A stretch of 64,000 nt of DNA from Ligustrum vulgare (Eukaryota; Streptophyta; Magnoliopsida; Lamiales; Oleaceae): the NCBI GenBank assembly GCA_963555705.1, contig OY743184.1, forward strand, positions 19,643,859 through 19,707,858. The letters run 5' to 3'. The notes beneath the pieces are model-generated. The model did not search any database. It worked only from the letters and a program-made list of their open reading frames with translations, and was not told the origin of the DNA. A program made the position numbers and the translations under genes. Shown in pieces: positions 1-64,000 of this stretch (within the stretch, counting starts at the first letter, position 1; the number at the start of each line of letters is the position of its first letter).

Positions 1-329
1 TATTAACTATTTACGGGTGATAAATCAAAACGGAAATTGAATTCGCGTTGCTTGGAAAGTGATAACATTGTGATGAAATACAACTGAACCTGAGAGCTAG
101 GGTTTCTCAATAATTGATTTATATTCTATCTAATTTACGTTTTTATTTTATTTTCACGTTATTTACAATATTTGAACTCGAAAACCCCCCCATCTATTCT
201 AATTGACAAAGCACTACTTTTGTTCCCGTTCCTCGTGGGATCGACTCTTACTTCCGGTATTACAATCAAATCTGAAAAATTGCGAGTAAGATATTTATTT
301 ATTATTTTGGTGCATTGCGACACGCATCA
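1..329 (+). repeat. Partial 5' LTR of the degraded Athila-type element A
   Basis: The window opens inside an LTR. Its 3' end is placed at the CA at 328-329, six bases before a tRNA-Asp primer site. The block CCTCGTGGGATCGAC near 228-242 also occurs near the 3' end of the LTR of the young element at 61023-62551, which supports the assignment. The start lies outside the window, and no second copy of this LTR was found downstream, so its length and age cannot be judged. Confidence 0.7.
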
Positions 330-335
330 AATTTT

Positions 336-353
336 TAGCGCCGTTGCCGGGGA
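336..353 (+). promoter_or_regulatory. Primer binding site (tRNA-Asp type) of element A
   Basis: TAGCGCCGTTGCCGGGGA matches the complement of the 3' end of plant tRNA-Asp (TGGCGCCGTTGCCGGGGA) with one change, the second base G to A. tRNA-Asp priming is usual for the Athila lineage. It marks where minus-strand reverse transcription began in this element and fixes the LTR boundary just upstream. Confidence 0.8.
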
Positions 354-489
354 ACGGTTAACCAATTTAGTGTTTAATCAATTAGAATTTTATTTTTCTG
401 CATTTATTTTTTTTTATTTTATTTTCGCTTTATTTATATAATTTTTCAAAAAAAAAAAATAATAATTTTATTTATGCTTCTTTGCTTAT

Positions 490-3400
490 ATGCTTAAAAC
501 TCGGTCAACTAATTGTGAGATTTCTGATCTTGACCCAGAAATTGAGAGGACTTTTCGACAGCAAAGAAGAGCAGCGCGACAAATGGCAGCTAACAACAGG
601 ACTCTTAAACAACTAGCTACCCCCAATGTGGCTCAACAGCCCTTATGTATCACTTTTCCAACTGTGGAAGAAGGAAAAACCTTCGAGCTTAAATCTAGGC
701 TCATCCACTTTTTACCAACTTTTCGAGGGAACCCCGGCGAAGACCCATATAGGCACCTAAAAGAGTACCATGTGGTTTGCGATAGTATGAGGCCCACGAC
801 CATTACCGAGGAACAAATAAAAATGTGAGTCTTCCCATTCTCATTGAAGGATGCCACCACCGACTGGCTCTATTGTCTACCATCGGGAACAGTTACTACT
901 TGGAGCGACATGAAAAGGCTCTTCTTGGAAAAATACTTCCCTGCATCGAGGGCTGGTACCATCCGAAAAGAAATATGTGGGGTGCGCTAGAACAACAATG
1001 AAACGTTATATGAGTATTGGGAGTGTTTCAAAAAGCTCATCTCCAGCTGCCCCCATCATCAGATTAGCGAGCAACTTTTGGTGCAATACTTCTACGAAGG
1101 TCTAGCACCAATGGACAGAAGTATGATAGACGCCGCAAGCGGAGGTGCGCTAATGGACAAGACACCAGAGCAAGCACGGGCTTTAATATCTAACATGGTG
1201 GAAAATACTCAGCAATTCAACTCGAGTAGGGATTCCTATGTCCGCCGAGTAAACGAGGTAAGTAGTTCTAATATTGAAGGTCAATTATATGAACTAAAAA
1301 ATCTTGTTAAGCAACTTGCTGTAGGGAATTCGAAACAAGCTAAGTCTTGTGGAATTTGTTCGAACTTTGGACATCCAACGGATACCTGTCCGGTATTGCA
1401 AGAAGAAAACAATGAACAGGTAAATGCTGCTGGAGGTTTTCCTTTCCAAAGGTAGCAATACAACCCATACTCGAACACGTACAACCCCGGGTGGAGGGAT
1501 CACCCCAACCTGAGCTACGGAAATAACAAACCCCCGGGTTTTACTTCAAACAAGCCACAAGGACAATTCCAGCAGCAAGGGACTTTCCAACCACAAGGAC
1601 AATATCAACAAAAACCTCAAAATTCAGGTATGTCTCTTGAAGATATGGTTAAGACGTTGGCAACTAACACGATGCAATTCCAACAGGATACCAAGTCAAG
1701 CATTCAAAACCTGGAAAATCAAATGAGCCAAATGGCCACTGCCATAAATAGGTTGGAATCACAATCCGGAGGTAAATTGTCATCTCAACCCGAGATAAAT
1801 CCTAAAAACGTGAGTGCCATAACTCTCCGAAGTGGAAAAGAAATTGAGGGTCCACAATTGGAACCGGCTTCACCTGAAATGGAAGGAGATGGAAAGGAAG
1901 GAGTCGGGAAAAGAATCGACGCTTCGCAAAACCCTCAGGTAAAAAATGATTCACATTTAAATGTTAAACTAACACCTCCACCTTTTCCTAGCAGGTTAGC
2001 AAGGACGAACAAGGAGAGCAAGGAAAAGGAGATGCTGGAAATATTTAGAAAGGTTGAAATCAATATCCCGCTATTGGAGGCCATCAAGCAAGTCCCCCGG
2101 TATGCAAAATTTTTAAAGGATTTATGCACTAGCAAACGGAAACTGGTGGGAAACGAGAAGGTAAGAATGGGGGAAAGCGTTTCAGCCTTATTCCAAAGGA
2201 AATTGCCTCCGAAGAGTAAGGATCCTGGTATGTTCACTGTGCCATGTCAAATAGGTAACACCAAGGTAAATCATGCACTAATAGATTTAGGAGCATCCAT
2301 TAACGTAATGCCTAGATCCACCTACATTGCATTAAATCTTACCAAAATGACTAAAACAGATGTTATCATCCAACTAGCCGACCGTTCCAATGCATATCCA
2401 GACGGGGTAGTTGAGGACGTTTTAGTGCAAGTAGGGGGGTTGGTGTTTCCGGAAGACTTTTACATACTTGATATGAATGATGATCGCTCCCCTAATTCTA
2501 CCCCTATATTGTTAGGATGACCATTCTTGTGGACCTCCCAAACTATAATTGATGTAAGAAAAGGGGTGTTAACCATGGAATTCAATGGGGAGGTAGTGCA
2601 ATTTAATATCTACGATGCAATGAAACACCCAAATGATGTATGTGCTGCTTACTCTATTAATGTCATTACTCCTGCTATGCATAAAATATTCAAGTTAAAT
2701 TGCAGGGACGAGCTAGAAACAACTATCGTGGAGTCGCTAAGGCAAGATGATGACAGCGACGTGGGTATAAGCAGGGATTTACAGGATGGGATTACTGCAC
2801 TTAATTCACTGGGACCCGCACCACGCAGGTACACCGTAAAAACAATTCAACTGACAGATTATCCTAACAAATTGCTACCTTCTATCTTGCAGGCCCCAGT
2901 GGTGGAAATGAAGTCTCTACCCGCCCATCTGAAATATGTGTTTCTGGGTGATGAAGAATCGCTTCTCGTAATTGTTTCATCCAACCTCACCAAATTAGAA
3001 GACAAGCTGGTTCGGGTCCTTCGGGAGCACAAGGAAGCGATTGGTTGGACCATCGCGGATATCAAGGGAATTAGCCCGTCAATTTGCATGCATCGAATAT
3101 TGCTTGAGGAAGGAGCTCAACCATCGATACAAGCCCAGCGAAGGTTAAACCCGGCAATGATGGACGTGGTAAAGAAAGAAATTTTGAAACTACTAGGAGC
3201 GGGGATGATTTACCCAATCTCAGACAGCAAGTGGATCAGTTTAGTCCAAGTGGTGCCAAAGAAATCCGGAGTAACGGTGGTGGAAAACAAAGATGGAGAA
3301 CTTGTACCAACTAGGGTCCAAACTGGTTATCGGGTATGCATCGACTACAGGAAGGTAAACGCTGACACTCGAAAAGATCGTTTTCCCCTTCCCTTCATGG

Positions 3401-5783
3401 ATCAAATGTTAGAGAAATTAGCTGGTCATTCCCATTATTGTTTTTTAGATGGTTTCTCAGGATATTTTCAAATTGCCATAACTCCAGAAGATCAGGAGAA
3501 AACCACTTTTACTTGTCCATTTGGCACGTTTGCATATAGACGCATGTCCTTCGGTTTGTGTAATGCTCCTGCAACATTCCAACGTTGTATGATGAGCATT
3601 TTTTCTGAATACATAGGACATATTATAGAGGTGTTTATGGACGATTTTAGTGTGTGGGGTGATTCATTTGATGCATGCTTGGATAATCTATCATTAATTT
3701 TGAAACGTTGCATTGACACTAACTTAGTCTTAAATTGGGAAAAATGCCATTTTATGGTGGATAAGGGAATTGTGTTAGGTCATGTAGTGTCGGAAAAGGG
3801 AATAGAAGTTGATAAGGCTAAGGTAGACATCATATCTGCATTACCTTACCCCGCCAATGTGCGGGATATACGATCTTTTCTTGGGCATGCAGGTTTCTAT
3901 CGCAGGTTCATCAAGGACTTTTCCAAAATTGCATCACCATTGTGCAATTTGTTGCAATTTCACCGAGCTATGCAAAAAGGCCTTTAACCAACTAAAGGAG
4001 CGGCTAACTACGCCCCCGATCATTCAACAGCCGAACTGGGATCTTCCATTCGAAATAATGTGTGATGCCAGTGACTATGCAGTGGGGGGCAGTCCTAGGA
4101 CAACGGGTTTGGAGAGCGGCCCATGTGATTCACTATGCCTCCCGAACCCTGAATCAGGCCCAAGCCAACTATACCACCACTGAAAAAGGAACTTCTATCT
4201 GTGGTATTTGCTTTAGAAAAATTTCGTCCTTATTTATTGGGTTCTAAAGTGATTGTTTTTACAGATCATGCAGCTTTACGGCACTTGTTTGTAAAAAAAG
4301 ATGCTAAGCCTAGAATCATCCGCTGGATACTTTTATTACAAGAATTTGACTTGGAAATCAAAGATAAGGCGGGGTCTGAAAATGTTGTTTCCGACCATCT
4401 TAGCCGGGTAGTGAAACCCGAGGACGACCTACCTCTGCGTGAAACCTTCACAGATGAGGGTTTATTTGCCATCGAAGCAAATCCCCCATGGTATGCTGAT
4501 TTGGTAAATTACATGACTGCTAAACTAATTCCTACTGGTTTTTCGCAGGCATAAAAGCATAAGATGAGAAGCGATGCTAAGTATTACATTTGGGATGACC
4601 CGTACCTATGGAAGAGATGCCTCGACCAAATCATTAGAAGGTGCGTGCCGGAATCAGAACACAATCAATCCTCACCTTTTGCCATTCATACGCATGTGGT
4701 GGCCATTTCGGACCTAGAAGGACGGCACAAAAGGTATTGGAGAGTGGGTTCTTTTGGCCGACCCTTTTTAAGGATGCGTACATTTTTTGTAAGTCTTGTG
4801 ATAATTTCCAAAGAACAGGTAACTTATCCCAACGAGATCAAATGCCTCAAAACCTCATTATTGTATGTGAGATTTTTGACATTTGGGGAATTGATTTCAT
4901 GGGGCCCTTTCCCCCGTCATTTGGTTGTGTTTACATTCTTTTAGCTGTCGATTATGTTTCAAAATGGGTGGAAGCAAAGGCCACCCGTACTAATGACGCT
5001 AAAGTGGTTGCAGATTTCGTAAAAGCTGTCATTTTTAGCAGGTTTGGAATACCCCGAGCTATGATCAGTGACAGAGGGACGCACTTTTGCAACCGAACCA
5101 TTGAAGCCTTGTTACGGAAATATGGAGTGATGCACCAGGTGTCAACCGCGTATCACCCCCAAACTAGCGGACATGCAGAAATCTCCAATAGGGAAGTGAA
5201 GTCCATTCTAGAGAAAACAATTCGACCGGACAGGAAGGATTGGAGCATTCGCCTTGATGATGCTTTATGGGCCTACAGAACCGCTTACAAAACACCAATT
5301 GGTATGTCTCCATACCGATTGGTATTTGGGAAACCATGCCACCTACCGGTGGAACTCGAGCATAAAGCTTATTGGGCTATCAAGCAATGTAATATGGATT
5401 GGGGTGCTGTAGGGGATCATAGGAAGCTCCAATTGCAGGAATTGGATGAAATACGGAATGAGGTTTATGAGAATGCAATGATCTATAAAGATCGAACTAA
5501 AGCATTCCACGATCAACGCATTTCTCGAAAGAGCTTTTGTGAGGGCCAGAAAGTGCTACTGTTTCAATCCCGGCTCAAATTACACCCAGGTAAGCGTCGT
5601 TCTCGTTGGGTAGGTCCATTTGTTGTTACTAATGTATCCCCCCATGGTGCAGTCGATATTAGGAGCTTGCGTACGGATAAACAGTTCAAGGTCAATGGGC
5701 ACCGTCTCAAGCCGTATTATGAGGGATTCCAAACTGAGAACTTGGAGGTGATTGCGCTGGAAAACGCCAACAAAGGGCACTAG
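490..5783 (+). pseudogene. Broken gag-pol of Athila-type Ty3/gypsy element A
   Basis: A former single Gag-Pol reading frame. In order: Gag (from 490) with a CCHC zinc knuckle of CX2CX4HX4C spacing near 1350-1395, aspartic protease (DLGASINVMP, about 2287-2316), reverse transcriptase with FMDD (about 3637-3648), RNase H (CDASDYAVG, about 4063), and integrase with the HHCC region (about 4680-4830) and catalytic core, ending at 5783. It is broken by in-frame stops at 826, 988, 1453, 2518 and 4552, and by frameshifts near 3950-3985, 4085-4095, 4175-4200 and 4655-4680. The last Cys of the integrase zinc site is Phe (CDNF). The domain order and motifs match the intact minus-strand copy at 55454-60826. 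Four of the five stops align with Arg or Gln in that copy. It cannot make a full protein. Confidence 0.93.
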
Positions 5784-5820
5784 TCTCGCGCGGACTCAGT
5801 CGAGCCAACGACTGTAAACA

Positions 5821-5850
5821 GAGGCGCTGCTCGGGAGGCAACCCGAGAGG
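5821..5850 (+). other. Conserved GGGAGGCAACCC motif after pol
   Basis: Just downstream of the pol stop is GCTCGGGAGGCAACCCGAG, a small perfect-stem palindrome. The equivalent place in the second Athila element (minus strand, about 55393-55418) has ATTGGGAGGCAACCCAAT. The stem flanks differ but stay complementary in both copies, so it may be an RNA hairpin near the end of gag-pol. Its function is unknown to me. Confidence 0.6.
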
Positions 5851-6485
5851 TAGTGTTGGCAACGGGGCGGATCGGACCCCGATCCGCCCCGCCCCGAATT
5901 TTTTTGATCCGATCCGAATCCGCCCCGCGATCCGTCAAATTTCGGGTTCGGGTCGGGGCGAATCGGTCCACCGATCCGTGGACCGATCCGCCAAATTATT
6001 TTTTTATTTTTTTTTAATTTTTTAAATTTTTTTTAAATATATTTTAAATTAAATCCTTTAAAAAAAATTAGAAAAATTATTTTTTTTTATTAAATTATAT
6101 TTATTTTATTGAAACGAGACGTATAAAGGCCGATTCGCCGATTCAACGGATCGAGTTTTTTTGCCATCACTTATTGGAATTATTTCTTCAAATGAAGAAC
6201 AAGAAAATGTGTGTTTTTTTTTTAAATACAAAGATTGCAGGTTATTCCCAAAAATTAAAGTTTGCTACAAAATTTACATATTAGATTTTTATACATGATA
6301 AAAAAATTATATTAAAAAAAATGTCGGATCGCGGATCAGGGCGGATCGGATCAGCCCCGATCCAAATCCGCTCCGTGAATTTTTGGATCGGGGCGGATCA
6401 CATAAATTTCGATCCGTCGATCCACGGATCGGGATTTTTTCGGATCGGATCGGATCGGATCGACGAGGCGGATCGGATTTTTTTA
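5851..6485. mobile_element. hAT-like non-autonomous insertion with GGATCGG repeats
   Basis: This 635-bp segment interrupts the 3' region of element A. It is flanked by CGAGAGG at 5844-5850 and again at 6486-6492, which reads as a 7-bp exact (or 8-bp with one mismatch) target duplication. The left end TAGTGTTGGCAACGGGGCGG resembles hAT ends. Both terminal 150-bp parts are packed with GGATCGG/GATCCG words, while the middle is AT-rich. The right end does not match the left as a clean terminal inverted repeat, so the superfamily is inferred. No coding capacity was seen. Confidence 0.5.
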
Positions 6486-6616
6486 CGAGAGGGGAGTTTT
6501 GTTTTTTCTCCTCGACTCTTTATTTTCGTATTCTCATTTTTGGTTAGTTTTAGTTTATTTAGTTATTTCATTCAAAAAAAATAATATATATATATATAAA
6601 ATTTTAAGAGGCAATC

Positions 6617-6762
6617 TTACGGCCGTAAGACACTTTTTCATTAATTGATCAGAAGCCACCTTCCGGCCGTCATACGCTTCTTTACGGTCGTAAGTATTTT
6701 TCTTCATATTTTTTCAGATTGCTGGTTACGGCCGTAAGACATTTCTTCACGGCCGTAAATCC
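6617..6762. repeat. Array of the palindrome TTACGGCCGTAA (5 copies)
   Basis: Two perfect copies (near 6617 and 6728) and three near copies of the 12-bp palindrome TTACGGCCGTAA occur at irregular spacing in the non-coding part of element A after pol. The same palindrome is repeated ten times at 12053-12317. It contains the EagI-type core CGGCCG, rare in this AT-rich DNA. Confidence 0.8.
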
Positions 6763-6942
6763 GGTTTTTCATATTTTTATAATACGCAACCCTCACGCAT
6801 AACTCTCACTATTCCCTCCTCCTCCGCCGTTCACCCGCAACGCTCTCACGCTAATTCTTCCATTCCACACCCACATTTTCGTTTATAAGGGTTTCTTAGT
6901 GAAATTACCATCCACTTCCATCGCACCCTTCGGGTTTTGAAG

Positions 6943-7636
6943 GTATGACCTTTCTTTTCCTTCTTCTTTGTCATGGATAGCGTATCTACGATCATGGCTC
7001 TCTCGATTTTTTTTTTCCTCATCTTAAGGATTGAGTGTTGCTTTGTGAAATGTGTTTGTGATTTGGGAACTTAGCTTATATGTACTTTTACACCAAAGGC
7101 ATTTCCACTAAGTTTGCACTCCATGTGTTCGATAGTATGTCTGGGAGAGTTTGAAGTGTTTGTTTGCTTATAATTTCGACTCCAATCTCCCTATTGTGTT
7201 TGTTTAAGCGTATTGATGTAATGGTAGGAGTTCAATTGAGGGAATGATTGATGTGAGACCTTGTTGCATGCATAGTGTCAATGGCTAATACCTCATTGCT
7301 CTATATATATCTTAAGGGATAGTCATGTTTTGGACTCCAACTTGTGGCTCCACATTAGCCTAGGGTGTGACTCTGAGTCTTTGTTTTGGGTTGTCATAAT
7401 GGAAATTGTCGCTTGGCTTTGACGAACATCGCTTCACCCTTGCTTTTGCCGTGTGTCATCTAGGAGTATTTCGTTAGGATTTGGCCTTGTGCCCGTTTTT
7501 ATTCGTTTCCCTGCAGCATAATCGGTTAATCGCACATCATATTTCTTGTTTTACTTTTCCCATGGCATATGTATATGTTCATTATGATTCTTCATGCTGC
7601 TTTGTTTCTCGACTAATCCCCTCGCTTCTTTCACAG
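6943..7636 (+). other. Possible intron before the env-like fragment of element A
   Basis: A good donor (AAG|GTATGA at 6943) and a pyrimidine-rich acceptor (TTCTTTCACAG ending at 7636) bracket 694 bases of T-rich, non-coding sequence. The ATG at 7645 lies eight bases after the acceptor. Splicing here would give a subgenomic message for the third open frame, as proposed for env-like genes of plant retroelements. This is inferred from splice-site appearance only. Confidence 0.35.
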
Positions 7637-7644
7637 GATTTTCT

Positions 7645-7869
7645 ATGGCTCCACTGACAAAGAAAGGAAAGCAAGTGGCAGGGGAACCCTCGGCTGAGCC
7701 CCGCAAGGAGAAGAGCCAGTCTACGCTGTGTATTAAGGAACGCCTCTTCCTCCCAGAAGACTTTCAAGAATGGCGGAGCTCGGATACTGTCATTGCCCCG
7801 CGACAGTTTTGGGCCCGCACTTGTATCAAATATCACATGGACCAAATAAGTCAAGAACTCTCCCCCTAA
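7645..7869 (+). pseudogene. Truncated env-like/third-ORF fragment of element A
   Basis: A 74-codon open frame starting MAPLTKKGKQVAGEP and ending in a stop at 7867-7869. It is basic at the N-terminus, has no obvious signal peptide or membrane segment, and holds a block around FLPEDFQEWRSSD. Its position, after pol and a long non-coding spacer with a possible intron, is that of the extra ORF of Athila-type elements. The reading frame stops soon after the point where the sequence turns into an unrelated copia remnant, so it is probably truncated. I do not recognise the protein with confidence. Confidence 0.4.
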
Positions 7870-8175
7870 TTTCACTACTATTTCATGTCAAGATTAACCC
7901 TATTTTGGACACCCAAACCTAGAGAGAGACACTTATTTCATGTTGTGTAGAGTGATTAAGTCTTAGATCCATCTTGTGGCTAAGTGACCTATTTAAATGG
8001 AAACTTGTATCTAATCTAGTTATTAACTACCATTGATCCAATCAATAGAAATAACATACCAATTAGAAACACTAACCTCGTCATTCCATCCAATCTAATC
8101 AAACAATACCATCATATTAAAATGACAATTATGCCATCAGCCAAAAACAATGTTGGTGAGACATAATTGCCATCA

Positions 8176-8187
8176 ATTCTCCACCTT
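8176..8187 (-). promoter_or_regulatory. Possible polypurine tract of the minus-strand copia remnant
   Basis: On the minus strand the sequence reads AAGGTGGAGAAT followed by TGATGG, the usual look of a copia polypurine tract followed by the TG of a 3' LTR. The supposed LTR would run left towards 7880. No second LTR copy confirms this. Confidence 0.35.
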
Positions 8188-10904
8188 GGGTCACCAACAT
8201 TACTAAATTATCTTTGGTCGCATATGCATCACTATTTTGATGTCTTACTTTTCACATCATTGCCCTCCGGAGGTAGTTAGGAACAAGACCCGACAAACCT
8301 CCACCTTAATATTAAGAAACTTTGTACAAGAGACCAAATCTCCTTGTACCCCTTCTATAACATCAAGTATGTACCTACAAATGAAAGTAAATAAAATTAG
8401 TCACAACTCAACATAGAATCCAATAAAACTGAATTTCACTACCTTTGGAAAGACCAGTGTTCAAGAGATACAAACAACTATTGAATTTTACCCTGTTATG
8501 CATATCCGAGGAAATGCGATAAAAGCATTTATTCAGGCTTTACTCAACCATGTGACATATCTCAAATAAATTGCGTATTTATTTTAAAATTTTCTTCACC
8601 TTGTGAAACCTCAAATAAAATGTATCAAATTATCTCTATGTATATTACAACTATGAATAACTGGACTGTTCCATAAAATAAATAACATGCTAATAATCAA
8701 AGTATATAATCATATCACCGAACCACAAAGTTTATTTAGAAGACCATTAAATATCAAAGATCCTTTAATATCTTCTATGGTGTCAAAATACTCAGATTTA
8801 ATAATGGATAGTAGAATTATGTGCAAAAAAAACTGTGATTTGCAACTCACATAACCATCACACGAGATATAACACATAAGAGGAAATCAACATCCAATTA
8901 CTAATATCCAGCATAATATAGATCTATAAATTCTCACAATATTACATTATGTATAGCACATCTTAAGACTCATATCACAAGATCCTCTCAGATTCAATGT
9001 ACATATTTTAATACTTCTCATTTATAAGTATCATCAATGAACAAATCAAGAGCAATATCATCAATGTACAATAACAAGAACATCAAGTCACTTTTATTTC
9101 ATCAAGATAATATGCAAGCAATGATCAAATTTATTACTTCAAAAGCCAATACTAAGATCAAATGAACCAAATCATTAATACCACAACTAAGGAAGCTTTT
9201 AAGCCATTCCAGAACATTTTAATACTAGAACACTCATGCACAGGTTTTTATTTATCACTAAAAAACCTAGAGGTTGAAACATAAATTTTTTTATAAAAAA
9301 ACGTAATTTCACATCAAGTTGTTCAAGTTGCCAGTCAAAAAAATGCAACAAATGCAAGCATGAATAACTTAACAACCGACAAAAGTTTTTATATATAACC
9401 AACACCTCCATCTATGTATGTACCCCTGTATCTAGTAATCTAAAAAGTTCTTTTCTAGTGGTACCAACTTTTGATTCGTAACAAGAGAACTCATGTCTCA
9501 ACTCATTGCTTCATCAACTCTATCAATTGTTCATTCTCACACAGTCTCATCACTCTACCAAAGTGTCAACTACGGGAATATCATATAGTGGGTGTATTCA
9601 TACCTCTCTCACCACTATCTTTTAACTCCAAGAGGCTGATATTGGAGTCTCCACCTCACTCGAGGTACCCCAAGGTCGAGAATAGTACTCTCACTACATC
9701 TAACTCCACCTACAACTGATAACTAGAACTCCATTTCTATTTTCTCTCAATTGCACCAAAGAATCATGTTCTAAACATGACACATCAACATCATTAACCG
9801 TGATCACACTACTCCATGATCTAACAACCCTTTTAGCTTCTACACGATAACCTATAATCATCTATCCTCCAAAGATATCCCAGACCCACATTTCTAGCAA
9901 TGGGTTCAGCATTTCCCCCCATTCTCAAATGGTGAAAATATAAGCACAACCAAAATTCTATATCATAAGATGATTAACACATTTATCATGCAATCTATCA
10001 TGAGTAATATCACAAATATCTGAAGTAAAAGAAATACGAAGTTGCTTGCTAACAACACGACGATCACATAAAAGCACATTAGACATATAATCTTTTCCAA
10101 AAATGCCTTTATGAAAATTACCAAACACACAATTACCACATAAATGCATATAAGACATACGGTCTACATACATCTGCATTTATTACAAAAATGTACATAA
10201 GACACGTGGTCTCCAACAACAGCACCTAAATAACCAAGAAGCTCAAGTTTCTTATCCTTTATCAGTGCACCTGTAATGTGCAACTCATACTTATCATTTG
10301 TGTTGGTAAACGAAACAGAGGAATCAGCACCTCCAATCACATAAGTAGTGGTAACAAATACATCATTTCTTATAACCCCCTTACAAGTTACAAGAACGCC
10401 CTTAATTATTTTATGATCTATGCTCAATTCTACAAGTCAGCCCTATTTTTTCTAGACCCACAGATATCAAATTCTTAGTTATCTCAGGGATTTATCTAAC
10501 TCCTCTTAAAGTAAGCACATAGCCCGTATCAAATTTAACAGAAATATAATCTATCCCAGCAACTTTGCATGCAATATCATTACACAAAACAACGTGATCC
10601 AAATTATATTCATGCAAGTTGTTGAACAAATCACTATGGGATTTAACATGAAAAATGCACCAAATCAAGTAACCATTCATGCATGTGAAATTTCACAATT
10701 AAATTTAAACCAATAGAGTCAACAAGATTTAATTACACAAAATTCAGTAAAAGTGCAACATACAAATGAAAAAATTATCAATAGCACATTGGTCCAATTA
10801 CTTCATACATTAGAATAATATATGAAAATATTTTTATTCATTTGTATGTGAACTTTCAAACACCATTTTCCTTGTCAGAAATATGCAACCTAGGAAACAC
10901 GGGT

Positions 10905-11221
10905 CTTTCTCAACTGGGTGATGAGATTCGAAGCGCGGAAGAAACGCCGGAAAGTTCCGAACCCAGGTTGTGGATGGACGGTGGAATCTTGACCCGATAT
11001 TCACGACGCGGTGGCTCGAAGATGCGGAATAAAGAACCAAGACTTTCGAAACGCCACAAGGAATTGCCCAATCTCCTTAATAAGTCTCTGATTTTGAACG
11101 CCACAAATATTCTCAAGAAATATTTGATAAGTTCCGTATTTGAACGCCACAAGAAATATTCTTGATAAGTTCCGGTTTGTAATGTGAATCCACACATTAA
11201 ACAATTGAAAAAAACATTCAA
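10905..11221 (-). repeat. LTR-like fragment related to the block at 11620-11815
   Basis: The words CTTGACCCGA..TCACGACGC, AACGCCACAAGGA and AACGCCACAAATATTCT occur here and again, in the same order but diverged, at about 11630-11815. The two blocks are therefore diverged copies of one repeat, probably LTR pieces of related elements. Neither can be paired with a clean boundary. Confidence 0.5.
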
Positions 11222-11484
11222 TCTTTTTTTTTTTTATAATCTGCCAAAGAATTGGACTACGAGTATGGCAGAAAAAACGGAACTGAATTTGGACGAAAAA
11301 CGAAGAAGAAAAACACTTTTGAATTTTTGGGACTGACTCTTATGGATCAAACTGGAAAAAATTTACTGATACGAAGAACACTCAGGAAAAGAAAGACTCA
11401 ATAACAAGATATGGATGATTTTTATGGGACTCGATGATAAACATAAAAATCAAACTGGATAGAAAAACCTGAATTCAGAGTCCA

Positions 11485-11496
11485 GCTCTGATACCA
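11485..11496 (-). promoter_or_regulatory. Primer binding site (tRNA-iMet type), minus strand
   Basis: The minus strand reads TGGTATCAGAGC, the standard complement of the 3' end of initiator tRNA-Met used by most plant copia elements. It sits two bases from a CA (minus strand GTCATCA) that would end a 5' LTR. This places the 5' end of a minus-strand element here. Confidence 0.7.
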
Positions 11497-11498
11497 GA

Positions 11499-12520
11499 TG
11501 ATGACGCGATCCCGGTCGGGGAATCTCGTCGAACACGCGGAATAACGACAATTAAAACCTAGGAAAGATCTAAATCAGATCGACACAAGACAAACAACGA
11601 AAAATAAGGATAGAATGACGGTAAAGCCTTGACCCGACAATCACGACGCAATTTATGACGATGCGGATTGAAGAACAAAGATTGTTGAACGCCACAAGGA
11701 CTTGTCAATTTCCTTGATAAATATAGAATTTGGAAACGCCACAAATATTCTTCCGAATATTTGATAAGTTTGCTGGAAGAACGCCACAAAGATCGGATCT
11801 CTGATAAGTTCAAGAAAAAAGGAATAAACTCAACCTCTCAATTTTGGAGAATCCTCTCACAAATTTTATTAATCAATTCAAACTTGTCTAATGTTTACAA
11901 TGATGAAAAGAAATATAAATAAGCAAGAAAACCTAGCATCTAATTACTCAAAATAGAATTCTAATTATGCTAAAATTCTAAAATAGGAAAATAACCAAAA
12001 CAGAAAAAGGAAATAAAATAATGAAAAATTCCGGAAAATCTGGCCAGCTTGTTTACGGCCGTGAATAATTCTTTTACGGCCGTAATCACCTTTCTGATCA
12101 AAACTGTACCATCAGTTACGGCCGTGAGGAATTTCTTACGGCCGTGAAAATGTCCCTGTTTGAATGTTACGGCCGTAAGACTAGACATTACGGCCGTGAG
12201 ACCTTTTCTGCTGAAATTCTGCATTTTTCTTCAACGATTGATTACGGCCGTGATAACATGATTTACGGCCGTGATTATATGTGTTACGGCCGTGAAGAAT
12301 CTCCATTACGGCCGTAATGCCTTTTCTGCATAAATAATTTCTTTTACTCGATTCGGCTCGATCCGTCCCTCTTCTCGGCTCGACCCCAACACAGAACTTG
12401 CTCCGTTTTGCACGTAGATCACTATTATATTGCTGATGGCTCGAATTCTCCCTTCGATGCCTGGTCCGGATCACATCACTGGGTGAGGACAGAAGGACCA
12501 CTTCGTGTCTTGGAACAACA
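11499..12520 (-). repeat. Candidate 5' LTR of a minus-strand element, with palindrome array
   Basis: Bounded on the minus strand by TGTTGTTCCAAGACACG (ending at 12520) and ATCGCGTCATCA (at 11499), directly before the tRNA-iMet primer site. At 1022 bp with TG...CA ends it would be a long LTR. The ten-copy TTACGGCCGTAA array at 12053-12317 lies inside it. There is no second intact copy in the window, so the boundaries are a proposal. Confidence 0.4.
12053..12317. repeat. Array of ten TTACGGCCGTRA palindromes
   Basis: Ten copies of TTACGGCCGTAA or TTACGGCCGTGA lie within 265 bp, with spacers of about 10-37 bp that are not themselves repeated. The core ACGGCCGT is invariant in all ten, while the spacers are AT-rich. 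The conservation of a short palindrome against unrelated spacers suggests binding sites rather than a simple tandem duplication. The same word is repeated in element A at 6617-6762. Confidence 0.85.
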
Positions 12521-12590
12521 ATGAGGTTAATCTTCATTGTCGAGTTTTAAAGAAACAATCAGATTTCTGTAAAATATATATGATGAGAAA

Positions 12591-12850
12591 CCTGAGACTT
12601 CAGATCATTTATTTATTAGCTTAAAGAAACAATTAAGTTTCTTCACTTTCACACCAGCTTGATTCTATCGTATACCCTGAGACTTCAGATCGTTTATTTA
12701 TTAGCTCGGGGGCTTTGTTCTACCGTGTCCTCTGAGACTTCAGATCGTTTAAGAACGAGCTCATAGGCTTGATTCTGTCGTGTTACCTGTAACTTCAATC
12801 GTTTAATGACAGGCTCAGGGGCTTGTTCTTCTGTCTTCCTGGGGGCATCG
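12591..12850. repeat. Degenerate tandem repeat, about four units of 55-85 bp
   Basis: The phrase CTGAGACTTCAGATCRTTTA followed by a GAGCTC/TTAGCTC-like block and CTTGATTCTRTCGT recurs with starts near 12592, 12676, 12731 and 12786. The last unit is the most diverged. It overlaps no convincing coding region. Confidence 0.7.
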
Positions 12851-13239
12851 GCTAGGTAAGAGTTTCGCGTAGGCGAATATATCAAATATCTTTTGAATTT
12901 ACATGTAATAGTGACAGTTTTGAATTTAACATGACACGTAAATAATAAAAAATCTTATAAATCTCTATATTGTCAAGGGTAATACTTTTCAAGTGTTTGA
13001 CATTCTAGGGATGCTGAAGCGACCTTCAATCCAAGACTTCCAATCATTCTAAGCACATGAGATTTTCAGACCTTACCTAGTAATTGTAACACCTAGCACT
13101 CCTCTGCTTGTAAAAGACGTTTCTGATTTCCACTTGCATTCTTTTTTCCTGAAGAATGTCCAGTTTGTTACCTTAATTTGGATCATTCCCTGCTCGTCAA
13201 AATGAGAAATGCGGTAAGTAGGACCTTCAGCATGTGTTT

Positions 13240-13919
13240 TATGATCTTGTTAATAGCTTAGACTTGATCGTTGGCCTGAGGATGGTTCAATGTGGAAAAA
13301 TATTTCTTTATATGCAAATCATCACAAAATGATCTAAATTTCGCGTTGTCAAATTGTTTATCGTTATCATTCAATTTTTGAGATGTAAGAACAGGAGGTT
13401 GGTTTAATGGCATGGTGGAACTACTAATGGAATTTGTTTCTCTCTGATCTATTGTTCGGTTCAGTTGTTGATCTACCCCCATTTTCACTCTTGCCTCTTC
13501 ATTCGAATTTTTCAGTTCTGATTGGACTACTCTGAGGATCATCCGATCTCTTAAATACACTACGCTCTAGCTAGTTCTTATGAGGAATAATTCTATGAGC
13601 ACGGGATTGAGGAGTACTTTCACCTATTGCACTTCGAGTTCTTGCAGAATAATGACCGTAGGATTTTTTTTGTAAGATGGTGTAGAAGATCACCTCGGTT
13701 GAAATTGCACTTCTTCTTCATAGTGTTGAGGAACTTGTCTGATAAGGCATATACCATCTATTTCTCTTTGCATATGATCCAAATGTGGTAAACCAGCCTG
13801 CATGTTAGGATCCCATCGTGTCCTGGAGCTTTCTTCTCCCCTCAATCTTTCATTGGATGAGGTGATGAATCATTAATGTGAGATCTTTTATGGTTTTGGG
13901 AATCTTCTTGTTGGCTCAT
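13240..13919 (-). pseudogene. Internally deleted gypsy relic (gag start joined to integrase)
   Basis: On the minus strand a frame opens at about 13919 with MSQQEDSQNHKRSH and looks like a gag N-terminus. After several breaks, the segment 13400-13240 encodes an integrase core fragment with QFDNAKFRSFCDDL and LNHPQAN, followed by a stop at the residue where the catalytic Glu region would begin. The HPQAN motif is diagnostic of Ty3/gypsy integrase. Everything between gag and integrase is missing or unrecognisable, so this is a deletion derivative. Confidence 0.55.
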
Positions 13920-15060
13920 CTTTGCAAGTAAAAATTAAGTGAACAAGTTGTTTATATGCTGATGGGAAAAGTTAACCTTGTGGCTCTCCTTCTAACTTCA
14001 ATTGTTGACGTCTAAAATCTTCAGGAGTCAAAGTCAACCAAGGAAGTTACGTAGAAAGTTACATGGAGTAAAAGCAATTGGTGAATGTGGGGTTAAAAAT
14101 GGAGTGATTTTTCGAATTAGAGGTGATAGTTTGGGGATGGGCAAGTGAATAGATCGTTAACAAACAGAAGTTGATTTGTTTGCTTAACAAAGACCTATTC
14201 ATAACCTATCTAGAAATTAGGTTTGATTTCCATATCGTGGATAATAGTTAATTAAAGAAAAGAATGTTTCTTATCTCAGTTTTTCATCCCCTTATATGAG
14301 CATTAACCCCCATATTTACAGTGAGAATTGGGTTTAAACGTAATCATTACAATTAACCTAATGCTTTGACCAAAAGTGATATGCCTGGGTTGCTTGGACT
14401 TGTCCATAGCGTACATTTGTCATTTATTAAGGAAGATTACAAACATTGACAAGATCGACAAGACAGATTTGCAGAATTTGTTTATATTGAGCTCACCTCT
14501 AAATTCTACACATATGGGCCATCATCTTGCTCGTCTAAAGGATAAAATTAAACCAAAAGTTTAGATCTCCTACGTTGAAATCAGTTTGAAACGTAAAGAT
14601 TTAAATAATTCTATCCAGTTTGATATTAAATTCTCCGCATGGACCACGAAAGAGAAAAAAATTGACCTTGATCAGGTCAACTCGATGGCAATAAACTTGA
14701 AAATGATTGTTTGCAATTAAAACTACCGAGTTTGCAAATAAAACATTCCAGTACACGTCAAAATATTAATTTATTAATTTTTTGTTTTTTTATTTTATCG
14801 TCGGATAAGTCTGTTAAACATTGATTGACCTTTTAACCACTGACCCTTTTGTCCTGTTTAAACTTTGATTCAATCTTTTACAAATTACCTCTTCCGGGTT
14901 AATAACAAAAAACTTTTTCGACCTATCATTTTTCATTATGAAAAATAATTAGACATTGCAAATTCATGATTATGGCAATAATTACTAATTAACACAATGA
15001 TGAACAAATCAGAGTTGGTCAAGCACACCCTTGAGAAAAAGCAAATGCTATACTACTCTT
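13920..15060. other. Intergenic stretch without recognised features
   Basis: AT-rich sequence with no long open frame, no clear terminal repeats and no recognised coding motif. The one 62-codon frame at 14376-14564 has no recognisable features and is probably chance. Confidence 0.5.
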
Positions 15061-15062
15061 TC

Positions 15063-15325
15063 ACAACTTATTTAAGAATTACTAGCCCCTAGGGCACATT
15101 TCCTGGTGTCAAAAGAGAGAGATGGAAAAGTGCTCAGTGCAATCAGGTGCAGAGTTCGAATCCTGAAATAATGGATTTGTACCATGTGACAAGCGGGAGT
15201 TATGACTTACCACACCTTCACCCTGACTTTGGGAGGCATAACATGCGATTTACCTCCTTAATAAATGGCTCAGAGCAGGGTTGGTTAGGATCCTTAAGGT
15301 GTGGGCTACACCCTTTTTTTAAGAA
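15063..15325 (+). repeat. Possible tRNA-derived SINE-like repeat
   Basis: AGAGTTCGAATCCTG near 15150-15164 fits an RNA polymerase III B box (GGTTCGANNCC with one change). The block ends in a T-run after GGGCTACACCC. I could not find a convincing A box at the right distance and no target duplication is clear. Confidence 0.25.
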
Positions 15326-15384
15326 TAACTACACTCTATTACCTTTTTTTTATATAAAGTAAACTCTATTACCTTAGTAAAGAG

Positions 15385-15905
15385 TGTTAAGAAATAAAAT
15401 CAGACATCGAATAAAGATGAAAATATAAACTAACTTATGAGACTTTGGATTATTCGTCTTAACAAGATTGTCATTTTAAAATGAAACATTAAGTTTTAGA
15501 GTGTGTTTGGTATTGTTTAAAAAGAATTTTTTTTTAAATAAATAATGATTTTTAGGAGAATAAATGATTGAAAAGTCAAATATTGTGAGTTTGACTTTTA
15601 ATGGATTGTTGAAATTAAGTACTGTAGAAAAAAAGAAAATACTAATGAATATCAAATAAGGGCTTAATAAGGTACCAGAATCCGTTAATCTATAACGAGC
15701 AATTCGCTCAAATTAAGACTTAAAAAATGAGTACGCAAGTGTTAATATTGATTTGCTCAAACGAGCCACAATATTTTGGGACATGTTAAGGGATAAATCT
15801 CACATTGAATAAAAATGAAAACATAGATTAATCTATAAGAATTTGAACTACTCCTTTCGATAAGATTGACTATTTAAATGGAATTTCAAGTCTTAAAAAG
15901 AGATC
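15385..15905. repeat. Pair of diverged ~115-bp direct repeats
   Basis: The blocks at about 15387-15500 and 15787-15900 share the order TTAAG.RATAAA..CAGACATYGAATAAARATGAAAA..TTR..ATAAGATTG..ATTT..AATG.AA. They resemble the ends of an old LTR or of a short insertion. The spacer holds nothing recognised. Confidence 0.4.
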
Positions 15906-16868
15906 GTACTAATAATACTACTCCACCGCCGTTTTTTCAACATCCAAGTAGCCAAGTGGTGAGCCTCGTGCAGCTGACCCGCATCCACGCGGACTTATTA
16001 GCCAGTGGCAAACCGGAGACGTCTATCATGCTACAGCACTTTTCCTAGTCCGCCAATCTTGATCACATTTGAGAAATTGTTGGTACTAAGAAAAAGGGGT
16101 GCAGTCCAGATGTTAAATCCAGTAACCCCTTCGTGCAATACCCTAGCCGTTAGTTTAGGGCAGTGTCCCTATCATTAGATTGCCTACGCATTCAAATTTC
16201 CCAAATTGTCCCTTCAATTCATGTGGTTTCTTTTAGAAACAATGAAATTTGGAGGATGTAATAGGTAGAATGTGGAGATATGGACGTGTGGTTACAGAAA
16301 GAGAGAAAGATACGATGTGCCGACATGGGACTGTACCTTCTCAAGTGGGTAAAATGTTAATCGTCTATTTCACATCAATGAGGACATTGCTGGTACTTGC
16401 TTGGTTGCAAGTAGCAACTCCAGCCTTTTCTTTTCCACTTGTTCATCCCTTTAGTAAAATATAAAGTAGAAAAAGAAAAGTTACATTTATCTAATTGACA
16501 AATCTTTAAAATAAGAGCAATGCTATAACCACAATATAATTAACCATCTCGATGACAATTCTCTCTTATGTGGGGGGTGGGACCACTCAAATAGAAGTTG
16601 TCTCACTTACTACATATCAGAGGATTGTCAACGAGGTGATTAATCACATTGCGATTTTAGCAAAATTCTTAAAACAATATTTTAAATATTGCCTTGGACC
16701 GTGACACCAAAAAATACAAAATTCATAATTTCTTCTTTAATGAACTAACAAAATGATTTCTGATTCACCCAATATCCAAGGTCATCTTATCGATCCTAAG
16801 CTTCATAGTTTAAATGTTCTGTTCCAAAGTTTTTTACATTTGTGAATTTTTTATCTAAAGACAATCGC
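15906..16868. other. Intergenic stretch without recognised features
   Basis: Unique-looking sequence. A word resembling a polymerase III A box (TAGCCAAGTGG, near 15956) has no partner B box. An open frame of 71 codons at 16249-16464 has no recognisable motif. Nothing further can be supported. Confidence 0.4.
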
Positions 16869-17213
16869 GGGGGGGGGGGGGGGGGGGGGAGAGAGAAACG
16901 CAATGAAAGTCGCAAGAAAAAGATGACGATCTTTTTCTTTTTCAACAGTCACTACGTTAATGAACTAATGCCTCAAATTCCAGAAACATAATTAGTTATT
17001 AAAAAAAAAGGAAGGACTTCAGATGGAAGTTGATAAAAAGGAAGGACTTCAGATGGGGGGGGGGGGGGGGGGAAGAAACGCAATGAAAGTCGCAAGAAAA
17101 AGATGACGATCTTTTTCTTTTTCAACAGTCACTACGTTAATGAACTGAGCCTCAAATTCCAGAAACATAATTAATTATTAAAAAAAAGGAAGGACTTCAG
17201 ATGGAAGTTGATA
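16869..17213. repeat. Tandem duplication led by long poly-G tracts
   Basis: A unit of about 180 bp is present twice. Each copy opens with a G run (21 G at 16869-16889, 18 G at 17055-17072), continues GAAACGCAATGAAAGTCGCA, and ends with GGAAGGACTTCAGATGG. The copies differ by only a few bases and small indels. Perfect G runs of this length are rare in plant DNA. Confidence 0.9.
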
Positions 17214-18160
17214 CAATGTTGAAATGCAATCAAATTGAATAATTTGAGGATCCAAATGACATGAAAAATTGAATAGGTTCTCAAGTGCTCTTTTAACTGT
17301 AAAAGGAAAACTACAATTGCAAAGTTGTATTAAAATTACTCCTAGAAAAGCAACTTTTAAAGAAAGCTTTTGAACAATAATTGGTTTTTGGCATTTCAAT
17401 GGTCAAACTTCTTAAAAGCCAGTCAAGCAGAAAAAGGAAAGATGATCAATCAAGAGATAATATTTTACATTAGCCAAGGAAGAGATTACAGGGTTTTTCT
17501 GTAGTTTATTTCTTCTCAAAATTGCTCATTTCATTTATGGTGAAATGAGCACCAATACTCCGTTTACAGAGGGAAAAAAACAAAAGAATAAAGTTATGGA
17601 AAAGAACACTCCTATTAAAGTTTATAGCTAAGCAATCAATAAATTTTTAGATTTCTTAACTTGGTCAAAAAGCTAGTTGCACTCTGAAATCAGCATTCCC
17701 TATTTCAGATGAATTAATTTTTAGGTTAATTGAAGGAAAGGCTAATAAAGTAGATTCACCAAAAGATATGAAGAGAATTTCTACAAGAAAAATTGACAAT
17801 TAAAGTTATTCAACATTTTAATTTTGTAGTACCATTAGTTTCTAGTGGTTATACATCGATGTCTGGACGTGGAAATTGGAATAGCAAGGCAAATTTGCAT
17901 AGCGTACTCTTCCTATTCGAATCAAAGTGTTTTTTTTACAAGATACGTGTCATGAATGTGGAACATTGTTCTAGTTCTAGGAGTAAAAATATTAAAGAAA
18001 TATAGTTTTAGTTAGATAAGTTCCTATCAATATCAATTAGGAGATATCGAAAGAGAAATTATTTTCATGCATTCAACAAGCACCAAAAAGTTGAGTTCAT
18101 GTTATATTATATCTCCTTTTCTCATTAGCATTTATCATTGAACAAGACACAAATCTAGAT
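17214..18160. other. Intergenic stretch without recognised features
   Basis: No convincing coding region. The short open frames here (for example 73 codons on the minus strand at 17178-17399) start in the poly-G duplication or lack any motif. The stretch is AT-rich, with no clear repeat structure. Confidence 0.4.
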
Positions 18161-19445
18161 GTGTCATTCGAGTGGTCCCGACTGGGTCGGCCCGCCCACA
18201 TGAGCCCTGTACCGCTCTACATGGAAAAAGCTCGTCCGTTGCGAGTTTACGAGCCCGTTCAAATCGGATCGGCCTACAAATTTTGAGGAGATAATTGTGC
18301 ATATTACTTAATTTAGATGGTAAAACTAGTTTTTACTACACAAAAATGAAGTTTTGAAAAATACTTCATCTCAGCCCGCCACCACCTCCCATCACCTATC
18401 AAACACCATTTCAACTCCTCCACCACAGAGACCGTCGCTACCCATGGACACATCTTTAGTTCACCCAGTGCAGCGGCGCCTTGAAATCGAGGGTGCCAAC
18501 AACGACCGGAGCAGAGCCTAGATTTGAAATGTCTTTTGGTAAATATCATTACCAGACATAGTCGCAGAAGAGACCCGACTTCCACAATGCACCTCTAAAG
18601 AGCTTCAAAGGAAGAGACAGCTATAGCCATGCAAGAAAAGTAGAAGGCCTACAATTCATTGTTCTAAAACTCTCTTATTTGCATCATTCAGGTAAACAGA
18701 GTTCGAGGAAACAAGTACCTACATCTTTAGCTCAGATCGTGATACTAAAGTTAGGGAATTTGTATGGACAGCCCAATTTTGAACAACAAACCAAACCCGC
18801 CCATAGTCCATTCAGGTCGAGCCCATGCAAGTCCAGGGTCGCTATTCATTTCAATTTTGTCTGTATAAATAAAAACTTATTGTTGTACTTTCATTTTCAT
18901 TTATTAAAAAAAAAAAAAATTGCCACACTTCTGATGTTTTTTTTTTTTTTCCTTGAATTTTGAGATGATATAAATTCTGCAACATTATCATCTTATAAAT
19001 TTATTGGGGAACAACTATCATTGAAAATAGGATTTTGAGGAGAAAAATCATGAGAATCCATAATACAAGTGAGTAAGAATCAAATTAGTAAATCAAAAAA
19101 TGGGATGAATATTACTAATTAATGACTCGAATTTACCTACCTAAGATTTTTTTATCGTTAGGAATATATATATAAGAAAAAGAATAGAGCCAAATAGCTC
19201 TTTGTAAAGCATGCAGGCGTAGCTCCAACTTCTATACAGGGAGTCGTTGATTCTCCGCTTTTTTCCTCCACGGGCCAGTGGGTTAATAGCACCCGCAAAT
19301 GTGTAACTCGCGAAATTCGCAGTTCACATTTTCTTCACCCATGAACCGATCGCTCAAGTCATAAGTCGGCCCGCGATCCTAGATCAATTCGGGCCAATAT
19401 TCACGAGTTTGGTCAATTTGTCCATCTTGACACCTCCATTAACAA
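18161..19445. other. Intergenic DNA with GC-rich hAT-end-like blocks
   Basis: The GC-rich words GGGTCGGCCCGCCCA (near 18184), AACCCGCCC..TCGAGCCCATGC (near 18795) and GGCCCGCGATCC (near 19369) resemble the subterminal regions of plant hAT elements, and TTGACACCTCCATT near 19427 looks like an inverted hAT end. I could not pair any two ends with a target duplication. A moderately GC-rich block at 18370-18600 may be a captured gene piece, but I do not recognise it. Confidence 0.3.
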
Positions 19446-19810
19446 ACCTAAGCTCCTTTGTAGGTTGGGCTAGAGTCACGTTAAAGGATCCCTTTAAAGA
19501 AACCCTAGCATGGGTGGATGGCGCTACAAAAAAGTAGTAGATTGGAATCAACTTGATAAAATGCTAATAATTTGGTGGATCAATAGGACAGTTTTATTGT
19601 TAATTCAATAACATTTATAATTTGCAAACAGATGAGCATAAAAGTAGAAGAAAATTTTTATACAATTCTATTAAGAATAATTGGCCACTCCACAAGGTAA
19701 GAGAAACTAAAAATGGGTTGCACGGAGAGTCAAGTAACAAAATAATGACAACTTTAATCAAAAGTCTAATTACACTGATTTTATGTTCGAGACTATTATT
19801 TAGTATTTAC
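19446..19810. other. Intergenic stretch without recognised features
   Basis: No recognised coding, repeat or regulatory feature. The 70-codon frame at 19622-19834 has no motif. Confidence 0.35.
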
Positions 19811-20096
19811 CTCGATATAGGAAGTTGCTTTTAGCAATGTCTATTTCGATGAGTATTCGTAAAATTCAAATATCTTTACATAATCAATACAAATATAAAA
19901 TACATAAAATAATAATATTCTATTATAATAATTATTAAGATTAAGATTTAAGAAACTACAAAACTAATCTAAATTATTAATTTATTTGGATAGTAAATGT
20001 CAATATATAGTGAGGAATTGTTTGTTTAATTGAAAATGCAAATTTACATAATTTCTACTTTTATCTCTTGTATTTAACATTTTTTTTTTTTTGCAA

Positions 20097-20142
<46 letters not shown>

Positions 20143-20600
20143 TATATAATCTCAATATTATCTACACGAATTTAAGTATGACATTAATCTACACGAATTT
20201 AAATACGATATTAATTTACACAAATTTTATTTTATTTTAGTATGTATGTATGTATGTGTATATATATACTTGTACTAGTACTAGTATTTACCCCTTGCGA
20301 TGCATGGAAATTGCTTTCTTAATATCTATTTTGATAAGTATTTGTAAAATTTTAATACTTTTACATAATCAACATAAATATAAAATGCATAAAATAATAA
20401 TATTCTATTACAATAATTATTAAAATTTCAAAAAAAATAATTAATCCAAATTATTAAAAACTTATTAGGATAGTAAATGTCAATTTATATATTTAAATAA
20501 TAAATATTGTAAATTTCAATAATTTTTATGCGTTATTGTTAACTTCATTGAAATGCAAATTTACATAATTTCTGAATTTGATTACTGAATTTAATTTTTT
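19811..20600 (-). repeat. Two diverged ~250-bp copies of a Helitron-end-like repeat
   Basis: The blocks at about 19828-20065 and 20306-20590 share the long phrase ATTTYGATRAGTATTYGTAAAATT..CATAATCAA..AAATATAAAATRCATAAAATAATAATATTCTATTAYAATAATTATTAA. The second is preceded by CTAGTATTTACCCCTTGCGATGCATGG (20281 on). On the minus strand that reads as a degenerate Helitron 3' end: a hairpin remnant, then CTAG before T. Helitron origin is an inference. Confidence 0.4.
20095..20150. repeat. Compound (CT)n(CA)n(TA)n microsatellite
   Basis: A run of CT repeats (about 20096-20120) passes directly into CA repeats (20121-20142) and then into TATATA. It lies in intergenic AT-rich DNA. Confidence 0.95.
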
Positions 20601-21189
20601 TTTTTCAATTTTCATTCAAAAGATCTATCAAAATAATTATAAATGTGTGTTTGATCTCGAACCCTTTATATTTAACCAATAAAATTATATTTTTATTTAC
20701 AAAATCAAGTAGTTAAAATAATAATTACGAAAATATCCAATTATCATTATACGATAATCGGGTAAAGTGAGAGATCATTATAAATTATATCAAAAACTTT
20801 ATACCATATAATATTTACACGATTATTAAAATTAAGAATGATTAAAAATATTAGCATCCATTCGAAAAGTATTTTGTCTATAAATTTATTTACAAATGAC
20901 AAATTTTCACCAATTTTTTAACTATACACATTTTTCGAAATCATTTTTTAACTATATACATTTTTCGAAACCATTTTTCAACCACGTACGCATCTCGAAA
21001 ACAAAACAACAATATTTTTGTTATAAAAACACATAACCTTCTAACGGAGGTTTAACTATTTTCTATAAAACTATTTAAAAATAAAATATTTTTCATCCAT
21101 GTTTATCTACACGGATTCAAATATAACATTAATTCAAATGAAAATTGCATTAATCAACACAAAATTAAACACAAAATTAATTTATACAA

Positions 21190-21235
<46 letters not shown>

Positions 21236-21916
21236 GAAATGATTGCAGAAAAAATGATCGAATACGAGATTTTTCACCCACTAATGATTATTTACCGTTA
21301 AGCATCGACATATAAATTATGCGTCATATCAACTAAAATCAGCCAACAAATCATATTAGAGATGTATTTTTTCGAATTTCTATTGCCTCATTAAATAGTT
21401 CGCTGAAGTAAACTAACCATCAAACTAACATCTATACACGGAGTATAATTAACCCCAAAATCCACCAAAAAAATTGCAATGGAATGAAGATGAAGAAGAA
21501 GAATAGTCCAAACCCTAGCCCAAGAACTCAAAACGGAACTAGGGAGGAAAGAGACTAAACTATAATGCCAAACGAAGGTCAAGGCCACTTTTAAAAGAAA
21601 CAAACGAAACCACAGATCCAATAGCCAATATAGCGCACTATCTGTAAAGCCAGATTATAAAAAAGCTACAAGTAACAAAAGCGTGAGAAAATGTTTTTCT
21701 TTACCAACAAAAAGGTTACAGATTCAAGTTATAACCATAACAAAATATGAGAAGAAAAATTTCTTAACAAAAACGACTTTTTCAATAACGTTAAATATAT
21801 ATTTTTAATCTGTTTGAAAGGTCAAACCAGTCCATATAATTGAGACGGAGGGAGTATGATGAATTCTATTGTTGTTCTAAATGACTTCCTCCACCCCATA
21901 AAGGAAAGTTCATTTA
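20600..21916. other. AT-rich intergenic DNA with an (ATT)n run and a Stowaway-type end
   Basis: An (ATT)n microsatellite covers about 21190-21232. A Stowaway-like terminus, ATAATTGAGACGGAGGGAGTA, ends at about 21856, but I found no matching left end, so it is probably a broken MITE. The repeated phrase AACTATATACATTTTTCGAAA near 20920-20970 is a small local duplication. No genes were seen. Confidence 0.5.
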
Positions 21917-22448
21917 GGCCCTGTTTGATTACACTCCATTTTTCATGGAAAATGAAAAATGTTTTTCAATTCTCACTTTTGGTTTGTTTGTTTGACAAAA
22001 TTTTTCATGTAAAACATTTTTCGCGGACCCCACTTTTTCTTCCATTTTCCTTGATTTGGTGGAAAAGATTTTCTTTGGGTTTTGGTGGAAAAATGTTTTC
22101 CATGGTAGATGGAAAATGATTTTGGACACGTTTAATCAATTTTGTTGTTGTTAATTGACTTATTTTCTTTTCAAAAAATAACATTGTCATCATCAAGTAC
22201 AAATATATTTAAAAAGTAAGAAAAAAAATTTTTTTGATTAAAATAGCAAAAAATTACTTTATTTTCCATGGAAAATAATGTCAATCAAACAACAAAAGTT
22301 GGAAAATTCCCTACTTTTTTCACCTAGAAAATTAAGTCAATCAAACACATTAAACTTCTAATTCCCAGTAATTCAATTACCTAGAATTCAATTCCCTGGA
22401 ATTCATTTTCTTTCCACCCAAATTCCACCCTCGCTATCAAACGGACCC
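21917..22448. mobile_element. PIF/Harbinger-type MITE, copy 1
   Basis: This 532-bp element begins GGCCCTGTTTGATTAC and ends GCTATCAAACGGACCC, an imperfect terminal inverted repeat, and is flanked by TTA on both sides (21914-21916 and 22449-22451), the three-base target duplication of PIF/Harbinger elements. It has no coding capacity. A related copy in the opposite orientation lies at 48186-48686. The inner terminal sequence GGTGGAAAGAAAATRAATTCCAGGGAATT is shared between the two. Confidence 0.75.
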
Positions 22449-22509
22449 TTATATTTTTACACAGATTTTAAGAACATAATTAATAAACGTTGAAACTATA
22501 AATTTTGTA

Positions 22510-23330
22510 CTATCTCCATCCCGTAAAGATAGACTTGTATTCTTTATTTGTTCGTCCCAAATTATATGTCACTTTAATTTCCTCATTGAAAGTCAACATA
22601 TTTTTATATTTTCTAATACGCCCTTATTTAATATTCATTGTTATCAACAAATATAAAATAATCATATTTATTATATTATTTAATGTAGGGATATATTAGT
22701 AAAATGTAAGAGAAATTTATATTTTCAATTACATTAAGAATAATTATATTCAAACAACACTTTTTTATATCTATATCATAGTTTAATTGTAAGAAAGATC
22801 TTCAATGTTTGCTTACTTTTGCTTGTGTCCTCAGCTTTTTTAATCGCATATTATTCATAACATTTAATTAATTAACATATTTTGTTTCTAATCATAATTT
22901 CTTTTCGAATATTCTGATAATTTGCATTGAAGAGATGCACAAATATTTTGTTTAACTTTTTTATTAGTTATTTATGTTGATTATTTAAAAGTATGAGAGA
23001 TAAATATGTTTTTTTGGTCCTCGTAACAGATATTTTGAACGAAAATCGTATCTAAAGACAAGATGTGAAAATTAATAAAAAATTGATGATAACAAAATTG
23101 TAAAAAAAAAAAAAAAAAACTTGGAGAAGTAAATGTAAAAATAATGGAAAATTAGGGATCTTCATTGCAATTAAAATTTGGTGTGGATAACAAAAAGTAT
23201 GGTGTCAATATATTTACCCTTACATTAATTGACATTTTCTTAAGAAATTTATATTTTGAATTATATTAATTGACATTTTCTCAATTTATGTGAAAATATG
23301 AATAAACTTATCTTTATGGGACTAAAGGAG
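22510..23330. mobile_element. Stowaway-like (Tc1/mariner) MITE
   Basis: The left end CTATCTCCATCCCGTAAAGATA and the right end TATCTTTATGGGACTAAAGGAG form an imperfect terminal inverted repeat close to the Stowaway consensus. They are flanked by TA at 22508-22509 and 23331-23332. At 821 bp it is long for a Stowaway MITE. Internally, TTAATTGACATTTTCTYAA appears twice near 23226 and 23266, suggesting a nested or partly duplicated interior. It ends about 300 bp upstream of the bZIP gene. Confidence 0.6.
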
Positions 23331-23532
23331 TAACAGTTTACCTAATATACTCTTACATTGACTAATGAATAGTTCAATTTTGTTAATAACAATGCATATT
23401 AACTAGATATATATACATTAATATACTTTAAATATGAAAAATAACCTATAATTTAAGACAAATAAAAAAAGAAAATCTAAGGACGGTTGGAGGGGAGCAA
23501 TGAAATGGGGGCTACAATACCTTTTTCCACCT

Positions 23533-23540
23533 TATAAATA
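23533..23540 (+). promoter_or_regulatory. TATA box of the bZIP gene
   Basis: TATAAATA lies 95 bases before the bZIP start codon, preceded by a GC-richer block and followed by a CT-rich leader (CCCTCCTCTTTTCTTTCGCC), which is typical around plant transcription starts. A start near 23565 would give a 5' leader of about 70 bases with no upstream ATG, unlike the uORF-controlled S1 bZIP genes. Confidence 0.65.
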
Positions 23541-23634
23541 ACCCTCCTCTTTTCTTTCGCCTTCCATCACCAACTTTTTGTACCTGAAAAATCCCATATA
23601 GACCAATCCAAAGTTCCTGCCTGCCATCGAAAAA

Positions 23635-24159
23635 ATGCAGCCCAATGAGTTAACGCAACTTTTAAACCTAAACCAATACTCCTCTCATTTTGGCTTAATT
23701 CACAACGCCACACCAGCACATCAATTTGACAGATTTTCTCACAATTTGTATCAACTTCCCCAGGTTCAAGAACTCAATCCCCAATCGACATGTAACTGGA
23801 CCTCGGACGAAGCCGATGAGCACCAAGTCAGGGTAATAAACGAGCGGAAGCAACGACGAATGATATCGAACCGAGAATCTGCACGACGATCACGTATGAG
23901 GAAGCAAAAGCACATCGACGAGCTTTGGTCACAGGTGGTGTGGCTTCGAAACGAGAATCATCGTCTGACAGACAAACTGAACCAGGTATCGGAGAGTCAT
24001 GGTCAAGCACTACAAGAAAATGCTCAGCTTAAAGAAGAGAATTCTGAACTTCGTCAAATGATCACATACATGCAGCCCCATAGTCCTTATCATAGTCTGA
24101 TCAGAAGTTTTGATGATCATGAACCATGGAATGACTTAACCCAGGCCAGAACTGAATAA
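23635..24159 (+). CDS. bZIP transcription factor, bZIP43-like (group S type)
   Basis: A complete intronless gene of 174 residues, the usual size and structure for small group-S bZIP factors. The basic region (about 70-92) has the invariant N-x7-R (Asn79, Arg87) in NRESARRSRMRKQ, with the nuclear-localisation basic clusters. The leucine zipper follows in perfect heptad register: Leu97, Leu104, Leu111, Val118, Ala125, Leu132, Leu139. The phrase ELWSQVVWLRNENH is typical of the AtbZIP43/48/42 branch. The N-terminus is Gln/Asn/His-rich and disordered; the C-terminal tail is short and acidic. The product is expected to bind ACGT-core DNA in the nucleus as a homo- or heterodimer. The first ATG is used; a TATA box lies 95 bases upstream. 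Subgroup assignment is from family knowledge and cannot be checked here. Confidence 0.93.
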   Translation: MQPNELTQLLNLNQYSSHFGLIHNATPAHQFDRFSHNLYQLPQVQELNPQSTCNWTSDEADEHQVRVINERKQRRMISNRESARRSRMRKQKHIDELWSQVVWLRNENHRLTDKLNQVSESHGQALQENAQLKEENSELRQMITYMQPHSPYHSLIRSFDDHEPWNDLTQARTE

Positions 24160-24245
24160 TTATCCGAAGAATTGCTAGCATCGTCGAGATGCAGTGTGTG
24201 ATTTTAATCTACCCATTATCTCTTATGTTGATATCTTAATTAATC

Positions 24246-24251
24246 AATAAA
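24246..24251 (+). terminator. Probable poly(A) signal of the bZIP gene
   Basis: AATAAA lies 87 bases after the bZIP stop codon, in a TA-rich 3' region with TTGATATCTTAATTAATC upstream. This is a plausible near-upstream element for plant polyadenylation. Confidence 0.45.
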
Positions 24252-24259
24252 CGTTAAAC

Positions 24260-25510
24260 TAAAATAAATATTTATCCTACATGACAAAATTCTATGGTCG
24301 GGGGAATTTAAAATTGTTGGGAAAACGGGTGAAAATGGCCAAGTGGGGCATTTTAAGCTCAATTTTGGATGGGATATGTTTGATCTTTGTGGAAGATCAA
24401 AGTTGATTTCTGTTCTCCTTTGTGAGAACATCGAAATAATATATTCATTTGTCAAAATTAATGCTCGGATGATTGAGAAATTGAAGTTCAAAGATGACTA
24501 CGTGAAAGAAAACTATGTAATTGAAGGGAAAAGAGTTAACTTTGTCCAAAATAGAAAATTGACAAAACTTAAAAGTTAAAACCACTTTGCATATAGATAC
24601 ACCTTGAGAGGTTGTAATAAGGTGTAGTATAGAAGCTCTCACCAAGTGCGCGTGGAGGGGTGAAAATCTCGATCCGAACTGGCATTCGAGCCTTGAACTT
24701 GTATGCGGGCATGACTTGCGTGCACAAATATCGAACTAAATGAACCAAAATTGGGCCCTCGCATGGTAACGTTTTGTCAATTCTCCTAATTTTTTCTTCC
24801 AACACACCTAAAACTCAGTTAATTAAGAATTTTCCATGTTAATGAAGATGTTATTGTGTAACTCCGGTAACTCCTAAAATTATTGCTAAGGAGTAAATGA
24901 TATGTTAATGTATAACACCAATCTCCATTCAAGCTTGCACAATCCCAGTTCCTCTATCATTCTACACAACCCACAAAATCTACTTTCTTTTTGCATATAG
25001 TCAATCTACGTAGTCTTATAGTCAGTTCTTAGTAATCGTGTCATGTTCAATTCAAGTTTACTTTAGAGTAGAGACTGCAATGCACCTTCGTTGTATCCTA
25101 CGAAATAGACGCTCAAACAAACCTCGAGCATAGATTGGTGAGGAGGCGAATTTGTTTTAAGAAAATTGTACTCGCACAGGCCTAAATTCCAGATTCTGCT
25201 AGAATCTTTCTTCCATGTTCTTGTTTATGTTAATATTTTACTTATAGTTTACTCATTTACTACAATTTCTAAATTTTTGTTTGTTCTTTAAGTTAATCAA
25301 AAATAAGTTTTATTTTGTATTTTGCAATAATTTTCCTACAAACTTAAAACAAATTATTTCAAAACGGAATTTGGTTTTATAAAAGAACAAAAAAAAAAGG
25401 ATAATCTTATTTCACATATATTTTCTAAAAACAAATTTTGATTTTTAGAAAGAACTTTTAGCTCGAACTATGGCAAAAATTTCAATTCATGTTTTGACCC
25501 AAATAGTGGT
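24260..25510. other. Intergenic stretch without recognised features
   Basis: No recognised gene. The open frames of 60-85 codons around 24240-24805 overlap one another on both strands and have no motif. An A-rich run at 25387-25398 is the only simple repeat. Confidence 0.4.
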
Positions 25511-25549
25511 TCAATACGTAGCCCCAAATGTGACTATTCCGGTTAACCA

Positions 25550-28500
25550 TGTGTAAAATTGGATGAATTCAACAAGCTGAAATTCAAGAGATGGCTGTAG
25601 AAGATGCCCTTCTATCTGACCATCTTGAGTCTTATGAGATTTTTGACTGGGAATGCTCCAGTACTCCAAGAGGGTGAAGGAGACATTCAGACAATCGGTG
25701 CAGTAGACGCTTGGAAGCATTCTAATTTCCTATGTCAGTATTATGTAATGAACAACTTGGAAGATTCTTTGTACAACGTGTGTCTAAGGAATTGTGGGAG
25801 TCTTTTAATCGAATATATAAAATCGAGGATGCCAATGCCAAGAATTTATTGTTGGCCGCTTCTTAGACATATGGTGGACTCCAAACCTATACCCAATCAA
25901 ATAAAAGAACTCCAAGTGATTTTCCATGAGATTCACTTCGAGTGAATGGTTATGAGTGAATCTTTCCTAGTGGCAGCTCCTGCATGGAAGGATTTGAAAA
26001 ACGACCTAAAGCACGACAATCAAAAGGAAATGAACATTGAAGAACTTATTATTTGACTTCGCATCGAAGAAGAAAACAAATGTTCTGAAAAGAAAGGGTT
26101 CAATTCGGTTGTAGCTAAGGTTAATGCTATGGAGAATGGTTAAAGCTCCAGGATCTATAAAAACAAGTTTGTTCCATATAGGGGCAAATGGCCTAAGTTA
26201 CGACCCAAAAGGTGGAGTTCCTAAGAAGAAATTTCAGGGGAAAATGCTTCAATGGTGATAAGGTAGGTCACATGTCTTCAGAGTGTTGTTTACCGAAGAA
26301 AAACATGTATTTTATTACTTTTATAAACGATAGTACAAAATATTGTTTTGTATATATGCTTAAAGTAAGGACGAATCAATAGAGAAATTTGTTCTCTAGA
26401 AGAATGGAGTTGAGAATCAACTCTAGAGGTGGTGAATACAAATCACCATTTGCTAAATTCTGTGCACAACACAGAATTAAATAAGAAATGACAGGACCCT
26501 CCTTACTCCATCAAAATGATGTTGTTGAACGCAAAAATTGTACATTGAAAGAAATGATTAATGTAATGTTATTACGTTCTGGGTTACCTTAGAACATGAG
26601 GGAGTTGTATTATCAGGTAATTACGTTTTAAATAAAGTGCCCCAAAAGAAAGAAGATAAGCAGTGGCGGATCCAGGATTTTATGTTGGACCGAACTGAAT
26701 TTTAAAATTGTTGGGGGACAGGGCGACAACGCCGTCATATGATTTTCGAGGCATGACTCATAAATATCAGTAAACACATTCTAAATCACATTATAAAGCA
26801 ATACTTAAAATCACATTCTAAAAATAAAATCTAAATCAAATTTTCGAACATATTCTAATGCAATTCTCAAGATCACATTTTAAAGCAATACTATAATCAC
26901 ATTCATATTCTAGAAAGCAGGCATTAAATTACATAATGTCATATAAATTAAAAACTAATCGTAAAAAACTACCCTTCAAAAGCACAACCAAAACAACCTC
27001 AATCGTGAATCTAACATTTATGCAAGTAAAAAACTTTAACATTCAGTCGACTGTATACCACAAACACAATCCAGGGAACCTATTTTTCGTCCAATAATTC
27101 AAAAAAAAAAAAAAAAAAACACTCTGAAAAACTCACCTACATAGTCTCCCATGAAGAGGTAATTCATGTCGACGTGTTGCCACCAAATCTGAAGAGTTCA
27201 ATCAGTTCATAGAGCAAGCCATGGATGTCACCGCAGACAGTAACGAGGCATTTCACCGACTGCACATTCCATTCCTCCACCAGAACCTCCCTCCACCAGA
27301 TTCGCTTCCATTTTTATAAGAATCAATAGTCACCCATTTCCTTAAATATTAATGTATACACTATATATATATATATATATATGCATACACTAAATGGGAA
27401 GATCTGTATCTCTATGTATGCTGAAATTAAAGGAAGAAATGGTGGAATTACATTTGAGTTTCTGTTCAAGTTTTGGTGGAATAAGAACTTAAACTCAAAT
27501 GAATTCAAAATGAAATCAAAACCTGCAGTTTGAAATGGAAGCGGTGGGCGCTGTGGAACCTTGTGGGCTGGAGAGTGGATTTGATGAGGAGGGTTTGAGT
27601 GAGATCTCCAAGTAGAAACGAGATAATTTGGGTTGGCGAAAATCAGAATGGACCTTCATGTTTGAGTTGGTTGTCTTACAGTTAAGGGGTTGGATTGAAA
27701 TTGGGCCGAGCTATTGTAATTTTTTGGCTGAGCTACTTCCCTAATCTTTTCTTTTGTGGTCATCTAGATCTTTATTGTGCCAAGCTACAGCCCAGGACTG
27801 GCCTGTACTAGATCTACCCATGAAGATAAGAGCCCATCTTCCTACAAATACTTACGTGTAATAGTGTCTTGCCAAAGTGGTTGTACTTACACCAAAGACG
27901 GTAAAAATAGGACAAAAAATTGTTGATTTCATTTTCATTGGATATGAACATAACATAGTGTTTATTGGTTTCTTGTGTTTGATTCTAAAACTTCAGACAT
28001 AAACAAAACACGATAATGGAATCAAGAAATACTTCATTCTTTGAACATGTAAATGTACAGGTCTAAAAAGGAAGCAAGCTCTTCTAAACGAAAATATGAT
28101 ACTATGGACCAAGAACTAGAAGAGGAAGTTGAGGTTGAATCAAAACCTAGTAAACGAGAAAGGACAGAAAAATCTTATGGTCTCTGACCTATATGCTAGA
28201 AACTGAACTTCAAGACTTCAAAGAAACTGTGAACTCTTCAAAAGGACCTCAATGGAAAAAGGTCAATAAAAGTGAAATAGATTCCATATCGCAAAACCAT
28301 ACATGGGAGCTAGTAGATCTTCCCCCTGAAAATAAACCACTAAGTTACAAATGAGTTTTCAAAAGAAAAATGAAAACTGATGGATCTATTCATAAGTATA
28401 AGTTCGATTAGTAATTAAAGGTTACAAACAATGAGAAGGTATTGATTACTTCGATACATATTCTTAAGTAACGAGAATAACATCCATTAGGATAATACTT

Positions 28501-29650
28501 AAGATCACAGCTCTATGAAATCTTGAAGTACAACGGATGTTAAAACTGCCTTTTTAAATAGAGATTTAGAGGAAGAACTCTATATGGAACAATATGAGTG
28601 TTTTTATCACCAGGGCAGGAAAAGAAAGTCGGTAAATTAGAGAAGTCATTGTATGGCTTGAAACAAGTATCCAAACAATGGCATTAAAGATTTGATCATT
28701 CCATGATGGAATGTAGACGAACGAGTGCGACAAATGTGTTTACATTAAAGATGTAGAAAATGGTTATGTCATTTTATACCTTTATGTTGACGTCATACTT
28801 ATTGTTGGTAGCAATGACAAGATGATTAAATTTACCAAAAATATGTTGAATTCAAGATCGGACATGAAGGATATGGGCTTAACTGATGAGGTTCTTGAAG
28901 TTAAAATTTCAAGAATATAAAATGAACTCGTTATAAGCCAGTCGCATTATGTTGGAAAAATTTTGGAAAAATTCAACAATAATGATGCTGGCATTACTAG
29001 AACACAGATTGGTACAAGTCAGCATCTATCTAAAAAACAGAGCTGATAGTGTTTCTCAAGTAGAGTACTCTAAAATTATTGGTAGTCTAATGTACTTGAT
29101 GAGTTGTACAAGACTAGACATAGCCTACACATTAGTAAACCGAGTAGATATACGAGTAATTCAGGAGCTGGTCATTGGAAATGAATAGTAAGAGAACTAA
29201 GATACTTAACATTTACTCGTAACTATGGGCAACATTATACCAGATATCCAGCAGTCACTGAAGGACATAGTAATGCTAATTGATATCTAATATAAAAGAC
29301 TCAAAAGTATATTAGTGGATTTGTGTTCACATTGGGAGATGCATCTATATCAGGAAAAATCCTCTAAACAAAAACTTTTTGAAAGATGTACCATGAAATC
29401 TGAGTTTATAACTCTACATAAATATGGTCAAAAGGCTAAGTGGCTACGCAATTTCTTAAGATATTCCAAGATTGTCAAAACATATGCCAACAATTTGCAT
29501 ACATTGTGATAGTTAATCTTCAATTGGGATGGCACAAAACAGCATGTCTAATGTTAAGTCTAGACACATACATCGTAGACATAATACCATAAGATAATTA
29601 CTCTAAATGAAGAAACTGGAATGGTGCAAAATTTAATTAGGTTGAATGGA
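25550..29650 (+). mobile_element. Degraded Ty1/copia element with nested insertion
   Basis: Copia gag-pol pieces occur in order on the plus strand. Gag runs from about 25555 (DAWKHSNFLCQYYVMNN, IQTIGAVD) to a zinc knuckle near 26252-26293 whose second Cys has become Gly. An integrase fragment follows (SRGGEYKSPFAKFCAQH and NDVVERKN, about 26420-26570). The frame then breaks off at 26660 and resumes at 27831, after a nested transposon, with the integrase C-terminal part (PKTVKI, IFIGYEHN). Reverse transcriptase covers about 28200-28920 (LYVDV in place of the usual YVDD, so a catalytic Asp is lost), then a RYTRYPAV/RNase H region to about 29650 (SEYSKIIGSLMYLMSCTR-like block at 29060-29110). 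Stops and frameshifts are frequent throughout. No LTRs were recognised. Confidence 0.88.
26661..27821. mobile_element. 1.16-kb TIR-type DNA transposon nested in the copia element
   Basis: The insertion splits the copia integrase. GAAGATAAG at 26652-26660 is repeated at 27822-27830, and the copia reading continues directly after the second copy. A nine-base duplication fits Mutator-like elements, or hAT if one base is chance. The left end CAGTGGCGGATCCAGG and the right end CTAGATCTACCCAT are only weakly complementary. The interior holds a poly-A tract near 27100 and an AT microsatellite at 27362-27383, with no transposase. Confidence 0.75.
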
Positions 29651-29699
29651 TGTCCTTTGTAGGTTTTGTCCATGGTTTTCATAGTAAAATATTATATTA

Positions 29700-29702
<3 letters not shown>

Positions 29703-29750
<48 letters not shown>
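29703..29750. repeat. (GA)n microsatellite
   Basis: About 24 uninterrupted GA repeats, a few dozen bases after the end of the copia remnant. Confidence 0.97.
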
Positions 29751-29755
<5 letters not shown>

Positions 29756-30451
29756 AAGGAAACCCAAGAAAAAATATAGAATTGTCAAATACTAGAATTT
29801 AAATGAAGAAATGGGAGCTATTAAAAGCTATCAAAAATTGAAAATCCACGTATATAGAGATAGTTCCTTGAGAAGTGAGGAGGGATGCCAAATGATTATT
29901 ATTCATTCAATGTGATAAAAACAATCGTGGCACTTACGACCCCTTTGCATTTTAGGAATTCTGCACTGTGTAGCCTTGCTCAATCACTTGTGACGGTTTT
30001 GTTTGTTTCAATTCTTCTAAGATTGAGATTGAATTTCCATTCACACAAAAGGAAACAACGGATTTGGACTATTAACCCTTCCAATTGTTCTGACATTCAA
30101 ATTTTATGTTTGTCACTTGGGGCAAATTTCTATGCCAATTTACTTTATTTTCCACACCATATATCACATAGGGCATTGGCCCAGCTTTGATATTGTTCGC
30201 TGGAAATTTCCAGAGTTGAAGATGCAATAAAGATTCTGGAATATGTTCATAAATTGAGGAAAGATAAACTTGGAACAACAAATATCGATTTTGATGGTGA
30301 GAAGAAAAGGCTAGCTGAGCTATTGAATGCAACAGGAAGGTCTCAAAACAAAAAGGCAAAATCACTTGAAAACCTTGTCAACCCAAATTGCAAATATAGC
30401 TTCTATCTTATAATTTGCTAGCATGAATTTTTAGTTTTTCCTTCTCTATAG
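29751..30451. other. Unassigned stretch beside the PRP4-kinase fragment
   Basis: At about 30203-30390 the plus strand can be read as RVEDAIKILEYVHKLRKDK followed by KKRLAELLNATG, a charged helical-looking segment without stops that may be an exon relic of another gene. It does not correspond to the part of the PRP4 kinase that should precede the next block. I do not recognise it. Confidence 0.3.
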
Positions 30452-30800
30452 GAAGCTTTCACGGACTAGCATTTCGACCAGGATTTAAATTTCCTTGTCA
30501 TAGAGAAAGTCCCTATCATAAAAGGTAGGCATTTGATCTCCCTGTTGGTAATTGGAACTCCATTGTTTTTCCGTAAGATTTGATAGTTTCCAGCATTTCT
30601 ATTCATTTCTTTCTCTGTTCATGCAGGCAATAAGGAGGCTGATTTTTAATATCAAGCCAAAAGATGTTAGTACATTAATTTAAGAATATCCTGGAGAGGA
30701 TCCAAAAATGTTGGCTAGTTTTAAAGATCTTTTGGAAATAATAATTGTGTTAGATTCGAACAAGGGAATAAATGTATCACAAGCTTTGAGCAGAAACTCT
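30452..30800 (+). pseudogene. Fragment of a PRP4-type serine/threonine kinase gene (two exons)
   Basis: Two coding blocks with the intron between them kept. The first, 30452-30524, is preceded by an acceptor (CTATAG) and encodes FTD*HFDQDLNFLVIEK. The intron is 30525-30626 (GTAGG...ATGCAG). The second block, from 30627, encodes AIRRLIFNIKPKDV, a stop, and PGEDPKMLASFKDLL...VSQALS. This is the end of the kinase domain of the pre-mRNA-splicing kinase PRP4 as I know the family. There are stops within both blocks, and the final HPF motif after SQALS is lost. Retention of the intron shows a DNA-level copy rather than a retrotransposed message. The rest of the gene is absent, so capture or segmental duplication followed by decay is likely. 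Confidence 0.7.
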
Positions 30801-31340
30801 TGCTCAACAAACTCAAAATCATGTGCAACTTAGACTTCCCAATATCTTCTCTGAGTATTTTAACTCCTTCAACTTGTGTTTTGGTTTCTGTTTAGATAAT
30901 ATACATATGGAAAAGACTGATTCTGTTTTTAAGACCTTGCAAAACAACTTTCTATCTTGTTCGTTTGTCAATATCAAGTTAACAATTTTTTTGAACTATA
31001 AGTTTGAGTTTTTAGCAAGAAAATCATTAAAGAATTCTTACAATTATATGCTCAATTGATTTCAGAATAAAATAGCAATTTTATCATAGCATTACTACAG
31101 TCCTACTAATACAATAAATCTTCAATGCACCAGTCTCATCAATCTTGAATATTTAACTTGCTAAAAATACCTCATAATAACTCAATTCGTGCAATGCATG
31201 GGCCAAAAATAGTTCCTTCTACAAAACTCCTAAAATAATTAATAATCAATCCCGAACTCAGGCTGATATTTTCTAGAACCTTTTATAGATTCTTTGCAAT
31301 TGTTTTAGGAAGGACAATAGATCGAATTCAGGGTGTGTTT
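30801..31340. other. Intergenic stretch without recognised features
   Basis: AT-rich, with one 78-codon frame (30823-31059) that has no motif. Nothing else could be supported. Confidence 0.4.
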
Positions 31341-31634
31341 TAGGAATGACAATGAGTCTGGTTCAGGGCGGATCAAGACTATCCTGCCCCGAACCCGCGA
31401 GCATCTCGCGGGTCTCTAGTCGGGACGAGTCAACCTTTTCGTCCCTTTTAGTGTTTCATTTATACTCTTTTAATTACTTTTAAATTATTTTTTTACTTTT
31501 TATTATTTTTTAGTAGGATAAAAAAATAACAAAAAATAATTAAAAATTTTGGCTGGTCCACGAGGCGGAGTGAGCCCTTAATGGGATCGAATCCCCATGG
31601 GTCTTGGATCTGTCGAATTTTTTCGCCATCTCTA
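31341..31634. mobile_element. Small hAT-like MITE
   Basis: This 294-bp block begins TAGGAATGACAATGAG and ends TTTTTTCGCCATCTCTA. Its reverse complement, TAGAGATGGCGAAAAAA, matches the left end at the positions TAG--ATG-C-A, as in hAT short inverted repeats. The terminal parts are GC-rich (GGGCGGATC..., CGAGGCGGAGTGAGCCC) and the centre is AT-rich, like the larger insertion at 5851. The flanking eight bases agree at only five positions, so the target duplication is not certain. Confidence 0.45.
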
Positions 31635-31923
31635 CCTTGTTTGATATATTTTGATCAAAATTAAATTTTGAATATATTTTTATAAAAGTTGAAAAAAAAT
31701 GTGTGGTTAAAAAATTGCGAATCTCATAAAATATGTGATTGAAATTAATTATTGACTTTGACATTAATTCTAATGACTACCAAACAAGGGAAAAATCTCC
31801 TTTCTTATAACTTATGTCATCTTCTTCTCCACCCCTACATCTCAGCCACACCCCCACCACTTTTCACTTGTCCACTCCTCCCAACTATAGAGGTCCACCC
31901 TCATATCACATTAAAACAAAAAT

Positions 31924-32420
31924 AGCCTGCAGCAACGCACAAAAAATGTTGCAAAAGGCATTTTGAAGCTTTTGAGTGCATGTTGTGCAAATCTTATTGT
32001 TTCCGTACAGGGAAATGATACAGCAACGTTCACTGCGTGTTGCAAAAGAATGATTTGCGCGTTTCAGTATATTTTTGGCAATGCTCACTGTGCATTGCAA
32101 TAGACCTTTGACAACGTTCAATGCGCGTTGTAGTTAGTACTTTTGGCTACGTTCAACGCGTGTTGCGGTTGATACTATTAGTAACATTCTTTGTGTGTTG
32201 TGATTGATACTATTAGTAACGTTCTTTGTGTGTTGCGGTAGATACTTTTAGAAACATTTTTTACACATTACGGTTGCTACTCTTGGCAACTTTGTTTGTG
32301 CATTGCAGTTGATACTTTCAACAACGTTCGTTGGGCGTTTCCGTTGACATTTTTGGCAATGTTCTTTGAGCATTGCCGTTGATACTTTTGGCAACACTCA
32401 TTGCACGTTGTTATTTGTCT
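31924..32420. repeat. Tandem array of ~42-bp GCAACGTTC...GCGTTGC units
   Basis: About eleven degenerate units of roughly 42-44 bp, each with GGCAACGTTC(A/T)(T/C)TG(C/T)GCGTTGC followed by GTTGATACTTTT. The GCAACG and CGTTGC parts are mutually complementary, so each unit can fold back. Isolated copies of the same words continue at 32600-32700 (ACAACGCGCATTGTG, GCAACGCTCATTGTGCGC). Such arrays are typical of subterminal regions of CACTA or Mutator elements, but no terminus was found here. Confidence 0.75.
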
Positions 32421-32720
32421 TTTACATTTTCTTTTTTCTTTTTTGCAAATCAATATAGATAATTCCATTGATAATCAACAAATTTCTCAGACATATACGT
32501 AATATGTAAAATATGAAACACGTGCGCTATAAATAAATTAACTATTCAAAATAAAGTACAAGCATTTTCAAGAAAATTAAACTACATATATTTTAATACA
32601 ACGCGCATTGTGAAAGGCTAGACTTTGGCAACGCGCAATTGGCCAGCTTTCCGCAACGCTCATTGTGCGCTACAAAAGACTAGCCTTTGCAATGCGCGTT
32701 ATTATTAATTTGAAAATGTT

Positions 32721-33129
32721 CTCACTAAAACTTGTCCTCATCATCAATTAGATGTATGACACTCAATTTGGATCCTATCATTGAAGATAAGAACATTAAT
32801 GAGAAAAAGCTTTGTGAAAGCTCTAAAGTGTATGTTATAGGCAAGCATCGCCAAATCAACCATGGTTTGTGGGGGTGGTGGGGAAGCAGTGGCGGTGAGG
32901 AAGATTGGACTGAGATGGGTGAGTGGTGAATTGTGATCTCATTTTTGTGAATTAGGGTATTGAGTGGGTTGAGTGGAGTGGGGTGGGTGCGTGGGGTAAC
33001 TGCTTCTGTTGAAGAGGAGTTTGTTAACGCCCAATGGAGTTTAATGAAAATTTCATCTCTGAATTGAAATCTCGATTGGAACGTAAATATTTTGAGTTAG
33101 GTAAGCGTGGGTAGGTAGGGTGTGGGGAA
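32721..33129. other. Intergenic stretch without recognised features
   Basis: No recognised gene. G-rich around 32870-33000 (GGGTGAGTGG-like words), with no clear repeat unit and no coding motif. Confidence 0.35.
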
Positions 33130-33133
33130 TATT

Positions 33134-33526
33134 AGGGGCCGTTTTTTTTGTATTTCGATTTTGGATTTTGAGTTTTGAATTTTGGTTGTTTGTTTTAGGA
33201 TTGCTGAAAACATGTTCTCTTTGTAATTTTAGAAAACTGTTTTCAAAAATAGAAAACTGAAAAATACATTTACTTTGTAATTTTTTGATATATTTATTTT
33301 GTGGTATTTTATATGTAAAAAATTGTTGATTTGTTGAATTACATTAATTTTAATGTTAATAAATCAGTTAGTTCTCTATGTCAATAAATTCATCATTAAT
33401 ATTGTTTCAGCTAAACAAAAATTTAACCTCATACCAACAAAATCTTAATATGGATCTATACATAATGACAAAATAACATAAGAACTTCAAGTGAAGGAAG
33501 TGTCTCACATTTACAAAATAAAATAA

Positions 33527-33557
<31 letters not shown>

Positions 33558-33647
33558 TTAAAAATTAAAAAAAAAAATCTTAACATGGATCTATATAATG
33601 GCAAAATAACATATAAACTTCAAGTGAATGAAGTGTCTCAATTTTAC

Positions 33648-33689
<42 letters not shown>

Positions 33690-33943
33690 TTTACAAAAAA
33701 AAAATAATCTTAAAATTGATCTATATATAATGGTCAAATAACATAAGAACTTCAAGTGAATGAACTGTCTCACTTTTACGAAAAAAAAAATGTTAACATG
33801 GATATATATATAATGACAAAATAACATAAGAACTTCAAGTGAAGGAAGTGTCTAACTTTTACAAAAAAAAAATCTTAATATGGATTTATATATAATGACA
33901 AAATAATATAAGAATTTCAGGTGAATGAAGTGTCTCACATTTA

Positions 33944-33976
<33 letters not shown>

Positions 33977-34214
33977 AATAAACTACAAAAAAAAAAAAAA
34001 AATCTTAACATGGATCTATATATAATGACAAAATAATATAAGAACTTCAAGTGAATGAAGTCTCTCACATTTACAAAAAAAGAAAAAATCCAAAACGCGC
34101 GTTTTGGATTTTTTAACACAAAATATCCAAAACGTAATAAACTCGTTTTGAGTTTCCTTTTTTTTTCTTTTTTTTTTTTTTGAAAAATGCGTTTCTGAAA
34201 ACGGACTGAAAACA
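33134..34214. mobile_element. Unnamed TIR element family, copy 1
   Basis: The left end GGGGCCGTTTTTTTTGTATTTCGATTTT and the right end AACAGCAAAGAGAACGAGGCC are complementary in outline. Next to each end lies a T-rich, then A-rich word set (GAAAACTGTTTTC, GAAAACGGA). The same termini and subterminal words recur at 34237-35110 and 45039-45921. The interior carries a six-unit tandem repeat (33440-34080). No coding sequence was seen. Confidence 0.5.
33440..34080. repeat. Minisatellite of six ~80-bp units with variable (TAA)n/(A)n spacers
   Basis: The core CTTAACATGGATCTATATATAATGACAAAATAACATAAGAACTTCAAGTGAATGAAGTGTCTCACATTTAC-like unit occurs six times (starting near 33448, 33580, 33708, 33796, 33878 and 34006). 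The units are separated by A runs and, in several spacers, by (TAA)n runs of differing length (33530-33554, 33650-33685, 33946-33970). The cores are more conserved than the spacers. Confidence 0.9.
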
Positions 34215-34236
34215 GCAAAGAGAACGAGGCCTTAGA

Positions 34237-35110
34237 CTGCGTTCTCTTTATATTTCAATTTTCATTTTCGAAAATATTTTCTGTTTTCTATTTTTAGTGT
34301 TGTTTTCAAAATTGCTAAAAACACGTTTGATTTGTTATTTCTGAAAATTGTTTTCGAAAATGAAAAATTGGAAAACACGTTCTATTTGAAATTTTGTATA
34401 TAACTTTTTTGTGTACTTATAATCATATTGCTTGCGAATAAATTTATAAAATGATATTTTGTGGATTAATGAGACAATCTTCTTGATCACGAAAAATGAT
34501 ATTTTGTTTAGCTATTTGAGTTTCGATTTTCTAAATTCGAAGAGTCAAATCCATTTTTTATTTTAAAAAGGTAAAACAAAAAGGTTTTCAAAATTTATTA
34601 TTATATAGACTCTTTAAAATAAAATAAAATAAATATTTTGTATTTCGAGGGTTCTTGAATGAGGAAAAATGTTCTTATTTAGCTAACTTCGAGAGTTTTG
34701 TGAAAATAAATTTTAGCTATAAATAATATTAGAAATGATAATTTGTATAAGAAAAAAATTTAGTTATAAATAATACTAGAAATTATAATTTGTAAATAAT
34801 ACTAGAAATAAATGTTTTTTGAGTTACTAGTAACTAGAAATAAATTTTAGCTGTAAATAATATTAGAAATGATAATTTGTAAAAGGAAAGAAAAAGGTGG
34901 AATTGACTGAATTTAAAAAAAAAAAAAAATGAAAACGAGCGTTTTCCGAGTTTTTGAATTTGTAAAGAAAACGTGAAAAACGTCAAAATTGCATTTTTTG
35001 TTTTCTTTACAAAATCTATTTTTTGTTTTCCATTTTCATTTTCAAAAGCAGTGCATAGTTGCATTTTCTGCATTCTTGGCTGAAAAATGGTAAAGATGAT
35101 GCAGCCTTTT
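34237..35110. mobile_element. Unnamed TIR element family, copy 2 (partial match)
   Basis: It starts TGCGTTCTCTTTATATTTCAATTTTCATTTTCG directly beside copy 1 and contains GCTAAAAACACGTTTGATTTGTTATTTCTGAAAATTG, the subterminal phrase also found at 45119-45160. Near the other end, complementary words occur (GTTTTCCATTTTCATTTTC, AAACGAGCGTTTTCCGAG). The right terminus is not cleanly defined. Confidence 0.4.
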
Positions 35111-35180
35111 TAATTAGTATATTAAAAAGGAATTAGAACCTAATTATTGTATAAAAACTTATACTAGTAGAAAAAAAGGG

Positions 35181-35351
35181 TTTACGCGTCGGTTCTGGTG
35201 AACCGACGCGTAAACCTTCGACTTTACGCGTCGGTTCACCAAGAACCGACGCGTAAAGTCGAACCGTTCGACTTTACGCATCGGTTCTTGGTGAACCGAC
35301 GCGTAAACCTCCGGTTCAGGCGTCGGTTCTCGACGAACCGATGCCTAAACC
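35181..35351. repeat. Left subterminal repeats of the CACTA element
   Basis: Inverted copies of TTTACGCGTCGGTTC and GAACCGACGCGTAAA alternate, forming at least three hairpins (for example around 35181-35216 and 35224-35259). Such sites bind the element's own regulatory protein in En/Spm. A variant pair, AGGCGTCGGTTC/GAACCGATGCCT, ends the block. Confidence 0.9.
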
Positions 35352-35515
35352 TAATATATTTAATTCAAAAATTCGCGCGATTTAATTCCATTCCGCGCAT
35401 ATCTCTCTCTCACTCTCTCTCAACACTTCAACATCGAGCCATCACCACCACCGTGCCTCCACCAACACCACGACGCCACCAACACCGCGACGCCACCACG
35501 AACCCGCCTCATCTC

Positions 35516-35584
35516 GTAAGAAATTTACTCTTATATGTGTGTGTGCGTGTATGTATATATATGTGTGTGTGTGTGTGTGTGATA

Positions 35585-35615
<31 letters not shown>

Positions 35616-36141
35616 GTTATAATTTTGGTATTGCAAATAGTTAATTGATATAATTTGAATTATTGGAATTATATTGAAATTATGCATGGAATGTTAGGTT
35701 ATGAAATCATACTTTGAGCATTTTAGGAATTAAGAATTGATTTTGGATTAATTTTGGAGTGGTTGATGATGTTGAAGTTTGATTTATTGTGTTTGAGTAG
35801 TGAATATGTGGAGGTTGAACATTTTTGTTGTATTGTGGCATTTTGATTACAGGTTGGGTAAGTCCAACTTATAGGGGAGACTCTGTCGAAATTACTGTAG
35901 GATTTTACAAATAAAAAATGAAGATTATAGTAATTATAGGTGATTTTCACTATCATAGAATTAATCATACTAAATAAATAACTAAACAAAATATACAAGT
36001 AAAATTATGAAGTATTCAACGTAATAAATTATCGTATGCATGTGATTTCAATTATTAATATATAGTTGGTTCAAGTATATAACTATCATTACAAATATTC
36101 ACTCAAAAGTAATATTTTTTTAATTATATCTTCGCATATAG
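35516..36141 (+). other. Probable 5' UTR intron of the TNP2 gene
   Basis: A CT-rich leader with CCACCACC words ends at CTCATCTC|GTAAGAAATT (35516). The acceptor TTCGCATATAG (ending at 36141) lies ten bases before the transposase ATG. The intron holds a (GT)n microsatellite at about 35537-35600 and no coding sequence. Confidence 0.55.
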
Positions 36142-36151
36142 GTTATTAGAT

Positions 36152-39100
36152 ATGGATCGAGATTGGATGTACAGCAGGCGTAATACACATGAATATTTGA
36201 AAGGAGTTGAAGAGTTTATGAAATGTGCGGACGAACACATAAGAGAGAAAGGTGAAGCAATGATTTTGTGTCCTTGTTGTGATTGTAAGAATCTGAGAAA
36301 GTTTCGTAGTTTTGAGCAAGTGAAGAGTCATTTGATTCGTCGTGGGTTTAAAGAAGGTTATAAACGATGGATATGGCATGGTGATAGTATGCTTCCTAGG
36401 ACATGCACTAGTGACGATGAAGGTGGACTGCAGGAGAATAATTTAGGAAATATTGATGAGAATGATGTGGAAAATGACAATAATGATATGATAGACGAAA
36501 TGATGCGTGATATACAAGGGGAATTCATTGAAAAGCCTCATGTGTTCGATAGCTTGTTCAATGATTCTGAGAAGACTTTGTTTCCTGGATGTAGAAAATT
36601 CACAAAATTGTCTGTTGTGTTGAAATTGTATAACTTGAAAGCAAGTAGTAGGTGGAGTGATAAGAGTTTCACGGCATTACTGGAACTCTTACGAGAGATG
36701 CTTCCGGAGGATAACGAGCTTCCTAGTTCAATTTACGAAGCAAAGAAATTGTTGTGTCCAATGGGAATGGAGATCGAGAGGATACATGCATGTCCAAATG
36801 ATTGTTTACTATATCGAAGTGAGTATAAGGATTTGCATCTGTGTCCAAAGTGTGGGGCATCACGGTATAAGCGAAAGAACATGAATGCTAATTCTGAGGA
36901 TAAGAAAAGCCCTCCGGCAAAGGTGTTGTGGTACCTACCCGTAGTACCAAGATTTAAACGTTTGTTTGCCAATGCAAAGGATGCGAAGAACATGCGGTGG
37001 CATGCTGATGGGAGGAAACAAGATGGAAAACTAAGACACGTGGCCGATTCTCCTCAATGGAGGAACATTAATAGGTTGTTTCCTGATTTTGGGGGTGAAG
37101 ATAGGAATCTTAGGCTTGGACTATGTACAGATGGAATGAACCCGCACGATAATATGAGTAGTCGACATGGCACTTGGCCGGTTCTTCTAACGATTTACAA
37201 TCTTCCTCCTTGGTTATGTATGAAACGCAAGTATATCATATTGTCTTTGTTAATATCAGGGCCTAAACAACCGGGGAATGACATAGATGTTTATCTTGCC
37301 CCACTAATTGAAGATTTAAGACTGATGTGGGATGAAGGTGTATCGGTGTTTGATGCACATAGCCAGATGAATTTCACCTTACGTGCTATGATATTTTGCA
37401 CCGTAAATGATTTTCCCGCATATGGTAACTTGTCAGGTTATACGAACAAAGGACCTAAAGCATGTCCCGTTTGTGAAGAAGACACGATTGATCTTTGGTT
37501 GAAAAACTGTAAGAAAAATGTCTTTATGAGTCATAGAAGATTTCTCCCCGCTGATCACCCTTATCGAAAGAAGAAGAAGGCATTCAATGGAAAAATTGAG
37601 GATCGAGCAGCTCGCTTGCCGTTAACAGGAGGTGAGGTATATGAACGAGTTAAAAATATTGAAGTTTTGTTTGGAAAACCTTTTAAGCCTCCTCAAAAGA
37701 GTCTTTGGAAGAAGAGGTCCATATTCTGGGATCTACCTTATTGGCAACATTTATCAGTAAGACATTGTCTTGATGTAATGCACGTGGAGAAAAATGTTTG
37801 TGATAGCATCATTGGGACATTGTTGAACGTTCAAGGGAAGACGAAAGATGGTATCAAAGTCAGGAAGGACATGGTAGAAATGGGGATACGGGATCAATTA
37901 GCACCGCAAGAGTCCGAAAAACGTACTTATTTACCTCCAGCTTGCTATACTTTGTCCAGAAAAGAGAAAAAATGTTTTTGTGAGTGCCTTCATGGTATTA
38001 AGGTTCCATCTGGATACTCATCAAACATCAAAAGTCTTGTGTCGATGAAGGACTTGAAATTGGTTGGTATGAAGTCTCATGATTGTCATGTGTTAATGCA
38101 ACACTTGTTACCAGTTGCAATTTGAGGCATACTTCCAAAACATGTCAGACAAGTCATAATAAAACTTTGTTTTTTCTTCAATGCAATTTGTAGTAAAGTT
38201 GTTGACCCAGAGGCGTTGGATGATTTGCAAGCCGATATTGTTATCACTCTATGTCAATTTGAAATGTATTTCCCGCCATCATTTTTTGACGTTATGGTGC
38301 ACTTACTTGTTCACTTGGTAAGAGAAATTAAGATATGTGGTCCGGTGTTCTTGCGGTATATGTATCCATTTGAGAGATACATGGGTATTTTGAAAGGATA
38401 TGTCAGAAATCGATTTCGACCCGAAGGTAGTATCATTGAAGGTTATGCCGCTGAGGAGGCTATTGAATTTTGTACTGACTACCTTGATGACGTTGAGACT
38501 ATTGGTGTTCCTAAATCTCGTCACGAGGGAAGACTCGAAGGTAAAGGGACGATTGGATGCAAATCAATTGTCCCTAGTGTTGAATTGCGAGATAAAGCAC
38601 ACCTCCTAGTATTACAACACCTTTCTCAAGTTCATCCGTATTTGGACGAGCACATGTCCATCCTAAGGCAGCAGAATCCTTCTAAAGGTGAAAGGTGGGT
38701 AACTAATCAACACAATCGTTTATTTGCAAAATGGTTCAAAGATAGAGTCATGAAAGAGTTATCACAAACGTCGAATACCATTGTTGAAACGGTAAAGTGG
38801 TTAGCGTATGGTCCTAGCACGATTGTGAGATCTTATGAAGCATATGACATTAATGGGTATACGTTTTACACTAAACGTCAAGATGATAAGAGTGCGGTGC
38901 AAAACAGTGGAGTGACACAAGTAGCACTATCAAGAGATTTTTCAAGTGCTAAAGATACAATGCCAATAGATGCCTCGATGTCCTATTATGGTGTCATTGA
39001 AGAAATTTGGGAACTTGATTACAGGGAGTTCAAGTTTCCTCTCTTCCAATGTAAATGGGTTGATAATCGACGGGGTGTTCGGGTGGATGAATTAGGTTTC

Positions 39101-39403
39101 ACTTTGGTGGATTTTGGACGGTTGGGTTATCTTGACGAGCCATTCATACTTGCATCACAAGCCAAGCAGGTATTTTATGTTCTTGATCCTGCCGACACTA
39201 AGTGGTCAGTGGTCCTTCAAGGCAAGAGACGCATTGTTGGCATTGGTGATGTAGTAGATGAAGAATATTATGATCACTTTGATGAAGCTCCTCCATTTTC
39301 TATTGGTATACAAGGGAGTGCAACTTTAGAGGAAGATAACATTGAATCCACTTACATGCGTTGGGATCATGAAGAAGGATTATGGATTGACCGTCGTTCG
39401 TGA
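36152..39403 (+). pseudogene. TNP2-like CACTA transposase, one premature stop
   Basis: One 1083-codon frame interrupted only by TGA at 38123-38125; the same frame runs on without a shift before and after. The N-terminal transposase-associated domain (about residues 1-80) has the CPCCDCKN cysteine cluster. The transposase_21 core follows, with CPKCGA (about 235), GLCTDGMNPH (about 327) and DVMHVEKNV (about 540), which hold likely catalytic acids. The DUF4218-type region (HLVREIKICGPVFLRYMYPFERY, about 700-800) and the DUF4216-type region (FPLFQCKWVD, about 955-1030) complete it. Normal length for plant TNP2. The role is cutting and joining CACTA ends in the nucleus. The stop is a likely CGA to TGA change (Arg lost), so the gene is recently inactivated. 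Confidence 0.92.
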
Positions 39404-39407
39404 TTAT

Positions 39408-39568
39408 TCATTGTGTGAGTTCATTTATACATTCTCGCATGCATATAACTCTCTTTTGTTCTTTATATATGCTCTATAAGTTGTTCATATTAATTGTGTG
39501 AGTTCATTTACATATTCTTGCATATAACTTTCTTGTGTTTTTTATATATGCTCTATACGTTGTTAATA
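39408..39568. repeat. Direct duplication (~80 bp) between the two CACTA genes
   Basis: ATTGTGTGAGTTCATTTA...CATATAACT(C/T)TCTT...TTTATATATGCTCTATA(A/C)GTTGTT occurs twice in a row (39408-39489 and 39492-39568). The spacer separates the TNP2 stop from an acceptor-like TATGTGCAG at 39590, just before the second gene. Confidence 0.85.
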
Positions 39569-39614
39569 ATCATTTATTTATATGTGCAGGTACGTAGACA
39601 ATTTTCCCAATATA

Positions 39615-42600
39615 ATGGCCGAGTCTTCACATTCTTCAGATGATCATAGTACTGCCCAAAAAAAAAGGACAAGAGGGCCAACTATGTGCAAAAATATGAA
39701 GAAAGCGGGCCAACAAGTGAATATAATTGAGTTCGATGACAAACATAGGCCGATCGGACCGGGCACGAAGAACTTCAAACATTTTGTCGGATCTTTAGCC
39801 CGCATTCATGTTGACATAAACATCAGTGATTGGCACAAAGTCGATCAAGGCCTGAAGGACATGATGTGGGAAGAGATAAAGGTACTATCACTTGATACAT
39901 GGTAAATAATTGAATAGTGAATGTAATTTCTTTATAACACCACATGTTATCATTGTCTTTCAGAGGGAATTCAACATTCTCGATGACCGTCCAAAAAAAA
40001 GTGTTATGCGGGTTGCGGGGATGAGATGGAAAGATTTCAAGACAAGGCTGGTTCATAATTTCATTACACACGACCACCCAAAATATACATCTCCTACCCA
40101 GCTTTATGATTTCTTGACCGAAGAGTAATGGGAGTTGTTTAAAAAAGAACGACAGACGGAAACATTTCAGGTATATTTAAATGTACGCATGTGTCTTGTT
40201 GAGTGAAAACTAAAAACCTGTGATTTATTTCAGGAGAAAAGTAAGAAGGCGAGGGATAGTCAAATGCGGAACGAGCATCCTCATTATTTGGGCTCAGCCG
40301 GATATGCGGGGATGAAGCCACATTGGCTAGTAAGTGACCCGCTATCTTCTAGCTCTTCATGTGACATGATTAGCTCCTCAATTGTAAGCGAGGATCGCAG
40401 CCTCGATTGGGTTCGAGCTAGATCGAAGAAGAAAGAAGATGGAACGTATTACATCCCCAACGAGAAAACGACGGGGGTGTTTGATAAAATTGTAAGTATA
40501 TCTTATCGATTTCTCATATATTCAATTGAAATTTACTTCAATTCTTATATTCAGTTTTCAATTTTTTTAACAGGTAGAAAAAGCTGAGCAAGCCACGCAG
40601 GGGACATTTGTGTCGAGTAGACAACATGATATTTTGAGTGAAGCCCTTGGTAAAGAGGATCACTCTGGTAGGGTGAGGGGATATGGCGTGTATGTCACCA
40701 CGCGGGATGTTTACGGCCAGCCCGATGATTACCTTAGACGATCGTGTGGGGTCGTATCAGTAGACGACATTAAAGATATCATCAGGAAGGAGATGGAGGA
40801 TAGCATCACAGAGCGGGTCAGGCATCAAACCATGTCGGAGATGCAAAGTAAATTTGACAGTATGCAGAGCGCGTACCATAGTATGCAGAGTAAATATGAT
40901 GCCATCCTCCAGCGCTTGGGCCTCAATGTTGATGCCGAGGTGGAGGTAACTGCACAGCCCCGACCACCAACTCGAAGTAGTTGCCACTCTGTGAATCCAG
41001 ACCCATTTGATGGTCTTCAGGTACTTACCCATAAAGTATTTAGTTTTTTTAGTATTGCTTTTTTTTAAAATGGAAAGGCCTGACATATATGTTGAAAAAT
41101 AGAAGCCGATTCCCTGTCGTCTCGCCGTATTTGTTGATGGTGACAAGCAAATAGTGGCCAGCGGGATGGTTTATCCGTCCGGATCCGAGACTGTGGTGCA
41201 TCATCAACCACTCTGGCTTGATCATGTGAAGGTGTCCGTTGACCATGTTATAGATGGTGCAGAAGCGTTCTATCTTCCAGCGCCATCTCAGCACCACACC
41301 ACGGTGGGGGAAGCTATTGGAAGTTTTTTCCAATGGCCTAAGGAGTTGGTGATTTTTGGAGAGGTAATAAAATCGAGTTATATAAAAGTTTATGTCAATA
41401 TTAATTTCTTTTAAATTTTTATCAGACGTGTTATAATGACAAAAATTGTCTTATTGCAGGAAGAGGCCCCAAAAAAGATCGTAAAAAAATCTAATAAAGG
41501 GAAAAGGCCTCAGAATTTTGAATTGTCATCTACCCAGCGACCTGCGATAGTCGACGATGAGACTTTACTACGTCTGGGTGATAAATGCAAAATGTTAAAC
41601 ACCCTGGTCCTTCAATTTCCTGTTGGTGATGACTTCTATCAGGTGCCCGTAGATGCCTCCATCTTCAATTGTACATTCGAGGATGGTATTTTTGTTACAG
41701 TCGCAGACATTACCGATCTGCTTAAAATGCAATGGTTGGATACATCTATCCTACAAATATTTGCATTGTAAGACTTCTGATCACAAATTACAACTTCAAT
41801 TTATATCATTGTTCGATCTCTATTTATTGGTGTCATTATTATTAGGTACCTTCATGAGTTATGTCAGGATTACGGTATTGATTCAATTGGATTCATGTCT
41901 CCGTCACACATTGCGTCGGTGTCGGTAAGAACAAATGCCAATGGTGTTGTAAATTATATGGACGAGACCATGAGGGCAATGCAAACAAAGAAATTCATTC
42001 TAGCACCGTATTTTCAGGAGTAAGACCATTCTCTCTTATTAATAGTTAATTTTTTTTTTTGTAATTTGAAAAGCACATGTTTGAATTTGTATTTACATGT
42101 TCATAATACGTAGGAACCACTGGATGTTTCTAGTGATTTCTCCTCAGAAGAGTACGGTGTACTTATTGGATTCAGCTAGTGCATTTAAGCGTGACTTATA
42201 TATCAAGCCGCTATTGAATACGTAAGTTATGATAATTTTCATGAAATAATTGTGGAGTTGTGGTGAAATTGATTGTGGAGTTGTGGTTTCACTTTGATGA
42301 ATATATGTTGTGATTGTTGAGAAGTTGTAATAGATTCTATAGCAACGCGTCTATTTACAGGTTGGATAAGTTCAATTTATAGGGGAGACTCTGCCAAAAT
42401 TTTTATAGAAATCTTAGTTTTTGTATTTATTTATTTTGTAACTGGTTCGAATAATTTAATTCAATTTTAGGGCTTTCAAACTATACTGGACACAAGGAGG
42501 CATTAGGACAAGAGCCAATACAACGTGGCTAAAAATAAAGGTATGAAAACACATATTTAAAATATATTACAAATCTTTGAATTATTTTCATATTCTATTT

Positions 42601-42910
42601 AGTGTGATTATTAATGTTTGTTTTCATTGTGAAAATTTCAGTGTCCTCAACAGCCCGAAGGTTCTGAGTGTGGCTACTACGTCATGAAAAATATGTATGA
42701 GATAGTCACTGAACACTTTCAGCGTCCGTCGTTGGAAAAGGTATAAGTTATTGAACATGATAATTTTTAATTATTCCTTCATATTTTATTACAAAATAAC
42801 TGATAATTCATTTTGATTATTTGTAGGCATTTAAAGAGTATTACTCAACGGAGGAAATTGCTGAAATTCAAAACTTATGGGCTAAATACTTCGTCGATAG
42901 GTGTGTGTAA
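39615..42910 (+). pseudogene. Second CACTA gene with C-terminal Ulp1/C48-like protease domain, one premature stop
   Basis: Eleven exons join in frame: 39615-39881, 39964-40170, 40234-40491, 40574-41020, 41103-41363, 41460-41767, 41846-42019, 42114-42221, 42471-42540, 42642-42740, 42827-42910, each with GT/AG borders; about 760 codons. The N-terminal half is basic and resembles plant transposon-associated DNA-binding regions (NFKHFVGSLARIH, VAGMRWKDFKTRL). The middle has a coiled-coil-like stretch (SEMQSKFDSMQSAYHSMQSK). The C-terminus has the C48 order: His in NHWMFLV, Asp in VYLLDSA, Gln in CPQQPEG and Cys in SECGYYVMK. TAA at 40126-40128 in exon 2 truncates it (likely Gln lost). The ATG at 39615 is chosen over 39582 because the latter overlaps an acceptor-like sequence. 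Likely role: a TNPA-like accessory factor; protease activity is inferred. Confidence 0.82.
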
Positions 42911-43060
42911 ATCGACGTGTATTCAAACTTCTATTTACTCAATTACATGTGACATTAACAATCTTGTAAATATAATTATTTCTCATTTATTTAACATTAT
43001 TTTAATTATGTCGATTATATACATATTTGATGATGTGCATGTGGAAAATGTTCAGTCCAC

Positions 43061-43205
43061 GTTTAGGTGATTGCAGGTCATGATCGACCTGCAGTGATCT
43101 GGATCATTGCAGGTGACGTTCAGGTCATTGCAGATAACATCTAGGTCATTGCAGGTGACGTCCAGGCCAATGCAGGCCATGGCCTGCAGTGGCCTGGGTC
43201 ATTGT
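43061..43205. repeat. Short tandem repeat TCATTGCAGGTGACGT in the CACTA 3' region
   Basis: About six degenerate units of 20-30 bp built from AGGTCATTGCAGGTGACGTCC and CTGCAGTG(A/G)(T/C)CTGG lie 150 bases after the second gene's stop codon. They are GC-richer than the surroundings and partly palindromic (GACCTGCAGTGATC; CATGGCCTGCAGTGGCC). Confidence 0.8.
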
Positions 43206-43260
43206 ATTTTACTCTATAGGCAAATGAATTTCGTGAAAAAAAAAAAAAAAAAAAAAAAAT

Positions 43261-43560
43261 TTAGGCGTCGATTTTAGATTACAACCGACGCTTAAAGTGT
43301 ACCTAGATTACAAACCGACGCCTAAAGTACACTTTAGGCGTCGGTTTTGGATTATAACCGACGCCTAAAAAAAAAATTTTTTTTTTTTTTTTTTTCCAAC
43401 TTTACGCGTCGGTTTATTAACAACCGACGCGTAAAGATAGCATTTACGCGTCGTTTTACAACCGACGCGTAAAGTCTTTACTTTACGCGTCTACTTCATA
43501 CGCGTCGCCACAAAAATCGACGCCTAATCTCTTAAATAACCGACGCGAAAGACTGTTTCT
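43261..43560. repeat. Right subterminal repeats of the CACTA element
   Basis: Alternating TTTAGGCGTCGGTTTT...AACCGACGCCTAAA and TTTACGCGTCGGTT...AACCGACGCGTAAA units match the left-end repeats in inverted arrangement. The inner units use GGCGTC and the outer ones use CGCGTC. An A/T homopolymer stretch (43370-43398) splits the block. Confidence 0.9.
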
Positions 43561-43620
43561 GTACTAGTTATAGACTTGATTTTTGATTTGTGATCTTTAA
43601 AAAGAGGCCTCCTTGTAATT

Positions 43621-43621
43621 T

Positions 43622-43673
<52 letters not shown>
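43621..43673. repeat. Poly-T tract of about 50 bases
   Basis: An uninterrupted T run just outside the right end of the CACTA element. Its length is likely to be variable or imprecisely assembled. Confidence 0.95.
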
Positions 43674-43676
<3 letters not shown>

Positions 43677-44270
43677 GTCTACAGTCTTTACCCAACAGAA
43701 ATATGAGCCCCACGACCAAAGTCATAAAATAAAATCATTGCATTTTTACTAATTCTAATTAAATTTCAATATGGATAAAACAAAATCTCATCTTTTTTGT
43801 TATAAGAAATATAAATTATTTAATTCAACAATAATATATGAGTTATTCTCGAAATAAGCGACTACTTAATTATCTCTAATTTTATCAATAACATATAAAT
43901 AGATAGAAAAACTTGAGAAATAAGTGAATATTATTCATAAATCCTATGAAACGTGTTGACAAAACGTTATTGAAGCGTATATATAAACCATTTATAAACA
44001 TGAGGAACTTTATATACTTATAAGGTCAATAAATGAATCAAAAATTCTACTTGAACAATTTATTTGAACAATTACTTGTGCGTGTGGGCTCCACACATAT
44101 ATGAGAGGGTTGTTCAAGTAGTTGTTCAAATATCAAGGTTCTAAATAAATAGTAGAGAAAAATAGCAATCATAAACAAGAAAGTGAGAACTCATGTAAAA
44201 CCAGTCCAACGTACTTGAGCAATTAAGCGAATAATTCTACAGAATGAGAAAAAGGTAGGAAATTCCTTTT
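43674..44270. other. Intergenic region and 3' flank of the GDU-like gene
   Basis: AT-rich DNA with no recognised gene or repeat. On the minus strand an AATAAA lies near 44058-44064, about 215 bases after the GDU-like stop codon, and could be its poly(A) signal. Confidence 0.35.
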
Positions 44271-44278
44271 TAGTATGA

Positions 44279-44563
44279 TTAGAAATGGGCAGGTTTTGCC
44301 AGGTACGCGGGGTTGCTTTGTCCAGCCATGATGACTAGGATTTTTTGCTCCATTTCAGGCCGCAGTGCATGCAAGGGCTTTTCGTCAGCGTCGTTTGTGG
44401 TTGATTTTCTGTCTGAGCAGGCTAGAACTATCAAAGCCACCGCCATGATTCCTAAAATGAGACCCAAACCACCAAATAGGTATGGAATCGGCGACTTCCA
44501 TATTCGGATTCCGGCACCAGCTTTGGCTGTGACTGTGGCTGTTGTATTGTGTGTTGGCCTCAT
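44279..44563 (-). CDS. GLUTAMINE DUMPER (GDU)-like membrane protein
   Basis: A complete intronless 94-residue frame. It has one membrane segment, about residues 27-49 (PYLFGGLGLILGIMAVALIV...), preceded by WKSPIPY, a hallmark of GDU proteins, and a cytosolic tail with the family-defining VIMAG motif at 77-81, continuing QSNPAYLAKP. Plant GDU proteins are single-pass plasma-membrane proteins that raise amino-acid export when overproduced and act with the ubiquitin ligase LOG2. At 94 residues it is shorter than most Arabidopsis members, mainly at the N-terminus and in the linker between membrane segment and VIMAG, but both key parts are intact. A TATA box and a long GA repeat lie upstream on the same strand. 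The identification is by motif, not by search. Confidence 0.88.
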   Translation of the reverse strand: MRPTHNTTATVTAKAGAGIRIWKSPIPYLFGGLGLILGIMAVALIVLACSDRKSTTNDADEKPLHALRPEMEQKILVIMAGQSNPAYLAKPAHF

Positions 44564-44577
44564 TGATCAGATCTTTG

Positions 44578-44578
<1 letters not shown>

Positions 44579-44634
<56 letters not shown>
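44579..44634. repeat. (TC)n microsatellite in the GDU-like 5' leader
   Basis: About 28 TC repeats (GA on the coding strand) start 16 bases upstream of the GDU-like start codon. GA-rich leaders and GAGA-type promoter motifs are common in plant genes, so this may act in transcription, and its length is likely polymorphic. Confidence 0.95.
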
Positions 44635-44637
<3 letters not shown>

Positions 44638-44823
44638 CGCAATTGTTGCTGGAAGAGTCTTACCAGAAGCCGGCTAGCTATTGAGGTCAGGTACTAAAGA
44701 TCCACTTAATGATCCAAGAGCTTGGTGATTCACAATACACAGAGCCTAGCTCGAGAAGTTTCTTCGATTCTCTCTATTTTCTGAATCAAGTGCAATGACA
44801 CGAGGATATATATGGTATTTCTA

Positions 44824-44831
44824 TATTTATA
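44824..44831 (-). promoter_or_regulatory. Candidate TATA box of the GDU-like gene
   Basis: On the minus strand the sequence reads TATAAATA, about 260 bases before the GDU-like ATG. Transcription starting about 30 bases downstream would give a leader of about 230 bases that includes the long GA repeat. Confidence 0.45.
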
Positions 44832-45038
44832 TGGGGTGGGGGAATTTATTCCGCAGTGCATGGATAATGGATTAGGACAGGGATTCAGATTCTTTATGAC
44901 AAATCCTCAAACAATTGATTTTGGAAGTCTCTTCGTTCTTTAATTTTCATCTTTTACCCGTCATCTACAATATATTATTCCCCTAGTCACAAATTGTCAA
45001 CGAAGAGATTTCCAAAGAATTGTATTCCGATACTTAGG

Positions 45039-45547
45039 TGCCGTTCTGTTTGTATTTTATTTTATATTTTCATTTTCTAAAATGTTTTTTTTTTTGTGTT
45101 TTCATTTTTGTTTTCAAATTTGCTGAAAACGCGTTTGGTTTGTCATTTCTGAAAACTGTTTTTGAAAATGAAAAGTTGGAAAACACGTTCTGTTTGAAAT
45201 TTTGCAGAACACTATTTAAATTATTTTTAATTAATTTGCTTGCAGAATACTACTAACTCCAGCTCAAATTTCCTTTCACAATACACTAAAAATATGGTTA
45301 CATGCAACACACTAATGTGAGCATTAAGAGTCTATATTAACACATCTTGGTCAGGTTCGGGACTTGAGAAAGCTCTACTTCTATTAAAATCCAGAAAATT
45401 CAAGTTCTTTCAAAACCATCAGAGTCCATTTATCATTGCATTTTTTGAAATATAACAACAAGAATTCTCATTTAATTTTTTTTTTTGTAATGTTGATATT
45501 GAATTCAATAAAACTTTATTTAAACTAAGTTCCAAGTTAGGATAATT

Positions 45548-45578
<31 letters not shown>

Positions 45579-45921
45579 CTTTATTTAGGCTTAGTTCCAA
45601 GCTAGGATAATTCTAAAAAAATAAATAAATAAATAAAAAAAATAAAAATTTTATATTAAGCTTTATTCTAAGTTAAGATAATTCTCTAAATAAATAAAAA
45701 AAATAAAAAATTCCAAAACGCGTTTTCCGCGTTTTGGACATTTTTTGTCGAAATACACATAAAACGCCCAAAACGATGTTTCGGGCGTTTTCCGTTTTGT
45801 GTACAAATTTTTTTTTTTTTTTTCAAAATGCGTTTTCGAAAATGGTAAAGAGAACGCGTTTTTAGCGTTTTCGAAAATAAAAACAGAAAACGACCTCAAA
45901 ACAGCAAAGAGAACAGGGACT
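45039..45921. mobile_element. Unnamed TIR element family, copy 3
   Basis: The left end GTGCCGTTCTGTTTGTATTTTATT and the right end AAAACAGCAAAGAGAACAGGGAC are complementary in outline, and GCTGAAAACGCGTTTGGTTTGTCATTTCTGAAAACTG repeats the subterminal phrase of the copy at 34237. The right half is rich in AAAACGC/GCGTTTT words in inverted pairs. The interior includes a three-unit tandem repeat (45527-45700). It has no coding capacity. Confidence 0.5.
45527..45700. repeat. Three ~65-bp units with A-rich spacers
   Basis: TTCCAAGTTAGGATAATTCTCAAAA, TTCCAAGCTAGGATAATTCTAAAAA and TTCTAAGTTAAGATAATTCTCTAAA follow one another at about 65-70-bp intervals, separated by A or AAAT runs of differing length. 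Confidence 0.85.
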
Positions 45922-46063
45922 TATTAGCTTAAGAATTAGCGATTCTGGTTATCACCAGAATATAGTAATCCATTTTATTTATCTAGAAACAGAAACATTA
46001 ATAATGTAAACTTAATCTATCCAGTTATGGTATATATACACGTAGGAAAATAGTTGTCGAATT

Positions 46064-47517
46064 TCCTAACTATTATATTATATATTATAAAAGAAGAGAA
46101 ACAAAAACACTATTCATTTACTATTCATAAGGCATATGTAATCGTGATGTCATCTTTCTTTCTTTTTTTCTTTTTCTTTTTTTTTTATATAATAGTGTTA
46201 CCTATTTCTTTCTAATTTAACTTATTTATACTATTCATTTACTATTTATAAGACTGATGTCATCGTGATGTCTTTTTTTTTTTTTTTAATTACAGTATTA
46301 CCTATTTCTTTTTAACTACTTATTTATATTTATGTAATATAATAACTAATAACTTATTTTATTTAATTTCCAAACATATATAAAAGAGGTTAAGGACTTC
46401 ATTATTCATTTACTATTCATAAGCCTGATGTCAAAACTCATAAATATCCTAATATTTTATCTTCTATTTATAATTTATTTTGCAACTATCTTTGTTCATA
46501 TCAACATGCAACATTCATGCTATGTAGAACTCCCCCATTTTCATTCAATACTCTTTACTCCTTTTTCCGATGAACGCCATTTTTCAAATCACCGTCATCC
46601 AAAAACTGCTACAGGTAATATGCATTCCCCAAATTACCACCGTTCACCATTTCTATTTGTGTAGTTCTTCCTTTTTTGTATGTAGTACTTATTAAAGTTT
46701 TGATCGATTGCCCAAATCACCATTGTTCACCGTTTCTATTTTTGTGTTCCGTTTTTGTATCTGTTTTATATTCAAGTTTTGATCGATTTTTCATTTTTCT
46801 TTTTTCTCATAAGTCTAGAACTTAATTTCTCTTATGAGACATTGTTGATTATGATTTAAGTCAGAAAAATGAATGAAAATTGGTCACGGCTTGTGAGTCT
46901 ATTAATAATTGTAAACTCTCATATGTGACCTTATTCGAGTTTTAATGTAGTGTTCAAATTTTAAGTAATATTTTTTAGGAGACTTATTTTCTTTCGACCC
47001 ATCAACATTATTACATACACAATTACTACCACATCTCGTGCGTTATCACCGTCATCCAGGGAAACTGCTACAGGTAATATGAATTCCCCAAATCACCACC
47101 GTTCACCATTTCTATTTGTGTGGTTCTTTTTTTGTATGTAGTACTTATTCAAATTTTGATCGATTGCCTAAATCACCATTGTTCACCGTTTCTATTTTTG
47201 TGTTCCGTTTTTGTATTTGTTTTATATTCAAGTTTTGATCGATTTTTCATTTTTCCTTTTCTCATAAGTTTAGAACTTAATTTCTCTTACGAGACATTGT
47301 TGATTATGATTTAAGTCAGAGAAATGAATGAAAATTTGTCACGGCTTGTGAGTCTATTAATGATTGTAGAATCTAGCATATGTGACATTATTCGAGTTTT
47401 AATGTAGTGTTCAAATTCTAAGTAATATTTTTAGGAGACCTATTTTCTTTCGACCCATCGACGTTATTATATACACAATTATTACCACATTCCGTGCAAC
47501 GCACGGGAGATCACTAG
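46064..47517 (+). mobile_element. Non-autonomous Helitron with duplicated 3' part
   Basis: The 3' end has the Helitron signature: a hairpin CCGTGC-AAC-GCACGG (47492-47506), then GAGATCA and CTAG at 47514-47517, followed by T. The 5' end is placed at TCCTAACTATTATATTATATATTATAAAAG, typical of plant non-autonomous Helitrons; the exact base is uncertain because no A precedes it. The 3' 450 bp are present twice in tandem (about 46588-47040 and 47048-47495). No RepHel coding sequence is present. Confidence 0.65.
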
Positions 47518-47520
47518 TAA

Positions 47521-48185
47521 TTGATAAAAGAACAAACAACAAATTGGAACACAATAATATAAATATTGATAAAAATCGAAACTTCAAATTCAAGCAAAAT
47601 TTGGAACCGATTGAGGTCTGTGCAAGCAAAATTTCCTTAAAATAGATTTGCCTCATAAATCTATGCTTGAGATTTGTCTGAGCGTCGGTCTCCCAGAATA
47701 CAACAGAGGTTGAGTAGTTAACTTAACACAAAGTTACCACTCCGACGAACCAAACTTATGTATGAACTATCACCAAAAGATAAAATAAAAATATGGACAA
47801 AATATAGAATAAAATGTGTGTCTTGATAAAATCAATATTTTTCAAAAGAGTGGGGAGAATGATTATATAGCATGCAAAGGAGTTATATCATAATAACTTC
47901 ATACATAACTCTCCAATTAACAACCATAATTTTACATATAACTCCCCATTTAACAAGGCTAATTTAACATCAATCAATTGTAAGACATAGGACTTATATG
48001 AGTTGAATTTCTCATTCACATTTTCCCAACAATACCTTATTCCTTGGTTTCGTGTTTCATGCATATTGGTTGGATTTGACAAGGGCTCGTTGAATTTAAA
48101 TAATTAATTAAGCTTAAACGTACGTAAGGAGACTTGCCGTAAGAAAATTTTCAAATTAATAGATCCAACTCTCAAGAAAGCTTTT
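47521..48185. other. Intergenic stretch without recognised features
   Basis: AT-rich. Short overlapping frames of 64-81 codons on the minus strand have no motif. Nothing could be supported. Confidence 0.4.
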
Positions 48186-48686
48186 AGGCTGCGTTTGATA
48201 GCAATGGTGAAATTTAGGTGGAAAGAAAATAAATTCCAGGGAATTGAATTCTCCTGAGAATTTGAAGTTTAATGTGTTTGCTTGGTTTAATTTTCTAGGT
48301 GGAAAAAGTAGAGAATTTTTCAACTTTTGTTGTTTGATTGACATTATTTTTCATGGAAAGTAAAGTAAAATTTATCTATTTTAATAAAAAAAAAATTCCT
48401 TACATTTGTACTTAATAATAATAATGTTAATTTTTAGAAAAAAATAAATCAATTAACAACAACAAAAATGATCAAACGTAACGAAAATGGTATAAGATTT
48501 TCCATGGAAAATAAAACCTCCTCCTCCCGGGAAAACGAATTCATCCAAAATAAGGAAAATACCGGATTTCGAGGCAAGTGTAAAAATGAATTTCATGGAA
48601 AACTTAGACAACCAAACAATGCAAAGTTGGAAAATCACGTGAAAAAACATATTTTTCCTGGAAAATCTCGCCTATCAAACAGACCC
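48186..48686. mobile_element. PIF/Harbinger-type MITE, copy 2
   Basis: This 501-bp element begins GGCTGCGTTTGATAGC and ends GCCTATCAAACAGACCC, flanked by TTA at 48183-48185 and 48687-48689. Its left end matches the reverse complement of the right end of the copy at 21917-22448 (GTTTGATAGC..GGTGGAAAGAAAATRAATTCC), so the two are the same family in opposite orientation. It has no coding sequence. Confidence 0.75.
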
Positions 48687-48689
48687 TTA

Positions 48690-49328
48690 AATGAGTTGAT
48701 TTAATACGAAAATTGAGATGGAAAATTATAGATAAGTCTTATGAACAAGTATCTCGTACTTGTACCAACCAACTAAATTCATATTCCCCCATTTTATCAC
48801 TTATGGCACTTTATTTGCATCTATTCTCATTTATTATCTTATTCATGACCTAACTTTTAAAGTCTTCTTATCACAAAAAATTCCTATATATGTGGCTTCC
48901 AATTGGATTAATTTTTGGGTATATAAAAAGTGTACCTGCTTAGAATCTAGTTCAATTGTAAGTTCTTTGTATTTATTTTATGTATCTATTCAGGAATCTT
49001 TATTCAAATATCATTGTGGTCAAGGAAACCTAATTCAAATGTTACAAGATTGTTAAGGCATTAGACCGTAGAATTATTTTTCTTAATATGTGCTGCAATA
49101 GACAAAATTCTAAAAGATTAGGAAAAGAGATATGTTTAACCAACGAACTTTTTGGGAGAAAAGAAAGTTTTGAAAAATTGTGTGATTAAAAAGTAATTTG
49201 AAAAATAAATAACTGTGGATTAAATTTTTTTGGATGATTGAGATTGATTACTGTAAAAAAAATTTTAAAAATGTAGAAAATCAAACAAGGGCACAAGTGT
49301 TAGTTAAAAGATGTATGAAACTAGCATG
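48690..49328. other. Flank of the young Athila insertion
   Basis: Unique AT-rich DNA. One 98-codon frame (48760-49056) has hydrophobic stretches but no recognised motif and is likely chance. It ends at the ATATT that forms the left target duplication of the next element. Confidence 0.4.
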
Positions 49329-49333
49329 ATATT
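49329..49333. other. Left 5-bp target-site duplication (ATATT)
   Basis: ATATT immediately precedes TGGTATCTC, the first bases of the left inverted arm. The identical ATATT follows the outer end of the 5' LTR at 62552-62556. Five bases is the usual duplication made by plant Ty3/gypsy integrases. Confidence 0.75.
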
Positions 49334-49383
49334 TGGTATCTCATTTCTTCATCTTGTTAATTCGATACCTTGTTTTTGGGATT

Positions 49384-49420
<37 letters not shown>

Positions 49421-52009
49421 TGAAAATTTTGAAAATTTTTGTTGATTTATTTATTACTTATGACATGATTTGAATTGACTTTTATGCTTTAGTTAGAAAA
49501 TTTGGACAACATGTGAACTAAAATTTTTCTTAACATTCATCAATGTAAGACATTAATCAAACTTGAGCACATAGCCACTTTCGAATAATAACTTGTGTAG
49601 GGAGATGCTTGATATTTGTGGGGGTAAACTTGTGCACATTGAACATAGAATTGACTGAAAAATCTCAAACCTTAAGAAATTAGATCCTGACCTGAAATGT
49701 AGAACCAAACTGCTCAAGAAGTAGTTTGGGGGTAGAGAGGTCAAGTACAAGTAGGCATTGACAGATTGAGGGTCTGAAGTTTTTAATGACACATCTTTAG
49801 TGGAAGGAGTTTTAATCAACGGGTATAAACCATGTCCAGCATAAAAACAGAAAAATGCTGAAGGTCTTATTCTGCTCTTCAAATGCCTTTTTGACTCGAG
49901 TAAGTAAGTCCGAGGGGTCTTTCAAACCTGGTGCCCTAAAGTCGTCTGGCTTGGGAGTCATCGACCTAAAGCTCGCTACAGGGGTCAACTAGAAAACAAG
50001 TACGGAGAGTGGACTTACACATAAGACACTAAAACATCTTTAACTTTTCTGTTTAAGCCTTTATGACTCGGGTAATTAAGTCTGAGGGGTTCTCTGAACC
50101 TGGTACCCTAAGCTCAACTGAGTTGGGAGCTGCCGACCTAAAGCTCGCTACAGGGGTCATATAGAAAGCCAGTATGAAAAGTTCTGCACAAAGATGGTAA
50201 AAGACAAGGACATTAAAAGAAAAAGTCGTCCATATGAAAAAAAAAATTATATATAAATGGTATAAGCTTTGTTGATTAAAATTCCTAATACTGAAGTGTG
50301 GGATAGGAGATGAATTATTCTTGGTCTGTCTTGCATACTTGTCAAATCCTAGCTGCCTTGTGTGGAAAAATGCAATTTATACATGTTTAGAAATCACATC
50401 AATAGGAAAGGCCTCGGGATATGAGAGAAAAGCATTAAGGTTGTGATCATCCATGAGAGTGTCAAGAAAATAAAAAGAAAATCATTGTTGACCACATGGG
50501 ATTCGGGTTTATTACTGCATGACTAGTCACACAGTGTCAAGTATATTTTTACATGAGTTTGCATTCGATTTTTGGCTATTCACACACACACGATGAAGTT
50601 GAGCATCGGATGAATGAAAATAATTTTTGTTGTTCATTTTTCTTTTCTAAAGTGAATCGTCATTTTGGATTATTGAAGTGTATGGTAAATAAATTGACAA
50701 AACAAAAATAATTTCTGTTTGCATTTTTAGTTTTATTTTTATAGTTTAGTTTTATTTTTTGTTCGAGGACGAACAAATATTCTAGTTTGGGGGGGTTTGA
50801 TAAGTGTATTTTATACACTTATTTATCTGTCGAAATTAGGATATTATATTGTTTTTATCGAATAAATTCTACTTAATTTGTGTTTATTTGTCATTATTTC
50901 AGGGTTTATCCCAAAATCAAGAAAAGTAAGGAATTGAAGCAAATACATAATAATTGGATGAAAAGTGGAGTTAATTGAAGACGTTTTGAAACTCAAGGGC
51001 TTAATTGCACAATTGAAGACTCAAGGACCAACTTAGTTTATTTAAAAGAATTGAGATGCTTAAAGGATAATTTATTTTATTTGGGCTTAGGGTTGAATTT
51101 TGTATATATATATATATATATATACACACACGTTGCAGGGTGTGCGCAGCCGTGAGATGGGGGCAGCCGAGAGGAAATTTTTGGAATAACATTGTGGCTG
51201 CTTGGGGTAGAATTATTCTTGGAATTTGAGTTCAGAGATTACAAGGAGACAAGAACATATACACTGCTTTGGGAAGATATACATACACGGCTATTGAAAC
51301 ATTGGTAGTGGCTGCTGGTGAACTAAAAAAAGAAGGTTAGGCGGCTAAGAGAGAGACAAGAATTGAATTAACAAGGTGGTACGGCTGGATCAATCAATGT
51401 TGGAGGAATTAAATTGGCAGAAGACACATAGGAGAAGACACGGTTGGTAGCAACAAAGGACTCGGCTGTGCATTAGTGGTGATGTTAATTTTTCAATTAT
51501 TCAAACTCCAAGTTTTATGTTTATTATTTATTGTTTTCTATTCCACAAAGATGAGTAGCTAAATTTTAAATCGGGATTAACGATATAAATTTAATGTTTC
51601 TAGTTTGATTTTAATTCTCGAGTTGGTGCTTTATTTTCATGTATTGATTTTATTATTGCATTTAATGCTTGAATTGCTTGATCATCAATTCATGATTTAA
51701 TGATTGTTTTCATAATCCGAGAGGTGAGTTAACAATTAGATCACGTAATAAAATCCGGCAATTTCAACAAAAAGATAGAGATATGAATTTGTGGTTGCAT
51801 GTGGTCACTTATGAATTCCTAGGAATTTCATGCATTTAGCTAAGGAGAACTCTGACCCGCTGTAGAGATACATGGTTGACTTAGTTAAATAGGTTTAATT
51901 TGAACTCGAGAGAGGTAAATTAGATATATGCGTGAATTCGACCAAATACAATTTTAGAAAACAACTTGAGATGAGAAATTAAGCTAGAACGTTATTTCGA
52001 AATCGTTAG
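49334..52009 (+). repeat. Left arm of the 2.7-kb inverted repeat
   Basis: Positions p in this arm pair with 104212-p in the right arm (52203-54887) over all parts I checked, so there are no insertions or deletions from about 49420 to the loop. The single difference found is a homopolymer: 30 A here (near 49387-49416) against 39 T in the right arm. In plus orientation the arm holds the element's 3' non-coding region, the polypurine tract (50782-50797) and the LTR from 50798. The 109- and 63-codon frames on its minus strand are mirror copies of those in the right arm and are not genes. Confidence 0.93.
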
Positions 52010-52202
52010 TCCCGATATTCATTCAATTGTTCAAAATCCACCACTTTATTTCTTGTTTTCGTTAATTGTTTTTTTTTTGTTTAATTTGTTATTTTCATTT
52101 TAATTGATTTGTTTATTTCAGTGATTTCCAATTATTTGTCGTTTTTGCTTTTATTATTTTGCAATTTATTTACTTAATTATTTTTGTTTTAGTTTAGGAA
52201 TT
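50798..52202 (+). repeat. Plus-orientation LTR copy in the left arm (truncated)
   Basis: It starts TGATAAGTGTATTTTATACACTTA and matches LTR positions 1 to about 1408 of the 1529-bp LTR. It then jumps at GGAATTCTA into the inverted copy. About 120 bases of the LTR's 3' end are missing. An AT/AC microsatellite near 51103-51130 marks the same point in all three LTR copies. Confidence 0.9.
52010..52202. other. Loop of the inverted repeat (single-copy LTR segment)
   Basis: These 193 bases correspond to LTR positions 1213-1408 and are present only once between the arms. The junction at 52203-52205 is CTA, shared by both joined sequences (TTCTA|TTGAAT in one, GACTA|ACGATT in the other). Confidence 0.9.
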
Positions 52203-53414
52203 CTAACGATTTCGAAATAACGTTCTAGCTTAATTTCTCATCTCAAGTTGTTTTCTAAAATTGTATTTGGTCGAATTCACGCATATATCTAATTTACCTC
52301 TCTCGAGTTCAAATTAAACCTATTTAACTAAGTCAACCATGTATCTCTACAGCGGGTCAGAGTTCTCCTTAGCTAAATGCATGAAATTCCTAGGAATTCA
52401 TAAGTGACCACATGCAACCACAAATTCATATCTCTATCTTTTTGTTGAAATTGCCGGATTTTATTACGTGATCTAATTGTTAACTCACCTCTCGGATTAT
52501 GAAAACAATCATTAAATCATGAATTGATGATCAAGCAATTCAAGCATTAAATGCAATAATAAAATCAATACATGAAAATAAAGCACCAACTCGAGAATTA
52601 AAATCAAACTAGAAACATTAAATTTATATCGTTAATCCCGATTTAAAATTTAGCTACTCATCTTTGTGGAATAGAAAACAATAAATAATAAACATAAAAC
52701 TTGGAGTTTGAATAATTGAAAAATTAACATCACCACTAATGCACAGCCGAGTCCTTTGTTGCTACCAACCGTGTCTTCTCCTATGTGTCTTCTGCCAATT
52801 TAATTCCTCCAACATTGATTGATCCAGCCGTACCACCTTGTTAATTCAATTCTTGTCTCTCTCTTAGCCGCCTAACCTTCTTTTTTTAGTTCACCAGCAG
52901 CCACTACCAATGTTTCAATAGCCGTGTATGTATATCTTCCCAAAGCAGTGTATATGTTCTTGTCTCCTTGTAATCTCTGAACTCAAATTCCAAGAATAAT
53001 TCTACCCCAAGCAGCCACAATGTTATTCCAAAAATTTCCTCTCGGCTGCCCCCATCTCACGGCTGCGCACACCCTGCAACGTGTGTGTATATATATATAT
53101 ATATATATACAAAATTCAACCCTAAGCCCAAATAAAATAAATTATCCTTTAAGCATCTCAATTCTTTTAAATAAACTAAGTTGGTCCTTGAGTCTTCAAT
53201 TGTGCAATTAAGCCCTTGAGTTTCAAAACGTCTTCAATTAACTCCACTTTTCATCCAATTATTATGTATTTGCTTCAATTCCTTACTTTTCTTGATTTTG
53301 GGATAAACCCTGAAATAATGACAAATAAACACAAATTAAGTAGAATTTATTCGATAAAAACAATATAATATCCTAATTTCGACAGATAAATAAGTGTATA
53401 AAATACACTTATCA
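52203..53414 (-). repeat. Truncated 3' LTR of the young Athila element (right arm)
   Basis: On the minus strand this begins TGATAAGTG at 53414 and contains LTR positions 1-1212. It aligns with the 5' LTR at a constant offset of 9137 bases and was identical over the several hundred bases I compared. The last 317 bases of the LTR are missing because of the fold-back. Confidence 0.9.
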
Positions 53415-53430
53415 AACCCCCCCAAACTAG
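53415..53430 (-). promoter_or_regulatory. Terminal polypurine tract of the young Athila element
   Basis: The minus strand reads CTAGTTTGGGGGGGTT directly before TGATAAG, the LTR start. It primes plus-strand synthesis. Its mirror copy is at 50782-50797. Upstream lies GAGGACGAACAAATATT, echoed at the internal tract by GAGGACAATGTAACTTT. Confidence 0.9.
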
Positions 53431-54043
53431 AATATTTGTTCGTCCTCGAACAAAAAATAAAACTAAACTATAAAAATAAAACTAAAAATGCAAACAGAAA
53501 TTATTTTTGTTTTGTCAATTTATTTACCATACACTTCAATAATCCAAAATGACGATTCACTTTAGAAAAGAAAAATGAACAACAAAAATTATTTTCATTC
53601 ATCCGATGCTCAACTTCATCGTGTGTGTGTGAATAGCCAAAAATCGAATGCAAACTCATGTAAAAATATACTTGACACTGTGTGACTAGTCATGCAGTAA
53701 TAAACCCGAATCCCATGTGGTCAACAATGATTTTCTTTTTATTTTCTTGACACTCTCATGGATGATCACAACCTTAATGCTTTTCTCTCATATCCCGAGG
53801 CCTTTCCTATTGATGTGATTTCTAAACATGTATAAATTGCATTTTTCCACACAAGGCAGCTAGGATTTGACAAGTATGCAAGACAGACCAAGAATAATTC
53901 ATCTCCTATCCCACACTTCAGTATTAGGAATTTTAATCAACAAAGCTTATACCATTTATATATAATTTTTTTTTTCATATGGACGACTTTTTCTTTTAAT
54001 GTCCTTGTCTTTTACCATCTTTGTGCAGAACTTTTCATACTGG

Positions 54044-54322
54044 CTTTCTATATGACCCCTGTAGCGAGCTTTAGGTCGGCAGCTCCCAACTCAGTTGAGC
54101 TTAGGGTACCAGGTTCAGAGAACCCCTCAGACTTAATTACCCGAGTCATAAAGGCTTAAACAGAAAAGTTAAAGATGTTTTAGTGTCTTATGTGTAAGTC
54201 CACTCTCCGTACTTGTTTTCTAGTTGACCCCTGTAGCGAGCTTTAGGTCGATGACTCCCAAGCCAGACGACTTTAGGGCACCAGGTTTGAAAGACCCCTC
54301 GGACTTACTTACTCGAGTCAAA
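54044..54322 (-). repeat. Two conserved ~105-bp repeats in the Athila 3' region
   Basis: On the element strand, GACTCG(A/G)GTAA...GGGAG...CGACC followed by TAAAGCTCGCTACAGGGGTC occurs twice about 172 bases apart (54322-54217 and 54150-54044; mirrored at 49890-49995 and 50062-50168). The last 25 bases are identical between repeats, while the middles differ, with paired-looking changes in CTCAACTGAGTTGGGAG versus GTCGTCTGGCTTGGGAG. Position and conservation suggest an RNA element. Confidence 0.75.
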
Positions 54323-54791
54323 AAGGCATTTGAAGAGCAGAATAAGACCTTCAGCATTTTTCTGTTTTTATGCTGGACATGGTTTATACCCGTTGATTAA
54401 AACTCCTTCCACTAAAGATGTGTCATTAAAAACTTCAGACCCTCAATCTGTCAATGCCTACTTGTACTTGACCTCTCTACCCCCAAACTACTTCTTGAGC
54501 AGTTTGGTTCTACATTTCAGGTCAGGATCTAATTTCTTAAGGTTTGAGATTTTTCAGTCAATTCTATGTTCAATGTGCACAAGTTTACCCCCACAAATAT
54601 CAAGCATCTCCCTACACAAGTTATTATTCGAAAGTGGCTATGTGCTCAAGTTTGATTAATGTCTTACATTGATGAATGTTAAGAAAAATTTTAGTTCACA
54701 TGTTGTCCAAATTTTCTAACTAAAGCATAAAAGTCAATTCAAATCATGTCATAAGTAATAAATAAATCAACAAAAATTTTCAAAATTTTCA

Positions 54792-54837
<46 letters not shown>

Positions 54838-54887
54838 AATCCCAAAAACAAGGTATCGAATTAACAAGATGAAGAAATGAGATACCA

Positions 54888-54897
54888 CCCCCCAAAC
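54888..54897 (-). promoter_or_regulatory. Internal (second) polypurine tract
   Basis: The minus strand reads TTTCTAGTTTGGGGGG then TGGTATCTC. It closely resembles the terminal tract (ATTCTAGTTTGGGGGGG) and shares the upstream GAGGAC word. The left arm of the inverted repeat begins at exactly the T after these six G, as expected if plus-strand DNA started here. Confidence 0.8.
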
Positions 54898-55453
54898 TAG
54901 AAAGTTACATTGTCCTCAATGTAAAAGAAATAAAAAGCAATTGATAACAATACATAAAGAGGAGTTAGGTACTTCCCAGGTTTAGACGAGCGATGTGATA
55001 ACGAGAAGCTTGGTTTTGAACTTGCTTGAATGATTTCGACCCGTTTCTTGTATTTCCATGTTTGGTTGAAATTTTTACAAGTGGTGTGTTCCTCGCAAGT
55101 AAAAGATAAACAATATTAGAATCATACACACCATTGAAATAGATCAACACAAACAATTCCAACTAAAACATAGAAAAATTTGAATTTTCAAACATAGTCA
55201 ACCATCATGTATAATTTAAAATGACAAGTGCAGTTGAAGATCAAATAACAGAAGTTGGTGCTAGGAATGCTTACTTCAAAAACTCCAATAAAAAGAAAAA
55301 AAATAAAAAATAAAAAAATAAAAATGCGAGTACCACCTAACAATTAAAATGCAAAGCTTTAAATAAAGTAAAATAAATGAAAACGAAAGAAAATTGGGTT
55401 GCCTCCCAATAAGCGCTCCGTTTATAGTCTAAAGCTCGACTTTTTAGAGTCAT

Positions 55454-58400
55454 TCAATCTGCAGGTGTGATATCAAGGGTGGACTTTGCTGTTGGAAAGT
55501 CCTCGACGTAATGTTTGACTCTTTGACCATTAACCTTGAAGTTACCCTTGGTTGGATGATGGATTTCAACCGTTCCATAAGGGAAAACTTTTGCAATTGT
55601 GAAAGGTCCCGACCATTTGGATTTCAATTTTCCTGGAAAAAGCTTAAGTCGCGAGTTATAAAGCAACACTTGGTCACCGACTTGAAAGCTTCTTCTGTTG
55701 ATTCTACTGTCATGCCATTGTTTGGTTTTCTGTTTGTAGATTAGAGCATTTTCATAGGCTTCTTGTCGAAACTCATTGAGTTCATTCAATTGCAAAAGCC
55801 TAGTTTCACCAGCTTTCTCCAAATCCATGTTTAACTGTTTAAGAGCCCAATAAGCTTTATATTCCAGTTCAACAGGAAGGTGGCAAGCTTTTCCAAACAC
55901 TAAGCGGTATGGAGACATTCCAATTGGTGTTTTAAAAGCCGTCCTGTATGCCCAAAGTGCATCATCTAGCTTTTTAGACCAATCGGTTCGAGATGAGTTT
56001 ACAGTTAATTCAAGAATTTTCTTTAACTGTCTGTTAGATGTCTCCACCTGCCCACTTGTTTGTGGATGATATGGGGTAGCTACACGATGTTGAACTCCAT
56101 ATTTTCTCAACACTGCCTTAAAGGCTGAGTTGCAAAAATGAGTTCCACCATCACTGATTATTGCTCTAGGTGCTCCATACCTGTTGAAAATGTTTTTCTT
56201 GATAAAATTGATAACCACTTTGGCATCATTAGTTGGCAATGCTTGTGCCTCTACCCATTTCGAAACATAGTCAACTGCCACTAATATGTATTTGTTCGAG
56301 TATGATGATGGGAATGGCCCCATAAAGTCTATGCCCCAAACATCAAATAACTCGACCTCAAGAATGTTATTCAGTGGCATCTCATGATGGGCTGAAATGT
56401 TTCCCGTTCTTTGACATCTGTCACAGGAACGACAAAAACTATGGGCATCTTTGAACAATGTAGGCCAGTAAAATCCACATTGAAGAACTTTGGCTGCAGT
56501 TTTAGTTGGCCCAAAATGACCACCATAGGCTGAGGCATGCACACGTGAAAGAATTTGTTTCATTTCATCTTCTGGTATGCATCTTCTAATAATTTGGTCT
56601 GGACCTCTCCTGTAAAGGAATGGTTCATCCCAAAGGTAGAACTTAGCTTCGTGCATCAGCTTCTTTTTCTGTTGATATGAGAATTCAGGTGATATAACTT
56701 TACTAACCAGATAATTGACTATATCTGCATACCAAGGTGGTTTTCCAATGAAATACAACCGTTCATCCGGAAATACCTCATTGATAGCAGTTTCATCAAC
56801 TCCATTCTCATTTTCAAGTCGAGAGAGATGGTCAGCCACTGGATTTTCTGTTCCCTTTTTGTCCTTGATTTCAATGTCAAATTCTTGTAACAGGAGAATC
56901 CATCTTATTAACCTCGGCTTAGCATCTTTCTTTGACATGAGGTATTTGATTGCCGAGTGGTCAGTGTACACTACCACTTTTGATCCAATTAAATAGGATC
57001 GAAATTTGTCAACAGCAAATATCACTGCGAGCATCTCTTTTTCGGTAGTTGCATAGTGAATTTGTGCATCGGTCAGTGTTTTGCTTGCATAGTAAATTAC
57101 GTGAAGCACTTTATTTTTTTTTTGTTGTAGAACAGCTCCAACTGCGTAATCACTAGCATCACACATCAACTCAAAAGGCAGGGTCCAATCAGGTGCTACA
57201 AGCACAGGTGCAGTGATCAACTTCTCTTTCAAGGTATTGAAAGAGGTCAAACATTCCTTAGTGAATTTAAACGCAGTGTCCTTCTCCAACAAGTGACACA
57301 AAGGTTTGGTTATTTTGGAGAAGTCTTTTATGAACCTCCTGTAGAACCCTGCATGTCCTAGGAAACTTCTGATTCCTTTTACTGCGGTAGGTGGTTGCAA
57401 TTTTTCAATTACTTGCACTTTAGCTCTATCCACCTCTATCCCTTTATTTGAAATGCGATGTCCCAACACAATCCCTTCACTGACCATGAAATGACATTTC
57501 TCCCAATTTAGTACAAGGTTTGTGTCTTCACATCGCTTCAAGACTTGGGATAAATGTTTTAAACATTCATCAAAAGAGTCCCCAAAAACAGAGAAGTCGT
57601 CCATAAAAACTTCAATGGAATACTCCACCATATCAGAGAAGATTGCCATCATGCAACGTTGGAATGTAGCAGGGGCGTTGCATAGTCCAAAAGGCATTCT
57701 TCGAAAGGCAAAAGTACCATAAGGACAAGTGAAAGTTGTTTTCTCTTGGTCCTCAGGTGCTATTGGGATTTGGTTATATCCAGAATAACCATCCAAGAAA
57801 CAGTAGTGAGAGTGACCAGCCAGTCTTTCTAACATTTGATCTATGAAAGGCAATGGGAAGTGGTCTTTCCTAGTTGCTAAATTGAGCTTTCTATAATCAA
57901 TACAAACTCGCCATCCTGTGACAAGCCTAGTAGGTATAAGCTCATTGTTTTCATTCTTCTGGACAGTGATTCCTCCCTTTTTAGGCACGACGTGCACTGG
58001 ACTCACCCAAGAACTGTCTGATATTGGATAGATTATCCCAGCATCTAATAATTTAAGCACCTCCTTCCTCACAACTTCTTGTAGAGTCGGATTTAGCCTT
58101 CTTTGACTCTCTATAGAAGGTTTGTAATCATCCTCCATCAAAATTTTGTGCATGCACATGTGGGGACTGATTCCTTTTATATCAGCTATAGTCCAACCAA
58201 TAGCCATTTTATGCTCCCTCAACACTCTGATTAATCTTTCCTCTTCCAACTTAGACAAATCATTTGCAATGATGACAGGAAGAGTATCTGACTCGCCAAG
58301 GTAAGCATATCTCAAATGTGTTGGCAATGATTTTAGTTCTAAATCAGGAGCTTTTTCAATTGATGGAATCGGCTTTGATGTACTCTCGCCAAGTGGAGCA

Positions 58401-60826
58401 AAGTACCTAGCCCTGTTATATGATATGGGAGGTGATTCTTCCAACTGCATTGCTCTCATCCTGAGAGCGTGATGATCCGTTTTTACAGTTTTTGATTCCA
58501 TTATGCAAATTGCAAGATCATCAGTTAAGTGTTCATTACGAATTACTTCACCGACCAACTGGTCAGTTACTTCAACTCTAAAGCACGAGTCTTCAGTGTG
58601 GGGAAATTTCATTGCTCTGAACACATCGAATTGAACTTGTTCATTGTTGACCCTCAGTGTCATTTTCCCTGCACCCACATCAATCAATGCTCTGCCCGTG
58701 GCGAGAAATGGCCTCCCGAGTATTATTGGGATATTGCTATCTTCTTCCATATCAAGGATGATAAAATCAGCTGGAAATATGAATTTATCAACCTTAACCA
58801 AAACATCTTCAATAATCCCTCTTGGGTGCTTAATCGATCGATCAGCCAAAAGTAGTGAGACAGTGGTTGGTTGAGCTTCTCCCAACCCCAATTTAGTGTA
58901 CACTGATAAAGGCATTAAATTTATGCTTGCGCCAAGATCACACAAAGCATTTTTGAAAGAATTTGTACCTATGGTACACGGTATAGTAAAACTCCCAGGA
59001 TCTTTCAATTTAGGTGGAAGTTTTTTTTGTAAAATAGCACTACACTCTTCTGTTAAGCACACGGTCTCATAGTTTTCCAGCTTGCGTTTGTTAGCCAAAA
59101 TCTCTTTCAAGAATTTGGCGTAACTAGGCATTTGTGCAATTGCATCTGCAAATGGGATATTAATATGCAGTTTTCTGAATACTTCCATGAATTTTTCAAA
59201 CTGCTTATCCATTTTGTGATTTTGCAGACGTTGAGGAAATGGAATAGGTGGGACATATTTCTTAACAGGAGTAGGTGCTTTTTCTTTGGATGCTTCATTT
59301 TGAGTTTCGGGTTGGGTTAACTGATAAAACCCCTCAGTCTCACTTTCGACTTCATCGTTTACTTGTTTCTCTGCCCTCTCAGGTCTTTTTACATGTATCT
59401 CAGGCAATTGAACCCCACTACGTGTGGTGATTGCTTGCACATGCTCCCTAGGATTTTTAATAGTATTGCTTGGTAAAGTCCCAGGTGCTCGCTCAGACAA
59501 TTGTTGAGCGATTTGACTGATTTGAGTTTCAAGCTTTTTGATTGATGCAGACTGACTTTGCAAAGATGTTTGATGCGTTTCGAACATCTTGTCAGTCTTT
59601 TGCATATGTTGCTGAAACATCTCCCCCAAACTAGGCCTTCTATCCGGTTGTTGATTAGACTCATTTTGATTGTTTGACCATTTAAAGTTCGGGTGTTGCT
59701 TCCAACCAGGATTGTAGGTGGGGGCATATGGATTGTTTTGCACAAAATTGACTTGCTCATCTGTTGAAATCAACAACATACAATTCTCTGTTGAGTGGTT
59801 AGCGCTACAATTCTCACAGATTACCTGTGATTGAATAGCGTTAACTCCTTGTGATGTAAGCAACAAATCAACCTTTTTTGTCAGCGCAGCTATTTGTGCG
59901 TTTGTACCGGTAAGTGCATCTATATCATGCATTCCAGTAGCTCTCCTTTGTACTACTCTTTCAGATGGGAACATGGTATGTGTTTTTGCAATGAGTTCTA
60001 CCAGGTCCCAAGCTTGGTTGACACTTTTATTTGTGATAGACCCACCAGCTGATGAGTCCACTATTGATTTGTATTGTGGTGACAACCCAGAGTAAAAGTA
60101 CTGAACTTGAAGGCCTTTGTTATATCCATGATAAGGGCATTTTCTAAGAAGATCCTTAAATCTACCCCAAGACTCATAAAAGCTCTCACCGTCTAGTTGT
60201 TGAAACGTGGATATCTCCAACCTCAGTTTAGCGACCTTAGCAGGTGAGAAATATTTGTTACAAAATTTTCGAGCTAGGTCATCCCATGTGGTTATGCTAA
60301 ATTCAGGTTCAGAATCAAGCCACTCCAATGCACTATCTCTTAAAGTGTAAGGAAATAGTCGCAAACGAATGGCATCATCATTTATGCCTTGAAATTGGAA
60401 ATTTTGGCACATTCTCCCAAATCTTGAAACATGTGCATTGGGGTCCTCGTGTGCCTTTCCAAAAAATTGGAGATTATTACTGAAAAGGTTTATTAAATCT
60501 GCTCTCAATTGAAAGTCATTCCTTCCAAAAGGCGGATATAATATACTAGAACGGTTTGCAGTGGCAACAGGAGTCAAGAATTGACCCATAGGAAGATCTC
60601 CTACATTATCATCTTGAACATTCTGTTGGTTGTTTTGATTGATTTGCAATGCTGCATTTTGACCAGGAGGTAATGCAGCTGCATTCGGGTTTAGTTCAAT
60701 GTGTTCCAAAGGATTGATTGGATTGGCCATTTGGTTCAGATTTTGTTGTTCCCTAAGTCGTCCTCTAAAGAATTGTTCAATTTCAGGTTCGAAAGGTAAA
60801 AGATTTCCCCTTTGCGAACGGAGCAT
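55454..60826 (-). CDS. Intact Gag-Pol polyprotein of the young Athila element
   Basis: A single open frame of 1790 residues, no stop or shift. Gag comes first, with a capsid-like region ([13 protein letters not shown] to about 310) and a zinc knuckle near 336-350 ([13 protein letters not shown], spacing CX2CX3HX4C, one residue shorter than usual). Protease has [10 protein letters not shown] (about 626). Reverse transcriptase has FMDD (about 1072). RNase H has [11 protein letters not shown] (about 1220). Integrase has the HHCC zinc site (about 1430-1475) and the D-D-E core (DFMGPFP about 1502, SDGGTHF about 1557, QVETSNR about 1596). Domain order, tRNA-Asp primer site and sequence style are those of the Athila lineage of Ty3/gypsy. 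The start ATG is the first in frame, 173 bases after the PBS. All catalytic motifs look intact, so it could supply proteins in trans, although the element's own 3' LTR is incomplete. Confidence 0.95.
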
Positions 60827-60998
60827 AAAAGGACAAGAAGAAATTTTTTTTTTTTTTTTTTTTTGAAAATTTTGAGAATTTTTGATGTTTTTGTTGTTTT
60901 TGTTTATTATGAATCAAAATGCTAAAAACTAAAGGCAAACTAAATCTAAAAGCTAAGAATGCTAAAAATCAAAATAAATGAATAACAAATTAAAATAG

Positions 60999-61016
60999 TC
61001 CCCGGCAGCGGCGCCA
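60999..61016 (-). promoter_or_regulatory. Primer binding site (tRNA-Asp) of the young Athila element
   Basis: The minus strand reads TGGCGCCGCTGCCGGGGA, complementary to the 3' end of tRNA-Asp with one mismatch. Six bases (AGTTTT) separate it from the CA that ends the 5' LTR, the same spacing as in element A. Confidence 0.9.
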
Positions 61017-61022
61017 AAAACT

Positions 61023-62551
61023 TGTTGGAAAAAATAATCGCAAGTGTACGATATCGCTAACAAGTAATAAAAATGGACTTTTGAGTCCGAGTTGTCGATC
61101 CCACGAGGACTATTTAATTTGCTATAAATTTACTTCGATTCAATAGAATTCCTAAACTAAAACAAAAATAATTAAGTAAATAAATTGCAAAATAATAAAA
61201 GCAAAAACGACAAATAATTGGAAATCACTGAAATAAACAAATCAATTAAAATGAAAATAACAAATTAAACAAAAAAAAAACAATTAACGAAAACAAGAAA
61301 TAAAGTGGTGGATTTTGAACAATTGAATGAATATCGGGACTAACGATTTCGAAATAACGTTCTAGCTTAATTTCTCATCTCAAGTTGTTTTCTAAAATTG
61401 TATTTGGTCGAATTCACGCATATATCTAATTTACCTCTCTCGAGTTCAAATTAAACCTATTTAACTAAGTCAACCATGTATCTCTACAGCGGGTCAGAGT
61501 TCTCCTTAGCTAAATGCATGAAATTCCTAGGAATTCATAAGTGACCACATGCAACCACAAATTCATATCTCTATCTTTTTGTTGAAATTGCCGGATTTTA
61601 TTACGTGATCTAATTGTTAACTCACCTCTCGGATTATGAAAACAATCATTAAATCATGAATTGATGATCAAGCAATTCAAGCATTAAATGCAATAATAAA
61701 ATCAATACATGAAAATAAAGCACCAACTCGAGAATTAAAATCAAACTAGAAACATTAAATTTATATCGTTAATCCCGATTTAAAATTTAGCTACTCATCT
61801 TTGTGGAATAGAAAACAATAAATAATAAACATAAAACTTGGAGTTTGAATAATTGAAAAATTAACATCACCACTAATGCACAGCCGAGTCCTTTGTTGCT
61901 ACCAACCGTGTCTTCTCCTATGTGTCTTCTGCCAATTTAATTCCTCCAACATTGATTGATCCAGCCGTACCACCTTGTTAATTCAATTCTTGTCTCTCTC
62001 TTAGCCGCCTAACCTTCTTTTTTTAGTTCACCAGCAGCCACTACCAATGTTTCAATAGCCGTGTATGTATATCTTCCCAAAGCAGTGTATATGTTCTTGT
62101 CTCCTTGTAATCTCTGAACTCAAATTCCAAGAATAATTCTACCCCAAGCAGCCACAATGTTATTCCAAAAATTTCCTCTCGGCTGCCCCCATCTCACGGC
62201 TGCGCACACCCTGCAACGTGTGTGTATATATATATATATATATATACAAAATTCAACCCTAAGCCCAAATAAAATAAATTATCCTTTAAGCATCTCAATT
62301 CTTTTAAATAAACTAAGTTGGTCCTTGAGTCTTCAATTGTGCAATTAAGCCCTTGAGTTTCAAAACGTCTTCAATTAACTCCACTTTTCATCCAATTATT
62401 ATGTATTTGCTTCAATTCCTTACTTTTCTTGATTTTGGGATAAACCCTGAAATAATGACAAATAAACACAAATTAAGTAGAATTTATTCGATAAAAACAA
62501 TATAATATCCTAATTTCGACAGATAAATAAGTGTATAAAATACACTTATCA
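61023..62551 (-). repeat. Complete 5' LTR of the young Athila element (1529 bp)
   Basis: On the minus strand it runs from TGATAAGTG (62551) to TTTTTTCCAACA (61023). The first bases form a hairpin, TAAGTGTA-TTTTA-TACACTTA. A long TATATA run at 62225-62244 could provide a TATA box. ATATT follows at 62552-62556. It is the only full-length LTR of the three copies. Confidence 0.93.
62225..62244 (-). promoter_or_regulatory. TA-rich promoter candidate in the 5' LTR
   Basis: A (TA)n run, about 310 bases into the LTR on the element strand, followed by ACACACACGTTGCAG. It is the most TATA-like sequence in the LTR and occurs in all three copies, but there is no direct evidence of transcription start. 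Confidence 0.35.
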
Positions 62552-62556
62552 ATATT
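62552..62556. other. Right 5-bp target-site duplication (ATATT)
   Basis: ATATT directly follows the outer end of the 5' LTR (...CTTATCA) and equals the five bases before the left arm at 49329-49333. Joining the flanks gives a simple empty site, GCATGATATTCCCGTC. Confidence 0.75.
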
Positions 62557-62693
62557 CCCGTCACTTTATTAGATATGATATGATTCCTTCTGATGATCCG
62601 ATTCTGGAGTTGAGACTTTTGTGAAAGGAAGTACAAAAATTATGCCAGGCTGCAAACTAACGTGGATTTTCCTGGAACCCTACAGCCATTTTT

Positions 62694-63090
62694 TTATGTT
62701 AAAATATTATTGCTGAAATCAAAGAAATCCACGTCTAAGGTCAAAGAATATTAAGAGAGAATTACAACATTTTCGGATGCATTGATTATTTTTTGTTTAT
62801 AATTATTTCAATTTTTAATACAATTTTTTAACCACACATCTTTTCTCTCTCCAATTTTTAACCATTTATTTACCTCGAGATTTTAAAAAAAAAAAATTAT
62901 GTTAAAATATTATTGCTGAAATCAAAGAAATCCACGTCTAAGGTCAAAGAATATTAAGAGAGAATTACAACATTTTCGGATGCATTGATTATTTTTTGTT
63001 TATAATTATTTCAATTTTTAATACAACTTTTTAACCACACATCTTTTCTCTCTCCAATTTTTAACCATTTATTTACCTCGAGATTTGAAA
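62694..63090. repeat. 203-bp tandem duplication
   Basis: TTATGTTAAAATATTATTGC... to ...TTTACCTCGAGATTT is repeated head to tail (62694-62896 and 62897-63090), nearly identical except for the length of the A run at the junction and a few bases. It lies between the Athila insertion and the LEA-like exon, with no coding sequence. Confidence 0.95.
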
Positions 63091-63620
63091 AAAAAATGTT
63101 TATAATCCAAAAACCTACCGCCGAACAAAGGCTTCACTGTCCAGTGTCCATTATGTTTGGAGTTTTTAAAATATTTTCTTCCTCCATTATATGTTCTCTC
63201 TCATTAATGCTTCTCTTCTCTTCTCTTCTTCATCATCCATTTTCTATTAGTAGTTTAGTACTTGCAAATTAACATGTCAAATCATCGCTCACATTCCTTT
63301 AAAATTAATATGGAACGATGAAATGATTTTAATCGCGATTACCGTTGACTTTAAAATCCAGTTGGACTAAGCTCATGTCAATTATATAGATCCCTTGCCA
63401 CCATCGATCTCGTTTAGCAGAATGAAAAACGAGGACTTAACATTAAAATATTCTAATACATTTTCAAATCATTATCAGTGCCAAGAAACCCAAAGAACTA
63501 ACTCTTCAAAATGTTGTTATTTGGTCAACTAGAGAACTTTAAGACATGCACTAGTCCTTTCATTACATGGAATAAAAAGTAAGCTCTGAATTGCAGAATT
63601 AAAAATTGCCCAAACAATCT
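63091..63620. other. 3' flank of the LEA-like gene
   Basis: Non-coding. It would contain the 3' UTR of the minus-strand LEA-like gene (roughly 63480-63620). No repeat or open frame of note was found. Confidence 0.35.
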
Positions 63621-63695
63621 TCATTTGTTCATCCCAGTTGCATCTTTAACTGCATCAGCTGCACCTTGTGCCTTGGCCTCCACTTGCTGTCCAGC
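63621..63695 (-). CDS. Last exon of a small LEA/KIN-like stress protein
   Basis: The minus strand has an acceptor (TTTTGTTTTAG) followed by 24 codons and a TGA at 63621-63623. The peptide is AGQQVEAKAQGAADAVKDAT then GMNK. It is Ala/Lys/Gln/Asp-rich, amphipathic and without Cys or Trp. It has the repeat style and the G(M/L)NK-type C-terminus of small LEA-like, cold/ABA-induced KIN-type proteins, which are hydrophilic cytosolic stress proteins. The upstream exon or exons lie outside the window, beyond a CACTA element starting at 63833 in what must be the intron or upstream region. Whether the gene is still functional cannot be seen. Confidence 0.6.
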   Translation of the reverse strand, partial: AGQQVEAKAQGAADAVKDATGMNK

Positions 63696-63832
63696 CTAAA
63701 ACAAAAAATACAAAATAAAAAGCATGCATCTTAGTTTTTAAAATCATTAAAATTTATAAAGACCACAATTTTTTAAACCACTTTTTAACCACTCTCCACT
63801 TTTTAATCACACACAATATTTTCCTCAAAAAC

Positions 63833-64000
63833 CACTACAAGAAAAGGGATTGAATCGGATCAAAATAAATAAAAATTTAATTAAATATTTTCACAATTAG
63901 AGACGACAATATCGTCTCTAAAAGTCGTCGCAATTACCCCGGAAGAAACAGCGACGACAAAGTCGTCTCTATTTATCTTCAGCTAAGGGCCTACAGCGAC
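63833..64000. mobile_element. Left end of a second CACTA element (continues past the window)
   Basis: It begins CACTACAAGAAAAGGG, the classical plant CACTA terminus. Subterminal units follow: GAGACGACAATATCGTCTCT and GCGACGACAAAGTCGTCTCT, each an inverted-repeat word built on ACGAC/GTCGT. These differ from the CGCGTCGGTT repeats of the element at 35163, so this is a different family. The right end is beyond the window. Confidence 0.85.

Follow-up and report, generated by a model that had tools for sequence, protein, structure and literature searches.

How does an LTR retrotransposon come to be inserted as a fold-back structure, with a normal LTR end on one side only and the same five bases at both borders? 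In the 64,000-nt window (the whole stretch of DNA analysed, in whose positions all coordinates are given, with element senses as + or -), 49334-62551 is one 13,218-bp fold-back Ty3/gypsy unit of the Athila type with ATATT on either side (Table 1). A sequence-only reading of this DNA had placed ATATT at both structural borders and had taken the right border for a normal 5' LTR end, and both statements were borne out. It had also proposed that integrase inserted an aberrant linear cDNA as a single unit, which is supported by the 5-bp duplications of the family and by two further insertions, C15 and C20, described below.

Structure and borders of the insertion

Table 1. Features of the fold-back insertion (PPT, polypurine tract; ePPT, internal PPT; PBS, primer binding site)
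Feature	Position	Sense
Target duplication ATATT, left copy, 5 bp	49329..49333	.
Strand E, putative plus-strand segment of 2872 nt initiated at the ePPT: ePPT start, linker, PPT, LTR positions 1-1408	49334..52205	+
Poly-A tract, 30 here vs 39 in mate arm; sole difference between arms	49387..49416	+
Hairpin preceding terminal PPT, inverted arm; 8-bp stem, AGGA loop	50758..50777	+
Terminal PPT, inverted arm	50781..50795	+
LTR positions 1-1408, inverted arm	50798..52205	+
Tail-to-tail joint, 3-nt overlap CTA common to both strands	52203..52205	.
Strand F, putative plus strand from 5' U3 start via whole element to 3' LTR position 1212, 10349 nt	52203..62551	-
Truncated 3' LTR, positions 1-1212	52203..53414	-
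Terminal PPT TCTAGTTTGGGGGGG	53417..53431	-
Hairpin TTTGTTCG-AGGA-CGAACAAA preceding terminal PPT	53435..53454	-
Internal PPT (ePPT) TCTAGTTTGGGGGG; next sense base, 54887, corresponds to left border of insertion	54888..54901	-
Hairpin TTACATTG-AGGA-CAATGTAA preceding ePPT	54905..54924	-
Gag-pol frame without interruption, 1790 codons: gag, protease, RT, RNase H, integrase	55454..60826	-
PBS TGGCGCCGCTGCCGGGGA, 6 nt past LTR end	60999..61016	-
Complete 5' LTR, 1529 nt, TGATAAG...CCAACA	61023..62551	-
Target duplication ATATT, right copy, 5 bp	62552..62556	.

Scanned against Pfam in five separate pieces, the gag-pol frame gave gag, protease, RT, RNase H and integrase in order in a single frame, the protease match lying slightly below the cut-off (24.2 vs 24.3 bits). 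This order fits the Athila lineage, as does the presence of an extra PPT in the linker that separates pol from the 3' LTR. The PBS is presumably of the tRNA-Asp type. Diaspora is described as having a PBS for tRNA-Asp 5 bp after the LTR, as in Calypso, and is also reported without env (PMC1142308). Among the ORFs of at least 100 aa listed between pol and the LTR, we found no env-like gene; the interval holds only one such frame, of 109 codons, antisense to the element and present once per arm. Viral-contig scans revealed no relatives.

The element begins with TGGTATCT at 49334 and ends with CTTATCA at 62551. The 5-bp duplication found at both borders, as for an integrase-mediated insertion, is exactly 5 bp with no further matching bases, and 5-bp duplications flank all five ordinary family copies in which both ends were found (10 tried). 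Because a random pair of 5-mers from the window matches with P of about 0.0018-0.0019, or 0.003 when restricted to the local flanks, the ATATT match by itself is suggestive, short of proof.

The two arms (49334-52009 and 52203-54887) are inverted copies of one another that differ by a single gap and no mismatch. Their joint lies inside the LTR, the match to the 5' LTR being mismatch-free as far as position 1408 in the inverted arm and position 1212 in the full-length arm. One extra base is reported by BLAST and the repeat tool, owing to a chance match at the first base of the duplication. Among the 40 of 1782 candidates that were scored, the only match spanning the joint was the window's own. 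Folding at the switch points was ordinary (z -0.83 and -0.93); a 10-bp palindrome lies close to one of them.

An assembly or read artefact, such as a palindrome from a missed adapter, would produce substitution-free arms and a short unpaired centre like those seen here, but it should mirror the flank rather than end at the ePPT with a target duplication, and we consider it very improbable.

The internal polypurine tract as a border

One end of the element is the U3 start of the LTR and the opposite end is the base after the ePPT. The earlier reading was right that the left border is the end of a 2.7-kb inverted copy of the 3' part and not an LTR, and it missed the ePPT, whose presence explains both the position of this border and the TG found there. 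In the intact mate arm, TCTAGTTTGGGGGG is followed directly by TGGTATC; the terminal PPT reads TCTAGTTTGGGGGGGTT followed by TGATAAG, and the ePPT is its twin. Each tract is preceded at equal spacing by an 8-bp hairpin with an AGGA loop. Only three AGGA-loop hairpins with a perfect stem of at least 6 occur in the window, both strands included, all at these PPTs, and L001 and L002 contain one each, at the ePPT. The context of the ePPT is kept in 36 of 38 other fetched copies, the exceptions (L051 and L068) being rearranged. The spacing from PPT to TG is unlike between the tracts (GGGGGGGTT before TG in one, GGGGGG before TG in the other). A third PPT-like run (54488 on -, 49724 on +) has no TG after it.

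Since the left border is ePPT+1 and the right border is the U3 start after the PPT, both termini of the inserted DNA correspond to predicted plus-strand starts of the PPT type, as they do in C15 and C20. The full-length strand (52203-62551) contains 754 TG dinucleotides, a single one of which is preceded by a run of at least 5 G, and chance is an unlikely explanation because the ATATT match coincides with a left border exactly at ePPT+1.

A pattern search of the genome revealed six insertions, including that of the window, which begin at ePPT+1 directly after foreign flank; upstream of this border, none matches the element pieces. The border pattern gave 8 matches with 0-1 mismatch out of 32: five have foreign flank, two have a junction with element sequence, and one is a normal ePPT that carries inserted bases. 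A control pattern placed 34 nt upstream, two bases stricter than the border pattern, gave 18 matches, none with 0-1 mismatch.

In C15 and C20 the far border is an inverted LTR start. C15 has a perfect duplication (TCCAT/TCCAT) and a 4-nt joint overlap, TTGG. In C20 the duplication matches at four of five bases (ATTAT/ATTAC; chance of at least 4/5, 0.024) and the joint overlap is ATAT (4 nt). The search for further fold-back copies with flanking duplications that the sequence-only reading had suggested was thus positive. Divergence in C20 is 57/1451 between arms and 43/1329 between LTRs and, as these values are not significantly different (p = 0.36), C20 is compatible with one event; its 57 arm substitutions also make it very unlikely to be an artefact. 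Strand F ends at the edge of the terminal PPT in C20, and at a PPT in C15 too; its end is inside the LTR in the window element. The remaining three (C4, C8 and C9) show no duplication at their visible ends. C4 has a 10-base match to its left flank (AAATGGTAAT) about 140 nt past the last LTR match, which we left uncounted because no CA precedes it, and C9 is interrupted by another repeat.

These insertions bear on two further explanations. A randomly broken cDNA that happened to end in TG could have been used by integrase, the ePPT being a coincidence: the known ends of the family, TGATA (U3), TGTTG (U5) and TGGTA (ePPT), share little, so that integrase may need little beyond TG. However, six insertions in one genome start at the same base, and only 1 of the 754 TG of strand F follows a G run of at least 5, which leaves this explanation a very small chance. 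Rearrangement after an ordinary insertion, or two adjacent inverted insertions with deletions, is the least probable of all. The family does include inverted joint and deletion derivatives (L039 and L070), but this route needs a left break exactly at the ePPT plus a matching 5-mer (about 0.002), the arms carry no substitutions, and C15 repeats the pattern with a perfect duplication.

A proposed two-strand origin for the inserted DNA

We propose, with a probability of roughly 0.8, that a PPT-primed and an ePPT-primed plus strand were joined tail to tail, each copied to its 5' end, and the product inserted by integrase. From the sequence we infer that the ePPT primes plus strands. During reverse transcription, the terminal PPT and the ePPT would both resist RNase H and prime plus strands. 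Started at the PPT, strand F would make the second strand transfer and continue across the element to 3' LTR position 1212, while the ePPT-primed strand E would reach LTR position 1408 and then be displaced or otherwise free. The 3' ends of both strands could pair via CTA/TAG, and each paired strand would be copied to its 5' end by the RT of the element or by a host end-joining polymerase. The predicted product is a linear duplex with ends TGATA... and TGGTA..., both plus-strand starts, and no U5 end; integrase would accept both ends and make the 5-bp duplication. Before an insertion by integrase, the site should have read ...ACTAGCATGATATTCCCGTCACTTT... with a single ATATT.

C15 and C20 are read as further products of the same kind. 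In C15 the roles would be swapped, the ePPT-primed strand making the transfer and being joined to a U3-R-U5 strong-stop strand. The mechanism likewise predicts tail-to-tail insertions in which both ends are U3 starts, from a pair of PPT-primed strands.

Three other routes fit less well. We rejected autointegration, as the joint is at LTR 1408/1212 and not at an LTR end. In a snap-back of a single strand, copying would stop at the ePPT, yet strand F goes on to the 5' LTR, and therefore a second strand must be involved. Local copying of a strand that had just been displaced is disfavoured, since both the window and C20 have their entry point downstream of the growing end, an arrangement better explained if two free 3' ends paired.

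Several observations count against the two-strand mechanism: the unlike spacing of the PPTs, the end of strand F inside the LTR, the 4/5 duplication of C20, and the lack of a detected duplication in C4, C8 and C9, half of the six insertions. The 9-nt poly-A difference between otherwise identical arms also weighs against it.

Overlaps of 3-4 nt are typical of microhomology end joining. Those at all three resolved joints, together with the filler of about 75 nt at the joint of C8, would suit a host-mediated origin, in which a shortened but otherwise normal double-stranded cDNA was joined in the nucleus to a separate one that was already ePPT-ended, and the product was then integrated. This origin takes more steps and still requires ePPT priming, because an ePPT-ended duplex normally requires the plus strand itself as template; we regard it as unlikely, though clearly ahead of the other alternatives. 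It overlaps with the two-strand mechanism, which allows RT or a host polymerase at the joint.

A broader proposal, on which we are evenly divided, is that the ePPT with its TG is a working alternative terminus, and that ePPT strands either make the PBS transfer, as in C15, or pair with PPT strands tail to tail, giving a recurrent class of palindromic cDNAs that are competent for integration, have two plus-strand starts and lack a U5 end. If so, such inserts could steadily supply long hairpin RNA capable of silencing the family. Repeated exact ePPT ends in one genome are footprint evidence for ePPT priming of plus strands, and C15 for the ability of such strands to make the second strand transfer. 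ePPT-ended inserts also suggest that integrase may require little more than a TG end. For any two-PPT element, borders of this kind offer a simple way to test a genome for plus-strand starts, and the proposed route would lead from one reverse-transcription error to a long inverted repeat.

Comparison with known systems

Among the papers listed in a literature search that covered few subscription titles, we found no ePPT-ended or inverted Athila insertions; a study of Athila in Arabidopsis (PMC2410132) makes no mention of PPT, polypurine, inverted, template switch or strand transfer. Another source describes an extra PPT in Athila4 and Calypso, mentions the HIV-1 central PPT and Ty1 PPT2, regards it as unclear what multiple PPTs do in plus-strand synthesis and, for the upstream PPTs of Sireviruses, argues that a PPT without an attachment signal is unable to give an integrating end (PMC2829016). 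An extra PPT in Athila is thus already published; its use as the end of integrated DNA did not come up in the literature searched.

The complex LTR retrotransposons attributed to template switching (Sabot and Schulman 2007, PMC1950507) are likewise aberrant cDNAs inserted as a unit with 5-bp duplications. Those complexes are dimers in direct repeat, containing three LTRs, and their outer LTR ends are normal, whereas the window element has inverted halves and the ePPT at one end, so that it falls outside their class.

The window element resembles Athila4/Calypso in the order of gag-pol, the extra PPT in the linker and the 5-bp duplications. Elements of this type reportedly have a single extra PPT located after pol and before the 3' LTR (Wright and Voytas 2002, cited by PMC2829016). 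LINE-1 5' inversions are also inverted retrocopies with target duplications, although their machinery differs, being target-primed with no integrase and no PPT. The HIV-1 central PPT flap and Ty1 PPT2 provide a second plus-strand start and overlapping plus strands, as proposed here; we know of no case in which the internal start of either became an integrated terminus. In the window element, unlike in Athila4/Calypso, the extra PPT serves as the terminus of the integrated DNA.

Structure of the window insertion

The fold-back Athila-type Ty3/gypsy element at 49334-62551 had been read from the sequence alone as carrying ATATT at both borders, and our analysis bore this out: the two copies (49329-49333 and 62552-62556) enclose 13,218 bp. 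No mismatch separates the two inverted arms (49334-52009 and 52203-54887), whose sole difference is a poly-A tract of 30 versus 39. LTR positions 1-1408 are present in the inverted arm and 1-1212 in the full-length arm, without mismatch in either. As 0 substitutions in about 4,085 compared positions place the upper 95% bound of divergence at about 0.0007, the insertion is young. At the joint of the arms (...GAATTCTAACGATT...), CTA is common to both strands; among the best 40 of 1782 candidates in the genome, only the window's own match spans this joint. Just past the right border lies a 203-bp repeat in two tandem copies (62694-63099).

Coordinates of the complete LTR of the window and of two further insertions
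Feature	Position	Strand
Complete 5' LTR (window)	61023-62551	
C15 insertion	53819960-53826532	minus
C20 insertion	29724273-29733711	

The element has a PBS 6 nt downstream of the LTR and a single reading frame that runs uninterrupted through 1790 codons (55454-60826, minus strand), in which scanning of five pieces against Pfam detected gag, RT, RNase H and integrase domains, with a protease match slightly below cut-off. A match to the plant snoR71 family of Rfam (60123-60229, plus strand, 51.1 bits for a cut-off of 40) lies within the gag region on the strand opposite to the element and is either a captured snoRNA or the family model picking up this retroelement. Among 10 ordinary close copies, both ends were located in five, each of which has the termini TGATAAG...CAACA and is flanked by a perfect 5-bp duplication (GTGGA, CATAG, ATAAC, GATAT and ACCAC); one end was not found in two others and neither end in three.

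The left border corresponds to the position directly after an internal second polypurine tract (ePPT). In the full-length arm, the border position reads TTACATTGAGGACAATGTAACTTTCTAGTTTGGGGGG followed by TGGTATC, and the terminal PPT reads TTTGTTCGAGGACGAACAAATATTCTAGTTTGGGGGGGTT followed by TGATAAG. At both tracts, the G run is preceded at a distance of 11 nt by a hairpin with an 8-bp stem and an AGGA loop; on both strands of the 64 kb, hairpins with this loop and a perfect stem of at least 6 occur three times, all at ePPT or PPT sites. Two bases separate the G run from TG at the PPT and none at the ePPT. The start at the ePPT (TGGTA) resembles that of U3 (TGATA), and TGNT is shared by these two and U5 (TGTTG). 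Since the border lies directly after the ePPT, the twin of the PPT, an ePPT-primed plus strand would be expected to start at the left end of the insertion. A further PPT-like run, AGTTTGGGGG, is found in the linker at 54488 (minus) and 49724 (plus), followed by TAGAG and not TG. Two Athila-type contigs in bacterial assemblies titled Solirubrobacter and Geminicoccus, 99.6% alike, encode an RT about 70% identical to that of the window's element. Both carry the hairpin with 6 bp, as well as a G run downstream of pol that leads into AGG instead of TG. Their DNA is probably plant-derived, a contamination shared by both assemblies.

Recurrence of ePPT borders in the genome

The genome searched comprises 1.385 Gb in 51 contigs. 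Among the best 40 of 2504 candidates matching the ePPT end, and with the window's own two set aside, the ePPT context is kept in 36 of 38; the exceptions, L051 and L068, lie within two deletion derivatives (L069 and L070). An exact pattern in which TGGTATC follows a G gave 105 matches; with any other base at that position there were 8, comprising the window, C20, the C14 derivative (L069), a single tandem duplication and four otherwise normal sites in which a base is altered. A looser pattern rejecting the normal G run gave 32 matches, of which 30 contexts were read; the other two are a C23 site, normal in context from the exact-pattern reading, and C20:34067940, which was left out. The ePPT context lies within 80 nt in 20 of the 30; a further two are a tandem duplication (C6) and the C14 derivative, and two more (L101, L120) are unrelated sequence by reading. 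In the remaining six, foreign flank immediately precedes the first base after the ePPT (ePPT+1): the window (C17), C20, C4, C8, C9 and C15. No match to element pieces was found upstream of the border in the latter five. These counts miss copies whose flank ends in G by chance. Placing the pattern 34 nt upstream as a control, two bases stricter than that of the border, gave 18 matches, none with 0-1 mismatch; the border pattern had 8 such matches among its 32. Foreign flank is present in five of those eight, a join to element sequence in two, and the last is a normal ePPT into which bases are inserted; the C15 border, with two mismatches, is not among them.

The search for other fold-back copies with flanking duplications, suggested by the sequence-only reading, was positive, with a perfect duplication in C15 and 4/5 in C20. 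The C15 borders read ...GGTGTCCAT before TGGTATC on the left and ...CTTATCA before TCCATCTAG on the right. Inside are, in order, ePPT, PPT, LTR, PBS, leader, about 750 nt which replace most of gag-pol and match no element piece used, and its own ePPT (...CTAGTTTGG), where the sequence continues, via a TTGG overlap, as an inverted LTR. Identity between the left and right LTRs is 98.4%, with 22 mismatches over 1735 positions.

The C20 borders read ...GTATTAT before TGGTATC and ...CTTATCA before ATTACACAC; at least four of the five bases would match by chance with a probability of 0.024. Divergence between the arms (57/1451 compared positions) does not differ significantly from that between the LTRs (43/1329; p = 0.36), which is what a single old event would give. 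The RT part of pol has no match within this insertion. Its long strand halts at CGAACAAATAT, directly ahead of the terminal PPT, and LTR sequence is joined via ATAT.

C4, C8 and C9 also start at the ePPT. The element match ceases near the LTR end in C4, the far side consists of filler and a cut inverted LTR in C8, and it is broken by another repeat in C9. No duplication was found at their visible ends, and they were counted as ePPT borders only. In C4, 10 bases that match the left flank occur about 140 nt past the last LTR match and were not counted, as no CA precedes them.

Rearranged derivatives and neighbouring elements

L069 (C14:171500-181400) is a two-LTR deletion derivative with the 5-bp duplication GTCAT. 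Its internal region starts exactly at ePPT+1, fused to AGTTTT, a sequence normally found ahead of the PBS. The PBS itself is lost, and a short duplicated piece is also present at this join. The arrangement looks like strand transfer from the ePPT end through TGG. L070 (C17:47801000-47810000) is a deletion derivative joined at poly-A tracts, with loss of the gag-pol between the two tracts. Its duplication, GGAAC, flanks both sides and recurs with more flank-like bases before the 3' LTR, which suggests conversion from the 5' side. L039 (C7:61485239-61486239) has an inverted joint in which an LTR end and AGTTTTTG are fused to an inverted poly-A region after an ePPT. C6:38073272-38335802 is a large tandem array carrying the window's element, with at least nine LTR matches in a single orientation spaced about 32.8 kb apart (among the best 40 of 1782 candidates).

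In the window, a second, broken Ty3/gypsy element (1630-5783, plus strand) has protease, RT and integrase pieces in different frames and shares about 73% identity with the Athila-type element across 450 nt of the RT region. Two ORFs at 36152-39403 (plus strand) match Pfam tnp2, Transpos_assoc, DUF4218 and DUF4216 and encode a CACTA-type transposase.

A probable route and known systems

From the border positions, duplications, overlaps and recurrence observed here, we infer a mechanism leading from plus-strand starts through pairing to integration. Plus strands would initiate at the PPT and at the ePPT, and two of them with free 3' ends would pair through 3-4 nt and be copied to their own 5' ends by RT or a host polymerase. 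The resulting duplex, with one U3 end and one ePPT end, would then be inserted by integrase. The long strand stops at a PPT in C15 and C20 and inside the LTR in the window; at the PPT it would run into the following plus strand or that strand's RNA primer. The structure of C15 is as expected if an ePPT-primed strand, after PBS transfer, was joined to a PPT-primed strong-stop strand.

Among the papers listed in our searches of a largely open-access library, including passages of PMC1142308, PMC11963269, PMC6317226, PMC9278108 and PMC5371799, we found no description of Athila insertions that are inverted or that end at an ePPT. According to PMC2829016, Athila4 and Calypso have an extra PPT in the linker, as does the window's element. 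The same paper argues, for the upstream PPTs of Sireviruses, that cDNA lacking the attachment signal cannot insert; in the window's family, however, TG follows the ePPT. Template-switch dimers with duplications were described by Sabot and Schulman (PMC1950507). They resemble the window insertion in their duplications, but have a direct orientation and normal outer LTRs, unlike its inverted, ePPT-ended structure.
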